A stretch of 64,000 nt of DNA from Azospirillum sp. B510 (GTDB lineage: Bacteria; Pseudomonadota; Alphaproteobacteria; Azospirillales; Azospirillaceae), in assembly GCF_000010725.1 (NCBI RefSeq), contig NC_013856.1:124001-188000 (forward strand), read 5' to 3'. The notes beneath the pieces are model-generated. The model was not told the DNA's origin and ran no database searches. It saw nothing but the letters and a program-made list of their open reading frames with translations. Positions 1 to 64,000 of this stretch are shown one piece after another (position 1 is the stretch's first letter; every line of letters begins with the position of its first letter). The translations under genes were made by a program, and so were the position numbers.

Positions 1-410
1 ATCGATGGGGCGGGGGCCTTGGCGATTTCCGCGGTCAGGCGGGCCAGATCGATGCGCAGGCTGGCCAGACGGCGGGCCAGCTCGACCGCCTCGGCCTGCG
101 CCTTGGTCGGGTCGAGGCGGAACAGCGGCTGGCCGCGGCTGACGCGGTCGCCCTCCGACGCCAGGATTTCGGTGACGATGCCGCCTTCCAGATGCTGGAT
201 CGCCTTGACCCGGCTGGCCGGAACCACCTCACCCGACGCGGTGGTCGCGACGTCGAGCGGGCCGACCGCCGCCCAGGCCCCCAGCGCCAGCAGCACGGCG
301 GCGATCTCCAGCGCGATGCGCCTACGGCTGGGCAGTGGGCGGCTGGGCAGTGGGCGGCTGGGCAGGGGGCTGACGGTAGTAGCCGGTTGGGGGAGCGCGG
401 TCATGGTCAT
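1..410 (-). CDS. HlyD-family type I secretion membrane fusion protein (N-terminal part, cut by window edge)
   Basis: Periplasmic adaptor of a type I secretion system; it would bridge the inner-membrane ABC exporter and an outer-membrane channel. Reading leftward from ATG at 410, a short cytoplasmic leader containing three PSRPL repeats is followed by one hydrophobic helix (about residues 30-48). Then comes the typical HlyD beta-barrel/lipoyl-type start (TTASGEVVPASRVKAIQHLE, then EGGIV and EGDRVSRGQPLFRLD) and the beginning of the alpha-helical hairpin. The start overlaps the stop of the ABC gene as ATGA (407-410), which suggests translational coupling. The C-terminus lies outside the window. 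Family assignment is firm; the cargo is inferred from the neighbouring adhesin. Confidence 0.9.
   Translation of the reverse strand, partial: MTMTALPQPATTVSPLPSRPLPSRPLPSRRRIALEIAAVLLALGAWAAVGPLDVATTASGEVVPASRVKAIQHLEGGIVTEILASEGDRVSRGQPLFRLDPTKAQAEAVELARRLASLRIDLARLTAEIAKAPAPS
326..370. repeat. Three tandem 15-bp repeats in the HlyD leader
   Basis: The unit GGCTGGGCAGTGGGC occurs three times in a row (326-340, 341-355, 356-370), the last with one mismatch. On the coding strand it encodes PSRPL three times in the cytoplasmic leader of the HlyD-like protein. The unit length keeps the frame, so slippage would change only leader length. Confidence 0.85.
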
Positions 411-2116
411 TGCGCGGCCCTCACCGTCGCAGGCATAGGCATGGGCACAGGCGGTTGTACGCCGGACGCCGCGCCGTCCAGCCGGACGATGCAGCGGGCG
501 CCGTTGAGGATGACCGGGTCATGGCTGGCGATGATCAGGGTGCGGCCCCGCCGGGCCAGCGCGATCAGGCGCTGGTAGACCAGCTGGGCTCCCTCGCGGT
601 CGAGTCCCTCGGTCGGCTCGTCGAGCAGGTAGAGCGGCCCGTCGGTGACCAGCGCGCGGGCCAGCCCCAGGCGGCGGCGGATGCCCGGAGCCAGGGTGCG
701 CCCGCCATCCTCCAGGACCAGATCGAGATGGCGCGGGTGGCGGTTGACCAGATCGGCGAGGTCGGCCTCGGCGAGGGCGCGCAGCAGGTCGGCGTCGGTG
801 GCGTCGGGCCGGGCGAGCCGCAAATTGTCGCGCAGGGTGCCGGGCAGGAACAGCGGCTCCTGCGGCAGGTAGGACACTTGCGACCGCCACCAGTCGAGCG
901 AGAGCACCCGCAGGTCGGCCCCATTCGCCAGCACCTGCCCGCGGCTCGGCTCGATCAGGCCGGCGAGCAGCTTCAGCAGGGTCGATTTGCCCGACCCGTT
1001 GCGCCCGGTCAGCACAACCACCCCGCCCGGCTCCACCGTTACGTCGAGGCCGGAGAACACCGGCTCCTCGCGGCCGGGGAAACTGGCGGCGACTCCGCTC
1101 AGCGTCAGGCCGCCGGTCCAGTCGGCCAGGGTTCGACCGCCCGCTCGCTCGACGGCGACCCCGGCGAAGCGCCGGGCCTCGGCCAGGGCGGCGGCGGCGG
1201 TGCGCAGGGTGCGGCCGTACTGGACGATGCGGCCGAACGGCGACAGCACCCGCCCGGCGATCAGGTTGGCCCCGACCAGCGTGCCGACGTCCAGCGTGCC
1301 GGCCACCACCTGCATGCCGCCCACCGCGATCACCGCGATGCTCAGCAGCCCCTGCGTCGCCTGGGTGAGCGACGCGCCGTGCAGGTGCAGCCAGCCGACC
1401 CGCTCGCCGGTTAGGCGGGCCTGCTCGGCGAGGATCCGCCAGCGCTCCATCAGGGCGGCGTGGGCACGGAAGTGGCGTACCGTCTCGGCGGCGTGGACGG
1501 CGGCGGCGACCAGCGCGTTGACCTCGCCGGTTGCGCGGTTCATCGCCGCCGCAGGCGCGGCCAGCCGCCGCTGGTCGATCCAGGCCAGCAGCGCCAGCCC
1601 AGCGCAGAAGCCCCCGGTGACCACTGCCAGCGTCGGCGACAGCAGCGCCAGCACCGCCAGCACCATCAGCGAGAAGGGCAGATCGGCGATCGTGGTCAGT
1701 CCGGCCGGTCCGAAGGCGGCGCGCGCCCGTTCGGTTCCGCGCACCAGCTCTTCGCGCGCCGCCGGGCTCCAGGCCGCCTGGGCGCGCAGATCGGCGGTCA
1801 GCGTCAGCCCGAACACCCCGGTGGCGAGACGGCGGTCCTGGTCGCCGGCGATCGCCTCGGCGATCACCCAGCGCAGCTTGCGGAGCTGGTGTTCCGCCGC
1901 CACCGCCAGAACGGCCCCCGCGGTCAGCGTCAGCAGGGTGCCGGACACCCCATGGGTGACGTAGCGGTTCAGCACCTGGATGACGAACAGCGACACCGCC
2001 AGCCCCAGCACCGCCAGCAGGGCGCTGACCGCCAGCAGTTGGACGGCCTCGCCCGGCGCCCGCGCCATGCGCGCCACAAGCTCGGCGAAGCCGGACGGCG
2101 GGGAAAGCGCGGTCAC
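407..2116 (-). CDS. Type I secretion ABC transporter (permease-ATPase fusion)
   Basis: A 569-residue inner-membrane exporter of the PrtD/HlyB class without an N-terminal C39 peptidase domain. The N-terminal half is a multi-helix transmembrane domain (hydrophobic segments near residues 28-48, 60-75, 150-180 and 245-275). The ATPase domain shows Walker A GRNGSGKST (about residue 375), Walker B LYLLDEPTEGLD (about 498) and an H-loop ASHDP. The ABC signature is degenerate (LAPGIRRRLGLARAL instead of LSGGQ). The GTG start at 2116 overlaps the upstream stop as GTGA, so I prefer it to longer starts inside the upstream gene. It is coupled at its end to the HlyD gene. Likely substrate, by proximity, is the giant VCBS protein at 5303. 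Confidence 0.9.
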   Translation of the reverse strand: MTALSPPSGFAELVARMARAPGEAVQLLAVSALLAVLGLAVSLFVIQVLNRYVTHGVSGTLLTLTAGAVLAVAAEHQLRKLRWVIAEAIAGDQDRRLATGVFGLTLTADLRAQAAWSPAAREELVRGTERARAAFGPAGLTTIADLPFSLMVLAVLALLSPTLAVVTGGFCAGLALLAWIDQRRLAAPAAAMNRATGEVNALVAAAVHAAETVRHFRAHAALMERWRILAEQARLTGERVGWLHLHGASLTQATQGLLSIAVIAVGGMQVVAGTLDVGTLVGANLIAGRVLSPFGRIVQYGRTLRTAAAALAEARRFAGVAVERAGGRTLADWTGGLTLSGVAASFPGREEPVFSGLDVTVEPGGVVVLTGRNGSGKSTLLKLLAGLIEPSRGQVLANGADLRVLSLDWWRSQVSYLPQEPLFLPGTLRDNLRLARPDATDADLLRALAEADLADLVNRHPRHLDLVLEDGGRTLAPGIRRRLGLARALVTDGPLYLLDEPTEGLDREGAQLVYQRLIALARRGRTLIIASHDPVILNGARCIVRLDGAASGVQPPVPMPMPATVRAAQ

Positions 2117-5100
2117 GCCGGCACCTCCGCGGCGGCGGTGGCGGGCAGGGCCTCGCGGGCGGTCTCCACCTCGCCTTGGGTCGGCGACCAGGGGATGCCG
2201 TTGGCCTGGAAGCGCTCCCACACCCGCGCCAGCACCTCGTGCACCGTCTTGTTCTCGTCATTCCCCTTCAGGAGCTGGAACTTCAGCCGGTAGCGCGCCG
2301 CCCAGATGCCGTTGGTGCATTCCACCCCCTTGAACTGGCAGTCGGGGCCGAAATAGCCGCTGGCGAGATTGCCGAAGCAGTCGAAGGTGTCGAGCGCCTC
2401 CTTTGCCAGTCGCGACACCAGCCGCGGATCCTGGGTGGGATCGACGAAAAGCTGGATCCGGACGAAGTTGGCGTCGGAATCGCTGAAATTATGCACCTCC
2501 GCCTCGGAGATCTTGGCGTTGGCGAGACAGACCAACTGCCCTTCCAGATGGCGGATGCGCACCGTCCGCCACGTGATGTCGAGCACCTGCCCCATCACCG
2601 AGGAGCCGATCTTGATGTAGTCGCCGACCTTGAACGGCCGTTCGATGTTCAGCACGATACCGGAAAAGATGTTGGCGATGTTGGCCTGTACCGCCAGACC
2701 GATGATCATCGCCATCAGGCCGGAGGTGGCGAGCAGGCTGGTCACCGGCTTGGCGAAGACATAGGCGATGACCCCGAAGATGGCGAACAGATAGACCACC
2801 AGCGCGGTGAACATGCGGATGACGTTGGGCACCTTGCGCTGGGCGCGGATCTCCAGCGGGACCCAGATGAACCGCTCCAGCGCGATGACCGCCAAGCGGG
2901 CCGGGACGATCCACCACAGAATGCTGTAGACAGCCACCACCATGTCGATGGCCCCGGTCGGCATATTCGCCAGCGCATAGTCGAGCGCCATGTTGCCGGC
3001 CGACAGCAGCAGCAGCGGCCAGCACACCAGCCGCAGTCCCAGCGTCTGCATGCGCCAGAACTGCCCGCGGTCCTTGCGGTCGAGCAGCATCGCCAGGGCC
3101 GAGCCGACCAGCGCCACGATGGCGATGTAGACGAACCACTCCGTTGGCACATAGTCACGCACGTCGATGGTGTCGGTCTTCAGCAGCGCTCCCATGTCGA
3201 GCTGGGAGAAGCTGGGCTGCGGCTTGCCGAAGCCGACGAAGGCGGGATCGCCCTCCGAGATGCGTTCGAACACGTCCTGGGAAATCCAGGCCCGCCCCAC
3301 CGTCCAGCCCGGCGCCCCGGCCAGGGCGCGCAGGCGCTGAAGCATCCGGGTCAGCGTGTCCACCTCGTCGCCGTCATGGCCGAGCCAGCCGAGCACCTTG
3401 CCGAACGTCGACCATTCGCCGCCCCCGCCCCCGTCGATCGACAGCGAGCCGGCGACGCTGTCGGTCAGCGAGGTCGAGGCGTTCAGGTTCAGGCCCAGCA
3501 CGTCGCTGACATACATCAGGTTGTTGCGCGCCAGCGTGCGGTGGCGGAACGCGATGCCGACGACATGGGTGCCGTAGGCGCGCTCCACCGCGGAATAGTT
3601 GGTGTAGAACGTCCCCTTGACCCGATAGGAATGATACAGCATGTCGCCGACCTGGACCTGCCGCTCCGGCTTGTCGAGCTTGATCGGCTGCACAGCGTTG
3701 GTGAAGACGACATCCTGCGGAGCGAAGTCGCCGCGCCAGCGGAACCACAGGGTCAATTGCAGATCGGCGGTGCCGGCGGACGGATCAAAGCCGCTGATCT
3801 TGTCGATGGTGACGCCCGAATAGACGACGTTCGTCTTGTACATGAAGCGGTCGTTGACGTAGAGCGCGCGGCCGGCGACCAGCTCGTCCAGGTAATTGCC
3901 GATATTCTCCTCGCGGATCGGCGAGAGCTGGGTCAGCGCGGCGATCAGCGACAGCCCGTCATAGGTGCCGACATACGCGGTCGGCATCGCCGCCCCGGCG
4001 GCGTCGAAGCCCAGCGGCCCCAGCACCCCGTTGACCACTCGGCCGGGCTTGGCGAGGGCGGCATGGGCGCGGTCGCGCAGCAGCTTGATGTCTCCCGCCG
4101 CCGGCCGCGGCGCGCCGCGCGGGGCCAGATCGTGCAGCAGCAGCCGGGCGCCCTCGTAGGCGGTGGCCGAGACCCAGTCGGGCGGCGCGTGGTGGGCCTT
4201 GGTGTAGTCGTTGCGGAATGCCTGCGCCTGCTCGCCCGCGGTGTCGTACAGCAGCGGCGTCGAGACGAAGGTGCCGTGGAGGCCGGCGGCGGGGGTGCCG
4301 TTGCCCGACCACGCGGCGCGGTAGGCGTCGAGGAAGGCTTGCGTTGCCAGGGTGCGCGGGCCGGCGACCCGGTTGCGCACGCCGCCCTTGCGCAGTTCGG
4401 CGACGACCGCGCCGGCCGGGCGCGGGTCGGCCAGCACCACCACGCTGCCGCTGACGCGGGCCTCGCGCATCTCGCGGGCGATCCGCGCCGCCCGCTCGCC
4501 GAGGTCGGCCGCCGGGTCGATGTCCCAGCGATTGAGCACCTTGGTGCCGAACCGCTGCATCACCTCGTCGAACAGGGTGGCCTGCGCCTCGCCGTCCGGG
4601 CCACGTTCGTGGATCACCGAAACCACCTTCTCGCCCAGCACGTTGCGGACGTAGTTGGCGAGGAAGCGCGTCTCGAAGCTGCGGTCGAAGGTCAGGTGGA
4701 ACAGCCAGGGCTCACCGGGCTTCGCCTCGGCCGGTCCCGGTGTTCGGGCCGGGGCGGGGGTCAGGGCCGGAACCCCGGCGGAGCGGTAGATTTCGGCCGC
4801 CGCCGCCGCCGCCGCGTCCGACCAGTGGCCGACCACGCCGGCCACGCCTGCGGCGGCCAGCTTTTCGGCGGCGGCGCGGGCGGTTGCCGGATCGTCGGCA
4901 TCATCCACAACTATTATGTGCACCGGTAGGCCGGCGATGCCCCCCATACGGTTGACATGGGCAACGTACAATTCAACGCCGTCACGGATGGCGCGGCCAA
5001 GATCGGCCCGCTCCCCCGTCAGAGGAACGGCCATGCCCAGACGGATCTCGCCGTCGGCTGCCCGGTTCACCGTCAACCGGAAGGCCAGCGACAAAACCGC

Positions 5101-5181
5101 CGCCACCAGCACGGCGACGCCCAGCATCAGCAGGAACAGCGAGCGCTTTGAGAGTCCGGCCAGTTTGTCCCAGAACGCCAT
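2113..5181 (-). CDS. Periplasmic ligand-binding domain fused to an MscS-type channel
   Basis: A 1022-residue multi-domain membrane protein. Residues about 14-36 are an N-terminal membrane anchor. Residues about 40-425 resemble type I periplasmic binding proteins of the Leu/Ile/Val class (RLGMAVPLTGERADLGRAI near the start). Residues about 430-590 form an extra beta-rich region with the strand ADLQLTLWFRWRGD. Several transmembrane helices follow between about 683 and 812. The C-terminus carries the MscS pore helix and beta domain (GLMAMIIGLAVQANIANIFS, then NIERPFKVGDYIKIG). The architecture suggests a channel gated or tuned by a periplasmic small molecule. It is the first gene of the secretion operon and its stop overlaps the ABC start. 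Domain calls are confident; gating and ligand are unknown. Confidence 0.85.
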   Translation of the reverse strand: MAFWDKLAGLSKRSLFLLMLGVAVLVAAVLSLAFRLTVNRAADGEIRLGMAVPLTGERADLGRAIRDGVELYVAHVNRMGGIAGLPVHIIVVDDADDPATARAAAEKLAAAGVAGVVGHWSDAAAAAAAEIYRSAGVPALTPAPARTPGPAEAKPGEPWLFHLTFDRSFETRFLANYVRNVLGEKVVSVIHERGPDGEAQATLFDEVMQRFGTKVLNRWDIDPAADLGERAARIAREMREARVSGSVVVLADPRPAGAVVAELRKGGVRNRVAGPRTLATQAFLDAYRAAWSGNGTPAAGLHGTFVSTPLLYDTAGEQAQAFRNDYTKAHHAPPDWVSATAYEGARLLLHDLAPRGAPRPAAGDIKLLRDRAHAALAKPGRVVNGVLGPLGFDAAGAAMPTAYVGTYDGLSLIAALTQLSPIREENIGNYLDELVAGRALYVNDRFMYKTNVVYSGVTIDKISGFDPSAGTADLQLTLWFRWRGDFAPQDVVFTNAVQPIKLDKPERQVQVGDMLYHSYRVKGTFYTNYSAVERAYGTHVVGIAFRHRTLARNNLMYVSDVLGLNLNASTSLTDSVAGSLSIDGGGGGEWSTFGKVLGWLGHDGDEVDTLTRMLQRLRALAGAPGWTVGRAWISQDVFERISEGDPAFVGFGKPQPSFSQLDMGALLKTDTIDVRDYVPTEWFVYIAIVALVGSALAMLLDRKDRGQFWRMQTLGLRLVCWPLLLLSAGNMALDYALANMPTGAIDMVVAVYSILWWIVPARLAVIALERFIWVPLEIRAQRKVPNVIRMFTALVVYLFAIFGVIAYVFAKPVTSLLATSGLMAMIIGLAVQANIANIFSGIVLNIERPFKVGDYIKIGSSVMGQVLDITWRTVRIRHLEGQLVCLANAKISEAEVHNFSDSDANFVRIQLFVDPTQDPRLVSRLAKEALDTFDCFGNLASGYFGPDCQFKGVECTNGIWAARYRLKFQLLKGNDENKTVHEVLARVWERFQANGIPWSPTQGEVETAREALPATAAAEVPA

Positions 5182-5302
5182 TCTGCCCCACTCTTCGTCC
5201 GTCGTTTTACTCGGTCAAATCGACTAAGTTTCTTTTAATCAGATTCGCCTAAAGCTTAACATAAGCATGGCCAGTACTCAGGATGGGCAAGCTGATTAGC
5301 GG
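5182..5302. promoter_or_regulatory. Divergent intergenic region between channel/T1SS operon and adhesin gene
   Basis: This 121-bp spacer separates the leftward channel-secretion operon from the rightward VCBS gene. It is more AT-rich than its surroundings and must hold the promoters for both directions. I could not assign -35/-10 boxes with confidence and see no clear operator palindrome. Confidence 0.5.
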
Positions 5303-8300
5303 TTGCAATTGGGGGTGACCCGCGTGGCGGAGGAAATAGACCTCGACGGTTGGGCTGCGCCCAAGGGATTCATCGATGCGTTGGCGGCCGGCGACGAGGT
5401 TGGCGGCGCCTACGCTTCGATTCGCGGCGACCTCGTGACCCGTCTGGCCGCCCAGGGGGTGCAGGCGGACGCCGCGCCGCGACTCGCCGACGAGATCGTT
5501 CATCGTTACGTCGAACTGCTCGCCAAGGGGGTGGATCCCGAATCGGCGTCGCAGGAGGCGCGCCGGGTCTGGGTGGACGATGTCGCCCTCGGCCGGGCGG
5601 CGCCTGCGACCACCGACCCGTTGCTTCAGGCGCTGGCGAGCGGGGCCGACGTCCATGCGGTGGTGCAGCAGGCGGCCGGCGGGTTGCCGGATGCCGATGC
5701 GCTGGCCCGCGCCGTCGCCAGCGGCCGGCCGCTTGCCAGCGAGTTGAAGGCCGCGCTCGAAGCGGCGCATGCCCAACAGGGTGGCAGCGCGGTGGAGACC
5801 ACCGCCGGCGACAAGCTGGCCGCCGCCCTCGCGGCCGGGGGGGGCGCCGCGTCCCAGGCGATCGCGGATGCTGTCGCCGGCATGTCGCCCGAACATGCCG
5901 CCGCCTTCCTGGCGCAATTGCAGGCGTCGCTGGCCTCGGGAGTTGCGGCTGACGGCGCGCTCGCCAACGCCCATGCGGCGGCGGCGGCGGCGACGCCGCC
6001 TTCGGTGCCGATGGACGCGGCCCGGCAACTTGCCGCGGCACTGGCGGCGGGCGGAACGGCGGCCGAGCAGGCGGTCGCCGCGATGACCGGCGGAATGAGC
6101 GCCGGAGTCGCCGGGACCTTCGCCGACCGGCTGACCGCGGCGCTGGCCGCCGGCCAGAACCCGGCGGCGGCGATGGCCCAGGCGGCGCAGGCCGCCAACG
6201 CCGCAAGCAACGCGCTGGCGGCGAGCGGGGTGCCGCTGTCCGATGGCGACCGGCTGGTCGCCTCCCTGGCGCAGGGGCTGGTCAGCGGCGACGTGCTGAG
6301 CAACCCATCGCTGTCCTCTGTGGTCGATGCACTGGCGGGGGGACGCTCCACCCAGGCGGCGGTGACGGAGGGGCGGGCGGCCGCGGCGGCGGCGAACGCC
6401 CAGCAGACGGCGACAGCGGTGCCCGCCGATCCACTGTTGGCGGCGCTGGCTTCGGGGCAGGGGGCACAGCAGGCGCTGAGCGCCGCGGCGCAAGGCGGCG
6501 GTGATGCCCAGACCTTCGTTGCCGCGCTGTCCGCCGCGCTGGACGGCGGCAAGTCGATGGCCGACGCCCGCAGCGACGCCGCCCAGACCTCCGCCGCCGC
6601 ACAAGCCGCCGAGACGGCGACCCAGGTTGCGCCAACCTCTCCGGCCCAGCCGACCTCACCGTCGTCGCTGCCGGGAGCCGATCCGTCGACGCTGCCGGTC
6701 ACCGTGGCTTCCGCGGACTCCGGACCGCAACAAACCGCTCTGGTGGCATCGCCCACGAGCACCCCGGATCCGTCGCCGACCGGGCCGGTGGTCGCGCCGC
6801 CCCCTCCTCCCTCCCCACCAGCACCTCCGCCCCCTCCGCCGCCCCCTCCGCCGCCGCCGTTGCTCGACCCACCGGCGCCGCCTGTGCCGAGCCCGACCGC
6901 CGTGACCAGCCCGACCTCGGTGCCGGCCCCGGTCGACGCCACCTCCTCTCCTCCCGCTCCGCCTCTTCCCCCACCTCCGCCACCCCTTCCTCCTCCCGTC
7001 ACGCCGACGACCCCGCAATCGCCCGTGAACCATGCGCCGGTGGCGGTGGCCGATGCCGGCATCGCGGTGGAGGCGGGCGGGACCAACAACGGCACGGCGG
7101 GCAGCAACGCCACGGGCAACGTACTGACCAACGACACTGACGTGGACAGCGGCGACACCAAGACGGTCTCGGCGATCACCGGCGGGACGGTCGGCAGCGC
7201 GCTGGCCGGCACCTACGGCACGCTGACGCTGAATTCCGATGGCAGCTACACCTATGTCGTCAACGATGCGAACGCGACCGTTCAGGCGTTGCGGACCAGC
7301 GCCGACACGTTGACCGAGACCTTCACCTACACCATGAAGGACACCGCCGGGCTGACCAGTTCGGCGACGCTGACCATCACCATTCACGGGGCCGACGACG
7401 CTCCGGTGGCGGTGGCCGACAGCGGCACGGCGGTGGAGGCTGGCGGGACCAGCAACGGCACGGCGGGCAGCAATGCCACCGGCAACGTGCTGACCAACGA
7501 TACCGACGTGGACAGCGGCGACACCAAGACGGTCTCGGCGATCACCGGCGGGACGGTCGGCAGCGCGCTGGCCGGCACCTACGGCACGCTGACGCTGAAT
7601 TCCGATGGCAGCTACACCTATGTCGTCAACGATGCGAACGCGACCGTTCAGGCGTTGCGGACCAGCGCCGACACGCTGACCGAGACCTTCACCTACACCA
7701 TGAAGGACACCGCCGGGCTGACCAGTTCGACCACCCTGACCATCACGATTCACGGGGCCGACGATGCGCCGGTGGCGGTGGCCGATACCGGCACGGCGGT
7801 GGAGGCAGGCGGGACCAGCAACGGCACGGCGGGCAGCAATGCCACGGGCAACGTGCTGACCAACGATACCGACGTGGACAGCGGCGACACCAAGACGGTC
7901 TCGGCGATCACCGGCGGGACGGTCGGCGGCGCGCTGGCCGGCACCTACGGCACGCTGACGCTGAATTCCGATGGCAGCTACACCTATGTCGTCAACGATG
8001 CGAACGCGACCGTTCAGGCGTTGCGGACCAGCGCCGACACGCTGACCGAGACCTTCACCTACACCATGAAGGACACCGCCGGGCTGACCAGTTCGACCAC
8101 CCTGACCATCACGATTCACGGGGCCGACGATGCGCCGGTGGCGGTGGCCGATACCGGCACGGCGGTGGAGGCAGGCGGGACCAGCAACGGCACGGCGGGC
8201 AGCAATGCCACGGGCAACGTGCTGACCAACGATACCGACGTGGACAGCGGCGACACCAAGACGGTCTCGGCGATCACCGGCGGGACGGTCGGCGGCGCGC

Positions 8301-11300
8301 TGGCCGGCACCTACGGCACGCTGACGCTGGGGACCAGCAACGGCACGGCGGGCAGCAATGCCACGGGCAACGTGCTGACCAACGATACCGACGTGGACAG
8401 CGGCGACACCAAGACGGTCTCGGCGATCACCGGCGGGACGGTCGGCGGCGCGCTGGCCGGCACCTACGGCACGCTGACGCTGAATTCCGATGGCAGCTAC
8501 ACCTATGTCGTCAACGATGCGAACGCGACCGTTCAGGCGTTGCGGACCAGCGCCGACACGTTGACCGAGACCTTCACCTACACCATGAAGGACACTGCCG
8601 GGCTGACCAGTTCGGCGACGCTGACCATCACCATTCACGGGGCCGACGACGCTCCGGTGGCGGTGGCCGACAGCGGCACGGCGGTGGAGGCTGGCGGGAC
8701 CAGCAACGGCACGGCGGGCAGCAATGCCACGGGCAACGTGCTGACCAACGATACCGACGTGGACAGCGGCGACACCAAGACGGTCTCGGCGATCACCGGC
8801 GGGACGGTCGGCGGCGCGCTGGCCGGCACCTACGGCACGCTGACGCTGAATTCCGATGGCAGCTACACCTATGTCGTCAACGATGCGAACGCGACCGTTC
8901 AGGCGTTGCGGACCAGCGCCGACACGCTGACCGAGACCTTCACCTACACCATGAAGGACACCGCCGGGCTGACCAGTTCGACCACCCTGACCATCACGAT
9001 TCACGGGGCCGACGATGCGCCGGTGGCGGTGGCCGATACCGGCACCGCGGTGGAGGCTGGCGGGACCAGCAACGGCACGGCGGGCAGCAATGCCACGGGC
9101 AACGTGCTGACCAACGATACCGACGTGGACAGCGGCGACACCAAGACGGTCTCGGCGATCACCGGCGGGACGGTCGGCGGCGCGCTGGCCGGCACCTACG
9201 GCACGCTGACGCTGAATTCCGATGGCAGCTACACCTATGTCGTCAACGATGCGAACGCGACCGTTCAGGCGTTGCGGACCAGCGCCGACACGCTGACCGA
9301 GACCTTCACCTACACCATGAAGGACACCGCCGGGCTGACCAGTTCGACCACCCTGACCATCACGATTCACGGGGCCGACGATGCGCCGGTGGCGGTGGCC
9401 GATACCGGCACCGCGGTGGAGGCTGGCGGGACCAGCAACGGCACGGCGGGCAGCAATGCCACGGGCAACGTGCTGACCAACGATACCGACGTGGACAGCG
9501 GCGACACCAAGACGGTCTCGGCGATCACCGGCGGGACGGTCGGCGGCGCGCTGGCCGGCACCTACGGCACGCTGACGCTGAATTCCGATGGCAGCTACAC
9601 CTATGTCGTCAACGATGCGAACGCGACCGTTCAGGCGTTGCGGACCAGCGCCGACACGCTGACCGAGACCTTCACCTACACCATGAAGGACACCGCCGGG
9701 CTGACCAGTTCGACCACCCTGACCATCACGATTCACGGGGCCGACGATGCGCCGGTGGCGGTGGCCGATACCGGCACCGCGGTGGAGGCTGGCGGGACCA
9801 GCAACGGCACGGCGGGCAGCAATGCCACGGGCAACGTGCTGACCAACGATACCGACGTGGACAGCGGCGACACCAAGACGGTCTCGGCGATCACCGGCGG
9901 GACGGTCGGCGGCGCGCTGGCCGGCACCTACGGCACGCTGACGCTGAATTCCGATGGCAGCTACACCTATGTCGTCAACAACAGCAACGGCACGGTACAG
10001 GCGTTGGCGAGCAGTTCCGACACGCTGACCGACAGCTTCACCTATACCGTGAGCGACACCGCCGGGCTGACCAGTTCAACCACGCTGACCATCACGATCC
10101 AGGGGGCCAATGACGCTCCGGTCGCGGTCAACGACACCGGCTCCGCCACCGAGGCCGGCGGGACCAACAATGGGACGGCGGGCAGTAATGCGACAGGCAA
10201 CGTGCTGGCCAACGATACCGATGTCGATACTGGGGCCTCCCTCTCGGTCAGCGCGGTGCGGACGGGGAGCACCGAGGGGGCGGGCACCGCCGGCACGCTC
10301 GGCAGCGGCCTTGCCGGCAGTTACGGCACGCTGACGCTGAACGCCGACGGCAGCTACACCTATGCGGTCGACAACAGCAACAGCACGGTCAACGCGCTGG
10401 CCGTGGGAGCGACCCTGACCGACAGCTTCAACTACACCGTCTCCGATGGCAGCCTGACCGACAAGGGCGTGCTGACGATCACCATCAACGGGGCCAACGA
10501 CGCCCCGACCCTGACCTCGATCAACACGCTGACTGGCGCCACCAAGGACACCGCCTTCACCATCAGCTACGCCACGCTGGCGGCGGCGGCCAACGAGGCA
10601 GACGTCGATGGCGATACGCTGAGCTTCCGGATCGACGCCGTCAGCTCCGGCACGCTGACCAAGAACGGCACGGCGATCACCGCCGGGACCACGACTCTGT
10701 CGTCGGGGGAGTCGCTGGTGTGGACGCCGGCCTCCGGCGCGACCGGCACCCTCAACGCCTTCACCGTCAGCGCCTATGACGGGTCACTGGCTTCGGCGAC
10801 GCCGACCCAGGTGGCGGTGACTGTGGCCGACGTCTCCACGGTGACCGGCATCAGCGTTCTGAAGACGGTGACGCCGAGCGCGGCGAACACCCATTATACG
10901 TTCAATCTGAACGGGGTGAACGGCAGCGATACCGTGCTCTACCTGGCGTTCGAAAGCGGATTCGATCCGTCGGCCGGCGGTCTCGATACCACGGGCGAGG
11001 CGTTGGCCAAGGCCAATTCGCACAGCATTTCCGGTTCGGGATCATCGCAGTTGGTCTTCGTTGGCAATCTGGACGGCAACGGGGTGCCGATCACTGATGT
11101 GAACAACGCGAATTATTATACGCATTCCTTTTTCTTCAACGATGATTCCAACGGGACTCTCAGCTCGACCATCGCGTTCACGCCGGACAATACCAATTCG
11201 GTCTATGTCTTCGGCGGCGGCTACAACGGGGCCACGGTGTCCTACCACCTGCTGCTGAACGGCGTGGCCGACCCTCCGCTGCCGCCGGTGGCCGAGGATC

Positions 11301-12379
11301 AGACGGAGATCCCGGGCGTCGCGCTGTCCAGCCTGTCCTGGGTCGCCACTCCGCTGGCGGTCGTGGTGATCGGCAACGACGCGACCGAGCAGCAGGGACA
11401 GTGGCAGTACAGCGCCACGGCCGGGGCGAGCTGGACGACGCTGGCGTCCGGAGAGACGCTTCCGGTGACGCTGCGCCCGGACGATCTGTTGCGCTTCCTG
11501 CCGGCGGCGAACTGGCATGGCGCGCCCGGCGGCTTGACGGTCGGGCTGGTCACCGCCGCCGACGGGGAGATTTCGACCCAGGAGGTGATTTCGACCCTGG
11601 TTACGGCGGTCAACGACGCGCCGGTCGCCAGCGGGTCCGCTCTCCTCCCGCAGTCCAGCGCCGGCGGCCCGGATGCGGCCGGCACGGCAGTCGCCACCCT
11701 GTTCGCCGGCAACTTCAGCGACGCCGCCGACGTGGTGTCCGGATCGCATGGCGATACGCTGGCCGGCATCGCGGTGGTGGGGGATGCGGCGACCGCCGAG
11801 CAGGGGATCTGGCAGTTCAGTACCGATCAGGGGCGAAGCTGGACCGCGATCACGGCCGGCGTGTCCGACCAGTCGGCGCTGGTGCTGAAGGCGTCGGACC
11901 AGGTGCGCTTCGTGGCCGGCGCGGAGACCGCCGGCGCGCCGGCTCCGCTGGCGGTGCGGCTGATCGAGACCGGCGGAACCCTGCCGGTCAGCGGCAGCGT
12001 GATCGACCTTGGCAGTCCCGGCGCAGTCGGCGGCAGCAACCACGTCAGCGCCCAGACTGTTTCGCTCGCGGTGGGAACTCCGGAAAACACCCCGGCCCCG
12101 TCCTTGGCGCCGGCCGACCGCGAAGCGATCACCGTGGCGCATGGCGCTGACTACAAGGGCATGGTGCTGGGTAGCGACCAGCCGGGCGAGAGTTTCAGCT
12201 ACGCGCTCAACGCCGCGTCGCTGCACAACGCCTCGCTGGTCAGCCACAGCGAGGGGGCGAGCTTCAGCTACCAGTATCATGCCGAGGGAGCGGCCGGTTC
12301 CACCGACAGCTTCCTGGTGGACGTCACCGATGCCAATGGCCACACCATCGCTCACACGGTGAACGTCCATATCGTATGA
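5303..12379 (+). CDS. Giant VCBS-repeat surface/adhesin-like protein, probable type I secretion substrate
   Basis: A 2358-codon protein. Residues about 1-495 are Ala-rich with roughly five degenerate 60-residue units built around L(A)AALA(S/A)G. Residues about 495-572 are a Pro-rich linker with long proline runs. About nine VCBS-type repeats follow (APVAVAD start, NVLTNDTDVDSGDTKTVSAI core, ending TLTITIHGADD). From about 1735 there is a cadherin-like segment (NEADVDGDTLSFRID) and an unassigned C-terminus. No Sec signal peptide and no GGxGxDxUx RTX repeats are visible, so export would rely on an uncleaved C-terminal signal. It is divergent from a type I secretion operon. The start is uncertain: TTG 5303, TTG 5309, GTG 5315 and GTG 5324 are in frame. 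No clear Shine-Dalgarno decides between them. Confidence 0.85.
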   Translation: MQLGVTRVAEEIDLDGWAAPKGFIDALAAGDEVGGAYASIRGDLVTRLAAQGVQADAAPRLADEIVHRYVELLAKGVDPESASQEARRVWVDDVALGRAAPATTDPLLQALASGADVHAVVQQAAGGLPDADALARAVASGRPLASELKAALEAAHAQQGGSAVETTAGDKLAAALAAGGGAASQAIADAVAGMSPEHAAAFLAQLQASLASGVAADGALANAHAAAAAATPPSVPMDAARQLAAALAAGGTAAEQAVAAMTGGMSAGVAGTFADRLTAALAAGQNPAAAMAQAAQAANAASNALAASGVPLSDGDRLVASLAQGLVSGDVLSNPSLSSVVDALAGGRSTQAAVTEGRAAAAAANAQQTATAVPADPLLAALASGQGAQQALSAAAQGGGDAQTFVAALSAALDGGKSMADARSDAAQTSAAAQAAETATQVAPTSPAQPTSPSSLPGADPSTLPVTVASADSGPQQTALVASPTSTPDPSPTGPVVAPPPPPSPPAPPPPPPPPPPPPLLDPPAPPVPSPTAVTSPTSVPAPVDATSSPPAPPLPPPPPPLPPPVTPTTPQSPVNHAPVAVADAGIAVEAGGTNNGTAGSNATGNVLTNDTDVDSGDTKTVSAITGGTVGSALAGTYGTLTLNSDGSYTYVVNDANATVQALRTSADTLTETFTYTMKDTAGLTSSATLTITIHGADDAPVAVADSGTAVEAGGTSNGTAGSNATGNVLTNDTDVDSGDTKTVSAITGGTVGSALAGTYGTLTLNSDGSYTYVVNDANATVQALRTSADTLTETFTYTMKDTAGLTSSTTLTITIHGADDAPVAVADTGTAVEAGGTSNGTAGSNATGNVLTNDTDVDSGDTKTVSAITGGTVGGALAGTYGTLTLNSDGSYTYVVNDANATVQALRTSADTLTETFTYTMKDTAGLTSSTTLTITIHGADDAPVAVADTGTAVEAGGTSNGTAGSNATGNVLTNDTDVDSGDTKTVSAITGGTVGGALAGTYGTLTLGTSNGTAGSNATGNVLTNDTDVDSGDTKTVSAITGGTVGGALAGTYGTLTLNSDGSYTYVVNDANATVQALRTSADTLTETFTYTMKDTAGLTSSATLTITIHGADDAPVAVADSGTAVEAGGTSNGTAGSNATGNVLTNDTDVDSGDTKTVSAITGGTVGGALAGTYGTLTLNSDGSYTYVVNDANATVQALRTSADTLTETFTYTMKDTAGLTSSTTLTITIHGADDAPVAVADTGTAVEAGGTSNGTAGSNATGNVLTNDTDVDSGDTKTVSAITGGTVGGALAGTYGTLTLNSDGSYTYVVNDANATVQALRTSADTLTETFTYTMKDTAGLTSSTTLTITIHGADDAPVAVADTGTAVEAGGTSNGTAGSNATGNVLTNDTDVDSGDTKTVSAITGGTVGGALAGTYGTLTLNSDGSYTYVVNDANATVQALRTSADTLTETFTYTMKDTAGLTSSTTLTITIHGADDAPVAVADTGTAVEAGGTSNGTAGSNATGNVLTNDTDVDSGDTKTVSAITGGTVGGALAGTYGTLTLNSDGSYTYVVNNSNGTVQALASSSDTLTDSFTYTVSDTAGLTSSTTLTITIQGANDAPVAVNDTGSATEAGGTNNGTAGSNATGNVLANDTDVDTGASLSVSAVRTGSTEGAGTAGTLGSGLAGSYGTLTLNADGSYTYAVDNSNSTVNALAVGATLTDSFNYTVSDGSLTDKGVLTITINGANDAPTLTSINTLTGATKDTAFTISYATLAAAANEADVDGDTLSFRIDAVSSGTLTKNGTAITAGTTTLSSGESLVWTPASGATGTLNAFTVSAYDGSLASATPTQVAVTVADVSTVTGISVLKTVTPSAANTHYTFNLNGVNGSDTVLYLAFESGFDPSAGGLDTTGEALAKANSHSISGSGSSQLVFVGNLDGNGVPITDVNNANYYTHSFFFNDDSNGTLSSTIAFTPDNTNSVYVFGGGYNGATVSYHLLLNGVADPPLPPVAEDQTEIPGVALSSLSWVATPLAVVVIGNDATEQQGQWQYSATAGASWTTLASGETLPVTLRPDDLLRFLPAANWHGAPGGLTVGLVTAADGEISTQEVISTLVTAVNDAPVASGSALLPQSSAGGPDAAGTAVATLFAGNFSDAADVVSGSHGDTLAGIAVVGDAATAEQGIWQFSTDQGRSWTAITAGVSDQSALVLKASDQVRFVAGAETAGAPAPLAVRLIETGGTLPVSGSVIDLGSPGAVGGSNHVSAQTVSLAVGTPENTPAPSLAPADREAITVAHGADYKGMVLGSDQPGESFSYALNAASLHNASLVSHSEGASFSYQYHAEGAAGSTDSFLVDVTDANGHTIAHTVNVHIV
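7034..10501 (+). repeat. Tandem 366-bp VCBS-coding DNA repeats
   Basis: Units encoding 122 residues start at 7034, 7400, 7766, 8132, 8651, 9017, 9383 and 9749. A more diverged 387-bp unit starts at 10115. Units 2-8 are almost identical in nucleotide sequence, far beyond what protein-level selection needs, which implies recent amplification or gene conversion. Between 8132 and 8651 the spacing is 519 bp because 153 bp are duplicated in frame. Confidence 0.95.
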
Positions 12380-12399
12380 AGATTTTCAGTTGAGCTGGT

Positions 12400-12894
12400 C
12401 CCTCTGTGCCAATGAGAGTGAGACACCGTGCCCCCTGAAGTTTAAGCTTGAGGGCTGAGGAAACTGATTTCGTGGTTATGCCCAACAATATGCCCCTGTC
12501 CGCCCCTGTATCGGAGGCGGTTCCCGACGCCGGTGAGACGCCGCGGGTTGTTGCCGGGCCCGCTGCAGTCCCCCCGGAGATGTCGGCGCGTCCCAAACGT
12601 CGCACTTTCACGGCGGCGGAGAAGCTGCGGATCCTCGCCGAGACGGATCGGGCGGCGGACACCGGCGGGATCGCCGCGATCCTGCGGCGGGAAGGTCTGT
12701 ATTCGTCGGCCCTGACCGACTGGCGCCGGCAACGCGATGCCGGCGCCTTCGAGGCGCTGAAGCCGCTCAAGCGCGGTCCGAAGACGGCCCCCTCCAACCC
12801 GTTGGAAGCGGAGTTGGCCAAGGCCCGCCAGGACATCGCCCGCCTCCAGCGCCGCCTGGAGCGGGCCGAGACGGTCATCGACGTCCAAAAAAAC
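12400..12894 (+). mobile_element. IS3-family element A, copy 1, left fragment
   Basis: Matches the left 495 bp of the intact copies at 28795 and 51711, beginning CCCTCTGTGCC and including most of orfA. It is broken inside the A-run that follows the orfA codons for VIDVQ by the ISL3-like element at 12895. Its continuation is at 16584-16803, and the remaining right part is gone. Confidence 0.9.
12478..12894 (+). pseudogene. IS3 element A orfA, interrupted (copy 1)
   Basis: The N-terminal IS3-type OrfA (helix-turn-helix followed by a leucine-zipper-like helix) is read from ATG 12478 ([11 protein letters not shown]). HTH residues [18 protein letters not shown] and the basic/coiled helix [20 protein letters not shown] are present. 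It ends at the foreign insertion in the poly-A stretch, so the last about 23 codons lie more than 3.6 kb downstream. Non-functional as it stands. Confidence 0.85.
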
Positions 12895-14345
12895 CTAGGA
12901 CGGCAAGCGTTGCTGGCTGTTGAACCTTCGAGAGGCGATTGCTCTGGAGGGAGTTATGGCGCGGCGCGTCTGTCGGGTTCGCCAAGGTTCGGAACGTGTC
13001 TTGGTGCCGGAATGTCGGGATTGTCCGGAGTGCGGATTGCGGATGCGCATCCGCTATGAGAACCGCCGAACAGTGCTGACGCTGAGCGGGTTTGAGCGGC
13101 TTCGGCTGAAGATCCAATGGTGCGAGAACCCGGCGTGCGCCCGCCACCACCGAGCCTATCGGCCGGAGGCGGAAGGGCAACTCACTCTGCCGCATCATGA
13201 GTTCGGGCTTGACGTGATTGCGCTGATCGGGTCCTTGCGCCATCGCGAGCATCGCAGCGTGCCGGAGATCCACGTCACCCTGCGCGAGCGCGGGCTGCTG
13301 ATCAGCGAGCGTAGCGTCACCAATCTGCTCGACCGTTACGATGAACTGGTTGCCACCGTCCTGGATGCGCCAAACCGGGCGGCGGTGGCTGCGCAGGGCC
13401 GCGTCATCCTGGCGCTGGACGGCTTGCAGCCGGACGTCGGGCATGAGGTGCTTTGGGTGATCCGCGATTGCTTGTCGGGACGGGTCCTGCTGGCCCGCCC
13501 GCTGCTCTCGGCGGCCCAGGCCGACCTCGCAGGGCTGTTGCGGGAAGTGATTGCGGCGCTGCCCGTGCCGGTGACCGGGGTGGTGAGCGACGGCCAGCAT
13601 TCCATCCGGCGTGCGGTGGCCGAGGCGTTGCCCGGCGTACCGCATCAATTGTGCCAGTTCCATTACCTGCGCGAGGCGGCGCGCCCCCTCTTCGAGGCCG
13701 ACCGCCACGCCAAGAAGGAACTCAAGAAAACCGTGCGCGGGGTGCGGCCGATCGAGTGCTGGAGCGAAGGGCACGAGGACGGCGGCGCGCCGGTGGTTGC
13801 CGGCTACTGTGCGGCCGGACGTGCGCGAAACCCACCGCTGGCTGCACGCGGCAGCCCATATCCTGGGCAACGCCGCCGACCATCCCGCCACTGTGGTGCA
13901 GGCCCGCTACGACCGCTTGATCGCCACATGGAGCACACGGCGCGGCCTGACCGCGGCCGTCGATCACTTCGTGAAGGTCACCGCCAGCTACCGGCCCGGT
14001 CTCTTCCACTGCTACGCCGTGCCGGACCTGCCGTGCACCAACAACGATCTCGAACATCTGTTCGGCTGTCATCGCCATCATGAGCGACGGGCCACCGGGC
14101 GCAAAGTCGCATCGCCGTCCTTGGTGCTCCGCGGCTCCGTACGCATCGTGGCCGCCACCGCAACCCGCATCGCTCCCTTCACAGCCCGCGATCTCGCAAC
14201 CGACCAAGCACGATGGCTCAAACTCCGCAGCACACTGGAAACGCGACGCCAAGCCCGGGTCAGCCGAACACGCTTTCGACGCGATCAGGATACCTACCTC
14301 GCAGTTCTCGAGGACCGAGCATGCCAGCAACGCTTGCCGTCCTAG
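12895..14345 (+). mobile_element. ISL3-like insertion sequence with perfect terminal inverted repeats
   Basis: Perfect inverted repeats of about 23 bp, starting CTAGGACGGCAAGCG, occupy 12895-12917 and 14323-14345. The element sits in the A-run of the IS3 copy; A-tracts of seven residues flank it (12887-12893 and, after two later insertions, 16584-16590), compatible with a short target duplication. Family placement (ISL3-like versus unclassified) is uncertain. Confidence 0.8.
12956..14345 (+). pseudogene. DDE transposase with N-terminal zinc-binding domain, frameshifted
   Basis: From ATG 12956 (preceded by GGAGGGAG) the product begins with a cysteine-rich zinc-binding region (CRDCPECGLRMRI, then CENPACARHH). 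A DDE-like core follows (VILALDGLQPD and GVVSDGQHSIRRAV). The frame holds to about 13750-13810, then coherent coding continues in the next frame (ETHRWLHAAAHILGNAADHP, CTNNDLEHLFGCHRHHERR) to a stop at 14343-14345. A single frameshift, or a small deletion, therefore splits the gene. It could be a rare programmed shift, but no slippery run is evident there. Confidence 0.75.
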
Positions 14346-15730
14346 TACTACAGCCGGTCGCGAAAGACGGAATATGCGGCCGGGCGGCCTGTTGAGCTTG
14401 GAACCGACTGGAGGGTCCGAGCATGACCGAGATGACGGAAGCGGCGGAATGGTCCGATGCCCTGGAAGGGCTGGTCGGCGGATTGAGGTCCTTCTACAGC
14501 GCGGCCGGTCGCCAACGGGCTCTGCGTTACGTGAGAGGTCTTTTGGCGCCGCTGGATCGCAAGAATGGCTGGCAGTTGGCCGAAGCCGCCGGGGATTGCT
14601 CGCCGGCGGCGATGCAGGATTTCCTGGCCCGGACCCGTTGGGATGCCGACGCCGTCCGCGACGACCTCCAGGCCTATGTCATCGAACGGTTGAGCGACGA
14701 TGAGGCCGTGCTGGTCCTCGATGAAACCGGCTTCGTCAAGAAGGGCACCCGCTCGGTCGGGGTGAAGCGGCAGTATTCCGGCACCGCCGGACGTATCGAA
14801 AACTGCCAGATCGGCGTCTTCCTCGGCTACGCCAGCCGACGCGGCCGGGTGCTGGTCGACCGCGCTCTCTATCTGCCCGAGGACTGGGCTGGCAACGACG
14901 AACGCCGACGGATGGCCGGCGTCCCCAACGCCGTCGGCTTCGCCACCAAGCCGAAACTGGGGCGGGCGATGCTGGAGCGCGCCGTGGCAGCCGGCCTGCC
15001 CTGCCGCTGGGTGACCGCCGACTCCGTCTACGGCGGGGACTACGCGCTGCGGCTATGGCTGGAGCGCCAACCGCTGGGCTACGTGCTGGCGATCACCAGC
15101 AAACAGCGCGCGCCCATGGGCTTCGATACGGTCAAGGAGCGGACGACCGGCTTCACCGCCACCGACTGGCAGCGGTTGAGTGCTGGCGACGGAGCCAAGG
15201 GGCCACGCCTCTACGACTGGGCGCACAAAACCTACGCTTCCCTGCGCGAGGGCTGGTGCCGCGGTCTGCTGGTGCGCCGCTCCATCGCCGAGCCGGACAA
15301 ACTCACCTACTATCTGACCTTCGCCCCGGAAGGCACGCCGGTCGCCACATTGGTCCGGGTCGCCGGGTCGCGCTGGACCATCGAGTCCTGCTTCGAGGCG
15401 GCGAAGGGCGAGGTCGGGCTCGACCAGTACGAGGTGCGCTCGTGGACCGGCTGGCACCGCCACGTCACCTTGGCCATGCTGGCCCTGGCCTTTCTCACCG
15501 TCGTGCGCACGGCGGCCATCGGGGGGAGAGGATCAACTCGACCTGTCCGCCGATCTTCTGCCCTTGACCGTGCCCGAGATCCGCACCCTCCTGGTCGCCT
15601 TGATCGGCCGGCCCCCCGCGCCACCCACCGCCATTATCGATTGGTCCATCTGGCGAAGACGCCACCAACAGCGAGCACGGCGCTCCCATTGGAAACGACG
15701 CACCCAAACCGATAAGGACCGGCTGTAGTA
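14346..15730 (+). mobile_element. IS701-family element with CTAG target duplication
   Basis: Perfect 14-bp terminal inverted repeats TACTACAGCCGGTC are at 14346-14359 and 15717-15730. CTAG flanks both sides (14342-14345 and 15731-15734), as expected for the 4-bp duplication of this family. The left CTAG is the last four bases of the ISL3-like element. Confidence 0.9.
14423..15728 (+). pseudogene. IS701-family transposase, frameshifted near the C-terminus
   Basis: The product begins MTEMTEAAEWSDALEGLV and carries the family motifs VLVLDETGFVKKGTRSVGV, RQYSGTAGRIENCQIGVF, VTADSVYGGDYALRLWL and a terminal glutamate region SRWTIESCFEAAKGEVGLD. At about 15525-15535 the good frame is lost in GGGGGGAGAGG. 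Coherent C-terminal coding (EDQLDLSADLLPLTVPEIRT to a TAG at 15726-15728) lies in another frame. In the original frame translation runs to 15715 with an aberrant tail. The catalytic part is intact, so partial activity cannot be ruled out. Confidence 0.8.
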
Positions 15731-15734
15731 CTAG

Positions 15735-16579
15735 GGCCTGTTGACATTCATCGTGTTACCAAGACGGTAGCGACGAGGTTAATGGCAGCGGCGAAGCTTG
15801 TATCAGTTTTGTCGTATCGTGTGGCGATGCGTCGGAATTCTTTGATTTTGCAGAAGAAGTTCTCGACCAGATGGCGCCATTTGTACATCTCGGCGTCGTG
15901 GGGAATCGGGGGAGATCGGTTGGCCTTGGACGGAATGACGGCGACCGCGCCTCGCTCGGCGATCAAGATACGGATGGCGTTGCTGTCGAAGGCTTTGTCA
16001 GCCAGCAAGGCGGAGAATTCGATGCCGTCCAGCACCGGTTCGACGCCGACGCTGTCATGTCGCTGGCCCGGCAGCAGGATGAAGCGCCCAAGGTTCCCCA
16101 ACGCATCGACGACGGCCAGGATCTTGGTCGTCAGCCCGCCACGAGAGCGACCGATGGCCTGAGCCTGAGTCCCCCCCTTGCGCCGGTACCGTGCTGATGC
16201 ACCCGGACAATCGTGCCATCAATGATCGCGTACTCGAAGTCCGCGTCGCTCGATAAAGCGGCGAAGACCTCGTCGAAGACACCGGCCTTGGCCCATCGGC
16301 GATAGCGCTGGAACACCGAGTTCCAATTGCCGAACGCTGCGGGCAAGTCCCGCCAGGGCGCTCCAACGCGGACGATCCACAGGACCGCCTCCAAAAACAG
16401 GCGATTGTCCGCTGCCGAGCGGCCAGGGTCACCCACTTTGCCGGGAAGAAGCGGCGCTATCCGCTCCCACTGATCATCTCGCAATACAATCCGATCCAAG
16501 GCCACCTCCCTTTTGGTAGCCTTGAATCAAATTTCTGTGACCACAGGAAGCCCCTTCTCAACGCGAATGTCAACAGGCC
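15735..16579 (-). mobile_element. IS5-family (IS427-like) element with CTAG on both flanks
   Basis: 15-bp perfect inverted repeats GGCCTGTTGACATTC are at 15735-15749 and 16565-16579. CTAG occurs at 15731-15734 (shared with the IS701 flank) and 16580-16583. The element therefore landed on the CTAG that IS701 had also used. Confidence 0.9.
15748..16503 (-). CDS. IS5-family transposase in two frames joined at a G7 run
   Basis: The first frame (16503 to about 16131) begins MALDRIVLRDDQWERIAPLL and reaches HQHGTGA. The second frame (to 15748) carries FILLPGQRHDSVG, ALLADKAFDSNAIR and KWRHLVENFFCKIKEFRRIATRYDKT. The switch coincides with seven G on the coding strand (16171-16177). Elements of the IS427 group are known to express transposase by programmed frameshifting between two such ORFs, so I regard this as a likely functional two-frame gene rather than a pseudogene. 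Frameshift efficiency is unproven. Confidence 0.75.
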
Positions 16580-16583
16580 CTAG

Positions 16584-16803
16584 AAAAAAATTTTCGGACC
16601 TGTTGGGGATTGCCTTGCCTCCCGCCGACAGCGACGAAACGCCGCGATGAGCGCGATCGCCACCTTGGCCCCCGACCGCGGTCTTGTGAGTGCGGCCTGC
16701 GCCGCTGTCGGCGTCGCCCGTGCCAGCGTCCATCGGCATCGGGTCCGGCTGGCCGGCCGGGAACCGGCGCCTCGCCCCCGGCCACGCCCGCCGCGGGCGC
16801 TCG
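16584..16803 (+). mobile_element. IS3-family element A, copy 1, central fragment
   Basis: Resumes the interrupted IS3 copy: end of orfA and the first about 50 codons of orfB (ATG 16647, [21 protein letters not shown]). The match to the intact copies stops at about 16803, where the end of an IS256 element begins. The right half of the IS is missing. Confidence 0.85.
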
Positions 16804-17888
16804 GATAGCGTCCGTCAAGATGGTGGAAATTCGGATGCGCGCTGAGGTGGCCATTGTTCAGGCGGCCTTGGGTGGAGAGGTGATGGCCGGTTGGCTTTCA
16901 CTGGCCGGCGTCAGCTCGGCCATGGCCTCGACCTGCATGTAGGGGTTCTGGGTCTGCCATTCGTCGTTCTGTTCGAGGAGCACCGCGCCGATCAGTCGGA
17001 TGATGGATGCCTCACCTGGGAAGATGCCGACGACGTCGGCGCGGCGTTTGACCTCCTTGTTCAAGCGTTCCAAGGTGTTGGTGCTGTGCAGCTTGGTGCG
17101 ATGCTGGGCGGGAAAGCCCATGTAGGCAAGCACGTCATGCTCGCTGCTGTCCATGAAGGAGGCCAGCTTGGGCCATCGGTCGCGCATCTGCTCGGCGATA
17201 TGGCGGAAGGCTTGGTGAGCGGCTTCGGCGTCGGGCTGGAGAAAGGCCTGGCGCAGAGCGGCGGCGGCCATGGAGTTCTGGGCCTTGGGCACATAGGCGA
17301 GCGCGTTGCGCATCCAGTGGACTCGGCAGCGCTGCCAAGTGGCGCCCATGACACGGGCGATGGCGGCCTTCAGCCCTTCATGGGCATCGGAAATCACCAG
17401 CTTCACGCCCTTCAGGCCGCGGGCCTTGAGTTTCTTGAGAAAATCGCTCCAGAACACCTCGGCTTCCGACGGGCCGATGTGCAGGCCGACGATCTCGCGC
17501 TTGCCCTCGGTGTTGGCGGCCACGGCGATTATGGCAGCGACGGAGACGATGCGTCCACCCTCGCGCTGCTTGAGGTAGGTGGCGTCCAGCCACAGGTAAG
17601 GCCAGTCGCCCTCCAGCGGACGGTCGAGGAAGGCGTTGACCCGCTCGTCGATGTCTCGGCACAGCTTGGAGACCGTCGACTTCGAGATCCCCGACAGACC
17701 CATCGCCTGGGCCAACTCGTCAACGCGGCGGGTCGAGACACCGCCGATCCAGGCTTCCTGGATCACCGCCACCAGGGCTTTCTCGCTGGTCTTGCGGGCC
17801 TCCAGGAAGGGCGGGAAGTAACTGCCCTGACGCAGCTTGGGGATGCGCAGGTTCAGCGTGCCCAGGCGCGTATCCAGCGCCCGGTCGC
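16804..17888 (-). mobile_element. IS256-family element, copy A (left part of transposase gene deleted)
   Basis: Nearly identical to the intact element at 58022-59438 but in the opposite orientation. The terminal repeat starts GATAGCGTCCGTCAAGATGG at 16804. The match ends at 17888 within the codons for DRALDTRLG, where sequence of an IS701-like element begins. Confidence 0.9.
16858..17888 (-). pseudogene. IS256-family transposase, N-terminally truncated (copy A)
   Basis: Retains the Mutator/IS256 DDE core: WLDATYLKQREGGRIVSVAA (first Asp), KLVISDAHEGLKAAIARV (second Asp) and STNTLERLNKEVKRRADVVG (Glu). About 60 N-terminal codons are missing compared with the intact 402-residue copy at 58176, so the DNA-binding region is lost. 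It reads out of frame or into foreign sequence upstream of 17888. Presumably inactive. Confidence 0.85.
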
Positions 17889-18686
17889 TTCACCAGCCGC
17901 AAGGGTCTTCCAGTCGTCCTTCGCCAAGCCCTGCATGATGGCGGCCGGATCGGTCTGGATGAGTTGCCACTCTTCCAGGAAGCGCAGCGTATGGTTCGAA
18001 CGGACCGCCAAAACATAGGGCTGCCCGCGCTTCTCCAGCAGGTGACGGAAACGGTAATCGGATCCGTAAAGGGAATCCGCCAGCACCCAGGCACAGGGCA
18101 ATCCGTGATCCAATGCGCGGGCGATCATCTCGCACGCCATCGCCGGCTTTGTTGCAAACGAAACCGCCTCTGGCACGGACGCCCGTTTGCGGCGCTCGGC
18201 ATCGGCAGCCCAATCCTTTGGCAGGTAAAGGCGCCGGTCGATCAACGCGTGTCCGAAACGGCTGGCATAGCCGACGAATACGCCGACCTAGCAATTCTCG
18301 ATCCGTCCGGCCGTCCCAGAATACTGGCGTCCAACTCCGACCGACTGAACACCTTTCTTCAGAAATCCGGTCTCGTCCACCACCAGAACACCATCGTCAT
18401 CGCCCAATGCTTTCGGTGCATAATCGCGAACTCGATCGCATACGGCATCCGCCGACCACGAACTCCGGCCCAAAAGAGACTGAAGACGGTAAGGCCGATC
18501 CAACCCGGCCTCTTCCACCAAAAGCCAACCCGTCTTGCGCTCCGCGCCAGAAAGGAGGCCATCAATGAAGTGTCCCGCCGAGCGACGGGTTTCAGACCGA
18601 CCCAGCGCCGGAGAAAGACAGTCCTTCAACGCCAACAACGCCGAACCCCAATCGACCGTCGTTCCGCTCCACTCTGATACCGTCAT
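17889..18686 (-). pseudogene. IS701-family transposase with an amber stop and lost C-terminus
   Basis: Starts at ATG 18686 (MTVSEWSGTTVDWGSALLAL) and shares DGVLVVDETGFLKKGVQSVG and RQYSGTAGRIENC with the intact family. At 18288-18290 the codon is TAG where the other IS701 copy has CAG (ENCQIGVF). The same frame then continues as VGVFVGYASRFGHALIDRRL and VLADSLYGSDYRFRHLL, so this is a simple nonsense mutation rather than a frameshift. The end is cut off by the IS256 junction. Sequence similarity to the other IS701 here is only moderate, so it is a different element. Confidence 0.85.
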
Positions 18687-18748
18687 TGCTCCGCCTACGG
18701 CCGTGACGGACAGCGAATCACAACAGCCTAAAATCCGCAACTGTAGTA
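17889..18748 (-). mobile_element. Second IS701-family element, truncated
   Basis: The upstream end CTGTAGTA at 18741-18748 matches the TACTACAG terminus of the complete IS701 element at 14346. The other end is lost at the junction with IS256 copy A (17888/17889). Confidence 0.75.
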
Positions 18749-18765
18749 CTCGTCAGAATCACTGA

Positions 18766-19575
18766 TCAAACGACGGTGTCGCTCTTCCATTGACCCGATG
18801 CCTGGTCTGACACCTCGCGCAGGATTGCCTGCAGCGACATCATCTCTGCCGTGAGCCGGTCGGCTGGACCGGCAATCGCCATCGTCCCCATCAGGGTCCC
18901 TTCGGCGGTAAAGACAGGTGCAGCGATTGCGGCTGATCCCAGGACCATACGGCCAATGCTGACCGCCATCTTATTCACTCTGATATCCTCGATCAATCGC
19001 CGCAGCTCATCGGCGCTTGTCAGAGTCGCCGGAGTGATTCGTTCGAATTTGGCCGTCCGCAGGTAATCCTCGAGCCAGGCCTCATCCTGATAGGCCAGCA
19101 GCACATTCCCAACTGCAGAGCAATACAGAGGAAGTGTACTACCGACCGGCATCGTATAACGGATCGGGTTGCTACCGTCGATGACTTCCACGCAGCTCGC
19201 CAGTTTCGACCTGGCGTCCAAAACAGAGAAGTAAACAGTCTCTTGGACCCGGAGCGCGATTTTTTCTACATAGGGCCGGATAAGCAAGCGTAGATTTCTC
19301 GCAGCCAGCACGCTGGCAGACAATCTGAAAATGCGCGCGCCAAGCCGGTAACGTCCTCCTGAGTGGAGAAGATATCCTTCCGCCACCAGGGGGCGAAGCA
19401 GGGTGAGAAGGCTGCTTTTCGGTGCTCCGAGGTGAACCCCCAGGTCGGCCAGCGACATTCCGTCGTTCGCCTCGGCAAGGGCTTCGAAAAGCCCGAGAAT
19501 ACGCATCAGCGATCGTGGCCCGCTGATATCCTTATCGGCAGTCTTGGCTGTGGTCTTTTCAGTTTGATCGACCAT
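18766..19575 (-). CDS. IclR-family transcriptional regulator
   Basis: A 269-residue regulator of normal IclR length. The N-terminal winged helix (about residues 20-85: RSLMRILGLFEALAEANDGM, LGAPKSSLLTLLRPLVAEGY) is followed by the effector domain (about 95-255). That domain contains YRLGARIFRLSASVLAARNL, MPVGSTLPLYCSAVGNVLLA and GSAAIAAPVFTAEGTLMGTM. Proteins of this class often control aromatic or other catabolic operons. Here both neighbours are insertion sequences, so its target is not evident. It may once have controlled a divergent gene starting near 19681, or genes of the island to the right. Codon use looks like the chromosomal neighbours. Confidence 0.9.
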   Translation of the reverse strand: MVDQTEKTTAKTADKDISGPRSLMRILGLFEALAEANDGMSLADLGVHLGAPKSSLLTLLRPLVAEGYLLHSGGRYRLGARIFRLSASVLAARNLRLLIRPYVEKIALRVQETVYFSVLDARSKLASCVEVIDGSNPIRYTMPVGSTLPLYCSAVGNVLLAYQDEAWLEDYLRTAKFERITPATLTSADELRRLIEDIRVNKMAVSIGRMVLGSAAIAAPVFTAEGTLMGTMAIAGPADRLTAEMMSLQAILREVSDQASGQWKSDTVV

Positions 19576-19775
19576 GAAATAATTTCCCTCAATATTATTT
19601 GGCTTCCGGAAGCTTTAACCCGCCGGATCATAAAACATTTCATGGCTGAACGGTAAAGTCATTGGTATGCACACCATGAGATGAGGTTGCCTGCATTCTG
19701 GAAACCTATGCGTGCCGCCTATGCTGAACGGTCATTCGACAATATGAACGACCGAAGCCGCTCCGTCAAGTATGC
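19576..19775. other. IclR upstream region and possible start of a destroyed divergent gene
   Basis: This 200-bp AT-richer stretch lies upstream of iclR. An open frame from ATG 19681 (MRLPAFWKPMRAAYAERSFD) runs rightward into the first ISAs1 element at 19776-19786 and has no natural end. It may be the beginning of the gene once regulated by the IclR protein. I do not recognise it, and it could be fortuitous. Confidence 0.35.
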
Positions 19776-19785
19776 CACCCAGGGC
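19776..19785. repeat. 10-bp CACCCAGGGC, left flank of ISAs1 element 1
   Basis: Identical to 21053-21062 and 22287-22296. ISAs1 elements generate 8-10 bp target duplications, and this 10-mer abuts the terminal repeat CAGGGCGATTC at 19786. Confidence 0.85.
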
Positions 19786-21052
19786 CAGGGCGATTCAAAG
19801 AAAGCCGTTTTTGACGGTTGCGATTGTGGCACAGCGATCTTCGGCGCATGCCATGCGGACGGCGGGGAGTGGGGCGCCGAAGAGATTGGCGATGCCCAGC
19901 ATGGTGTTGCGCAGCATCGCCATGGCCTGTGGCACGGCGCCGGATCGCACCCGGCTGGCGTCTTCGCTCAAGAGGACGTCACGCCTCCAGTGCAGGCGGT
20001 TCTCGATGCCCCAGTGGTCGCGGGCGAGCGCGAGCAGCGCCGCAGGCGAGGCGTGGTCGCGGTCCAGGCTGGTGATGACGTAGACGGTTTCGTGCGAGAT
20101 CGCGCCCTTGACCTCGCGGGTCCGCTCGATGCGGCAGACCTGCGCCACGCCGGGCCAGTCGAGCGCGGGAACGACCTCGCGGCTGACGGTGATGCGGCGG
20201 GTTTCGATGCGCCCGTGCCCCTTCTCCACGGTCTGCGCGCCCTCACGGTCCGGCGGCGGCCCGTCCAGGGCGGGAGGCGGGGGCTGGCCCTGGAACGCCG
20301 CCACCAGCTCCGGGGGGAAAAGCGTCACCGAAGGCGACGGCGAGATCGGCCATCAGCGCCGGTTGGTTGGCTTTGACGGTGAACAGATAATCGCCGCCGC
20401 CGTCGCGGATGGCTTGGCAGATGGCGCGCTGACAGAACACCGCATCCCCGGTGATTACCGCACCGCCCAGCGGCAGGCTCTTGAGCAGCGTCAGCGCGGC
20501 GGTGATCTCGTTGGCTTCGGGCGGCACCCGCAACTGGCCGATCACCGTCCCCAGCCGGCTGGCGAAGGCGGCCAGCAGATGCACGCCTTCGCTGCCATCG
20601 TGCCCGGCCGGCGCGCTGCCCTTCAGGCGCTTGCCGTCGAGCGCCACATGTCCGACCGGGCCGGAGCCGCGCGCCCATTCCCCCAACACCGCCTCGGCCG
20701 CCGTAACGTCCAAAGCCTTGAAGAAATAGTGGTACATGGCGTGACACGGCGCCCGCTCCAGGCCCAGCAGGTAAAGAGCCTCGGGCGGCAACCGTCGCCC
20801 CCAGCGAAAGATCGCCATCAGGTCGTTGGCCCCCGCCAGCATCGCCGAAAGCGCCAAATCAAAACCGATGCCAGAGGGTACTGCCGCCCCTTCCGGCCCC
20901 GGCGATCCGGGATCGCTCCCACAACCTCCCACAACGTCCGCGGTCCACCCCTCATCGCTCCGACTCTCCGGCTCGGTTCCTGCCGATAGCCTTGTGAATC
21001 AACCGACGACTCGCGTCACCCGAATTTCATCCACCTTCTCTGAATCGCCCTG
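19786..21052 (-). mobile_element. ISAs1-family element 1
   Basis: Terminal repeats CAGGGCGATTC (19786-19796) and its complement GAATCGCCCTG (21042-21052) are bordered on both sides by CACCCAGGGC. It contains a broken transposase gene on the minus strand. Confidence 0.85.
19795..20955 (-). pseudogene. ISAs1-family transposase, two frameshifts
   Basis: From ATG 20955 the first frame gives MRGGPRTLWEVVGAIPDRRG, the usual ISAs1 start. At about 20865 the coherent frame changes (LALSAMLAGANDLMAIFRWG, VGHVALDGKRLKGSAPAGHD, ITGDAVFCQRAICQAIRDGG). At about 20250-20325 it changes again (VEKGHGRIETRRITVSREVV, LARDHWGIENRLHWRRDVLL, MLRNTMLGIANLFG). All family blocks are present in order, so two small indels have inactivated a full-length gene. 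Confidence 0.85.
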
Positions 21053-21062
21053 CACCCAGGGC
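21053..21062. repeat. 10-bp CACCCAGGGC between ISAs1 elements 1 and 2
   Basis: Second copy of the 10-mer. It abuts the right end of element 1 (GAATCGCCCTG) and the left end of element 2 (CAGGGTCATCGCATTTGG). Confidence 0.9.
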
Positions 21063-22286
21063 CAGGGTCATCGCATTTGGCCGAGGATGGATCTTGCGAA
21101 GTCGTCGGACCATCCTGAGCGTTTTCGCTTTCGGCGGACGGAGATATCGCGCCGGGCCCGGTTCAGGATGTTGAGCGCGAGCTTGCGGAGGGTGGCGAGG
21201 TTTTCCGGCCCGTGCTCCTTGCGGTTGCGGGCGCGATCCTCGTCGAAGACGACGTCGAGCACCCAGTGCAATCCGTTTTCGATCGACCAATGGGCGCGGG
21301 CGGCCGCCAGATAGTCGGCCGCGCTGAGCGCGCGCGAGGCGATGTGGTAGTGCCGGGTCACGGTGGACTTGCCGCGATGCTCGACTTTAGCCTCGATCAA
21401 GCCCACACAGGCCATGCCGGGCGGCAGGACCGGTTCGCTGCTGGCCGATTTGGGCCCGCGCAGCCAATCCAGTTCGTGACAGACCCAGGCCCGCCGGGTC
21501 TCGATCCGGCCGTGATCGGCGTCGGTGGTCGTGGCACTCGCCAGCCCGGCGCACAGTTCCGGGTCGGTGAAGTACTCCTCGACCATGGCGAGCAGGGCGG
21601 GATGGTTGCCCTTCAGCCGCAGCAGGTAGTCGCCGCCGCGCTCCCGGATGAGGCGGGCGGTCTCCTCCTGACAATGGATGGCGTCGGCGGTGACCAGATG
21701 GCCCTGGAGGTCCAGGCACTCCAGCAGGGCACGGGCGGCCAGGATCTCGCTGTCGCCCTCGGCCACTCGGTAGCTGTGCTGGCCCACCACCAGCCGTGTC
21801 GCCGAGGCGAACGCCGTCACCACAGCCAGCGGGTTGGACCGGGCCGCGTCATCGAAGGAGCGGCGCAGCGTCTTGCCGTCGATGGCGATCACCCCAGCCC
21901 CGGCCGTTCCAAGCCCCTCCAGGAAACGGCCAAAGCAGGCGGCAAAGGCCACCGGGTCCAACAGCCGGAAGATGCGCGAGAAGGTGTCGTGGCTCGGCAC
22001 CCCGTTCTCCAGACGCAAAAACGACCGAAACAGCACCTCGCGATCCACGGCGAAGTCGGCAAAGTCGGCACAGCTCTCCGCCCCGCACACCGTTGCCGTC
22101 AGCGCGATCGTCAGGATCTCCAGCAGGTCATGCCGCTTGGCGTTGCCCGTGCGTGGGTCCGGCAACGCATCAAACGCTTTCTCAAACCACGACTGCATCG
22201 GGGGCTCCAAAATCGGCGATAAAGCCCCTTACAGAATCCTTTTCTCTCACACACGCTACTCAATTTTTCCAAATGCGATTCCCCTG
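21063..22286 (-). mobile_element. ISAs1-family element 2, complete
   Basis: Terminal repeats CAGGGTCATCGCATTTGG (21063) and the complement CCAAATGCGATTCCCCTG (to 22286) are bordered on both sides by the 10-bp CACCCAGGGC, a clear target-site duplication. Confidence 0.9.
21068..22198 (-). CDS. ISAs1-family transposase, intact
   Basis: A full-length DDE transposase of 376 residues from ATG 22198, which has GGAG six bases upstream; an in-frame TTG at 22210 is less likely. It carries the ISAs1 N-terminal block FDALPDPRTGNAKRHDLLEI, GVIAIDGKTLRRSFDDAARS (first Asp), GHLVTADAIHCQEETARLI (second Asp), DHGRIETRRAWV and ARAHWSIENGLHWVLDVVF (Glu region). The reading frame is uninterrupted and the element has both ends, so it is potentially active. 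Confidence 0.92.
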   Translation of the reverse strand: MQSWFEKAFDALPDPRTGNAKRHDLLEILTIALTATVCGAESCADFADFAVDREVLFRSFLRLENGVPSHDTFSRIFRLLDPVAFAACFGRFLEGLGTAGAGVIAIDGKTLRRSFDDAARSNPLAVVTAFASATRLVVGQHSYRVAEGDSEILAARALLECLDLQGHLVTADAIHCQEETARLIRERGGDYLLRLKGNHPALLAMVEEYFTDPELCAGLASATTTDADHGRIETRRAWVCHELDWLRGPKSASSEPVLPPGMACVGLIEAKVEHRGKSTVTRHYHIASRALSAADYLAAARAHWSIENGLHWVLDVVFDEDRARNRKEHGPENLATLRKLALNILNRARRDISVRRKRKRSGWSDDFARSILGQMR

Positions 22287-22296
22287 CACCCAGGGC
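22287..22296. repeat. 10-bp CACCCAGGGC between ISAs1 elements 2 and 3
   Basis: Third copy of the 10-mer. On its right the terminal repeat CAGGGGAATCGCAT of a third ISAs1 element begins at once. Confidence 0.9.
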
Positions 22297-22582
22297 CAGG
22301 GGAATCGCATACGGAAAAGCCTTGCCATTCCTATCGGATTTGATTCTACCCGGCGGACCGATTTGGGCGTTGGGGGAACGAGATGGAAGGGTTCAAAGCG
22401 TGCTTTGGAGCGCTGGACGATCCACGACGGGGCAATGCTCGTCAACACGACCTTCATGAAATGCTGATGATCGCTCTCTGCACGTTCCTGTGCGGTGGGC
22501 GAACCTGCATCGACATGGCGGAGTTCGCTGACGAACGTCAGGAGTTTCTGGGCGAATTCCTCACCTTAAAGGGCGGTCCGCC
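22297..22582 (+). mobile_element. ISAs1-family element 3, left fragment
   Basis: Begins with the ISAs1 terminus CAGGGGAATCGCATACGG and holds the start of a transposase gene on the plus strand. It is cut at 22582/22583 by the end of the IS21 element, and the rest is not found in the window. Confidence 0.85.
22383..22582 (+). pseudogene. ISAs1-family transposase, N-terminal fragment
   Basis: ATG 22383 opens MEGFKACFGALDDPRRGNAR, then LHEMLMIALCTFLCGGRTCI and ADERQEFLGEFLTLKGG. These match the N-terminal domain of the intact ISAs1 transposase at 21068 (DALPDPRTGNAKRHDLLEIL, FLRLENGVPSHDTF). The coding sequence ends at the IS21 boundary after about 65 codons. Confidence 0.85.
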
Positions 22583-22734
22583 TGCGTATTTCGGCGAATT
22601 CGCCCAGGCGTTTCGGTTGAAAGCGCCCACCGTTTCGGCGAAAGCGCCCACCCGAATTGCAAGCTGGTGGGAGCCGGGGCCGAACCCTGGATTTACGTTA
22701 TGAAGGTTGTGGGTTTGGTTGCCAAGCACCGGCC

Positions 22735-23490
22735 TTAGGTGTCGGGGGTTTCGCTGGCGGCATCGGCCTTGGTGCGGCGCATGGAGTCGCCATGCAGGTC
22801 GATGCGGTAGGCCCGATGCACGAGGCGGTCGAGGATGGCGTCGGCGTAGGTGGCATCGCCGATGAGCCGATGCCAGTTGGCCACGGGAACTTGGGTGGCC
22901 AGCATGGTTGCGGCCCGGTCGTGGCGGTCATCGATCACCTCCATCAGGTCCAGGCGCTGAGGCGCGGTCAGCTCGGTCATCGCCCAGTCATCCAGGATCA
23001 GCAGGTCGAGCCGGGCGATCCGTCGCAGCAGCCGGGCGAGCGAACCGTCCAGGCGGGCGGTGGCCAGATCGTCCAGCAGGCGGGTCAGCCGGGTGTAGAG
23101 TACGCTGTGGCCTTCCCGCGCCGCCTGGTTGCCGAGTGCACAGGCCAGCCAGGTCTTGCCGATCCCGGTCGGGCCGGTGATCAGAACCGGCCGGTTCTCC
23201 TTCACCCAGCGCCCGGTGGCCAGCTCGCGCACAACACCGCGATCGAGCCCACGCGGGGTGCGCAGGTCGAGGTCCTCCAGGCAGGCCGTCTGGCGCAGCC
23301 GGGCACGTTTCAGTCGGCTGGCGAGTGCGGTGTTGGCGCGCTCTGCCGCTTCCCGCTCGATCAGCGTGCCCAACTGCTCGTCGAAGGCCAGTTGGCCGCG
23401 ATCGGGCAGGCGTTCCAGCGCCTCCAACCCCTTGGCCATGCCGTACAGCCGCAACTGGCGCAGCCGCTCGTGGTTGACGTGCTTCATCAT
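22735..23490 (-). CDS. istB: IstB helper ATPase of IS21
   Basis: A 251-residue AAA+ ATPase that assists the IstA transposase. The start is MMKHVNHERLRQLRLYGMAK at 23490, 10 bp downstream of the istA stop. Walker A is ITGPTGIGKTWLACALGNQA and Walker B is LDLLILDDWAMTEL. Sensor/arginine region DRHDRAATMLATQVPVANWH and the C-terminal block YADAILDRLVHRAYRIDL are typical of IstB. The length is normal and the frame intact. Confidence 0.93.
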   Translation of the reverse strand: MMKHVNHERLRQLRLYGMAKGLEALERLPDRGQLAFDEQLGTLIEREAAERANTALASRLKRARLRQTACLEDLDLRTPRGLDRGVVRELATGRWVKENRPVLITGPTGIGKTWLACALGNQAAREGHSVLYTRLTRLLDDLATARLDGSLARLLRRIARLDLLILDDWAMTELTAPQRLDLMEVIDDRHDRAATMLATQVPVANWHRLIGDATYADAILDRLVHRAYRIDLHGDSMRRTKADAASETPDT

Positions 23491-23500
23491 CGTATCTCCG

Positions 23501-25015
23501 TCAGTGATAGTAGGAAGGGCCGCGCAGATTGGTGTGCTCGCCGGCACCGGCCGCGTCCGCCGTTGTGGCCGGGGGAGCGGTCAACCAGCGCTGGACGTAG
23601 CGGTAGGATCCGACGTTGGCCTCCAGCGCCGCCTGGCAGGCTTGCTCCAGCCGGCTGGTGCCGTGGGTGGCCGCCAAGCGGATCAGGCCGATCCCGGCCC
23701 GCACCGCCTGTTCGGGGTGATCGGCGCCGGCCAGGATGCGTTCGAACAGCAGCGCGGCGGCCGGGCCGATGGCGGCCAGTTCGGTCTGGATGGCATCGGG
23801 GGTGAAGCGGGCGACGGCCCGGTGGTTGGCGGGGCGATGGGCGTCCAGCGTCACGGTGGCGCCGTCCTGCCGGCGGACATGGCAGGCCATCCGCTTGCCG
23901 CGCAGGAAGACGCTGATCACGCCGGCGGTGCTGTGCACGTCGACCGTCTTGCCGATCAGCGTGTGGGGCACCGAGTAGACGCCGCCGTCGAGAGCGAGAT
24001 GATAGTCGGGCGGGACCTTGTGGCGCGCCCAGGTGCCCGGCACGAAGCGGTCCGGCGGCAAGGGGCGCAGGGTCGGCTGCTCCTCGGCGGCGAACAGGCC
24101 GGCGCGCGTGTCCTGCGGCCGGCGGCTCAAGGGAGCGGCATTGAGGGTGGCCAGCTTGTCGCGCAAGGCCGCGTTGGCGGCGTCCAGCGTGGCGAAGGGC
24201 GTATCGCGCAGCGGGGCCAGCACCCGCCGCTCGACCTGCTGCACGCCGTTCTCGGCGCTGGGCTTGTCGCGCGGGCGCCGCACCCGGGCCGGCAGGACGG
24301 CGGTGCGGTAGTGCCGGGCGAGATCGTGATAAGCCGGGTTGATCGCCGGATCGTAGAAGGAGGCGTGGCTGACGCCGACCTTGAGGTTATCCGGCACCAG
24401 CTTGCCCGGCACGCCGCCCAGATGTTCGAACAGCCGGGCGTGGGAGGCCAGCCACTCCTCCGCCTGCTGGGTCCAGGTCGCCTCGGCATAGACGTAGCCC
24501 GAATACGGCAGGCAGGCGACAAACACCTGGGCCTGCCGCGCCTCAGCGCCGAGCCCGACGGTCAGCGTCATCCCAGCGTAATCAACCTCGATCGCCGCCC
24601 CCGGCCGATGTTCCCGGCGCAGACGCGGCTCGGCATGAGCACCCTGCCATGCCCGGAAATGCTGGACGAATTGGGTGTAGCGATAGCCGCCGGGATGGAC
24701 CTCCAGGTATTCCTCCCACAGCAGCCGCAGCGTTACGCCACGGCGGCCGAGTTCCCGGCTGATGTGCCGCCAGTCGGGCACCGGGCGCGCCGACGTGACC
24801 GGAGGCGGGAACAGCCGCTCCTCCAGCTCGACGTCCGTCCAGCCCAGCACATCCGCGTACTGCAGCCCGGAGGCCCGTAGCCGCTCCAGGTAATCGCGCA
24901 CGGTGCTGCGCGGCAGCCGGCAGGCATCGGCAATCTGCCGTTGGCTGGCGCCAAACTCATCCCGCAGACGAAGGACTTCTCTGATCCGCCGCATGTCCGA
25001 CCTCGCTCGGGGCAT
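23501..25015 (-). CDS. istA: IstA transposase of IS21
   Basis: A 504-residue DDE transposase from ATG 25015, preceded by AAGGAGGAT at good spacing; this decides against the longer in-frame start. It has an N-terminal helix-turn-helix (RRIREVLRLRDEFGASQRQI, then CRLPRSTVRDYLERL). The integrase-like core follows: IEVDYAGMTLTVG, VPGKLVPDNLKVGVS and RRPRDKPSAENGVQQVERRV. A C-terminal beta-rich domain ends in PSYYH. The frame is intact and with istB the element looks autonomous. Confidence 0.93.
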   Translation of the reverse strand: MPRARSDMRRIREVLRLRDEFGASQRQIADACRLPRSTVRDYLERLRASGLQYADVLGWTDVELEERLFPPPVTSARPVPDWRHISRELGRRGVTLRLLWEEYLEVHPGGYRYTQFVQHFRAWQGAHAEPRLRREHRPGAAIEVDYAGMTLTVGLGAEARQAQVFVACLPYSGYVYAEATWTQQAEEWLASHARLFEHLGGVPGKLVPDNLKVGVSHASFYDPAINPAYHDLARHYRTAVLPARVRRPRDKPSAENGVQQVERRVLAPLRDTPFATLDAANAALRDKLATLNAAPLSRRPQDTRAGLFAAEEQPTLRPLPPDRFVPGTWARHKVPPDYHLALDGGVYSVPHTLIGKTVDVHSTAGVISVFLRGKRMACHVRRQDGATVTLDAHRPANHRAVARFTPDAIQTELAAIGPAAALLFERILAGADHPEQAVRAGIGLIRLAATHGTSRLEQACQAALEANVGSYRYVQRWLTAPPATTADAAGAGEHTNLRGPSYYH

Positions 25016-25191
25016 CCCGATCCTCCTTGGCCTGTGCCGTGGAAAGATCATGGGGATGCCAAAGGCTGGTTCGGACCCCGATACCACCACTCCTACGGGT
25101 GGGCGAATTCACCGAAACGGCTGGGCGCTTTCACCGTTCTGCCCGGGCGCTTTCCGCCGTTCCCGCTGGGTGCTTTCCGCCGAAATATGCA

Positions 25192-25346
25192 GTCAGGGCA
25201 TGGAACCACTGCTCGCCTGGGCCGAACACGGCCAGGCAACCGTCCTCCGGCTCCAGCTCGATGGCAATGTCGATCAGCCATTCGACGTCCTCGCCGAGGA
25301 TCTCGGCGACGCGCTCCATGGTCACGAGGTTGCGGGTTCTGGCCAT
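25192..25346 (-). pseudogene. Small IS66-associated ORF, C-terminus lost
   Basis: Seven bases after the tnpC stop an ORF begins MARTRNLVTMERVAEILGED and continues VEWLIDIAIELEPEDGCLAV. Short ORFs of this kind follow tnpC in several alphaproteobacterial IS66 elements, and their role is unknown to me. The IS21 end replaces the natural C-terminus; translation would run on into IS21 sequence to 25131. Confidence 0.65.
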
Positions 25347-25352
25347 GGTTCC

Positions 25353-26997
25353 TCAGGTCGCCGTGGTCGCCTCGTGCAGCCGCTTCCATTCCCAGGGCAG
25401 CAGTTCGTGCAGCTTGGTCTGCGGCAGATCGTTGATGCGGGCCAGGACGTCGGCCAGCCACGCCTGGGGATCGATGTCGTTCATCTTTGCCGTCACGATC
25501 AGGCTGTACATGGCGGCGGCGCGCTGCCCGCCTCGATCCGATCCGCAGAATAGCCATGCCTTCCTGCCAAGGGCGATTCCACGCAACGCTCGTTCGGCAG
25601 CATTGTTGGTCAGGCAGACCCGTCCGTCACGCAGGAAGCGGGTGAAGCCTTCCCAGCGGGTCAGCATGTAGTCCATCGCCTTGGCCACCGGCGCGTGCTT
25701 CGACATCCCGGCCCGGGCCGTTCGCATCCAGTTTTCCAGTTCCTCGACCTGGGGCTTGGACAGCTCTGTGCGCACCGCCAGACGGTCGGCTGCCGAGCGC
25801 CCGAGGGCTTCGCGCTCGATGTCGAACAGCGGGTCGATGCGCCGCACCGCCTCCAGCGCCAGCGGAGAAATCGGGGGCGCCCCCTTGCCGCGCCGCTTGT
25901 TGGCGGCGATATCGGCGAGTTCGAAGAATTTCCGACGCGCGTGCGCCCAACACAGGACCTCGGCCACGGGCTCCGGCTGGCGGCTCGCGTCGTAGAGGCG
26001 GTTGTATCCGGCATAGGCGTCGGCCTGCAGCACTCCGGCCCAACCGGCCAGATGTGCCTCGGGATGCCCGCCGCCACGGTCGCGGGAGTAGTGGAACAGC
26101 GCCGCCGGTGCCGCCGCGCCCGCGAAGGGGCGATCGTCGCGCACATAGACCCAGATGCGGCCGGTGTCGGTCTTGCCCTTCGCCAGCACCGGCACGGTCG
26201 TGTCGTAGCTTCGCTGGCCCTTCGGGCTCGCCGTGCAACCGCTCCGCCGCCAGCACATGCGCTGCGAGCCGGTCGAGCAGCGGCTTCAGCACGCCGCAGG
26301 CCGCCCCCACCTGGTCGGCCGCGGTGGACAGGCTGATCTCCATGCCCTCCTTGGCGAAGCGCTCGCACTGGCGGTTCAGCGGCTGATGCTGGCCGAACTT
26401 CTCGAACAGCAGCGTGGCCAGCAGGTTCGGCCCCGCCCAGCCGCGCGGCGTGGTGTGGAACGGTGCCGGCGGCTGGCTGATCGTCTCGCAGTCCCGGCAG
26501 GAGAATTTCTCGCGCACCGTCTGGATGATTTTCCACCGCGCGGGAATGCGCTCGGCCGTCTCGGTCACGCTTTCACCCAGCTTGCACAGCCGGGTCGAGC
26601 CGCAGCATGGGCACACCGCCGGCGCCGGGATCACGACGCGCTCGCGCGGCAGGTGCGCCGGGAACGGCTTGCGCGACGGCGCCTTGCGGGTGATGCGGGC
26701 CGCGCCGGTCGCCTCGGCCACCTGTTCCGCCGCCAGATCGTCCTCGCCGACGCTTGCCTGCGCCTCCTCCAACTGGAATTCGAGCTGGCCGAGCAGTCGG
26801 GAGGTCCGTTCGGAGCGCCGGCCGTAGAGGTCGCGCTGGAGCTTCTCGATCTGGAGCTTCAGGGTGGCGATCAGCGCCTGGTCGCCGGACCGTTCGGCCC
26901 GCGCCTGGGCGGCGTCCGCCTCGGCCAACGCAGCCCGGCCACGCGCTTCGATCAGCGCGGCGCGCAGGGCGTCGATGGTGTCGGGCAGGGCGTCCAT
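25353..26997 (-). pseudogene. tnpC: IS66 TnpC transposase, frameshifted
   Basis: From ATG 26997 (MDALPDTIDALRAALIEARG) the protein shows the coiled coil, zinc-binding CPCCGSTRLCKLGE and the start of the DDE region ending LAAERLHGE. There about 23 extra bases (near 26207-26235) replace the usual GDDTT junction and shift the frame. Coding then continues in another frame as TTVPVLAKGKTDTGRIWVYV, ADAYAGYNRLYDASRQ, CWAHARRKFFELADIAANKR and VCLTNNAAERALRGIALGRK. The insertion sits exactly at the first catalytic aspartate region, so TnpC is almost certainly inactive. Confidence 0.85.
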
Positions 26998-27079
26998 GGG
27001 GCCGGATTGTACCCGGAAACCCGCACCGATCCTCGTTCTTCCCGCCGGAGAGCGGCGGGTTGATTCACTGTGCCGCAGC

Positions 27080-27427
27080 CTATCCGGCCGAGCGCGGTCT
27101 CCAAGTCTGCTGCGGATTGCGCCAGTCGATGGCGTCGAGCAGATACGCGAACTGGGACGCGGAAATGGCCACGGCTCCGCTGGCCGGGCTGGGCCAGATG
27201 AAACGGCCCCGTTCAAGCCTCTTGGCGTACAGCGACATGCCGAGCCCGTCATGCCACAGGCACTTCACCATGTCACCGCGACGTCCACGGAAGACGTATA
27301 AATCGCCGGCATGGGGATCGCGGCCAAGACCCTCCTGGACCTTCAGCGCCAGAGAGTTCATCCCGCAGCGCATGTCGGTGACCCCGCCCGCCAGCCAGAC
27401 CCGAACGCCCGAGGGGACCGGGATCAT
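27080..27427 (-). CDS. tnpB: IS66 TnpB (Orf2 accessory protein)
   Basis: A 115-residue protein opening MIPVPSGVRVWLAGGVTDMR with the conserved GDLYVFRGRRGDMVKCLWHD and GLGMSLYAKRLERGRFIWP blocks. It is required with TnpA and TnpC for IS66 transposition in studied members. Its ATG overlaps the tnpA stop as ATGA (27424-27427). Intact. Confidence 0.92.
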   Translation of the reverse strand: MIPVPSGVRVWLAGGVTDMRCGMNSLALKVQEGLGRDPHAGDLYVFRGRRGDMVKCLWHDGLGMSLYAKRLERGRFIWPSPASGAVAISASQFAYLLDAIDWRNPQQTWRPRSAG

Positions 27428-27852
27428 GCCGACCGTCCCGACAGCGCGGCGATCACCGTGCCGACCAGGGCCGGATCGACCGGGCCGGTGATGCGCAAGC
27501 GCGCCGTCGCGAATTCGACCTCGATGAGACCGGCTGGTGGGGCCGCTGGCGCCGCTGTCGGCTCTGCCACCTTCTCCGGTGCCGGAGCGTCGGTGGCGAC
27601 GGTGATCGGCATGAAGGCGGGCAGCCGGGGCTGCTGACCGAAGAACTGGCGGCGCCAGCGGTACAGCAGGCTGACGTCCACGCCCAGGCGCCGGGCGACT
27701 TCGGTCGCCTTGACGCCCGGCTGGAACGCCTCTTCGACCAGCCGCAGCTTCTCCTCGTCGCTGAACTGCCGCCGCCGCTCCTGGCCCGTGATCACCTCGA
27801 CGCGTTGGATAGTCATAGGGACTGCCATAGGGATAGCCATAGGGACAGGCAC
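27424..27852 (-). CDS. tnpA: IS66 TnpA (HTH accessory protein)
   Basis: A 142-residue protein with the helix-turn-helix RRQFSDEEKLRLVEEAFQPG and GVDVSLLYRWRRQFFG, followed by a Pro/Ala-rich linker and IEVEFATARLRITGPVDPAL. The GTG start at 27852 would give a short repeated leader (PMAIPMAVPM); the internal ATG before TIQRVEVITG is an alternative start. It overlaps tnpB. The IS66 terminus normally found upstream is missing. Confidence 0.85.
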   Translation of the reverse strand: MPVPMAIPMAVPMTIQRVEVITGQERRRQFSDEEKLRLVEEAFQPGVKATEVARRLGVDVSLLYRWRRQFFGQQPRLPAFMPITVATDAPAPEKVAEPTAAPAAPPAGLIEVEFATARLRITGPVDPALVGTVIAALSGRSA

Positions 27853-27875
27853 AATGATTCAGCTTCCCCGCTCGG

Positions 27876-28439
27876 TCACAAGGCGGCGCTCGGCGGAGGG
27901 GTACGGATCGCCAGCAGGTCGCCATGAAGCTGGGCCTCCAGCCCGGCGCCCGAGGGGCAGGGGGACAGCACGACGCGGTCGACCATGGACCTGATCATCT
28001 CCATCGCGGCCATCCCCTCGTCGCCGTCGCCGAGCACGGACTCGAGCTCTGCGATCTTCCGCCGGTACAACTCCGGCAGGTTGGCCGGCAGCAGCATCTC
28101 CGGCGCCTCCGTGCCCAGGGCGTCGATCTCGGCGGCGAGTGTGGCGCGCTCGGCCTCCAGGGCGGACAGCCGCTCCTTCAGGGCCGGGCTGTACATCCCG
28201 TTCTCCACCGCCTCCAGGATCGACGCGATCTTCCGGTCGATGCCGACGAGGGCGCGCTCCTGGTCGCCGCGCCGGTTCCGGGCTTCGGCCTGATCACGCC
28301 GTTGCGCCACCACCATTTCCTCAATAAAGGCGGCGACCACGTCAGCGTCGAGCAGGCGCTCCTTCAGCCCGGCAAGAACACGGCCCTCGATTGCTTGCCG
28401 GCTAGAGCGGCTTGCGACCGAGTTGAATCGGACACTCAT
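27876..28439 (-). pseudogene. Large serine recombinase, C-terminal fragment
   Basis: About 180 codons match the C-terminal part of resolvase/invertase-type large serine recombinases: the end of the zinc-ribbon region (SSRQAIEGRVLAGLKERLLD) and the long coiled coil (RRDQAEARNRRGDQERALVG, ILEAVENGMYSPALKERLSA, LEAERATLAAEIDAL). The catalytic serine domain is absent because an IS630 end begins near 28440. This is a relic of an integrase-type recombinase and suggests that a larger mobile island once integrated here. Confidence 0.75.
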
Positions 28440-28794
28440 AGAGGGATTCCCTGGGGCTTTGAAATCGGCGATTCTGTAAGGGTCGATTGACCTTCCCGGA
28501 GCCGGAGATGGCAGGCCCTTATTCTCAGGACCTCAGAGACCGCGTTGCCGCGGCGGTATCGGGGGGCTGCTCGGCGCGCGCAGCGGCGTCCCGGTTCAGC
28601 ATCAGCGTCAGCACGGCAATCCGCTGGGCCAAGCGCATGAATACCGAGGGGCATGCCCAGGCACGGCCGATGGGTGGGGACCACCGCTCGCGTCTGGGCG
28701 ATCACCGTGAGGCGGTTCTGACGCTGCTCGCCCACCAACCCGACCTGACGCTGGAGGAGATCCGCACCGAACTGAGCACCCGTCATGGCGTGAG
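28440..28794 (+). mobile_element. IS630-family element, left fragment
   Basis: Contains the presumptive left end upstream of an IS630-type orfA start at 28508. It is cut at 28794 by IS3 element A copy 2. The downstream DDE part is absent. The left boundary is approximate. Confidence 0.7.
28508..28794 (+). pseudogene. IS630-family transposase, N-terminal HTH fragment
   Basis: ATG 28508 gives MAGPYSQDLRDRVAAAVSGG, then CSARAAASRFSISVSTAIRW and GHAQARPMGGDHRSRLGDH, and LLAHQPDLTLEEIRTELSTR. This is the typical paired-HTH N-terminus of two-ORF IS630 elements. The sequence stops after about 95 codons at the IS3 insertion. Confidence 0.85.
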
Positions 28795-28872
28795 CCCTCT
28801 GTGCCAATGAGAGTGAGACACCGTGCCCCCTGAAGTTTAAGCTTGAGGGCTGAGGAAACTGATTTCGTGGTT

Positions 28873-29349
28873 ATGCCCAACAATATGCCCCTGTCCGCCC
28901 CTGTATCGGAGGCGGTTCCCGACGCCGGTGAGACGCCGCGGGTTGTTGCCGGGCCCGCTGCAGTCCCCCCGGAGATGTCGGCGCGTCCCAAACGTCGCAC
29001 TTTCACGGCGGCGGAGAAGCTGCGGATCCTCGCCGAGACGGATCGGGCGGCGGACACCGGCGGGATCGCCGCGATCCTGCGGCGGGAAGGTCTGTATTCG
29101 TCGGCCCTGACCGACTGGCGCCGGCAACGCGATGCCGGCGCCTTCGAGGCGCTGAAGCCGCTCAAGCGCGGTCCGAAGACGGCCCCCTCCAACCCGTTGG
29201 AAGCGGAGCTGGCCAAGGCTCGCCAGGACATCGCCCGTCTCCAGCGCCGCCTGGAACGAGCCGAGGCGGTCATCGACGTCCAAAAAAAATTTTCGGACCT
29301 GTTGGGGATTGCCTTGCCTCCCGCCGACAGCGACGAGACGCCGCGATGA
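28873..29349 (+). CDS. IS3 element A OrfA (copy 2)
   Basis: A 158-residue HTH/leucine-zipper protein from ATG 28873 (GTG 28867 and TTG 28843 are alternatives). The HTH is [20 protein letters not shown] and the coiled coil is [20 protein letters not shown]. Near its end it crosses an A8 run (29282-29289) followed by TTTT, a plausible slippery site. Its stop overlaps the orfB start as ATGA (29346-29349). Confidence 0.88.
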
Positions 29350-30350
29350 GCGCGATCGCCACCTTGGCCCCCGACCGCGGTCTTGTGAGTGCGGCCTGCG
29401 CCGCTGTCGGCGTCGCCCGTGCCAGCGTCCATCGGCATCGGGTCCGGCTGGCCGGCCGGGAACCGGCGCCTCGCCCCCGGCCACGCCCGCCGCGGGCGCT
29501 CGCGGTCCAGGAGCGCCAGACGGTGCTCGCCCTTCTGCGCGAGCCGCGCTTCGTCGATCTCGCCCCGGCGGAAGTCTACGCCACCCTGCTCGATGAAGGC
29601 GTCTATCATTGCTCCATCCGCACCATGTACCGCCTGCTGGCGGAGCATGACGAGGTCCGCGAACGCCGCGACCAGCTCCGTCATCCGGCCTACCGGAAAC
29701 CCGAATTGCTGGCCAAGGCCCCGAACGAGGTCTGGTCCTGGGACATCACCAAGCTGATGGGGCCGATGAAGTGGTACTACCTCTACGTGATCCTCGACAT
29801 CTTCAGCCGCCGCGTTGTCGGCTGGTGCGTCGCCGATGCCGAGAGCGCCACCCTGTTCAAGGCGCTGTTCGAGGAGACGCTGGCCAAACACACCGTCCCG
29901 CCCGGCCAATTGACCCTGCACGCCGATCGAGGCGGCCCGATGAAGGCCAAGGCCACCGCTCTCCTGCTCGCCGACCTCGGCGTCACCAAATCGCACAGCC
30001 GGCCACACACCTCCAATGACAACCCGTTCTCGGAGGCCCACTTCAAGACCATGAAATATCAGCCGCAATTCCCCAAGCGCTTCGGCTCCATCGAGGATGC
30101 CAGGGCCTTCTGCCGGGACTTCTTCACCTGGTACAACCGGGATCACCACCATGCCGGCATCGGCCTGATGACCCCAGACCAAGTCCATTACGGCCAAGCC
30201 GACGCCGTCCATGCCGCCCGCCAGCAAACCCTCGACCGTGCCTTTCGCCGCACACCGGAGCGTTTCGTTCGCAAAGCGCCTCAACCACCCGCAAAGCCAA
30301 TCGAAGTCTGGATCAATCCGCCGCAAAAGCCGGAGAGCATCCAAGCCTAA
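29346..30350 (+). CDS. IS3 element A OrfB transposase (copy 2)
   Basis: A 334-residue integrase-core (rve) transposase. DDE residues lie in [40 protein letters not shown] and [22 protein letters not shown]-terminal block [20 protein letters not shown] is typical of IS3 OrfB. The frame is intact and both ends are present, so the copy may be active. It differs from copy 3 by a two-codon deletion (MKWYYLY versus MKWSYYYLY). Confidence 0.92.
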
Positions 30351-30390
30351 TTCATAACTCCGGCTGTCTCACAGTCGTTGACACGTTCCG

Positions 30391-31238
30391 CAATCTGATC
30401 CGGTTGAGTGTGCGCTCGTAGGCCTCTGCCGGGGTTCTGCCGCCGAGCGCGGAGTGCGGACGGTCGGCGTTGTAGTATCGATCCAGCGGCCGATCCCGGC
30501 CCTGGCCTCGCTGCCGGTTTCGAAGGCGTGGAGGTAGACGCATTCGTACTTCATCGATCGCCACAGCCGTTCGATGAAGACGTTGTCCATCCAGCGGCCG
30601 CGCCCATCCATCGATACCCGGATGCCGGCCGCGGTCAAGAGGCCGGTAAAGCGCGGGCTGGTGAACTGGCTGCCCTGATCGGTGTTGAAGATGTCCGGCC
30701 GGCCGTAGCGTGCCATGGCCTCCTCAACGGCCTCGATGCAGAACTCGATGTCCATGGTGTTCGACAGCCGCCAACTCACGACTTTGCGTGTCGCCCAGCC
30801 CATCACCGCCACCAAGTACAGAAAGCCGCGGCGCATGGGAATGTACGTGATGTCGCTACACCACACCTGGTCGGGGCGGTCGATGGTCAGGTCGCGCAGC
30901 AAGTACGGCCAGATCTTGTGTTCAGGGTGTGGCACTGTCGTCTTCGGGCGTTGGTAAATCGCCTGCAAGCCCATCCGCACCATCAGGCGGCGAACCCGCT
31001 TGCGGTTGACCTGATGGCCGTGCCGGCGCAGATGCCGGGTCATCTGCCGGCTGCCGTACCAGGGCGTTTCCAGGAACTGCTCGTCGATCAGTCGCATCAA
31101 CTCCAGGTTCGCGGCCGGCTCGCCTTTGGCCGGTCCGTAGTAGCTGGACCGGCTGATCGAAACCAGCTCGCACTGTCGGGTGATCGACAGACGCGGATGA
31201 TCCGCCTCCACCAGCTCCCGCCTCCGACCGATGCTCAT
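30391..31238 (-). pseudogene. IS3 element B OrfB transposase, frameshifted and truncated
   Basis: From ATG 31238 (MSIGRRRELVEADHPRLSIT) the IS3 core is complete: VWCSDITYIPMRRGFLYLVA, IFNTDQGSQFTSPRFTGLL and MDNVFIERLWRSMKYECVYL. Near 30475-30490 the frame changes after RAGIGRWI. The expected end DRYYNADRPHSALGGRTPAE continues in another frame and then meets IS3-A. Catalytic residues remain but the C-terminus is aberrant. Confidence 0.82.
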
Positions 31239-31519
31239 CGATCGGAGGCCTTGCGCAAAAAATCCCGCTCCACGACCAACTGGCCGATCATGGCGTGCAG
31301 CTTCTCCACCTCGCCCTGATGGTTGGATTCAGCGGTTTCCGCCTTGCCGGAGAACACACCAGCCATCCCCTCCATCGCCTGCTTCTTCCAAGCGTTGATC
31401 AGCGTCTGGTGTACGCCGTGCTTGGTCACCAACTGCGACACCGTCAGCTCGCCCCGGATCGCCTCCAGCGCCACCTTCGCCTTGAACTCTGCCGAATACC
31501 GCTTCCGTTTCCCCGTCAT
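31235..31519 (-). CDS. IS3 element B OrfA
   Basis: A 94-residue HTH protein opening MTGKRKRYSAEFKAKVALEA, with RGELTVSQLVTKHGVHQTLI and the zipper EVEKLHAMIGQLVVERDFLR. Its end overlaps the start of orfB by 4 bp, as usual in IS3 elements. The ORF is intact, but the element lacks a functional orfB. Confidence 0.9.
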   Translation of the reverse strand: MTGKRKRYSAEFKAKVALEAIRGELTVSQLVTKHGVHQTLINAWKKQAMEGMAGVFSGKAETAESNHQGEVEKLHAMIGQLVVERDFLRKASDR

Positions 31520-31633
31520 CGGGTCCGTCCTTCCTCATGGGCGAACCAAGCTTATCCGACTGTCCGGGAAACGGGGACCAGCTCACCTCAGCCGAGGCAA
31601 AAAGCCGGAATATGTGCGTTTTTCCGCGTCCTG

Positions 31634-32206
31634 TTAAGGGATCTCGGTAAGGGCGGCGATTTCCTCAGCCGTCGAGCGTGACCAAAACTCCCGCCACTGA
31701 GGAAAACTCTGGGGAAGGCGTGGCTGATAGCGCTCCCGGTCGAAGCGATCCCAGTTCTGCAACCGCGGCTGCCCCGGACGGTCCAGAGCGTCGCTGGAGT
31801 ACCAATGCCGTTCGTCTCGCGATTTAAAGAACCAATTGCCGTCGTAGCGTTGATAGGTGTCGAAATAACAGATCGCCATCACGATCCATTTGCCACCGTC
31901 CTCGTGCTCGGCCCGGCAATAGACGGTTCCGGTGGCGCGATCGGGGTCGGCAGGGTCGAAATCGATAACCTGGCCCACGATCTGATGATGACAGCGATAG
32001 AATTGGCGCAAGGTCGGATCGTAGAAGGCTTTCAGGGCGATCCGACCCTGGCCCCAGCGTCCGCAATCGATGTCAGGAACGAACAGAGCCACAAGATCGT
32101 CCAGATTGCGGGAGTCAATGGCGAGTGCGTACCGCGATGGCAATTGCTGGATGGCGAGGTGGGATTCGATACGGTCGATCCGTGCCAGCAGCCGGTCGGT
32201 TCCCAT
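31634..32206 (-). CDS. SnoaL/NTF2-like fold protein of the catabolic operon
   Basis: A 190-residue protein with the cone-shaped alpha+beta NTF2 pattern: helix IESHLAIQQLPSRYALAID, loop LDDLVALFVPDIDCGRWGQG, strands GTVYCRAEHEDGGKWIVMAI and CYFDTYQRYDGNWFFKSRDE. Members act as ketosteroid-isomerase-like enzymes, dehydratases or hydroxylase partners. Here a role as isomerase/dehydratase on a ring intermediate is an inference. It is the last gene of the operon, and its start overlaps the stop of the preceding SDR by one base. The IS3-B element lies 48 bp beyond its stop. Confidence 0.75.
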   Translation of the reverse strand: MGTDRLLARIDRIESHLAIQQLPSRYALAIDSRNLDDLVALFVPDIDCGRWGQGRIALKAFYDPTLRQFYRCHHQIVGQVIDFDPADPDRATGTVYCRAEHEDGGKWIVMAICYFDTYQRYDGNWFFKSRDERHWYSSDALDRPGQPRLQNWDRFDRERYQPRLPQSFPQWREFWSRSTAEEIAALTEIP

Positions 32207-33069
32207 CAGTCCTCTCTCCCCGCAGTATTGAAGCGCTTCATGAAATCCAGCATATCGGCGTTGAAGGGAAGGACCGCGCTGTAACCGCCATCGACATTGA
32301 TTACTTGGCCGGTGATGAACTCCGCTTCGTCGGATGCGAGGAACAGAGCTGTGGCGGCGACGTCGTCCGGGCAGCCGAAGCGCGGTACCAACTGGTGGCG
32401 CCGCATGATTTCTCCGGGACCGCCGGAGGCCGCGTAGGTACTGGCAGTAGCCGGCGTCACGATCAATCCGGGGGCAATGGCGTTGCAGCGGATGCCGTCC
32501 TTGCCATGCTGGACCGCAACATAGCGGGTCAGGGTTTCAATCCCGGTTTTGGAGGTAGCGTAGGCGGTGAACGAGGCTGCTCCAGCCTGGGCGGAGACCG
32601 AGGAGGCGTTCAGGATGACACCTTTGCCACGCCTCCGCAGCGCGGGCAGGGCACATTTGATCGCCAGCATCGTGCCGCGCAGATTGGTGCGCATCAAGGC
32701 ATCCCAGACCTCGATGTCCATATCTTCGACGGCACTGTCCCGGCTCGACGACAGTTGGGTCGCGGCGGCGTTGTTGTAAAGGATATCGAGGCCGCCGAAC
32801 AACCGAACTGTTTCGCCGAGCAGATCGCTGATGGACTGGGGATCGCCGAGATCGACCCGTATCGCCTCGGCCTTTCCGCCGGACGCCCGGATCCCGGCCG
32901 CTCTCGCCTCCGCCCCGTCACGGTCGATGTCGGCTACCACCAGTTCGGCGCCTTCGCGTGCGAACAACTCAGCGGTCGCGGCACCGATTCCCGATGCTGC
33001 TCCTGTCACGATGGCAGTCTTTCCCGCCAGACGTCCACGGGACACATGTCCCTGTGAATGATCGCTCAT
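32206..33069 (-). CDS. Short-chain dehydrogenase/reductase (SDR 1)
   Basis: A 287-residue classical SDR from ATG 33069, which has AAGGA seven bases upstream. The Rossmann motif is TGAASGIGAATAEL, then NNAA, catalytic Ser in NASSVSAQ and the YxxxK motif in YATSKTG. The C-terminal FITGQVINVDGGYSAVL block is typical. It probably oxidises or reduces an alcohol/ketone in the pathway; the substrate cannot be read from the sequence. It sits 13 bp after SDR 2 and overlaps the NTF2-like gene. Confidence 0.88.
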   Translation of the reverse strand: MSDHSQGHVSRGRLAGKTAIVTGAASGIGAATAELFAREGAELVVADIDRDGAEARAAGIRASGGKAEAIRVDLGDPQSISDLLGETVRLFGGLDILYNNAAATQLSSSRDSAVEDMDIEVWDALMRTNLRGTMLAIKCALPALRRRGKGVILNASSVSAQAGAASFTAYATSKTGIETLTRYVAVQHGKDGIRCNAIAPGLIVTPATASTYAASGGPGEIMRRHQLVPRFGCPDDVAATALFLASDEAEFITGQVINVDGGYSAVLPFNADMLDFMKRFNTAGRED

Positions 33070-33082
33070 GTTGTTTTCCTTA

Positions 33083-33868
33083 TCAGGCCGTGAAGAGTCC
33101 GCCATCAACCACCAGCGTCTGTCCGGTCACGTAGCGGCAAAGGTCGCTACAGAGGGCGGTGACGGCCGTACCGATATCGTCGGTGGAGTGCCCCATGCGG
33201 CCGAGCGGGAAATTCGTCAGATATGCAGCGCGGATCTCGGGATACTGGTTGAAGAACAGTTCGGCCGGCGGGGTCAGGGCCGACGGAGCGACACCCAGGA
33301 CGCGGATGCCATCGCGTCCCCATTCGCGCGCCAGCGCCTTGATGAAGCCGCGGTCCGCCCCCTTCAAGATGGAATAGATCGGATTCATCCCGGCGCCATG
33401 GAGGCCGAAGGCCGAAACCAGCAGGATGTAGCAGCCGTTTCCGCTTGCCTTCAAATAGGGATGTGCCGCTTTCGCCAGCAGGAACGCGCCGACGTGCGCC
33501 ACGGCCGCCTGGGCTTCCCAGTCCGCGTCCGTCACCGCCTCCAGGGCGATGGGCACTGCCGATGCCGGGTTGTTGGCGTTGTGGACCGCGATGTCGAGAC
33601 CGCCAAATTCCGCGACGGCGTACTCAACTGCGGCGTTCATCTGCTCTGCAGAGGTGACGTCGGCCACAACCACCCGGCCGTCGCCACCCTCGCTGCGGAT
33701 CAGGTCAAGGGCGGCGTCGCCGATCTCGCGACGGCGAACCGCTAACACGACCCGTGCCCCGGCAGCCGCGAACGCCTGAGCAATTCCCAGCCCAATTCCC
33801 TGACCTGCGCCGGTGATGAGCGCCGTGCGCCCCGCGAGAACCTTGTTGGGAAGGTTGTTTTCAGTCAT
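33083..33868 (-). CDS. Short-chain dehydrogenase/reductase (SDR 2)
   Basis: A 261-residue SDR. The start at 33868 is chosen because it overlaps the upstream stop as ATGA; an ATG at 33880 is in frame. It has TGAGQGIGLGIAQ, a variant HNANN in place of NNAG, Ser in LLVSAFGLHG and YSILKGA as YxxxK. The C-terminus reads YVTGQTLVVDGGLFTA. Catalytic residues are present. It belongs to a run of three adjacent SDR genes in the leftward operon. Confidence 0.87.
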   Translation of the reverse strand: MTENNLPNKVLAGRTALITGAGQGIGLGIAQAFAAAGARVVLAVRRREIGDAALDLIRSEGGDGRVVVADVTSAEQMNAAVEYAVAEFGGLDIAVHNANNPASAVPIALEAVTDADWEAQAAVAHVGAFLLAKAAHPYLKASGNGCYILLVSAFGLHGAGMNPIYSILKGADRGFIKALAREWGRDGIRVLGVAPSALTPPAELFFNQYPEIRAAYLTNFPLGRMGHSTDDIGTAVTALCSDLCRYVTGQTLVVDGGLFTA

Positions 33869-34590
33869 GGAGTCATCCAATCCCCGCCATCCAGGGCGAT
33901 CGTCGCCCCGGTCAGGCTGTGTGAAGAATCGCTGCCGAGAAAGCCCAGCACCGGGGTCACATCGGCGGCCAGGTCCGGGGCACCACCCAGCGCAGCGGGC
34001 GGCGGGCCGAGTTCCGGAACTTCAGGTCCCTTGCCGGTCAGCGCCGAGGCGTAACGGGCATCGGCGATTCCGATCCAATTGACACGAATCCCACGCTGTC
34101 CCCACTGCCGTGCGGCCGACTTGACCATGGTCCGCTGACCTTCGGCACAGGTGGACAGCCCGACCAGTCCGGTTGCGCCGACCAGGGACAGCGCCGGACC
34201 GATCACGACGATCGAGCCACCGCTTTCCTTCATCGCGGCTTCCGCTGCTTGCAGGGTATATAGCGTTGCCCGCAACGGGGCATCGGTGACTTGGTGAAAA
34301 CTTTCGCGATCGAGGGAAATCAAATCCTTGGTGATCAAGGCTCCCTCGCCGGCGGCGGCGTGGACAACCAGGTCGGGCGGGCCGGTTCGCGCCACAGCTG
34401 CCGCGAATGCTGCATCCACGGCGGCACGCGAGGAAAAGCGCCCGGCCGCGTCGTCCGCGATCGCAGTGACCCGAGCGCCTTGGCTTTCGAGGCCAGCAAC
34501 CAATGCCGGCGCGAAGTCCAGGCCAGACACCACGACGAAGGCGACGCGGCCATTCAGAAGCGGCAAAGGCGCCGCACTGTTGAAAGACAT
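33865..34590 (-). CDS. Degenerate SDR-fold protein (SDR 3), catalytic residues missing
   Basis: A 241-residue protein with an SDR outline: the end SLTGATIALDGGDW is a clear SDR C-terminus and GQRGIRVNWIGIADARYA matches the usual GIRVN block. However the glycine-rich loop TGxxxGxG is replaced by VVVSGLDFAPALV, NNAG is replaced by HAAAGEG, and the YxxxK motif position reads STCAEGQRTM. It therefore probably lacks normal NAD(P)-dependent catalysis and may be a structural partner of a neighbouring SDR. GGAGA precedes the ATG at 34590. Confidence 0.8.
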   Translation of the reverse strand: MSFNSAAPLPLLNGRVAFVVVSGLDFAPALVAGLESQGARVTAIADDAAGRFSSRAAVDAAFAAAVARTGPPDLVVHAAAGEGALITKDLISLDRESFHQVTDAPLRATLYTLQAAEAAMKESGGSIVVIGPALSLVGATGLVGLSTCAEGQRTMVKSAARQWGQRGIRVNWIGIADARYASALTGKGPEVPELGPPPAALGGAPDLAADVTPVLGFLGSDSSHSLTGATIALDGGDWMTP

Positions 34591-34633
34591 GAGAGGTTCT
34601 CCGTGCCGTGGCTGAAGACGCCGGCGCAGTCGA

Positions 34634-35809
34634 TCAGGTCAGAACTTTAAGGGAGTCGGTGGAAAACGCGGTTATTGCCGCTCCGGCGCGCACCTTGTTT
34701 ACCCATTCCGGTTCGTGGAGCAGCATACGGCCGACGCCGACCAGATCGAACTCGCCGCGATTGAAGCGTTCCATTAGCAGATCCAGACGGGCGACTGAAG
34801 CTGCGGCGCCGGCCATGGTGTCATAAAAACCCTTGTCAATGCCGACACCGCCGACCGTCATCGCCAGCTTGCCGGTCAGGGCCTTGGCCCATCCGGCAAG
34901 GTTAAGCGGGGAGCCGGACTCCGGAAAGGCCGGTTGTGCAAAATAGCGGGTGCTGGCTTCGAACAGATCGACGCCGGCTTCGGCGAGTGGTTGGAGGATT
35001 TCCCCCAACTCATCGGGGGTTTCCGCCAGGCGGGCCGAAAAGTCCTGCTGTTTCCATTGGGAAAAGCGGAAACTGATCGGCAATTCCTCGCCAATGGCGC
35101 TGCGCACCGCCTTGACGACCTCCACCGCAAAGCGCGCCCGGCCTCGCCGGTCGCCACCCCATCGGTCGGTGCGGAGGTTGGTTTCCGCCCACAGGAAACT
35201 ATCAATCAGATAACCGTGACCACCATGAATTGCGATGCCATCGAAGCCGACCGCCTTGGCATTCGCGGCGCTGCGAGCGTAGGCCGCGATCGTGTCGGCA
35301 ATCTCGTTCTCGCTCATCGGTTGCGTCGGTGCGGAGGCCCGGCCAATATAGTCGGCATCGATCGAGGTCTTGCGGCCCAGAGGCCCCCAAAGCCCTGATG
35401 GGCGCATCGGTGGCGCTTCGGGGTAGGGGCCGGTGCCCAGTTCCTTCATCACGCCCATATGCCAAAGCTGGGGGAAAATAATCCCACCTTCGGCGTGAAC
35501 GCCGGCAACGACCTGTCGCCATCCTTCCAAGGCGGCTTCTCCGTGCAACTCCGGAGTAGCGTTTTCGCCCAGACCGGCCTCACCCAGTGCTGAAGGATGA
35601 TCGATTCCGACGCCTTCGGTAATGATGAGGCCTGTCCCTCCCGCCGCGCGGCGCCGGTAGTAGCCCGCCACATTGGCGCCCGGCACACCGTCGGGAGAAA
35701 AGCCCCGTGCCATGGGAGACATGACGATCCGGTTGCGCAGCGTTGCCCCGCGCAGGGTCAGTGGTTGGAACAATCCTTCAATGTCGTGTGTCATGAACGT
35801 AGAATCCAT
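34634..35809 (-). CDS. Old Yellow Enzyme-family NADH:flavin oxidoreductase
   Basis: A 391-residue FMN TIM-barrel enzyme of OYE type. Near the start is LFQPLTLRGATLRNRIVMSP, then GGTGLIITEGVGIDHPSALG. The substrate/FMN pocket is GFDGIAIHGGHGYLIDSFLW followed by NLRTDRWGG, and the phosphate-binding end reads FDLVGVGRMLLHEPEWV. There is no C-terminal FeS/FAD extension, so it is the short class. It likely reduces or isomerises an activated C=C bond, for example an enone. It is in the operon between the KstD-like gene and the SDRs. The alternative start ATG 35794 cannot be excluded. Confidence 0.88.
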   Translation of the reverse strand: MDSTFMTHDIEGLFQPLTLRGATLRNRIVMSPMARGFSPDGVPGANVAGYYRRRAAGGTGLIITEGVGIDHPSALGEAGLGENATPELHGEAALEGWRQVVAGVHAEGGIIFPQLWHMGVMKELGTGPYPEAPPMRPSGLWGPLGRKTSIDADYIGRASAPTQPMSENEIADTIAAYARSAANAKAVGFDGIAIHGGHGYLIDSFLWAETNLRTDRWGGDRRGRARFAVEVVKAVRSAIGEELPISFRFSQWKQQDFSARLAETPDELGEILQPLAEAGVDLFEASTRYFAQPAFPESGSPLNLAGWAKALTGKLAMTVGGVGIDKGFYDTMAGAAASVARLDLLMERFNRGEFDLVGVGRMLLHEPEWVNKVRAGAAITAFSTDSLKVLT

Positions 35810-35871
35810 CGTCTGGGTTGATAGCGGCGCAGTTCGTCAGGATGAAGGTGTTGCAGAGCAAATCGCCCATT

Positions 35872-37584
35872 CTATCTGGCAACGCAGCTGTCATCGGGAA
35901 ACGGGCGAGCTGAGCGGCCACCGGCGGCGTGCAAGGCCGCGATGTAGCCGAAGATGAAGGCGCTGGAGATGCTGGCTCCAGCGCCCGGATAAAAGCGTCC
36001 CGTCACGCTGGATGTGCAATTACCAGTCGCATAGAGCCTGGGAATGATCGAGCCATCCTCCCGCAATACGCGTGCATGTTCGTCACAGACGAGGCCGCCG
36101 CAGGTTCCGACATCGCCGGGAAATGCGGCGATGGCATAAAAGGGGGGGGTGGCGATCGGCCCCAGGCTGGGATTGGGACGGTTGCTCGGATCGCCGTTCC
36201 AGCGATCGTACTCCCGGCCGCCGCGATTGAAGTCCTGGTCGGTGCCGCTGGCGCAGAAGCCGTTGAACCGCTCGACCGTGGCTTTGAGGCCGATGGCGTC
36301 AATCCCCGTTAGCGCCGCCAGTTCCTCCAGAGTCTCGGCCCGCTTGATGAACCCGGTCTTCAACCATTTCTTCGGCACGCCGAACTTGGTGCCCCACATG
36401 TATCGATCCCGGTTGGTCTGGTCGAGAATATACCAGCAGGGCAGGTTGCCCTGGCTGTACATCGCCTCGCCGATCTCCATGTAGGAGCAGGACTCGTTGA
36501 CGAAGCGGTTGCCTTTCGCATTGACCATGATGCAACTGGGCTTGCTCATGTCCAACGTGGTCATCAAGGGAATGATCTTGCCATTGCGAACCGTGTCGGG
36601 CGCGGGATCGCCATTGGGCATCAGGGCTGTGGGGACCCAGATGGCCATGTCGAGATTTTCCGTCGCAGCCCCCAAGCGCATTGCCGCTTGCAGCACCTCG
36701 CCGGTGTCACCGACATTCGCATTGGTCCAGCGATTGCTGACCGGCTGCCGCTGATATCGATTGCGCATCTCCAGATTGTGAGCGAAGCCACCGCTGGCCA
36801 ACAGCACACCATTGAGTGCACGGACGCACACCGGATGGCCGTCGCGCCGCACCGACACGCCGACCACCTGTCCATCCTCGACGATCAGGTCTTCGACCGG
36901 GGCATTTCGCCAGAGTGGAACCCGATTGCGCAAGGCAATCTCCAGCATCCTGCCTTGTAAGGCATGGCCCAGCCCACGGACGCGCTTGCCGGTCAGCATA
37001 TCGCGGAGCCCCCGCCAGATGGTGCGCAACAAGGCCCGGCGACCGGCCCAGGTCCGCTTGATCAGCATCAGGTCGGTCAGATCGTCGGGATGCATAGGCA
37101 GATCGAACGGTTCGTAGATGTTCAGCCGGTCCTTCCACTCCCCCAGGCTTCGAAGGTCGAACGGCTTGGCAAGGAGGGAGCGGCTGACCTGCTCGCCACC
37201 GGGGCGGTCGCTGTAATAGTCAGGCCATTTCCGCGCCAAGTGAAACTTCATCCCTTTGGATTCGAGATAGGACACCACTTGCGGGCCGGTCCTGAGGAAG
37301 GTCGTCCGCCGTGCGTCGCTGGAGCCCTGGGTTGGGGGACCAAGCACCGCTTCGAGATGCTGCCGCGCCTTCTCGTAGGAATCCACCCGTCCTGCCCGCT
37401 TCATGAGCGGGTTGTCGGGGATCCACAGCACCCCGCCGGACAAGGCCGTGGACCCCCCAACCTTGTCGCACTTTTCGATGATCAAGGGCCTCAGTCCGCG
37501 GTCCTGGGCAGCCAGGGCGGCGCATATCCCGCCGCCGCCGCCGCCGACGATCACGAAATCGTAGGTTTCATCCCACTGGGCCAT
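35872..37584 (-). CDS. FAD-dependent 3-ketosteroid delta1-dehydrogenase-like protein
   Basis: A 570-residue flavoprotein. The dinucleotide-binding start is DFVIVGGGGGGICAALAAQD with LIIEKCDKVGGSTALSGGVL right behind, as in KstD and fumarate-reductase-like enzymes. The C-terminal FAD contact block RLYATGNCTSSVTGRFYPGA then GASISSAFIFGYIAALHAA matches 3-ketosteroid dehydrogenases. Such enzymes introduce a C=C next to a ring ketone. The substrate is inferred only; steroid, other polycyclic or alicyclic ketones are possible. It has its own spacing (125 bp) after the acyl-CoA synthetase gene. Confidence 0.82.
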   Translation of the reverse strand: MAQWDETYDFVIVGGGGGGICAALAAQDRGLRPLIIEKCDKVGGSTALSGGVLWIPDNPLMKRAGRVDSYEKARQHLEAVLGPPTQGSSDARRTTFLRTGPQVVSYLESKGMKFHLARKWPDYYSDRPGGEQVSRSLLAKPFDLRSLGEWKDRLNIYEPFDLPMHPDDLTDLMLIKRTWAGRRALLRTIWRGLRDMLTGKRVRGLGHALQGRMLEIALRNRVPLWRNAPVEDLIVEDGQVVGVSVRRDGHPVCVRALNGVLLASGGFAHNLEMRNRYQRQPVSNRWTNANVGDTGEVLQAAMRLGAATENLDMAIWVPTALMPNGDPAPDTVRNGKIIPLMTTLDMSKPSCIMVNAKGNRFVNESCSYMEIGEAMYSQGNLPCWYILDQTNRDRYMWGTKFGVPKKWLKTGFIKRAETLEELAALTGIDAIGLKATVERFNGFCASGTDQDFNRGGREYDRWNGDPSNRPNPSLGPIATPPFYAIAAFPGDVGTCGGLVCDEHARVLREDGSIIPRLYATGNCTSSVTGRFYPGAGASISSAFIFGYIAALHAAGGRSARPFPDDSCVAR

Positions 37585-37709
37585 GTTTGCTCCGCCAGTC
37601 TACCGCGTCGAAAGAAGGGAAGGGTGGGGCATTCCGATCATATTTCGGGAATGTTCTTTAATGACCGGAGCGCAGACACCCTCCATTTGAAGCCGCTCCG
37701 GTCCCGACC

Positions 37710-39248
37710 TCAGGATCGGAAACGCTGTCGCAGCCTCATCTTATCAACCTTGCCGGAGCTCAGTCGTGGCAGCTCGTTCACGAAATCCACCGATCTTGGA
37801 CATTTGTAACCGGCGATCAGGGAACGGCAATGGTGGACGATCTCGGTCTCCGACACCGACATGCCGGGTTTCAGCACCACGATGGCTTTCACGGTTTCCA
37901 CCCATTTGGGGTCGGGGACGCCAATAACGGCGGCATCGGCGACGACAGGGTGCTGCAATACCGCCAACTCGACCTCGCGGCTGTAGATATTTTCGCCGCC
38001 CGAAATGATCATGTCCTTCTTGCGATCGACCAGGAACAGATAGCCCTCTTCGTCGCGGTATCCCATGTCGCCGGTGTGGAGCCAGCCGTCGCGGACGGTA
38101 TCCAGGCTGGAGGCGCTGTTGTTCCAATAATGACGGATGTGGAATGGCGACTGGATCAGAATCTCTCCAGTTTGACCGATCAGGCAATCGGCGCCCTTGT
38201 CGTCGACGATGCGGCAGATGATCTCCGGCACCACATGGCCGACCGAAGCGAGGCGGCGGATCTGGTCAGGCGTGCCATTGGGGTCGACCTCGTGCTGATG
38301 CAGCACTGCGACCGGCCCGTTGGCTTCCGTCATGCCGTACTGAACGGTAATCACGCGGCCGAACCGTTCGATGCCCCGCTTCAGAAGGGGGACCGGAATC
38401 GGTGCCGACGCGGAAATGATGTTGCGCATGCTCGACACATCATAACGGTCGATGTCCGGTACATCCAAAATCGCCTGCATCATCGCCGCGACCATGAAGG
38501 TATGGGTTACGCGCTCCTTGTGGATCGCTTCCAGCATTCTGACAGGGTCGAAATGCTGCTGGAGAATGACGGTTCCACCGCTCCACAGAGCGGCAAGCGG
38601 ATATCCCCTTCCACCGATATGATAGGCCGGGGTCACCTGAAGCACGCGCGAGGAGCCGGTAATGCCGGTGGCGAAGGCGGAGCACTGGGCAGCGTTGCGT
38701 TGCGAGATATGGGTGCTCGGAACGCCTTTGGCGCGCCCGGTGCTGCCGCTGGTGTAGAACAAATAGCAGAAGTCTTCGGGCTGCGAACGGATCGGCGGCC
38801 CTCCGACACTGCCGGAGTCCAGCACCCCTTCATACTCCAGCGCCCAATCCGGTCCCTCGCCGATGCAGATGTAGACGGCAAGCTCCGGCAACTGGGGGCG
38901 CAGACGCTCGACGATTTCAGCATATTGGGCTTCGAATACCAAGATGCGCGGCGCAGCATCCTTCAGGACTTCGGCCATTTCGGGTACCGCCAGCCGGAAA
39001 TTCATCATCGCCGCGATGTAGCCCGCCCATTCGGCGGCGCCGTAAATCTCGAAATACTCGATCCGGTTCATCGAAAGGATCGCCACTCGATCCTGCCGCC
39101 GCAGCCCCAGCCGGTAAAGACCGTCGGCCAAGCGGCAGACCCGCTCGCCGAACTGCCGATAGCTCAGGCGTCGGTCGCCCTCGACGAAAGCATCCACGGC
39201 CGGATAATAGGAAGCGTTGCGTTCGATCAAGGCCCCGATAGTTGTCAT
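37710..39248 (-). CDS. AMP-forming acyl-CoA synthetase
   Basis: A 512-residue ANL-superfamily ligase that would activate a carboxylic acid with ATP and CoA. The phosphate loop is YTSGSTGRAKGVPSTH. The other motifs are VQYGMTEANG, DGWLHTGDMGYRDEEGYLFL, the hinge VDRKKDMIISGGENIYS and a C-terminal catalytic lysine in RLSSGKVDKMRLR. Length is normal. The substrate is probably a side-chain or ring-cleavage carboxylate of the pathway. Gene order: downstream of the E1/lipoyl genes, upstream of the KstD-like gene. Confidence 0.9.
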   Translation of the reverse strand: MTTIGALIERNASYYPAVDAFVEGDRRLSYRQFGERVCRLADGLYRLGLRRQDRVAILSMNRIEYFEIYGAAEWAGYIAAMMNFRLAVPEMAEVLKDAAPRILVFEAQYAEIVERLRPQLPELAVYICIGEGPDWALEYEGVLDSGSVGGPPIRSQPEDFCYLFYTSGSTGRAKGVPSTHISQRNAAQCSAFATGITGSSRVLQVTPAYHIGGRGYPLAALWSGGTVILQQHFDPVRMLEAIHKERVTHTFMVAAMMQAILDVPDIDRYDVSSMRNIISASAPIPVPLLKRGIERFGRVITVQYGMTEANGPVAVLHQHEVDPNGTPDQIRRLASVGHVVPEIICRIVDDKGADCLIGQTGEILIQSPFHIRHYWNNSASSLDTVRDGWLHTGDMGYRDEEGYLFLVDRKKDMIISGGENIYSREVELAVLQHPVVADAAVIGVPDPKWVETVKAIVVLKPGMSVSETEIVHHCRSLIAGYKCPRSVDFVNELPRLSSGKVDKMRLRQRFRS

Positions 39249-39401
39249 TTGGTTGCTGCCCTTGGAAGCATCGCGGTCAGGGATCGACCGTCAGGGAGTG
39301 AATCGCTTGACGATCGCTGGAAATCTTGAGCCGACAGAGGGTTCAAGCGGTCTTGTATATCGGTGCGGCACCGGAGGGTGCCGGGTGTGTGATGAAGGGG
39401 C

Positions 39402-39632
39402 TTATCCGATTTCCGCCAGCAGGGTTCCGACCTCGTAGGTCTCTCCCACCGCGGCGATGATGCGCAGCTTGCCGGAGGCCGGCGCCTCGACCTCCTGCAC
39501 CGACTTGTCGCTTTCCAGGGCGTAGAGCGGCTGGCCTTCCACCACCTCGGCCCCATCGGCAACCAGCCATTCGTTGAGCACACCTTCATTCATCGAGAAG
39601 CCGATCTTCGGCAGCAGCACATGAGTGGTCAT
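39402..39632 (-). CDS. Stand-alone lipoyl-domain protein
   Basis: A 76-residue single lipoyl/biotinyl domain from ATG 39632 (an ATG at 39644 adds four residues). The fold signature is LLPKIGFSMNEGVLNEWLVA, the hairpin lysine for lipoylation is K43 in ALESDKSVQEVEAPASG, and the end is YEVGTLLAEIG. It equals the N-terminal domain of an E2 acyltransferase without the catalytic and subunit-binding domains. It lies next to E1 alpha and beta genes and would carry the acyl or reducing group from them. The missing E2/E3 must be supplied elsewhere. Confidence 0.88.
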   Translation of the reverse strand: MTTHVLLPKIGFSMNEGVLNEWLVADGAEVVEGQPLYALESDKSVQEVEAPASGKLRIIAAVGETYEVGTLLAEIG

Positions 39633-39738
39633 CGTCTCTTTCATCCTTTCGCGGCGGCCATGACGCCGATTGCGTTTTTGGAGCAGCGCGTGGGCGGTGG
39701 CGGATGGGAAGGGCGCGCGGCCGCCCAGCGGGTCGTGG

Positions 39739-40737
39739 TCAGTCCTTGAGCGTGGCGCGGATCGCCGCCTCGATCTGTGTGGTGCTTGGTACGAAGGCGG
39801 TTTCCAGGGGCTTCGAGAACGGAACCGGGGAGTCGTTGGACCCGACCCGCTGCACGGGTGCCTTCAGGCTGTCGAACAGTGCTTCGTGGATGCGCGACGA
39901 GATCTCGGCGCCGACGCCGAAGCTGCGCACCGCCTCATGCACTACCACCGCCCGCCGGGTGCGCGCGACCGATGCCAGTACGGTGTCCATGTCGAGCGGC
40001 GAGATCGTCCGCAGGTCGATCACCTCGACCGACACGCCGCCGGTCGACAGTGTCTCGGCGGCTTGCAGGCAGTCGCCGACCTGACGCCCGTAGGTCACCA
40101 CGGTGACGTCCTCGCCCGGCCGCTTGACATGGGCCTTACCCAGCGGAATCCGGACTCCGAGTTCCGGGGCCGGGCCGGGAGTCCAGTAGCTCGGCATGTT
40201 CTCGATGAACAGGCACGGATCGTCGTCGAAGATGCAGGAGAGCAGTAGGCCGTAGGCATCGGCCGGGCAGGACGGCGCGACCACCTTGATGCCCGCAGTG
40301 TGGGCGAACCAAGCCTCCAGATAATCCGCATGCTGTCCGCCGGTGCCGAAGCCGGCGCCTGTCATGGTGCGGATGGTCAGCGGCACATGGGTCTGGCCGC
40401 CGGACATGAAGCGCAGCTTGGCGGCATGGTTCACGATCATGTCCATCGCCACGGTCGTGAAGTTCATCAGCATGATTTCCGCAACCGGACGCATGCCGAC
40501 GATGGCCGCGCCGATCGCCGCCCCCATGATCGCCTGTTCGGAAATCGGGGTGGAGCGCACGCGCGAAGAGCCATGGCGGGTGGACAGGCCGCGGGTCACG
40601 CCACACACCCCGCCCTCCTCGGCATCGGCAACGTCCTCGCCGAACAGCAGGACCGACGGATCGAGGGTCAAAGCGTCGTCAAGCGCACGATTGATCGCCT
40701 GCAGCGCCGTCATATTGGCCGGAGATTGCCCAGTCAT
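39739..40737 (-). CDS. 2-oxoacid/acetoin dehydrogenase-type E1 component, beta subunit
   Basis: A 332-residue thiamine-diphosphate E1 beta subunit. Key blocks: LQAINRALDDALTLDPSVLL, FGEDVADAEEGGVCGVTRGL, STPISEQAIMGAAIGAAIVG, RTMTGAGFGTGGQHADYLEA, and the C-terminal transketolase domain VEVIDLRTISPLDMDTVLAS. Its ATG overlaps the E1 alpha stop as ATGA. It works as a heterotetramer with the alpha subunit to decarboxylate a 2-oxoacid or cleave an acyloin/diketone; the substrate is unknown. Confidence 0.9.
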   Translation of the reverse strand: MTGQSPANMTALQAINRALDDALTLDPSVLLFGEDVADAEEGGVCGVTRGLSTRHGSSRVRSTPISEQAIMGAAIGAAIVGMRPVAEIMLMNFTTVAMDMIVNHAAKLRFMSGGQTHVPLTIRTMTGAGFGTGGQHADYLEAWFAHTAGIKVVAPSCPADAYGLLLSCIFDDDPCLFIENMPSYWTPGPAPELGVRIPLGKAHVKRPGEDVTVVTYGRQVGDCLQAAETLSTGGVSVEVIDLRTISPLDMDTVLASVARTRRAVVVHEAVRSFGVGAEISSRIHEALFDSLKAPVQRVGSNDSPVPFSKPLETAFVPSTTQIEAAIRATLKD

Positions 40738-41762
40738 GCCACCACCCCATCGGCAAAGATGTCACGGCGCAGTTCCTCGACCCCCGGGAAGGGGCTGGAC
40801 AGCGCGAACTCCACGGCCTCGTCGATCTTGCGGTCGATCTCGGTCTCGATGGCCGCCAGTTCCGCTTCGGAGGCCACGCCGTCGGCGATCAGCCGCGTGC
40901 GAAAGGCCGGAACCGGATCGGCCGCCATCGCCGCCGCCTTTTCCGCCGGGTCCATGTAGCTGTCGGCATCGCCGAACACATGGCCGTGGAAACGGAAGGT
41001 TTTCGCTTCGATCAGCGTCGGGCCGCCGCCGCTCCGCGCCCGCTCCACTGCCTCATGTGCCGCCGCGTAGATGGCCAGCGGGTCGTTGCCATCCACCGTC
41101 ACGCCAGGTATGCCATAGGCTGCGGCGCGCTCGGCGATATTCGCCACCGAGGTGCCGGCGGCGTACTTGGTGTGTTCGGCGTAGCCGTTGTTCTGACAGA
41201 CGAAGATCGCCGGCAGTTTCCACACCGAGGCCAAGTTGAGCGATTCGTGAAAGGCGCCGATGTTGCTCGCCCCATCACCGAAATAGGCGACCGCGACACG
41301 GTCCTCGCCGCGCACTTGGGCCGCCAGCGCCAGGCCGTTGGCGATCGGCATGCTCGACCCGACGATACCCGTCGTCACCATTACACCGGACTCCGGGTGG
41401 GTGATGTGCATCGGCCCGCCCTTACCCTTGCAGGTGCCGGTGATCCGTCCTGCCATCTCCGCCCACAGCGCCGGCATCGGAACGCCCTTCGCCAGCATGT
41501 CGTGGACGCCGCGATAGATCGTGCAGATATAGTCGCTGTCCCGCAGCAGAACTGAAACTCCGGACGGGATCGCTTCCTGTCCGCAGGGCGAGTAGTACGG
41601 CATCACCAGACGGCCCGCCTTGATCACGCTGCGGAACCGTTCATCGTTGCGCCGGATCAGCGCCATGCGGCGGTAGATGTCGGTCATCGTGGCGTGGTCG
41701 GGAGTGACGACCCCACCCTTGGTTGGCTCAGCCGGGCTCGCCGGACTGTCCTTGCTGCTCAT
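40734..41762 (-). CDS. 2-oxoacid/acetoin dehydrogenase-type E1 component, alpha subunit
   Basis: A 342-residue thiamine-diphosphate-binding subunit. The cofactor motif GDGASNIGAFHESLNLASVW continues into KLPAIFVCQNNGYAEHT. Other family blocks are GRLVMPYYSPCGQEAIPSGV, GKGGPMHITHPESGV and EAKTFRFHGHVFGDADSYMD. GGAGG lies six bases before the ATG at 41762. It is the first gene after a 219-bp spacer containing a GAACGATATTC motif, so it probably opens a transcription unit running through beta, lipoyl and onward. Confidence 0.9.
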   Translation of the reverse strand: MSSKDSPASPAEPTKGGVVTPDHATMTDIYRRMALIRRNDERFRSVIKAGRLVMPYYSPCGQEAIPSGVSVLLRDSDYICTIYRGVHDMLAKGVPMPALWAEMAGRITGTCKGKGGPMHITHPESGVMVTTGIVGSSMPIANGLALAAQVRGEDRVAVAYFGDGASNIGAFHESLNLASVWKLPAIFVCQNNGYAEHTKYAAGTSVANIAERAAAYGIPGVTVDGNDPLAIYAAAHEAVERARSGGGPTLIEAKTFRFHGHVFGDADSYMDPAEKAAAMAADPVPAFRTRLIADGVASEAELAAIETEIDRKIDEAVEFALSSPFPGVEELRRDIFADGVVA

Positions 41763-41801
41763 TTGCTTCCTCCGAGCTGGCGGTTGCTAACCGACGTAAA
41801 A

Positions 41802-41822
41802 ATACGAACGATATTCCGTATT
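41802..41822. promoter_or_regulatory. Candidate TetR operator upstream of the E1 alpha operon
   Basis: ATACGAACGATATTCCGTAT is a partial palindrome (outer arms ATACG/CGTAT). The core GAACGATATTC recurs at 43530 and 43600, and a variant is found at 44420. It lies about 45 bp upstream of the E1 alpha start. Confidence 0.6.
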
Positions 41823-41981
41823 ATGAACGGCCGTCCGGCTGTTCGTCAATGCCGCAAATGATTGGTTGAGCGGACATCTTGCGGTTGGTTTCACTGGCAT
41901 CGCTTTCGGGTGCTGACGTGAACGGGCGCCCCGGTACCGAGCCGCCCGCTCCGCTCCGCCGTTGCTTCCTATCCGACTGAA

Positions 41982-43331
41982 TCAATCACCTGAATCGCGC
42001 GGTGCGCCAAGGACGTAGCGTTCCAGTTCACGATGCAGGTTCGAGATCGCCACCTCCTGGACGGGATTGGCCAGCGCGTGGGAGAAGGCGCGCGATTTCA
42101 TGCCACGCTGGACCCGTTTCATGTTCGCCAAGTCCTGGTCAACGATGAGACCGAAGCTCTGGCCTTCGATGTCGGTCAGGATCCTGCGTTCCAGAGGCGG
42201 TTCCTTGCCCGGCGCGTAGCGCTTGAGCGACCAGATGTCGAAGATGCAGCTGTCGGGATCCTCGCCGTTGGGACGCGCCCGATACCACACGGCACCGTCG
42301 AACCAGGGCAGCGTCACGCAGTTCGGGAAGATGCTCCAGTCGGTGCCGGCCTTGGCCAGCGCCTCCCAGCTCAGGTTTGCCGGATAACCGCATCCTTCGG
42401 CCTCGGCGGCCTTGCGTCCGAATTCGACGGCGACTCCGAAGGCGGTCGCGGCGTCAACGTCTGCCGGCAGCGCCTGGAGGATGCCCTTCGCCGCTTCGTA
42501 ATCGCGGTCTGTGAAGATGGCGCCGAACTGTTCTTCCATCATTTCGAAGAACCGAATGACTCCGGGCCGCGGATCACGGGGTAATTCCTGCTTCAGCCGC
42601 GGCGACGGTAGGCCGAGCGGCTGCTGCGACTTCCAATATCCGAAATGGGCATGCTTTCCATGGGCATAGCTCTGGGTGTAGTCATCACCCTGGTTCGGCA
42701 GCAGCTGGGGGTGAGTCGCGGCGACATGATAGCCTTCCATGAACGCTTCCAGCGCAACCTTCCAGTTTGCCGGCAATGTCAGGCGCAGATACCAGCGGTA
42801 TCGCATGTTCTCGTACTCGAACGGATCGAGGTACTCCGGGATCGGCGCCAGATAATCTGCCAGCGGTTCGCAATCGGGGTCGAGATTGACGAAGACGAAG
42901 CCACCCCATTGCCCGACCGCGACCGGCTTGAGGTTCAGGTTGACGCACGCCGCGTCGAGCGCTCCGTTCCAATCGTGGCGATCCTGGACGGCGACGTTCT
43001 GTCCGTCCAACCGGAAGGTCCAGCCGTGATAGGGACAGCGGAAATTCGCGGCGTGACCGCAGCCTTCGGTCAGCGCCCGTCCACGGTGCGGACATACGTT
43101 GTGGAATGCCTGGATCGAACCGTCCGTGGTCCGCACCACGATGATGGAATCGTCGGCGATGTCGTAGGTGACGTAGTCGCCGGCTTTTGGAATTTCTTCC
43201 GTGCGGCAGGCCACCTGCCACACTTTCGGCCAGAGATTGGCCTTCTCTGCCTCGAGAAACTCGCGTGACAGATAGTTCTCTTTAGCGATTCGGGGAAGCG
43301 GCGCAGCGTTTCCCGGAGTGGTGGTGGTCAT
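41982..43331 (-). CDS. Rieske non-heme iron oxygenase, large subunit
   Basis: A 449-residue ring-hydroxylating or demethylating oxygenase alpha subunit. The Rieske cluster ligands are in CPHRGRALTEGCG and FRCPYHGWTF (C-x-H, 16 residues, C-x2-H). The mononuclear iron site is NWKVALEAFMEGYHVAATHP with the H-x4-H pair, and a later Asp near LIVDQDLANMKRVQRGMKS. AGGAGG precedes the ATG. No small (beta) subunit, ferredoxin or reductase is adjacent, so it may be an alpha-only type fed by generic electron carriers. Two GAACGATA motifs lie in its upstream region. Confidence 0.92.
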   Translation of the reverse strand: MTTTTPGNAAPLPRIAKENYLSREFLEAEKANLWPKVWQVACRTEEIPKAGDYVTYDIADDSIIVVRTTDGSIQAFHNVCPHRGRALTEGCGHAANFRCPYHGWTFRLDGQNVAVQDRHDWNGALDAACVNLNLKPVAVGQWGGFVFVNLDPDCEPLADYLAPIPEYLDPFEYENMRYRWYLRLTLPANWKVALEAFMEGYHVAATHPQLLPNQGDDYTQSYAHGKHAHFGYWKSQQPLGLPSPRLKQELPRDPRPGVIRFFEMMEEQFGAIFTDRDYEAAKGILQALPADVDAATAFGVAVEFGRKAAEAEGCGYPANLSWEALAKAGTDWSIFPNCVTLPWFDGAVWYRARPNGEDPDSCIFDIWSLKRYAPGKEPPLERRILTDIEGQSFGLIVDQDLANMKRVQRGMKSRAFSHALANPVQEVAISNLHRELERYVLGAPRDSGD

Positions 43332-43524
43332 GCAGCTGTTCCTCCTATGATGTTCCTTGTGGCCTTCTCGAAGCTGCCGGCGCGCCGGCTTCCATGCGGG
43401 TGCCGACCGGAGGTCCTTCCCTGGGAAGGCTAAGGAGCCGGGCGGTCTGCGCCGCCGCCGAACTACGGGAATTGCTGTTCGGAGGCAGGATGTTTTGATC
43501 GAGGCATCAGAACAATCGATCTAA

Positions 43525-43545
43525 TATATGAACGATATTCGAAAA
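43525..43545. promoter_or_regulatory. Candidate TetR operator, Rieske site 1
   Basis: TATATGAACGATATTCGAAA contains the shared core GAACGATATTC (43530-43540). The orientation is the same as at 41806. Confidence 0.55.
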
Positions 43546-43593
43546 TCCGTCAAGTTGCGGGCGGCTTGGCCCCATAGACCTCCAGACGCCCCT

Positions 43594-43614
43594 ATATAGG
43601 AATATCGTTCAATT
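43594..43614. promoter_or_regulatory. Candidate TetR operator, Rieske site 2
   Basis: The complement reads TTGAACGATATTCCTATATA. The core at 43600-43610 is identical to the other sites but inverted relative to site 1, 60 bp away, which allows looping or paired binding. Confidence 0.6.
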
Positions 43615-43747
43615 GCATTGACACCATAACCGGGGGCCCGGCATGGTGCCGGTGTGGGCGGTCGCTGGACATTCGTTCCAGAGGTGCGTTCCTCCCGGAA
43701 CTCGGGCCGTCTTCGGACGGCTCCTTTTCTTGGAGGCGCTCCAGCCA

Positions 43748-44395
43748 TTACTCGCCCTCCCGAAGAGAACAGTGCCCATTCATGAAGACGCGAACCACTT
43801 CACGGCACCAGGCGAGACGCTCCTCTGGTGTCGTCTGCGTTGGGAAGATGAGGAAGCGGATTCCATCCATGCACAGAATGGTCAGTGTCATCGCCGCGCG
43901 ATCGGGATCGTGGATTGAGAGGGTGCCTTCCAGCCCCAGTCGCCGGAGATAGTTGACCAGAGGCTTCAGTGATTTTGCCGCCTCTTCGTGATACTTGCGG
44001 GCGATATCGGGGAACTGTGGCGCCTCGCCGACGACAAGCCGGGTGATGGCGAGGTTTCGAGGGGCAATATACCCGTTCAGAATCTCAGTGGCGAAGTTGG
44101 TCAGAACCTCCTCCACCGGCCGGTCGTCGGCACTAACCGATGGAATATGGTTGCTGTCGGTTAGTGCGCGCAGAGCGACGGAGAGAAACAGCCCCTCCTT
44201 ACTGGAGAAGCGCCTGTAGATGGTCAGTTTGCTGACGCCGGCCTTGCGGGCGATCGCGTCTATGCTGGTGCCGCTGTAGCCGTTCGCCAGGAATTCGGCC
44301 TCGCTCACGTCCAGGACATGCTCCTGGTGCAGTGGTTGCTCGTCTCCGGAAGGGCGGCCTTTCAATTTTTTCAAACTCAAACCAATTCCCCCCAT
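43748..44395 (-). CDS. TetR/AcrR-family transcriptional regulator
   Basis: A 215-residue repressor-type regulator from ATG 44395 (TTG 44413 is an upstream alternative). The N-terminal HTH is [20 protein letters not shown] then [20 protein letters not shown]. The helical C-terminal ligand domain resembles AefR-type TetR_C. It is transcribed away from the rubredoxin-P450 unit. A GAACGATA-type site overlaps its own promoter region, so autoregulation and control of the flanking catabolic units are likely. The inducer is unknown. Confidence 0.9.
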
Positions 44396-44412
44396 AGACA
44401 GTTCGTGCAACA

Positions 44413-44433
44413 AAGTATACGGTATCGTTCACT
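44413..44433. promoter_or_regulatory. Candidate TetR operator in the tetR-rubredoxin intergenic region
   Basis: The complement reads AGTGAACGATACCGTATAC, matching the core GAACGATA of the other three sites with two changes after it. It lies between tetR and the rightward operon, positioned to affect both promoters. Confidence 0.55.
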
Positions 44434-44500
44434 TAATGCCAGAGCAGTTTTGCGACTCCGGTCCAGTTTTTTGCCCGCGTATGCAGGGCAGGAGGTCTGC

Positions 44501-44668
44501 GTGAAATCCTGGATGTGCGTCAATTGCGGTTACGTCTATGTCGAAGCGGCGGGCGATCCCGCTGGAGGAATCCCACCGGGCACCCGCTGGGAGGATGTTC
44601 CCGACGATTGGATTTGTCCCGACTGCGGGTTGGGCAAGGGTGAATTCGAAATGATGGAACTAGACTGA
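44501..44668 (+). CDS. Rubredoxin
   Basis: A 55-residue one-iron electron carrier. The two CxxCG knuckles are [20 protein letters not shown] and [15 protein letters not shown], and the spacing of the middle ([15 protein letters not shown]) is typical. The start is GTG 44501 with GGAGG five bases upstream; the ATG at 44513 would remove the usual N-terminal residues. It is the first gene of the rightward operon. It may deliver electrons to the P450 or Rieske enzyme, but classical partners of rubredoxins are alkane hydroxylases, so the partner is open. Confidence 0.93.
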
Positions 44669-44774
44669 GTGCTTTCCTGCCGCGGTTAGGCTCCTTCGCT
44701 TGCCGCAAGTTGGCCGTCCGCTGCGCCGGGTGTTTTCCCGGCATCGCTGAACCGTACAATTCGGAGAACTTTCA

Positions 44775-45935
44775 ATGACTGTGCCTGTTTCGGGTGCGAA
44801 CGCTCGCGTTCAGCGCGCCATTGACGACGCCATTGCCGCCGGACAGGAAATCGGCGTTCAGGTCGCGGCCTATCTCGACGGCAAGCTGGTGATCGACGCC
44901 TGGGGCGGCTTGGCCGATCCGGCCAGCGGGCGCAAGGTCGATGGCGAAACGCTGTTCAATGTCTTCTCGGTGACCAAGGCCGTTGCGGCCACGGCCCTGC
45001 ATATCCTGGCCGATCGCGGGTCGATCGATTACGACGCGCCGGTCGCCCGCTATTGGCCGGAGTATGGCGTGAACGGCAAGGAGCGGACGACAGTTCGCGA
45101 TGTGCTGACCCATCGCGCCGGGGTTCCGCAGATGCCCGAAGGTGTCACGCCGGAGTTGATGTGCGACTGGGAGTGGATGACCGGACAGATCGCCGCGCTG
45201 ACTCCGCTGGCGGAACCGGGAAGCAAGACGCTCTACCTGTCCATGACCTTTGGCTGGATCGTCGGCGAGCTGGTGCGCCGCGCCGATCCGAAGCATCGTT
45301 CCCTCGGCCGTTTTGTGCAGGAGGAGATTGCCGGGCCGCTCGGCATTTCCGATCTGTGGATCGGCGTGCCGGAGTCCGAAACGCTGCGGATCGCGACGCT
45401 GGTCGACGCCATGACCCCGGTGCCGCCGGAATATCTGCCGCCGCTCTTCGTCGCCTCGATGCCACCGCAAGTCGGGTTGGTCCCCGGCGTGTTCGAGCGG
45501 CCCGACGTGCGGCGATCGGAGATCGCCGGGGTCGGCGGCATCTTCAACGCGCGCAGCGAGGCGCGATTCTGGGCCCTGCTGGCACAGGGAGGCACGCTGG
45601 ACGGCGTGCGCCTGTTGTCGGCCGAGCGAACGGCGACGCTCAACATCCCGCGCGCCAACAGCGACGAACCCGATCCGGTGATGTTCAACATTCCGCTGCC
45701 GATCAGCATTGGCGGCTTCTGGCTGGGTGGCGAACACCCGCCGGTGGCGTCGGCGCACAGTCCGCGCGCGTTGTGCCATCCGGGGCAGGGGGGATCGATC
45801 GGCTGGGCCGACCCGGACAGCCGGCTTGCCGTCGCTATCTGTCATAACCGCATGTTCAACGCCCATTCCCGTGAGTCAGATCCAATCCTGCCGATTGCCG
45901 ACGCTGTACGCGACGCCGTTGGCCTGCTCGGCTGA
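44775..45935 (+). CDS. Beta-lactamase-fold serine hydrolase (EstB-like esterase)
   Basis: A 386-residue class C beta-lactamase-superfamily protein. The nucleophile motif SxxK is in FNVFSVTKAVAATALH (S-V-T-K). The downstream Tyr region is KTLYLSMTFGWIVGELV, and the C-terminal CHPGQGGSIGWADPDSRLAV stands in for the KTG/HxG motif. No signal peptide is seen, so a cytoplasmic esterase/lactonase role fits better than antibiotic resistance. GGAGA precedes the ATG. It may open an ester or lactone in the pathway. Confidence 0.85.
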   Translation: MTVPVSGANARVQRAIDDAIAAGQEIGVQVAAYLDGKLVIDAWGGLADPASGRKVDGETLFNVFSVTKAVAATALHILADRGSIDYDAPVARYWPEYGVNGKERTTVRDVLTHRAGVPQMPEGVTPELMCDWEWMTGQIAALTPLAEPGSKTLYLSMTFGWIVGELVRRADPKHRSLGRFVQEEIAGPLGISDLWIGVPESETLRIATLVDAMTPVPPEYLPPLFVASMPPQVGLVPGVFERPDVRRSEIAGVGGIFNARSEARFWALLAQGGTLDGVRLLSAERTATLNIPRANSDEPDPVMFNIPLPISIGGFWLGGEHPPVASAHSPRALCHPGQGGSIGWADPDSRLAVAICHNRMFNAHSRESDPILPIADAVRDAVGLLG

Positions 45936-45973
45936 GCCGGACTTTTCCCGCAATTTTCCGACATGAGGCCATC

Positions 45974-47227
45974 ATGAATGCCAGCGCCCCCCGCATTCGC
46001 GATTTCGATGATCCGTCCTTCGATCCCTTCAGCGCCGTGGACGAGGGCTTCGGCCCCCACGTGCTCGATCCTTACCAGCGTCTGGCGGAACTGCGCCGAG
46101 AGGCCCCGGTCCACCACATCGACTACCGGGTGCTGTTCGGCCTGGAACCCGACATCACGCTGGGCGGTCTGCCGCATGCGCTGGTCGTAAGCTACGACGC
46201 AGTGGCGCAAGTCTACAACGATCCCGTGACCTTCAGTAACACCATCTACGAACGCAACCTCGGCATCGCCTTCGGCCGCAGCATCTCGGTGATGGATGCG
46301 CCGGAACACCCGCGATACCGGCGGATCTTCCAGAAGGCGTTCCTGCCCAACATCGTGTCGAAATGGGGGGAATCGCTGGTTGCCCCGGTGATCGACCGGC
46401 TGCTCGAGCGCTTTATCGATCGTGGGCATGCCGACCTTGTCAAGGAATTTACCGCCCTCTATCCGTTCCAGGTCATTTACGAACAGTTGGGATTGCCGAA
46501 GGGAGAGGTGGAGGTCTTCCACAAGCTGGCCGCGGCGCTGACCACCTTCTCCGTCGACCCGCGCTACGCCATGGAGGCCAGTGCCAAGCTTGGTGAATAT
46601 TACGACGCGCTGACCGATCTGCGTGCGCAACAACCGGGCGACGATCTTATCAGCCTGCTGGCGACGGCGGAGGTCGATGGTGAACGACTGCCCAAGGATG
46701 TGGTTGTCTCCTTTCTAAGGCAGCTCAACAATGCCGCTGGTGACACCACTTATCGTGCGACCAGTTGCATGATGATGGGCCTGCTTTCCAACCCGGAACA
46801 GTTCGATGCGGTTCGTCGCGACCGTTCGTTGATCCCTGCGGTGATCGAAGAGGCCATTCGGTGGGAATGTCCGGTTCTGGTCGGTTCGCGGCAGGCCATC
46901 CGCGATGTCACGCTGTGCGGGGTCGATATCCCGGCGGGAACGGTGATTGATGTCGGCAATGGCGCGGCCAATCGGGACGAGGCGCGCTATCCCGATCCGG
47001 ATCGCTTCGACATCTTCCGGCCGGCCGGCGGCGCCCGTCATTTCGGCTTCGCCTATGGTCCGCATGTCTGCATCGGACAGCATCTGGCGCGGGTTGAAAT
47101 GACACGAGCGCTTACCGGGATCCTCGACCGCCTGCCCAACCTGCGCCTCGATCCCGAGCGGCCGGCGCCGCAGATCCGCGGCATCAATTTGCGGGCGCCG
47201 TCCGCACTGCATGTCGTTTTCGGCTGA
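45974..47227 (+). CDS. Cytochrome P450
   Basis: A 417-residue soluble bacterial P450. The I-helix oxygen-activation motif is NNAAGDTTYRATSCMM, ExxR is in EEAIRWECPV, and the heme-binding loop is RHFGFAYGPHVCIGQHLARV with the cysteine ligand. It would hydroxylate the substrate using two electrons from a ferredoxin-type donor. The only small electron carrier nearby is rubredoxin. Its stop is followed immediately by the GMC oxidoreductase gene, so the two are co-transcribed and may oxidise one position in sequence. Confidence 0.95.
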   Translation: MNASAPRIRDFDDPSFDPFSAVDEGFGPHVLDPYQRLAELRREAPVHHIDYRVLFGLEPDITLGGLPHALVVSYDAVAQVYNDPVTFSNTIYERNLGIAFGRSISVMDAPEHPRYRRIFQKAFLPNIVSKWGESLVAPVIDRLLERFIDRGHADLVKEFTALYPFQVIYEQLGLPKGEVEVFHKLAAALTTFSVDPRYAMEASAKLGEYYDALTDLRAQQPGDDLISLLATAEVDGERLPKDVVVSFLRQLNNAAGDTTYRATSCMMMGLLSNPEQFDAVRRDRSLIPAVIEEAIRWECPVLVGSRQAIRDVTLCGVDIPAGTVIDVGNGAANRDEARYPDPDRFDIFRPAGGARHFGFAYGPHVCIGQHLARVEMTRALTGILDRLPNLRLDPERPAPQIRGINLRAPSALHVVFG

Positions 47228-47248
47228 GTGACGGGAGCGGGCAGGATT

Positions 47249-48868
47249 ATGAGTGTCTGCTACGACTACATCATCGTCGGGGCCGGGTCGGCCGGTTGCG
47301 TTCTCGCCAACCTGCTGTCGGAGGATCCATCGGTTTCGGTGCTTCTACTGGAATGCGGCCCCACCGACAGTTCGCCGATGATCCGCATGCCGAAGGGCTT
47401 CGGCAAGCTGCTGGCCGATCCAAATCACGTCTGGCACCTGCCGACAACGCGCAGCAAGGCGGCGGGGCCGGAGGTGTGGATGCGGGGCAAGGTTCTGGGC
47501 GGGTCGAGCGCCATCAATGGGATGGTTTATGTGCGTGGCCAGCCCCAGGACTATGACGCCATCGCCGCAGCTGGCAATCCCGGTTGGGGGTGGCGCGACG
47601 TGGCGCCCTATTTCAAGCGGATGGAAAATCACGTTCTGGGGGCCGACGATCTGCGTGGCGCCGGCGGTCCGCTCGACATCACGGTGGGGCGGTCGTCTGC
47701 CCTGGGCGATGCCTTGCTGGCCGCCGGCCGGACGCTCGGCATGGAGCGGAAGGACGATCTGAACCGCGAGGATCAGGAGGGCATCGGGTATCTGGCCTTC
47801 ACCATCAACCGGCGGGGCGAGCGGGTCAGTGCCGCCCGCGCCTTTCTTGACCCCGCTCGGTCCCGGCCGAATCTGCGGATCCTGACCGGCTGCCATGTCG
47901 ATCGGGTGCTGTTCGAAGGGCGCGTTGCCGTTGGCGTTGCCGCCCAGACGCCAACGGGACCGGAGCGCTTGCTGGGACACGAGGTTATCCTGTGTGCCGG
48001 CGCGTTGCAGTCGCCGAAACTGCTGCAATTGTCTGGCGTCGGTCCGGCGGAGCATCTGCACAAGGTGGGGATCCCGGTGGTGTGCGACCGTCCGGGTGTC
48101 GGGCAGAACATGCGTGAGCATTTTCTGCTGATGCTGCAATATGGGCTGAAGCGTTCGCGTGACAGTCACAATGCCGAGTTCTCCGGCTTGGCGCTGATTC
48201 GCAACGTCTTGACCTACATGCTGCTCCGACGTGGTCCGCTGGCCACCGGCTCTTACGAGTTGGGAGGCTTTGCCCGAATCATGCCGGGAGTGGATCGTCC
48301 AGACGCGCAATTTCTGGCGGCTCCCTTCTCGCTCGACCTCGATGACCCAGCGATGGCCTTTACCCGCGACCCGGGGATGCAGCTCTTCGGTTATCCGCTG
48401 CGTAGTACCAGCCAGGGAAGCCTGACCGTTCAGTCGGCGGATCCGCGCCATCCTGCAGCGATCGAGCCGAACTATCTGGCGACCGACCATGACCGGACGC
48501 TGAGCGTGGCGATGGTCCGCGCCATGCGGCGGATGATGGCGGCCGACAGCCTGAAACCATTCATCGGGGCGGAGATGTCCTACACCGCCCAGGCCCGGAC
48601 GGACGATGAAATCCTCGATGCCTTCCGGAGATATGGGCAGAGCGGTTACCACGCCGTCGGCACCTGCCGGATGGGAAGCGACCCTGATTCGGTGGTCGAT
48701 TCCCGACTGCGGGTGCGGGGGGTCGAGCGGCTGCGGGTAATGGATTGCTCGGTCTATCCCGAGATGCTGTCGGGCAATACCAACGCTCCGACCATGGCGC
48801 TGGCCTGGCGTGCCGCCGATCTGATTCTCGAAGACCGCAAGGCGGAAACCCGCTCGACAGGAACCTGA
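47249..48868 (+). CDS. GMC-family FAD oxidoreductase (alcohol dehydrogenase/choline-dehydrogenase-like)
   Basis: A 539-residue flavoenzyme. FAD is bound by DYIIVGAGSAGCVLANLLSE. GMC signature 1 is GKVLGGSSAINGMVYVRGQP, signature 2 lies around GALQSPKLLQLSGVGPAEHL, and the C-terminal catalytic His block is GYHAVGTCRMGSDPDSVVD with the distal TNAPTMALAWRAADLI. I chose ATG 47249, which has GGGCAGG upstream; GTG 47228 directly follows the P450 stop. It probably oxidises the alcohol made by the P450. Confidence 0.92.
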   Translation: MSVCYDYIIVGAGSAGCVLANLLSEDPSVSVLLLECGPTDSSPMIRMPKGFGKLLADPNHVWHLPTTRSKAAGPEVWMRGKVLGGSSAINGMVYVRGQPQDYDAIAAAGNPGWGWRDVAPYFKRMENHVLGADDLRGAGGPLDITVGRSSALGDALLAAGRTLGMERKDDLNREDQEGIGYLAFTINRRGERVSAARAFLDPARSRPNLRILTGCHVDRVLFEGRVAVGVAAQTPTGPERLLGHEVILCAGALQSPKLLQLSGVGPAEHLHKVGIPVVCDRPGVGQNMREHFLLMLQYGLKRSRDSHNAEFSGLALIRNVLTYMLLRRGPLATGSYELGGFARIMPGVDRPDAQFLAAPFSLDLDDPAMAFTRDPGMQLFGYPLRSTSQGSLTVQSADPRHPAAIEPNYLATDHDRTLSVAMVRAMRRMMAADSLKPFIGAEMSYTAQARTDDEILDAFRRYGQSGYHAVGTCRMGSDPDSVVDSRLRVRGVERLRVMDCSVYPEMLSGNTNAPTMALAWRAADLILEDRKAETRSTGT

Positions 48869-48937
48869 CGGTCGGTGGCCGGAGGGGCTGTGTGCCGCAA
48901 TAGAAAAACTGACAATCGATACCAGGAGAGAAAAAAA

Positions 48938-49741
48938 ATGACGGTTTCGACGGAATTGGGTGGCGGATTGTCCGGCCTGTTCGGCCTGCACGGCAAGACA
49001 GCAGTGGTGACCGGCGCGGTCCAAGGAATTGGTCTGGGCATTGCCCGTACGCTGGCGATGGCTGGTGCGCGTGTGGTGGTTGGTGATTTGCGGGGCGAGG
49101 CTGCCGAAGCCGCTGCGGCAAGGCTGCGTGACGAAGGCGCCGAAGTGCTTGGCGTGGCGGTCGATGTTTCCGAGGAAGAGTCGGTCACCGCGATGTTTTC
49201 CTCGGCCCTCGCCGCGTTCGGTGGGATGGATATCCTGGTGAACAATGCCGGGATTTATCCGAAGACCCCGTTTCTCGAACTGACTGTCGCCCAATGGGAT
49301 CGGATTCATGCGGTGAATCTGCGGGGAACCTTCCTATGCATGCGTGAAGCGATCCGTCATATGAAGGCGGCAGGGCGGGGTGGGGCGATCGTCAATATCT
49401 CCTCGGTCAACTCACTCCAGCCGGTGATTCATGACAATGCCCAGTATGGGTCGAGCAAGGCCGGCGTGAACATGCTGACCCGGACGGCCGCCCTGGAGTT
49501 TGCCCCGGACGGCATCCGTGTCAATGCGGTGCTGCCCGGCGGCGTGGCGACCGAAGGCGCAGCCCAGTCCGTGGCCGACCGTGCCCCCACTGGTCCACTG
49601 GCACAACCGGGCCGCATGCCGCTTGGCCGGATCGGCGAACCGGCGGATATCGCGGCGGCGGTGCTGTTTCTCAGCGGGCCGGGCTCGTCTTATATCACCG
49701 GCCAGTTGCTGGCGGTTGATGGCGGTTTCCAGGTGAGCTGA
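48938..49741 (+). CDS. Short-chain dehydrogenase/reductase (SDR 4)
   Basis: A 267-residue classical SDR: VVTGAVQGIGLGIARTLAMA, VNNAGIYPK, Ser in VNISSVNSLQ, YGSSKAG as YxxxK and the end YITGQLLAVDGGFQVS. The start is ATG 48938 with AGGAGAG upstream; the earlier in-frame start at 48875 would add a charged tail. It is the last gene of the rightward operon and is followed within 30 bp by IS66 debris. Confidence 0.9.
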   Translation: MTVSTELGGGLSGLFGLHGKTAVVTGAVQGIGLGIARTLAMAGARVVVGDLRGEAAEAAAARLRDEGAEVLGVAVDVSEEESVTAMFSSALAAFGGMDILVNNAGIYPKTPFLELTVAQWDRIHAVNLRGTFLCMREAIRHMKAAGRGGAIVNISSVNSLQPVIHDNAQYGSSKAGVNMLTRTAALEFAPDGIRVNAVLPGGVATEGAAQSVADRAPTGPLAQPGRMPLGRIGEPADIAAAVLFLSGPGSSYITGQLLAVDGGFQVS

Positions 49742-49768
49742 AACAAACGGCCTGAAGTCGCTTCCAGC

Positions 49769-49894
49769 GTAAGCGGCTACGGAATGCCGCCTTGTCTGGG
49801 GTGATGTGATTGGCGAAGAGCGAGAGGACCGGAGCCTCCAATGGAGCGCCATTGGAGGCTCGCCTGATGTCGAGAGTTGAAATCATCACAGCCG
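49769..49894 (+). mobile_element. IS66-family left-end fragment
   Basis: Begins GTAAGCGGCTACGGAATGCC, an IS66-type terminus, and ends with the first ten codons of a tnpA-like gene (ATG 49867, MSRVEIITAG; compare QRVEVITG in tnpA at 27424). It is cut at 49894/49895 by an IS256-like end. Confidence 0.65.
49832..49861. other. Perfect 13-bp stem hairpin after the SDR 4 operon
   Basis: GAGCCTCCAATGG and its exact complement CCATTGGAGGCTC are separated by AGCG. There is no U-tract, so an intrinsic terminator is only possible. It lies inside the IS66 left end, where it may shield the transposase gene from readthrough. Confidence 0.6.
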
Positions 49895-49984
49895 GATAGC
49901 GTCCACGGACGTGGTGGAAATTTGGTGATCGTCCTGGGGGTGGGGCATGCCCCACCCCCAGGACGACGGCCTGTTCGAAAGAGG
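49895..49984 (+). mobile_element. IS256-family left-end fragment
   Basis: Starts GATAGCGTCCACGGACGTGG, then GGTGGAAATTTGGTGATCG. It parallels the left end of the intact IS256 at 58022 including its large palindrome, but with several base differences, so it comes from a related element. It is cut by IS3-C at 49985. Confidence 0.75.
49931..49966. other. 36-bp perfect palindrome in the IS256-like end
   Basis: Arms CGTCCTGGGGGTGGGGCA and its exact complement meet without a spacer. The same structure with compensating changes occurs in the intact IS256 near 58060-58096. Confidence 0.8.
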
Positions 49985-50023
49985 TGAACCGCGCCGGTTT
50001 TCCCGGAGGCCGGTTTGGTTGAG

Positions 50024-50926
<903 letters not shown>

Positions 50927-50930
<4 letters not shown>

Positions 50931-51256
50931 TTCTTGAACGGGCGGTCGAGCTCCGCCTGAGCAAAATACGCCGACGCCTTGCGCAGAATCTCGTTCGCTT
51001 GGCGCAGTTCGCGATTCTCACGCTCCAGCGCCTTGATCCGCTCCTGCTCGTCCGTCGTCGGACCGGGCCGCTTGCCCTGGTCACGTTCGGCCTGCTGGAC
51101 CCAGCCCCGCAACGTCTCCGCCGTGCAGCCGATCTTCGCAGCGATCGAGCCGATCGCAGCCCACTGCGACGCGTGTTCGCCTTCGTGGTCAAACACCATG
51201 CGAACCGCGCGTTCGCGCACTTCAGGCGCGTATTTGGGTGATGCTTGCTTCGTCAT
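50927..51256 (-). CDS. IS3 element C OrfA
   Basis: A 109-residue HTH/leucine-zipper protein: [20 protein letters not shown], then [20 protein letters not shown] and zipper [20 protein letters not shown]. Its stop overlaps the orfB start (AAATGA). Intact. Confidence 0.9.
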
Positions 51257-51309
51257 GTTGAACCCAGTCTCTCAAGAAACGGGGCCTCCAGAAAACCCGG
51301 TGCGGTTCA

Positions 51310-51365
51310 CAGTGAACTGCTCCGGGTTTGTCGGAGGCCATTTGTGTTGAGTCAGGCCGCCATTG
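51310..51365. mobile_element. Second IS3-C-type end fragment
   Basis: TGAACTGCTCCGGGTTTGTC and GGAGGCCATTTGTGTTGAGT resemble the left end of IS3-C (49985) through to its CGCCGCCAT segment. It lies directly beyond the right end of IS3-C copy 1, as a scar of another copy. Confidence 0.6.
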
Positions 51366-51624
51366 GCAACCCGTCTCCAGAACGTACAGCACGCCGTTCA
51401 GCACCGCACGAAGATCGACGCTGCGATGCCGCCCGCCCCGCCGCGCCAGAGGGATGAGCGGTTCGATGATCGACCAATCCTCATCACTCAGATCGCTCGG
51501 GTAGCGCAGGCCACTGCGATCATGACGGTCACGTTTCTCTGGTGTCCATATCCGAGCCTTCCTCTTCGAGGCTCTCTTGAATCACAACCGATTCCTCGGA
51601 TTCAACTCCTTCTCGGACGGGCTC
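51366..51624 (-). mobile_element. IS5-family 5' fragment
   Basis: The complement encodes LRYPSDLSDEDWSIIEPLIP, then LARRGGRHRSVDLRAVLNGV and LYVLETGCQ, the N-terminus of an IS5-type transposase. The IS end near 51624 reads (complement) GAGCCCGTCCGAGAAGGAG. The rest is cut by the IS3-C scar. A shorter, almost identical fragment is at 59539. Confidence 0.75.
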
Positions 51625-51710
51625 TTACAGACTTCGTCGCTGCCTACAACTTCGCACGCCGGCTTGAGATATTGAAAGATCACATTCCATACGAGTTAGT
51701 CTGCAGATTC
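51625..51710 (+). mobile_element. IS481-type transposase C-terminal scrap
   Basis: Plus-strand codons give DFVAAYNFARRLEILKDHIP then YELVCRF, the conserved end of IS481-type transposases. Only about 28 codons remain between the IS5 fragment and IS3-A copy 3. Confidence 0.65.
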
Positions 51711-51788
51711 CCCTCTGTGCCAATGAGAGTGAGACACCGTGCCCCCTGAAGTTTAAGCTTGAGGGCTGAGGAAACTGATTTCGTGGTT

Positions 51789-52265
51789 ATGCCCAACAAT
51801 ATGCCCCTGTCCGCCCCTGTATCGGAGGCGGTTCCCGACGCCGGTGAGACGCCGCGGGTTGTTGCCGGGCCCGCTGCAGTCCCCCCGGAGATGTCGGCGC
51901 GTCCCAAACGTCGCACTTTCACGGCGGCGGAGAAGCTGCGGATCCTCGCCGAGACGGATCGGGCGGCGGACACCGGCGGGATCGCCGCGATCCTGCGGCG
52001 GGAAGGTCTGTATTCGTCGGCCCTGACCGACTGGCGCCGGCAACGCGATGCCGGCGCCTTCGAGGCGCTGAAGCCGCTCAAGCGCGGTCCGAAGACGGCC
52101 CCCTCCAACCCGTTGGAAGCGGAGCTGGCCAAGGCTCGCCAGGACATCGCCCGTCTCCAGCGCCGCCTGGAACGAGCCGAGGCGGTCATCGACGTCCAAA
52201 AAAAATTTTCGGACCTGTTGGGGATTGCCTTGCCTCCCGCCGACAGCGACGAGACGCCGCGATGA
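51789..52265 (+). CDS. IS3 element A OrfA (copy 3)
   Basis: Identical in protein sequence to copy 2 OrfA as far as I can read ([20 protein letters not shown] to [10 protein letters not shown]), including the A8 run near its end and the ATGA overlap with orfB. Confidence 0.88.
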
Positions 52266-53272
52266 GCGCGATCGCCACCTTGGCCCCCGACCGCGGTCTT
52301 GTGAGTGCGGCCTGCGCCGCTGTCGGCGTCGCCCGTGCCAGCGTCCATCGGCATCGGGTCCGGCTGGCCGGCCGGGAACCGGCGCCTCGCCCCCGGCCAC
52401 GCCCGCTGCGGGCGCTCGCGGTCCAGGAGCGCCAGACGGTGCTCGCCCTTCTGCGCGAGCCGCGCTTCGTCGGTCTTGCCCCGGCGGAAGTCTACGCCAC
52501 CCTGCTCGATGAAGGCGTCTATCATTGCTCCCTCCGCACCATGTACCGCCTGCTGGCCGAGCATGACGAGGTCCGCGAACGCCGCGATCAGCTCCGCCAT
52601 CCGGCCTACCGGAAGCCCGAATTGCTGGCCAAGGCCCCGAACGAGGTCTGGTCCTGGGACATCACCAAGCTGATGGGGCCGATGAAATGGTCCTATTACT
52701 ACCTCTACGTCATCCTCGATATCTTCAGCCGCCGCGTTGTCGGCTGGTGCGTCGCCGATGCCGAGAGCGCCACCCTGTTCAAGGCGCTGTTCGAGGAGAC
52801 GCTGGCCAAACACACCGTCCCGCCCGGCCAATTGACCCTGCACGCCGATCGAGGCGGCCCGATGAAGGCCAAGGCCACCGCTCTCCTGCTCGCCGACCTC
52901 GGCGTCACCAAATCGCACAGCCGGCCACACACCTCCAATGACAACCCGTTCTCGGAGGCCCACTTCAAGACCCTGAAATATCAGCCGCAATTCCCCAAGC
53001 GCTTCGGCTCCATCGAGGATGCCAGGGCCTTCTGCCGGGACTTCTTCACCTGGTACAACCGGGATCACCACCATGCCGGCATCGGCCTGATGACCCCAGA
53101 CCAAGTCCATTACGGCCAAGCCGACGCCGTCCATGCCGCCCGCCAGCAAACCCTCGACCGTGCCTTTCGCCGCACACTGGAGCGTTTCGTTCGCAAAGCG
53201 CCTCAACCACCCGCAAAGCCAATCGAAGTCTGGATCAATCCGCCGCAAAAGCCGGAGAACATCCAAGCCTAA
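52262..53272 (+). CDS. IS3 element A OrfB transposase (copy 3)
   Basis: A 336-residue rve-type transposase, intact. Compared with copy 2 it has two extra residues ([10 protein letters not shown]) and a few substitutions (for example [10 protein letters not shown] versus [10 protein letters not shown], and RTLERFV versus RTPERFV). DDE residues WDITKL, HADRGG and NPFSEAHFK are conserved. Either copy could mobilise the other. Confidence 0.92.
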
Positions 53273-53377
53273 TTCATAACTCGGGCTGTCTCACAGTCGT
53301 TGACACGTTCCGTTCTGGCAGAAAGACCACTCCAGCTTCACCAAAAATCCGCATCATCAAATGCCGGGACTAAATAT

Positions 53378-54439
53378 CTATTTACCGACTGGAGTAACTA
53401 CGTTGACGATTTGAACATTGAGTTTGTTTCGGGAGGCATGAGCTTCCTTAACGACCCGCTCGATCAGCTCCGCGACCGTTGGCGCATCGTGCACGAGTCC
53501 GACGGACATACCTGCGGCCGTCACACCAGCCTCCAGGTCGCCTGTTGTCAAGGTGATGACGTGGCTCTTAAGCATCCGCGACATGCGCATCATCTGCTCG
53601 ATCCTGGTTGGTCCCAGGGACAGAACCTGCCACAGGAGCTTGAGATAGGGCGTATCAAGTTCCTTCGCGATGCTGAAGGAGTCCAGAAAGATCTTCACGA
53701 CGTTCAGCCGTGCTTTCACCATTCGCTCCGCACCCGAAGACTGCAGCACCCGACACGGAAAGCCATCGAAGCGTGTTGAGAAGATCGTATTATCGATTTC
53801 GGACTCAATGGCCTTCTTCTTGAAGTTCTGGTGCAACGGGCTTTCCTGTGTGGTCAGGAAGCAGGTGCCCATCGACACGCCATCGGCACCGAGTGCCAAT
53901 GCCGCAGCTAAGCCGGCTCCATTTCCGATCCCGCCGGCCGCGATGATCGGAATTCGCAGAGTTTCGGCGAGGCGAGGGATCAGCACGAAGGTAGTGACGT
54001 CCGAGGCATGTCCCGCAGCCTCGTGGCCAGTGGCGATGACCGCATCAACACCGTGCTCCTGGGCGCGCTTGGCAAGTTGCACGCCGTTGACGGATGCGAC
54101 CACCTTGCCGCCGTAGCCATGAGCGCGCTTTACGATCCAGTCGCCTTTGCCCATGGAATAATTGATGATCGGAACCCGCTCCTCCAGCAGAACCTGCATG
54201 TTTTCCTTGCCGTTCGGTAGCGCCAGGGGAACATTGGCGGCAAACGGTTTGTCGGTCAGCGATCGGATCTCACGAATGGCCGCCCGCGTGACTTCAGGCG
54301 GGTGAGAACCGGCCCCGTAATTGCCCAGCCCACCCGCGTTCGAGACGGCGGCCACCATTTTGGGGAGGGCGACTTTTCCCATGCCGGCGTTGAGGATGGG
54401 ATAAGTGATGCCAAACAATTCGGTAATTGCCGTCTTCAT
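53378..54439 (-). CDS. Nitronate monooxygenase-family flavoprotein (possibly IpdC-like)
   Basis: A 353-residue FMN TIM-barrel protein of the 2-nitropropane dioxygenase family from ATG 54439. Blocks: ITYPILNAGMGKVALPKMVA, AVSNAGGLGNYGAG, DAVIATGHEAAGHASD, PIIAAGGIGNGAGLAAALAL and GADGVSMGTCFLTTQES. In actinobacterial steroid catabolism a protein annotated this way (IpdC) acts on a CoA thioester of ring C/D degradation. The neighbouring enoyl-CoA hydratase genes and the KstD-like gene make that reading attractive here, but it is an inference. It is the last gene of a four-gene leftward operon. Confidence 0.83.
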   Translation of the reverse strand: MKTAITELFGITYPILNAGMGKVALPKMVAAVSNAGGLGNYGAGSHPPEVTRAAIREIRSLTDKPFAANVPLALPNGKENMQVLLEERVPIINYSMGKGDWIVKRAHGYGGKVVASVNGVQLAKRAQEHGVDAVIATGHEAAGHASDVTTFVLIPRLAETLRIPIIAAGGIGNGAGLAAALALGADGVSMGTCFLTTQESPLHQNFKKKAIESEIDNTIFSTRFDGFPCRVLQSSGAERMVKARLNVVKIFLDSFSIAKELDTPYLKLLWQVLSLGPTRIEQMMRMSRMLKSHVITLTTGDLEAGVTAAGMSVGLVHDAPTVAELIERVVKEAHASRNKLNVQIVNVVTPVGK

Positions 54440-54658
54440 GCTGTGCCTCGCGCGAATAGTAGGGAACCGGTTCGGCACCTTTAACCGGCGGTGACTGACG
54501 ACAGCCGTCGGTATCCGCGTCCCCGGTATCCAGGTCGGTCAGGCGGTGCTACTCATGCCGCCGACGCTCTCGATCCTGAATTTTCAGAAGCGAGAGCCGT
54601 TGATCTCGTTTGAATGGCGGCGGCCTCTCCCCCCCCGGACCGGCCGCCGCCCAACCGT

Positions 54659-55558
54659 TCAGCGGTACGCCGGCTCTTCCCACCAGGGGAAAAAATCGGG
54701 CATGTCCCGCGAAACGGTATCGGTGAATTGGGGGAGCCGCTTTTCCAGGAAGGACTGGACGCCTTCCTTGGCATCGGGGCTACGACCCCGCGTACAGATT
54801 CCGCGGCTCTCGATCTGGTGGGCTTCCATCGGATGCCCCATCCCCAGACCGCGCCAAGCCATCTGGCGCATCAGCGCGATTGAAACGGGTGCTGTGTTGT
54901 CCGCTATTTCGCGGGCGATGGCGTAGGCGGTCGGGAGCAACTGGTCGTGAGGGACCACATCGCGCACCAATCCTCCATCCTTCAACTCGTCGGCGGACAA
55001 AACCCGGCCGCTGAAGCTCCATTCCAACGCCTTGCTGATACCGACGACGCGCGGCAGAAACCATGCGGAACAGCACTCGAAGACAATTCCGCGCCGCGCA
55101 TAAACGAAGCCGACACGGGCCTTTTCGCTGGCGATGCGGATATCCATCGGCAGCAGCATCGATGCCCCTACACCCACAGCAGCCCCGTTGATCGCACCGA
55201 TGACCGGCTTGAGGCTGGCGAAAATGCGCAGCCCCAGCAGTCCACCGCCATCGCGGGCCGCTTCGGAACTATAGTCGATGGTTCCGTCGGGCCGCACTGC
55301 CGATTGCGTGGCGCCCTTGGGCGTCTTTTCCTTGTCGAAGATCTCCGCCCCTTTCGACAGATCGGCGCCGCCACAGAACGCCTTGCCGGCTCCGGTCACG
55401 ACTACGGCGCGAACGGCGTCGTCGCGATCCGTACGGTCGAACGCATCGATCAGCTCCATGATCACGGACCTGTTCATCGTGTTGAACACGTCAGGACGGT
55501 TGAGCGTGATGATGGCGATCCCGTTCTCGCTCTCGTAGCGGATGGTTTCGTAGGTCAT
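54659..55558 (-). CDS. Enoyl-CoA hydratase/isomerase family protein 1
   Basis: A 299-residue crotonase-fold protein. The CoA/oxyanion segments are VVVTGAGKAFCGGADLSKGA and VIGAINGAAVGVGASMLLPM followed by DIRIASEKARVGFVYARRG. The C-terminal block SRDMPDFFPWWEEPAYR is family-typical. It would hydrate, isomerise or hydrolyse a CoA thioester intermediate; the exact reaction cannot be read. The gene lies 126 bp after its upstream neighbour and 219 bp before the flavoprotein gene. Confidence 0.88.
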   Translation of the reverse strand: MTYETIRYESENGIAIITLNRPDVFNTMNRSVIMELIDAFDRTDRDDAVRAVVVTGAGKAFCGGADLSKGAEIFDKEKTPKGATQSAVRPDGTIDYSSEAARDGGGLLGLRIFASLKPVIGAINGAAVGVGASMLLPMDIRIASEKARVGFVYARRGIVFECCSAWFLPRVVGISKALEWSFSGRVLSADELKDGGLVRDVVPHDQLLPTAYAIAREIADNTAPVSIALMRQMAWRGLGMGHPMEAHQIESRGICTRGRSPDAKEGVQSFLEKRLPQFTDTVSRDMPDFFPWWEEPAYR

Positions 55559-55684
55559 ATCTGGTCCTTGGTACGGGCGATAGGCCTGCGGAAATCGATG
55601 TACCGCTCGGCTCCGATGGTGCGAAAGAGGTGGAGGCTTGGCTGGTAGGCCTATGGCCGCAGCCCGGTCGCACAGATGCTGCCG

Positions 55685-56503
55685 TTACCGATTGCTGTAT
55701 TTCGGGGAGCGCTTTTCCAGGAAGGATTTGCGCTTTTCCACGGCGTCTTCGGTGGATTGGGCCATGAACACGCCGCGGGTTTCCAGTTCCATGGCTTGTT
55801 CGAGGCTGCCCGCGTTCATGTTGTTCCACAATGACTGCTTGGTCAACCAGATACCGATCGGCACGTTGACAGCGATGCTCTTGGCCAACTCGAGGCAGGC
55901 GTCTTGCAACTCCTCGTCCGGCACGGTCCGCAGCACCAGACCGATCCGTTCGGCCTCGTCGGACTGCACTGTGCGGGCGGTCAGCAGGATCTCCGCCGCA
56001 CGTTGGGTGCCCACCGCGCGCGGCAGCATATAGGTCATGCCCAATTCCGCACCGGTGGCGGCGTTGTGGATCGAGTTCACGAATTTTGCCGATTTGCCAG
56101 CGATCGCAATATCAGCGGCCAGCGGCAAGGCATACCCCATGCCGGCGACGGTTCCGTTGACGCCGCAGATGACCGGCTGCGGCAACGAGCGCATCAGCGA
56201 CGGGATGGAGGCGATGACGCTCATTGCGTACTTGGTATGATACGCCTTGCCGACATCCGGCACCACCCAATCGGGCGCGCCCCCGGCGCGCAGATCGTGT
56301 CCGGTGCAGAATGCCTTGCCGGTTCCGGTCAGGATCACCACCCGCGTCATCGGATCGAATTTGATGGCGTTGAGAAGGGCGACGAACTCCTTGTACATCG
56401 TAAATGTAAAGGCATTCATCGAGTTCGGCCGGTTCAGGACGATCCGCTTGATGCCTTCGGCCGGCTCTTCGATCAGAAAATTATCGGAAATATTTTCCGA
56501 CAT
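55685..56503 (-). CDS. Enoyl-CoA hydratase/isomerase family protein 2
   Basis: A 272-residue crotonase-fold protein from ATG 56503, preceded by AGGAG. Blocks: KRIVLNRPNSMNAFTFTMYK, VVILTGTGKAFCTGHDLRAG, VICGVNGTVAGMGYALPLAA and GAELGMTYMLPRAVGTQRAA. The end SFLEKRSPKYSNR resembles SFLEKRLP in protein 1, so the two are paralogues. It may act on consecutive CoA intermediates or form a mixed complex with its paralogues. Confidence 0.88.
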   Translation of the reverse strand: MSENISDNFLIEEPAEGIKRIVLNRPNSMNAFTFTMYKEFVALLNAIKFDPMTRVVILTGTGKAFCTGHDLRAGGAPDWVVPDVGKAYHTKYAMSVIASIPSLMRSLPQPVICGVNGTVAGMGYALPLAADIAIAGKSAKFVNSIHNAATGAELGMTYMLPRAVGTQRAAEILLTARTVQSDEAERIGLVLRTVPDEELQDACLELAKSIAVNVPIGIWLTKQSLWNNMNAGSLEQAMELETRGVFMAQSTEDAVEKRKSFLEKRSPKYSNR

Positions 56504-56520
56504 AGCTTTACTCCTAGATA

Positions 56521-57420
56521 TTATTTTCTCAGCCAATGGGATTGAACCATGCCGTCGCCGAACGGTTCATCCCTGTTCTTGAGCGCAGCCTTCAGGCCGT
56601 GTTCCGCCATGTCGGCCTTGAACTGGCTGCGGCGCGGCCCCCTGGACAGGTGGGCGCGGGCATCCATTTCCACGGAGAAGCGTTGCAGGGTTCGTGCCCC
56701 TTGCAGTTCCAGCGCGGCATTGACGATTCGCTTATGCGCCGACAGCAGTTCGGCATCGACGAAGCTGATGCGTCGGGCCAACTCGTCGACTGCGGCGTCG
56801 AGTTCCTCGGCTGGGACCGCATCGAGGACTAGACCGATGCGGGCGGCGTCGCGGCCACGCAGATTGTCGCCGGTCATCAGGATCCGTTTCGCCCATTGAG
56901 GCCCGACATGGTAAATCCACATCTGGTTGGGAGGTGTGCCGTTGGCGCGTGCCGCCGGGAACCCGAGTTTGGCCTCTTCCGTGCAGATGATGAAATCGCA
57001 CATCAGCGCAATATCAGTTCCGCCGGCCAGGCAATTGCCCTGGACCTTGGCAATAACCGGCTTGTGCATGTCGAACAGGACCATGCAAAGCTTCTGCGTC
57101 TGCTCCAGATTCCAGCAATCGTCGTCGATCGATCCGTTCTGCGTGCGATAGCGCAGTTCGTCCCAGGGCGGCGTGCCGTCCTTGTAGCCGGCATAGGCCC
57201 CAGCAAGATCATAGCCGGCGCAGAAATCCTTCCCCGCGCCTTCCAGAATGATGACGTTCACCTCGGTGAGGGCGTCGGCCTCCATCAGCGCATCCCGTAA
57301 TTCGGTCAGCATGGCCGGATGCATGGCGTTGCGCTTATCAGGACGATTAAGGATGATGCGCGCAATGCGATCTTGGACGGAAAAAAGAACATATTCGGAA
57401 CTGTTGAGATATTTGTTCAC
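56521..57420 (-). CDS. Enoyl-CoA hydratase/isomerase family protein 3
   Basis: A 299-residue crotonase-fold protein. Blocks: RIARIILNRPDKRNAMHPAM, VNVIILEGAGKDFCAGYDLA, VIAKVQGNCLAGGTDIALMC and FIICTEEAKLGFPAARANGT. The start is GTG 57420 with GGGTGAAG upstream. It is the first gene of the leftward operon. Its insert before the helical part and the end EPFGDGMVQSHWLRK set it apart from proteins 1 and 2. Confidence 0.87.
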   Translation of the reverse strand: MNKYLNSSEYVLFSVQDRIARIILNRPDKRNAMHPAMLTELRDALMEADALTEVNVIILEGAGKDFCAGYDLAGAYAGYKDGTPPWDELRYRTQNGSIDDDCWNLEQTQKLCMVLFDMHKPVIAKVQGNCLAGGTDIALMCDFIICTEEAKLGFPAARANGTPPNQMWIYHVGPQWAKRILMTGDNLRGRDAARIGLVLDAVPAEELDAAVDELARRISFVDAELLSAHKRIVNAALELQGARTLQRFSVEMDARAHLSRGPRRSQFKADMAEHGLKAALKNRDEPFGDGMVQSHWLRK

Positions 57421-57510
57421 GGCTTCACCCGTATCGTGCGAAAATCGGAACTACGGTCAACAATATAAACGCCTCTTTCCGAGAGGGTCAATGTTTGTTT
57501 TGCCATCGGA
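57421..57510. promoter_or_regulatory. Upstream region of the enoyl-CoA hydratase operon
   Basis: A short AT-richer stretch upstream of the GTG at 57420 should contain the promoter for the four-gene operon. No GAACGATA core occurs here, so control by the TetR at 43748 is not supported for this unit. Confidence 0.45.
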
Positions 57511-57668
57511 TCGGTTGGGTGGTGGGCTGCGGATCAGGAAGCAGCCTTCCGCGAGGATCATCGCCGGACCAGCAACGGCGAGCAATTCCGCATCGTGGTC
57601 GGGCTGGTGACGAAGACCGGCCCGTCGGTCGACTTCTGCGGCTACTGGCAGCGCGCTCACGCGGCGTG
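57511..57668 (+). pseudogene. Unidentified gene tail, plus strand
   Basis: The plus frame ending at TGA 57666-57668 reads WAADQEAAFREDHRRTSNGE, then QFRIVVGLVTKTGPSVDFCG and YWQRAHAA. It looks like a genuine C-terminus without its start, which would have to be beyond the catabolic operon. I do not recognise the family. Confidence 0.4.
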
Positions 57669-57813
57669 ATCGGCGGGTTCGGCCGGAAGGCGCCAGCGGG
57701 CGCGCAGGCCATTGCCGATCTTCTCCACCGTGCCCTTGCCTTTCTGGACGGTCAGGGTGTTGAGCACGCGCTGGGCGAAGTCGGAGCGGGTCTTGCGGTC
57801 TTCCGGATTGAAC
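57657..57813 (-). pseudogene. Unidentified gene tail, minus strand
   Basis: The complement encodes NPEDRKTRSDFAQRVLNTLT, then VQKGKGTVEKIGNGLRARWR and LPAEPADHAA ending at 57657. It converges on and overlaps the plus-strand tail by 12 bp. The upstream part is cut by the IS3-C fragment at 57814. The family is not recognised. Confidence 0.4.
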
Positions 57814-58021
57814 TGAACCGCACCGGGTTTGCTGGATGCCCCGTTTCTTGAGAGACTGGGGTCGACAAGACGAAGCAAGCATCACCCAAATAGGCCTCTG
57901 AAGTGCGCGAACGCGCGGTTCGGATGGTGTTTTCGACCACGAAGGCGAACACGCGTCGCAGTGGGCGGCGATCAGTTCGATCGCTGCGAAGATCGACTGC
58001 ATGGCGGAGACGTTGCGGGGC
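57814..58021 (+). mobile_element. IS3-family element C, copy 2, orfA-side fragment
   Basis: Starts TGAACCGCACCGGGTTTGCT and follows IS3-C copy 1 (complement) through orfA (AAGCAAGCATCACCCAAAT and further). It has several indels, and the orfA ATG is changed to AAG. IS256 copy B interrupts it at 58022; about 1 kb of the middle of IS3-C is missing. Confidence 0.8.
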
Positions 58022-58060
58022 GATAGTGTCCGCGAAGGTGGTGGAAATTTGGTGATCGCC

Positions 58061-58096
58061 CTGGGGGTGGGGCATGCCCCACCCCCAGGGCGGCGT
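58061..58096. other. Perfect palindrome between the IS256 left end and its transposase gene
   Basis: Arms CGCCCTGGGGGTGGGGCA and its exact complement meet at position 58078/58079. It can form a very stable hairpin upstream of the transposase gene, likely acting as a shield against readthrough or as a protein-binding site. Confidence 0.8.
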
Positions 58097-58175
58097 CTTG
58101 CGCGAAAGAGGTGGTCATTGGGCCGGTCGGCTAGAGTGGAGTTGCGCACTTCCTCTTGCCCGAAGGACCACCCCA

Positions 58176-59384
58176 ATGACCGAGGATAGTATGGCACTGG
58201 CAGACCTGCTCCAGAAGGCCGGCGACGGCGATTTTCTGCGCGCCGTCGCCGAGACGGTGCTGCAGATGCTGATGGAAGCCGACGTCGAAGGGCAGATCGG
58301 CGCCGGGCGTCACGAACGAAGCGCCGAGCGGCAGACCTACCGCAACGGCTACCGCGACCGGGCGCTGGATACGCGCCTGGGCACACTGAACCTGCGCATC
58401 CCCAAGCTGCGTCAGGGCAGTTACTTCCCCCCCTTTCTCGAAGCCCGCAAGACCAGCGAGAAAGCCCTGGTGGCGGTGATCCAGGAAGCCTGGATCGGCG
58501 GTGTCTCGACCCGCCGCGTTGACGAGTTGGCCCAGGCGATGGGTCTGTCGGGGATCTCGAAGTCGACGGTCTCCAAGCTGTGCCGAGACATCGACGAGCG
58601 GGTCAACGCCTTCCTCGACCGTCCGCTGGAGGGCGACTGGCCTTACCTGTGGCTGGACGCCACCTACCTCAAGCAGCGCGAGGGGGGACGCATCGTCTCC
58701 GTCGCCGCCATAATCGCCGTGGCCGCCAACACCGAGGGCAAGCGCGAGATCGTCGGCCTGCACATCGGCCCGTCGGAAGCCGAGGTGTTCTGGAGCGATT
58801 TTCTCAAGAAACTCAAGGCCCGCGGCCTGAAGGGCGTGAAGCTGGTGATTTCCGATGCCCATGAAGGGCTGAAGGCCGCCATCGCCCGTGTCATGGGCGC
58901 CACTTGGCAGCGCTGCCGAGTCCACTGGATGCGCAACGCGCTCGCCTATGTGCCCAAGGCCCAGAACTCCATGGCCGCCGCCGCTCTGCGCCAGGCCTTT
59001 CTCCAGCCCGACGCCGAAGCCGCTCACCAAGCCTTCCGACATATCGCCGAGCAGATGCGCGACCGATGGCCCAAGCTGGCCTCCTTCATGGACAGCAGCG
59101 AGCATGACGTGCTCGCCTACATGGGCTTTCCTGCCCAGCATCGCACCAAGCTGCACAGCACCAACACCTTGGAACGCCTGAACAAGGAGGTCAAACGCCG
59201 CGCCGACGTCGTCGGCATCTTCCCAGGTGAGGCATCGATCATCCGACTGATCGGCGCGGTGCTCCTCGAACAGAACGACGAATGGCAGACCCAGAACCGC
59301 TACATGCAGGTCGAGGCCATGGCCGAGCTGACGCCGGCCAGTGAAAGCCAATCGGCCATCACCTCTCCACCCAAGGCCGCCTGA
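58176..59384 (+). CDS. IS256-family (Mutator-type) transposase
   Basis: A 402-residue transposase from ATG 58176, preceded by GAAGGA. The N-terminal binding region is VEGQIGAGRHERSAERQTYR. The DDE core is YLWLDATYLKQREGGRIVSV, GVKLVISDAHEGLKAAIARV with the C/D-x2-H type CRVHWMRNAL, and HSTNTLERLNKEVKRRADVV. The frame is intact and both ends are present, so it is probably active. Confidence 0.94.
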   Translation: MTEDSMALADLLQKAGDGDFLRAVAETVLQMLMEADVEGQIGAGRHERSAERQTYRNGYRDRALDTRLGTLNLRIPKLRQGSYFPPFLEARKTSEKALVAVIQEAWIGGVSTRRVDELAQAMGLSGISKSTVSKLCRDIDERVNAFLDRPLEGDWPYLWLDATYLKQREGGRIVSVAAIIAVAANTEGKREIVGLHIGPSEAEVFWSDFLKKLKARGLKGVKLVISDAHEGLKAAIARVMGATWQRCRVHWMRNALAYVPKAQNSMAAAALRQAFLQPDAEAAHQAFRHIAEQMRDRWPKLASFMDSSEHDVLAYMGFPAQHRTKLHSTNTLERLNKEVKRRADVVGIFPGEASIIRLIGAVLLEQNDEWQTQNRYMQVEAMAELTPASESQSAITSPPKAA

Positions 59385-59438
59385 ACAATGGCCATCTCAG
59401 CGCGCATCCGAATTTCCACCATCTTGACGGACGCTATC

Positions 59439-59538
59439 TTCCTCACAGGCCGAAGCACGCTATTATGCCCAAACCGAGGACGTCGCTATGGCAGCGTGAC
59501 ACAAGCCAAATGGCCTCCGGGAAAACCGGCGCGGTTCA
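59439..59538 (+). mobile_element. IS3-family element C, copy 2, orfB-side end
   Basis: Codes for the last residues of IS3-C OrfB ([16 protein letters not shown]) and ends with the terminus whose complement is TGAACCGCGCCGGTTTTCCC. It is the other end of the element broken by IS256 copy B. Confidence 0.8.
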
Positions 59539-59699
59539 GTTCGATGATCGACCAATCCTCATCACTCAGATCGCTCGGGTAGCGCAGGCCACTGCGATCA
59601 TGACGGTCACGTTTCTCTGGTGTCCATATCCGAGCCTCCCTCTTCGAGGCTCTCTTGAATCACAACCGATTCATCGGATTCAACTCCTTCTCGGACAGA
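59539..59699 (-). mobile_element. IS5-family 5' fragment, second copy
   Basis: Almost identical to 51448-51617 (complement encoding RYPSDLSDEDWSIIE). It is cut short at both sides by IS3-C and by the IS110 element. The two fragments share the same IS3-C neighbour, so the two mosaics have a common ancestor. Confidence 0.75.
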
Positions 59700-59797
59700 T
59701 GGGGTGATTGGGGTCACGCCGAGAAGGTGGCTGCTCCAGACGAGATGAGGGAACGTGGTCCGTGTGCAACGGCCACAAGCATCACGGAGGAGCCGCC

Positions 59798-60829
59798 ATG
59801 GAGTATTATGCCGGCCTGGACGTTTCGCTGGAAGAGACTGCGGTGTGCATCATCGATGCGCAGGGTGCGGTGGTGAAGGAGGCCAAGGTTGCCAGCGAGC
59901 CGAAAGCGTTGATCGGCTTCTTTGAGGGGGTCGGCCTGTCGATGGGTCGGATCGGTCTGGAAGCGTGTTCGCTGACGGCTTGGCTTCACGATCGGATGGC
60001 GGCGGCGGGTCTGCCCGTCGTCTGCATGGAAACGCGCCAAGCCAAGGCGGCGATGGGGGCGATGCCGATCAAGACGGATCGCAACGATGCCCGCGGGCTG
60101 GCGCAGATCGTGCGGACCGGCTGGTTTCGACCGGTGCACGTCAAGAGCGCGCAATGCCGGTCCTGGCGGGCGTTGCTGAGTGCCCGGCGCCTGGTGCTGA
60201 ACAAGTTGCGCGACATCGAAAACGGTGTGCGGGCGCTGCTGCGCGAGGTCGGGATCAAGCTCGGAACACCCGGACGCAAGCAATTCGCCGCCCGGGTTCG
60301 CGAATTGGCGGCTTCCGACGCCGTCTTGGCGGCCTTGGCCGAACCGCTGCTGACGATCATCGAAACCATGCTGGGCGAACTGGCACGCCTGACCCGGCAG
60401 GTTCTGACGATCGTACGCGGCGAAACGGTCTGCCGCCGCCTGATGACGGTGCCCGGCGTCGGCCCGCTGACTGCCTTGGCCTTCCGCGCCACGGTGGACC
60501 GGCCCGAGCGCTTCCGCCACTCGCGCGATGTCGGCGCCCATCTCGGCTTGACGCCGCGGCGCTACCAGTCAGGGGAAACCGATATCCAGGGAAGGATCAG
60601 CCGATGTGGCGACGAGCTGGCGCGAACCGCCCTGTATGAGGCGGCCCACGCGCTGCTCGTCCGCTCGCGGAAATGGTCGAGCCTGCGGGCCTGGGGCATG
60701 AAGGTCGCGAAGGCTCGCGGCATGGCCCGGGCACGCGTTGCCGTCGCCCGCAAGCTCGCGGTCATCCTGCATCGGATGTGGCAGGACGGCAGCGAGTTCC
60801 GCTGGGGTAAGGAGCCCGTCGCCGCATGA
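59798..60829 (+). CDS. IS110-family DEDD transposase
   Basis: A 343-residue recombinase from ATG 59798, with ACGGAGGAG upstream. The N-terminal RuvC-like DEDD residues are D8 (YAGLDVSLEE), E55 (IGLEACSLT), D94 and D97 (KTDRNDARGLAQ). The C-terminal Tnp domain has the conserved serine S268 in GRISRCGDELARTALYEAA, after TVPGVGPLTALAFRATVDRP. Full length and intact. Enzymes of this family act with a structured element-encoded RNA that selects donor and target DNA. Confidence 0.93.
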   Translation: MEYYAGLDVSLEETAVCIIDAQGAVVKEAKVASEPKALIGFFEGVGLSMGRIGLEACSLTAWLHDRMAAAGLPVVCMETRQAKAAMGAMPIKTDRNDARGLAQIVRTGWFRPVHVKSAQCRSWRALLSARRLVLNKLRDIENGVRALLREVGIKLGTPGRKQFAARVRELAASDAVLAALAEPLLTIIETMLGELARLTRQVLTIVRGETVCRRLMTVPGVGPLTALAFRATVDRPERFRHSRDVGAHLGLTPRRYQSGETDIQGRISRCGDELARTALYEAAHALLVRSRKWSSLRAWGMKVAKARGMARARVAVARKLAVILHRMWQDGSEFRWGKEPVAA

Positions 60830-60832
60830 CGA

Positions 60833-61290
60833 TGTAGAAGCCCACCAACCGAATTCGTCGGCAGCGACGAACCGGATCGTTCCCGTGGGGACGATGGGCG
60901 AGGCGATCTCGTTGAGAGTCCGGAACCGCCGGGGGCAACTCCGGCAGGTCGCCAGACAGATTGAGACGCCTCGCCTTCCGGACCCCATGATGCGGCGGCC
61001 TCCGCGCCGACCGCGAAGAGAAGCGCGTGACCCAGGGGAACGGTCATTCGTCCAGCCCGACCGCCGGCCAGTTCAGCACCGTGCTCGGGACCGTCAAGGA
61101 CGCGGTACCCGCGCCGCTGACGCGGTGACCTGCGGCCATCCTTGACCGTCCCGGCGCGCGGCGCTCTGACGATCCCAGGTCGGGACGGAGGGATGGTCTG
61201 GATCAGTCGAACAAAGGGATAAGCACCCCCATACCCGCCGAAATCAGTAGGGAGCAGAAAAGGCACATCCCGCCTTGACCCCACAAACCC
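60833..61290 (+). ncRNA. Candidate bridge-RNA region downstream of the IS110 transposase
   Basis: About 460 bp between the transposase stop and the inferred element end have no coding potential but contain several short GC-rich inverted segments (for example around 60930-60950). In the IS1111 subgroup of IS110 the guide RNA lies downstream of the gene; in classical IS110 members it lies upstream. Here only about 95 bp lie upstream, so downstream is more plausible. Strand and boundaries are inferred; no fold was computed. Confidence 0.4.
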
Positions 61291-61305
61291 AATCAGAGAG
61301 GGCTC

Positions 61306-61746
61306 TCAGAAGGCGCCGCCGTTCGACTGGGGCAACAGTCCGCGTTCCTGTGGGGTAGCGGCGGTCTGGGCACCGGCCTCGCGCAACACGGCCACCGCCG
61401 CCTTCTGGGCCTCGGCGAACGCCGGAAAGCCGGCGTAGGGAATTGCCTGGATAAGCGCTTCTTCGAGTTCCTTCGGCGTCAGTCCATTGTTGAAGCCGGC
61501 CCGAAGATGGTTGGTCAGCTCGGCGATCTTTCCTTGCCCGATCAGGATGCCGATGGTGACAAGGCTGCGTGAGCGGAGGTCAAGGCCGGGACGGGCCCAG
61601 ACCGCGCCGAAGGCGAAATCGAGCGCTAGCCCGGCGACTTCGGAAAAGGGGCCTCCGGACGCGATCACTCCTTCCATGCCGGTGAGGAACCCTTCCCCCA
61701 TCATGGATCGAAGGACGGTGCGCCCCGCTTCCCGAGTGTCTGTCAT
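61306..61746 (-). CDS. Carboxymuconolactone decarboxylase-family protein
   Basis: A 146-residue all-helical AhpD/PcaC-fold protein from ATG 61746, which has AAGGA upstream. Blocks: GPFSEVAGLALDFAFGAVWA, GLDLRSRSLVTIGILIGQGK, ELTNHLRAGFNNGLTPKELE and LIQAIPYAGFPAFAEAQKAA. The CxxC of AhpD peroxidase-type members is absent, so a lactone decarboxylase or hydratase-like role is more likely than antioxidant function. It follows the acyl-CoA dehydrogenase gene with a 28-bp gap, so they are probably one operon. Confidence 0.87.
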   Translation of the reverse strand: MTDTREAGRTVLRSMMGEGFLTGMEGVIASGGPFSEVAGLALDFAFGAVWARPGLDLRSRSLVTIGILIGQGKIAELTNHLRAGFNNGLTPKELEEALIQAIPYAGFPAFAEAQKAAVAVLREAGAQTAATPQERGLLPQSNGGAF

Positions 61747-61774
61747 GGCCGGTGTCCTTCTCTTGTGGAAATGT

Positions 61775-62887
61775 TCACAGATGGGCGGCGTAGCGGGCAA
61801 GGTGCCAGTCCGCCGCGCCGTAGCTCTTTTCCAGAACCAGCAGCTTCTTGAAGCAATGGCTGACGCCGTATTCGTCGGTGACGCCGATGCCGCCGTGCAA
61901 CTGGATTCCTTCGGCGCTGACGAAGGCCCCCGCTTCGGCTGCCACCACCTTGGCTGCCGAGACCGCCGCCTGTCGGGTGTCGGCCGGAGCGTCGATGACG
62001 GATAGGGCGCGGTATAGCATCGAGCGGGTGTCCTCGGCCTTGATGAGCATTTCGGCCATGCGATGTTGCAACGCCTGGAACTTGCCGATCGGCTGGCCGA
62101 ATTGCCGGCGGGTTTTGAGGAAGTCGGCGGTGAGGTTCATCACCGTTTCCATCACCCCCAGCGCTTCGGCGACCTGTGCCAGCGTCGCCCGGTCCAGCCC
62201 GTCCTCCAGGATGGCCATTGCGGTTTCAGGTCCGGCGAGAAGGGCATCCTGCGGGAGGATGATGTCTTTCAGCCGCAGATCGGCCGCCCGGCTGCCGTCA
62301 ACCAGGGCGTAAGGCCGGATGTCGAGCCCGGCCATGGCGCTGGGCACCAGGAACAGGCAAATGCCGCCGCCCAGTCGGGCCGTGACGATGATGTGGTCGG
62401 CGGACGGCGCATCGAGCACCATCAGCTTGCTGCCGTCCAGCCGGTAACCGTCATCCGTCGCCGTTGCGGTGGTCTTGATCTGTTGGGGATCGTAGCGCCC
62501 ATCGGGTTCGAGATAAGCCAGCGTCACCCGGCAACGTCCCTTGACGATTGCGGGCAACAGCGTATCGCGATGCACGGTGGCCCCGGAGCGGTCGATAATG
62601 CGGGCGGCCAGAATCGCGGTGCTGACATAGGGTTCAAGGACCATTCCGCGCCCCAGCTCTGTCATCAGGAGAGTGGTATCGACAAAGGTCCCGCCGATTC
62701 CACCGACATCCTCGGGCAGAGGAAGTGCTAACCAGCCGAGTTCAGCAAAGAGAGACCAATTGGATTGGTCGAATCCGATCTCGCTTTTTTCCAGGGCCCG
62801 GCGGGCTTTGAGATCGTATTTCTCTTGAATGAAGCGCTGCGCTCCGTCCTGAAGCATGCGCTGTTCATCAGTAGGGTCGAAATTCAT
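61775..62887 (-). CDS. Acyl-CoA dehydrogenase family protein (second subunit)
   Basis: A 370-residue flavoprotein of the acyl-CoA dehydrogenase fold: N-terminal helices (TDEQRMLQDGAQRFIQEKYD), ELGWLALPLPEDVGGIGGTF, beta domain around RVTLAYLEPDGRYDPQQIKT, FAD region TRRQFGQPIGKFQALQHRMA and the end QLHGGIGVTDEYGVSHCFKK. It lies 9 bp after another acyl-CoA dehydrogenase gene. Paired genes of this kind form heteromeric enzymes in steroid side-chain/ring degradation, which fits the cluster but is not proven. Confidence 0.9.
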   Translation of the reverse strand: MNFDPTDEQRMLQDGAQRFIQEKYDLKARRALEKSEIGFDQSNWSLFAELGWLALPLPEDVGGIGGTFVDTTLLMTELGRGMVLEPYVSTAILAARIIDRSGATVHRDTLLPAIVKGRCRVTLAYLEPDGRYDPQQIKTTATATDDGYRLDGSKLMVLDAPSADHIIVTARLGGGICLFLVPSAMAGLDIRPYALVDGSRAADLRLKDIILPQDALLAGPETAMAILEDGLDRATLAQVAEALGVMETVMNLTADFLKTRRQFGQPIGKFQALQHRMAEMLIKAEDTRSMLYRALSVIDAPADTRQAAVSAAKVVAAEAGAFVSAEGIQLHGGIGVTDEYGVSHCFKKLLVLEKSYGAADWHLARYAAHL

Positions 62888-62896
62888 GAGCGCACC

Positions 62897-64000
62897 TTAC
62901 AATCCGAAGGCCAATTTCGAGATGATGTTCTTCTGCACCTCCCGCGCTCCGCCGTAGATCGTCGAGGCGCGGTTGATGAGGTACTGGGCGGTCCTGCCGG
63001 CGGCATAGCGAGGCCATCCATCCTCTTCGTCGAGTTCCTCCAGGGGGAACTTCTGGAAATCGAAGCAACGCATCGCTTTTGGTCCCAGCGCATCGACCTG
63101 CAGGCGGGTTACCCGCTGTTGCATCTCCGCTCCGCGGATCTTCAGCGTGGACACCACGGCATCGGCGTTGAACCGCCCCTTGTCCTCGGCAAGAATGCGC
63201 AGGACCGACCATTCCAGCGCATGCAGGTCCAATTCGACACGGGCTAGCCGCAGCTTGAAGTCTGGCTGGTCGATCAGCCGGCCGCCATCGGCGCGTTCGC
63301 CCGCGGCGATTTCTTTGACGATGTCGAGTTGGCGCTTGTTGTAATAGATGAATGAACTGGTGGTTCGCTCTTTTTCCAAAAGGTACTTTGCGTAGGTCCA
63401 GCCCTTGTTTGGCTCGCCCACCAGGTTCTCTTTCGGGACCCGGACGTTGTCGAGGAATACCTCGTTCAACTCATGGCCGCCGTCGATCTGGTCGATCTGT
63501 CGCACCGTGATGCCGGGGGTGGCCATGTCGATCAGCAGGAAGGAAATACCCTGTTGAGGTTTGGCTGCGGCGGGGTCGGTACGGACCAGGAAGAATCCCC
63601 ATTGGGAATGCTGCGCTTCGCTGGTCCAAATCTTCTGCCCGTTGACCACGTAATGATCACGGTCGAGCACCGCACTGGTCTTCAAGTTGGCAAGGTCGGA
63701 ACCGGCGTTCGGTTCGGAAAACCCCTGGCACCAGTAAATCTCGCCGCTGCGCATCGGCGGCAGGTGCCGGCGCTTCTGCTCTTCCGACCCGAAGGCGATG
63801 ATGACCGGAGCGCACATATGCAACCCCTGCCACCCGGAATCCAGCGCGTCGGCCCGATAAAGCTCTTCGAGGAAGATGTGCTTGTGGACCGGGTTCCAGC
63901 CGGTTCCGCCGTGCTCGACCGGCCAGTGCGGGGCACCCCAGCCCTGGCGGTTTAGCAGCGATTGCCAGCGACGGATTGCATCACGCGGTGCGGCGTGAAA
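62897..64000 (-). CDS. Acyl-CoA dehydrogenase family protein (first subunit, N-terminus beyond window)
   Basis: The frame is open to the window edge. From the edge it reads FHAAPRDAIRRWQSLLNRQG, then WGAPHWPVEHGGTGWNPVHK. FAD/CoA blocks follow: YWCQGFSEPNAGSDLANLKT, YVVNGQKIWTSEAQHSQWGF, VRVPKENLVGEPNKGWTYAK and the C-terminal STIYGGAREVQKNIISKLAF. It is a full-size acyl-CoA dehydrogenase missing only its first residues in this window. It is the upstream partner of the gene at 61775. Confidence 0.92.
   Translation of the reverse strand, partial: FHAAPRDAIRRWQSLLNRQGWGAPHWPVEHGGTGWNPVHKHIFLEELYRADALDSGWQGLHMCAPVIIAFGSEEQKRRHLPPMRSGEIYWCQGFSEPNAGSDLANLKTSAVLDRDHYVVNGQKIWTSEAQHSQWGFFLVRTDPAAAKPQQGISFLLIDMATPGITVRQIDQIDGGHELNEVFLDNVRVPKENLVGEPNKGWTYAKYLLEKERTTSSFIYYNKRQLDIVKEIAAGERADGGRLIDQPDFKLRLARVELDLHALEWSVLRILAEDKGRFNADAVVSTLKIRGAEMQQRVTRLQVDALGPKAMRCFDFQKFPLEELDEEDGWPRYAAGRTAQYLINRASTIYGGAREVQKNIISKLAFGL

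Follow-up and report, generated by a model that had tools for sequence, protein, structure and literature searches.

What kind of channel results when a periplasmic binding domain and an MscS pore are encoded in one open reading frame, and what lies between the two? The question is raised by a gene in a 64,000-nt stretch of the Azospirillum sp. B510 genome (GCF_000010725.1, contig NC_013856.1, forward-strand positions 124,001-188,000; hereafter, the window). A Pfam search with the whole 1022-aa protein identified Peripla_BP_6 at residues 45-399 and MS_channel_2nd at residues 835-900 (E values in the table), with no match between residues 399 and 835, which leaves about 430 residues unexplained. 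Judging by the full-length relatives, with 43-77% identity, that recur in most genomes of the genus, the ORF is a genuine gene rather than a chance ORF; mis-assembly was also considered as the origin of the three-module gene and rejected.

Coordinates of the features discussed (window positions unless a genome locus is given)
Feature	Position	Strand	Evidence or remark
Whole gene: PBP - pLGIC-type ligand-binding domain - MscS channel, 1022 aa	2113..5181	minus	ATG start
N-terminal membrane helix, residues 12-38	5068..5148	minus	AlphaFold2 model helix; Lys/Arg before the helix
Type I periplasmic binding domain, two lobes, residues 45-421	3919..5049	minus	Pfam Peripla_BP_6 E 1.7e-38; Foldseek 4gnr
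pLGIC-type extracellular ligand-binding beta-sandwich, residues 446-669	3175..3846	minus	Foldseek, VIA-align, profile matches
Cys-loop/pro-loop counterpart, residues 529-545	3547..3597	minus	aromatic-P-x-D lost: AYGT, Asp -> Gly537
Variable helical insert within the sandwich, residues 566-622 (approx.)	3316..3486	minus	low pLDDT
Membrane domain of five helices, residues 682-847, ending in the MscS pore helix TM3 (813-847)	2641..3138	minus	AlphaFold2 model; phmmer
MscS cytoplasmic beta and alpha/beta domains, residues 850-993	2203..2634	minus	Pfam MS_channel_2nd E 4e-18; model
Type I secretion ABC exporter	407..2116	minus	GTG start
HlyD gene, after the exporter, outside the window	G000:C3:123082-124410		
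TolC (OEP) gene, after the exporter, outside the window	G000:C3:121728-123074		
Giant cadherin/Big_9-repeat protein, 2358 aa, divergent upstream	5303..12379	plus	Cadherin_4 E 2e-143, Big_9 E 8e-92

An earlier note on this DNA had proposed that a binding domain, a beta-rich region and an MscS channel are joined in this single ORF, and Pfam, AlphaFold2 and Foldseek jointly confirm this arrangement. In the full-length AlphaFold2 model (mean pLDDT 83.5, from an alignment of 53 sequences), the order from the N to the C terminus is an anchor, a two-lobed PBP, a middle beta-domain, and the pore followed by the cytoplasmic domain of an MscS channel. The N-terminal helix is likely oriented N-in, which would place the binding domain and the sandwich in the periplasm. 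The two-lobed binding fold that the same note had assigned to residues 40-425 is present in the model and resembles LivJ: model residues 46-421 matched 4gnr with a Foldseek E value of 4e-22 and a TMt of 0.87, so that Pfam and the fold search agree on a PBP-I fold. The closest solved binding domains are those of branched-chain amino-acid and aromatic-acid binders, and, as a guess, the ligands could be amino acids or aromatic acids. The positions that align with Ser79 and Thr102 of LIVBP, which we take to be the classical amino-acid contacts, vary across the PBP-LBD-MscS proteins in a sequence alignment; with these positions not conserved, the ligand may be a different one in some members, or absent.

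The PDB fold search with the full model was crowded with binding proteins, and the middle domain was therefore modeled and searched separately. The input alignment consisted exclusively of MscS-pore relatives, which makes leakage of pLGIC sequences into the fold test impossible. In the full-length model, the core of the domain has pLDDT >90. Acetylcholine-binding proteins and nicotinic receptor ectodomains were the top matches listed by Foldseek against the PDB (best E 7e-9), and VIA-align, run on candidates taken from Foldseek and thus not independent of that result, gave Z of ~14-15 over ~150-165 residues against GABA-A receptors, sTeLIC and ELIC. Together with the chain of profile matches described below, the fold identifies a pLGIC-type extracellular ligand-binding sandwich. 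The suggestion that the middle region vaguely recalls the extracellular sandwich of ligand-gated channels is thus borne out, by fold and by sequence, more strongly than it had been put. The strand singled out in that note, ADLQLTLWFRWRGD, corresponds to residues 471-484 and was modeled as a beta strand. A distinct beta-domain is indeed present where residues 430-590 had been delimited, but its actual span is 446-669. In the AlphaFold2 model this domain is separate from the membrane domain rather than a mere part of it, and the idea that the middle region derives purely from the membrane part was rejected. The helical insert within the sandwich is poorly conserved and missing from many relatives, in which the middle domain measures ~203 aa compared with 241 here.

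Homology between the middle domain and pLGICs is detectable stepwise. A profile built from the middle domains of MscS-pore proteins only matched, in a whole-genome scan, a PBP-pLGIC (L041; E 2e-12), a 754-aa protein that consists of a PBP, the same middle domain and then a four-helix pLGIC pore. A wider profile that includes this 754-aa protein retrieved, in a search of the phylum, proteins of ~1000 aa (MscS pore), ~710-800 aa (pLGIC pore) and ~370-420 aa, the last being the length of a stand-alone pLGIC. In profile-profile comparisons, the middle domains of the MscS-pore proteins matched the ligand-binding domain of the PBP-pLGICs at 99.4% (E 4e-21), and the PBP-pLGICs matched canonical bacterial pLGICs at 99.7% (E 3e-25) over the sandwich and the four transmembrane helices, compared with at most 0.7% for reversed or unrelated controls. 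Compared directly with seven canonical pLGICs, the middle domain gave a weak match (5%), which rose to 71% once a stand-alone pLGIC from Sulfuritalea joined the set. That protein was the one match outside the family genes that the MscS-only HMM yielded among 1730 ORFs in the fetched loci (E 1.3e-9), and it was also found by the HMM of canonical pLGICs (E 5e-17). Its gene (L140:7298-8296) lies directly downstream of a PBP-LBD-MscS gene in a Sulfuritalea bin, where the two kinds of pore may operate together.

Routine searches did not expose this relationship. Sequence searches of Pfam and the PDB with the middle domain alone returned nothing useful, and one weak PDB match, to Mce1F (E 0.009, 46 residues), was judged to be due to chance. 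The Pfam profile Neur_chan_LBD has no match to the 1022-aa protein and only rarely detects pLGICs in the class or phylum, which makes Pfam unfit for counting PBP-LBD-MscS proteins.

The membrane and cytoplasmic parts belong to a different superfamily. Residues 742-903 matched E. coli MscS (2vv5) with a phmmer E value of 6e-13, MS_channel_2nd scored 65.7 bits against a Pfam cut-off of 20.2, sufficient for inclusion in the MscS superfamily, and the pore helix is strongly conserved, with its GLAxQ/NIxSG and RPFxxGD motifs. The pore helix, the beta-domain and the cytoplasmic alpha/beta domain are shared with E. coli MscS and YnaI, to which the window protein adds ~640 periplasmic ligand-sensor residues and, ahead of the MscS-like core, two further membrane helices. 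In place of the 4-TM pore of pLGICs, there are five helices that end in the MscS pore helix. The Cys-loop/pro-loop of pLGICs contacts the pore domain and participates in gating. A role of its acidic residue has been noted (PMC549065). In our alignment rows, the aromatic-P-x-D motif of this loop is present in 11 of 11 relatives with a pLGIC pore and in none of 53 proteins with an MscS pore, where the Asp position is mostly Gly, and the window protein likewise lacks the motif at the pore interface. Loss of the motif is the outcome expected if the partner pore was replaced. With both the 4-TM pore and the pro-loop motif absent, the protein is best classified, as far as its sequence goes, as a member of the MscS superfamily outside the pLGICs that contains one domain homologous to them. 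We consider it practically certain that this is a natural chimera of three modules, with an entire PBP-pLGIC ectodomain placed upon an MscS-family pore. A deep-branching PBP-pLGIC (L161:5724-7859) has a WPFD pro-loop and a sandwich akin to those of the MscS-pore proteins (LWYRWKGDFDIDNIVLTNATD); two small putative ion-channel-like membrane proteins are encoded beside its gene.

Several known systems share parts of this architecture. Fusions of PBP-I with ART-LGIC have been described for Magnetospirillum and Bradyrhizobium (PMC549065); such PBP-pLGICs share both periplasmic domains and their order with the window protein, and sequence homology is detectable throughout, but they retain the pro-loop motif and a 4-TM pLGIC pore, which the window protein lacks. 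An extra periplasmic domain is also stacked on the pLGIC sandwich in DeCLIC and in other pLGICs that have N-terminal domains (PMC12664993); in DeCLIC, however, the extra lobes are jelly rolls and the pore is that of a pLGIC. The bCNG channels likewise join an MscS pore to a ligand-binding domain (PMC4560390), but these sense a cytoplasmic nucleotide at the C terminus, whereas the sensors of the window protein are periplasmic and N-terminal, and Pfam found no C-terminal cyclic-nucleotide-binding domain in it. A paralogue in the same genome (G000:C3:48004-50613; loci L021 and L042) combines a PBP, the sandwich and an MscS pore with a C-terminal cNMP domain, and relatives of this four-module protein are present at loci L024-L026 and L040. 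In the open-access literature searched, no description of an MscS pore bearing a pLGIC domain was found. Ligand-binding domains are, however, present in some of the 15 MscS subfamilies (PMC4560390), so that the pairing of PBP with MscS may be noted elsewhere.

A scan of GTDB genomes yielded 80 named loci, a set derived from a narrow alignment and therefore biased toward MscS-pore members close to the window protein; in all of them, similarity between an ORF and the window protein extends through the middle domain, and nearly all continue into the MscS part, a few ending at a contig end. These loci come mainly from Rhodospirillales and other Alphaproteobacteria and from Magnetococcales, with some from Beta- and Gammaproteobacteria and one from a Desulfamplus bin; several belong to MAGs with doubtful-looking names. 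Of the latter, L116, titled Mesoflavibacter, is most similar to Pacificispira (Rhodospirillales), and L151 is titled Helicobacter cetorum; both titles are probably misfits. The binding domain and the sandwich occur jointly in all relatives with enough sequence to judge. The predicted combination of a PBP and a pLGIC ligand-binding domain with an MscS pore is thus conserved across dozens of proteobacterial genomes.

In the tree of the combined PBP and ligand-binding domains, a single branch (support 89/97) separates the MscS-pore proteins from the pLGIC-pore proteins. In the sandwich-only tree that includes canonical pLGICs, most of the latter branch outside (support 97), and the MscS-pore group lies within an unresolved PBP-pLGIC group (support 94). 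Given this topology, a single exchange is the simplest reading, and the 4-TM pLGIC pore was probably replaced by an MscS pore once; both trees contain long branches that meet, so that they favor one exchange well but not decisively.

The genomic context provides a further clue to function. The GTG start of the adjacent exporter gene overlaps the TGA stop of the channel gene by 4 bases (GTGA at 2116-2113), and the divergently transcribed 2358-aa protein is likely the secreted adhesin of the same system. It contains many near-identical repeats of ~100 residues, one of which is shortened in frame (GTLTLGTSNGTAGSN), which suggests recent loss or gain of repeats. Secretion genes are within reach at 42 of 81 loci, and T1SS genes and/or an adjacent ORF of at least 1000 residues were found at 52 of the 54 loci with enough flanking sequence, or at 32 of 34 when the near-identical Azospirillum clade was left out. 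Giant ORFs were tallied by length, and the eight proteins subjected to a domain search contained bacterial Ig, cadherin, laminin-G, MBG or Calx-beta repeats. Depending on the group, the secretion genes are located downstream, upstream, on both sides or divergently, which argues against mere inheritance of one ancestral arrangement. With ~15 exporters of this kind per 7.6 Mb in this genome, chance proximity would be expected in a few percent of cases. Some functional link between the channel and its neighbors is therefore highly probable, and the context tips the balance, if less firmly, toward a link with adhesin export in particular. Elsewhere in the window (16858-23971), the minus-strand ORFs 16861-17772, 21071-22198 and 22738-23971 resemble insertion-sequence transposases by reading.

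The neighborhood of the PBP-pLGIC genes is different, with T1SS or giant-ORF neighbors at none of 12 loci. In Magnetococcales-type genomes, these genes are mostly followed (L153-L157, L159, L160 and L163) not by an adhesin gene but by a chemoreceptor-like one, whose membrane-protein product matches the MCP signaling domain weakly (below the Pfam cut-off; four examples searched). Such a neighbor fits the idea of a role in chemotaxis put forward in PMC549065.

Taken together, we assign a probability of about 0.65 to the explanation that the protein is a ligand-gated chimera with an MscS pore that is tied to surface adhesion. Under this proposal, a small periplasmic solute would close the two-lobed binding domain; closure would change the sandwich, which would pull the first of the five membrane helices, and this movement would open, bias or sensitize the MscS pore and so let ions or small osmolytes out. 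Sensitivity to tension could be reduced or retained as a second input. The flux of ions or osmolytes might then inform or adjust the adhesin exported by the adjoining type I secretion system so that, for example, surface attachment is tuned to a nutrient or host cue. Considered on its own, ligand gating of the pore is the side to which we lean, and it has a precedent in the cyclic-nucleotide-gated bCNG members of the MscS superfamily cited in PMC4560390.

The two channel types differ in symmetry: pLGICs are pentamers, whereas MscS channels are heptamers (PMC4560390), so that a ring of sandwiches like that of pLGICs may not form. More tentatively, and at somewhat less than even odds, the pLGIC ectodomain itself may gate the MscS pore, with the PBP as a second ligand input, and control adhesion via the coupled secretion system, in which case a five-fold sensor would drive a seven-fold pore, or the sandwiches would form an unprecedented seven-fold ring, or no ring at all.

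The ordinary MscS character of the pore and the cytoplasmic domain, the variability of the classical ligand-contact positions and the fact that MscS-family members with large periplasmic domains (MscK) can be tension-gated would all fit a protein that is chiefly a tension-gated valve, in which the PBP and the sandwich form an accessory cap that tunes the tension threshold or assembly in the absence of ligand gating. Nevertheless, we consider this unlikely because both periplasmic modules are sensor domains that the relatives retain as a pair, and because, in the PBP-pLGICs, this pair is joined to a pore of the ligand-gated type. Moreover, MscS subfamilies with no observed mechanosensitivity have been noted, and the bCNG branch cited, in PMC4560390. 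Slightly less likely still is a sensor for transport or signaling in which the signal from the PBP reaches the coupled secretion ABC transporter by way of the MscS cytoplasmic domain, with conductance incidental: although the overlap with the ABC gene and the conservation of secretion or adhesin neighbors in several different gene orders would be compatible with such coupling, the strong conservation of the pore helix and of both motifs is what would be expected if conduction matters, and many relatives have the adhesin with no secretion gene within 5 kb. Finally, that the middle domain is a generic beta-sandwich resembling pLGICs by convergence is very improbable and was rejected: the weak direct profile match to canonical pLGICs alone and the missing Pfam call are outweighed by the strong stepwise homology via PBP-pLGICs and the stand-alone pLGIC, by the pLGIC ectodomains at the top of the fold matches, and by the position of the sandwich between the PBP and the first pore helix, as in PBP-pLGICs.

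The favored reading, a ligand-gated chimera with an MscS pore, bears on how ion channels evolve. In a 2005 survey, the varied bacterial pLGICs all kept a core of the ligand-binding domain and the 4-TM pore (PMC549065). The PBP-LBD-MscS proteins break this rule, carrying the same sensor on a pore of another superfamily with a different symmetry; evolution appears to have exchanged the pore beneath a ligand sensor. These proteins provide a natural test of the portability of ligand-sensor modules between ion channels, of how coupling is rebuilt after loss of the pro-loop motif, and of how a five-fold design can be fitted to a seven-fold pore. They also supply candidate ligand-gated MscS channels and, in root-associated Azospirillum and its relatives, a possible chemical switch for adhesion.
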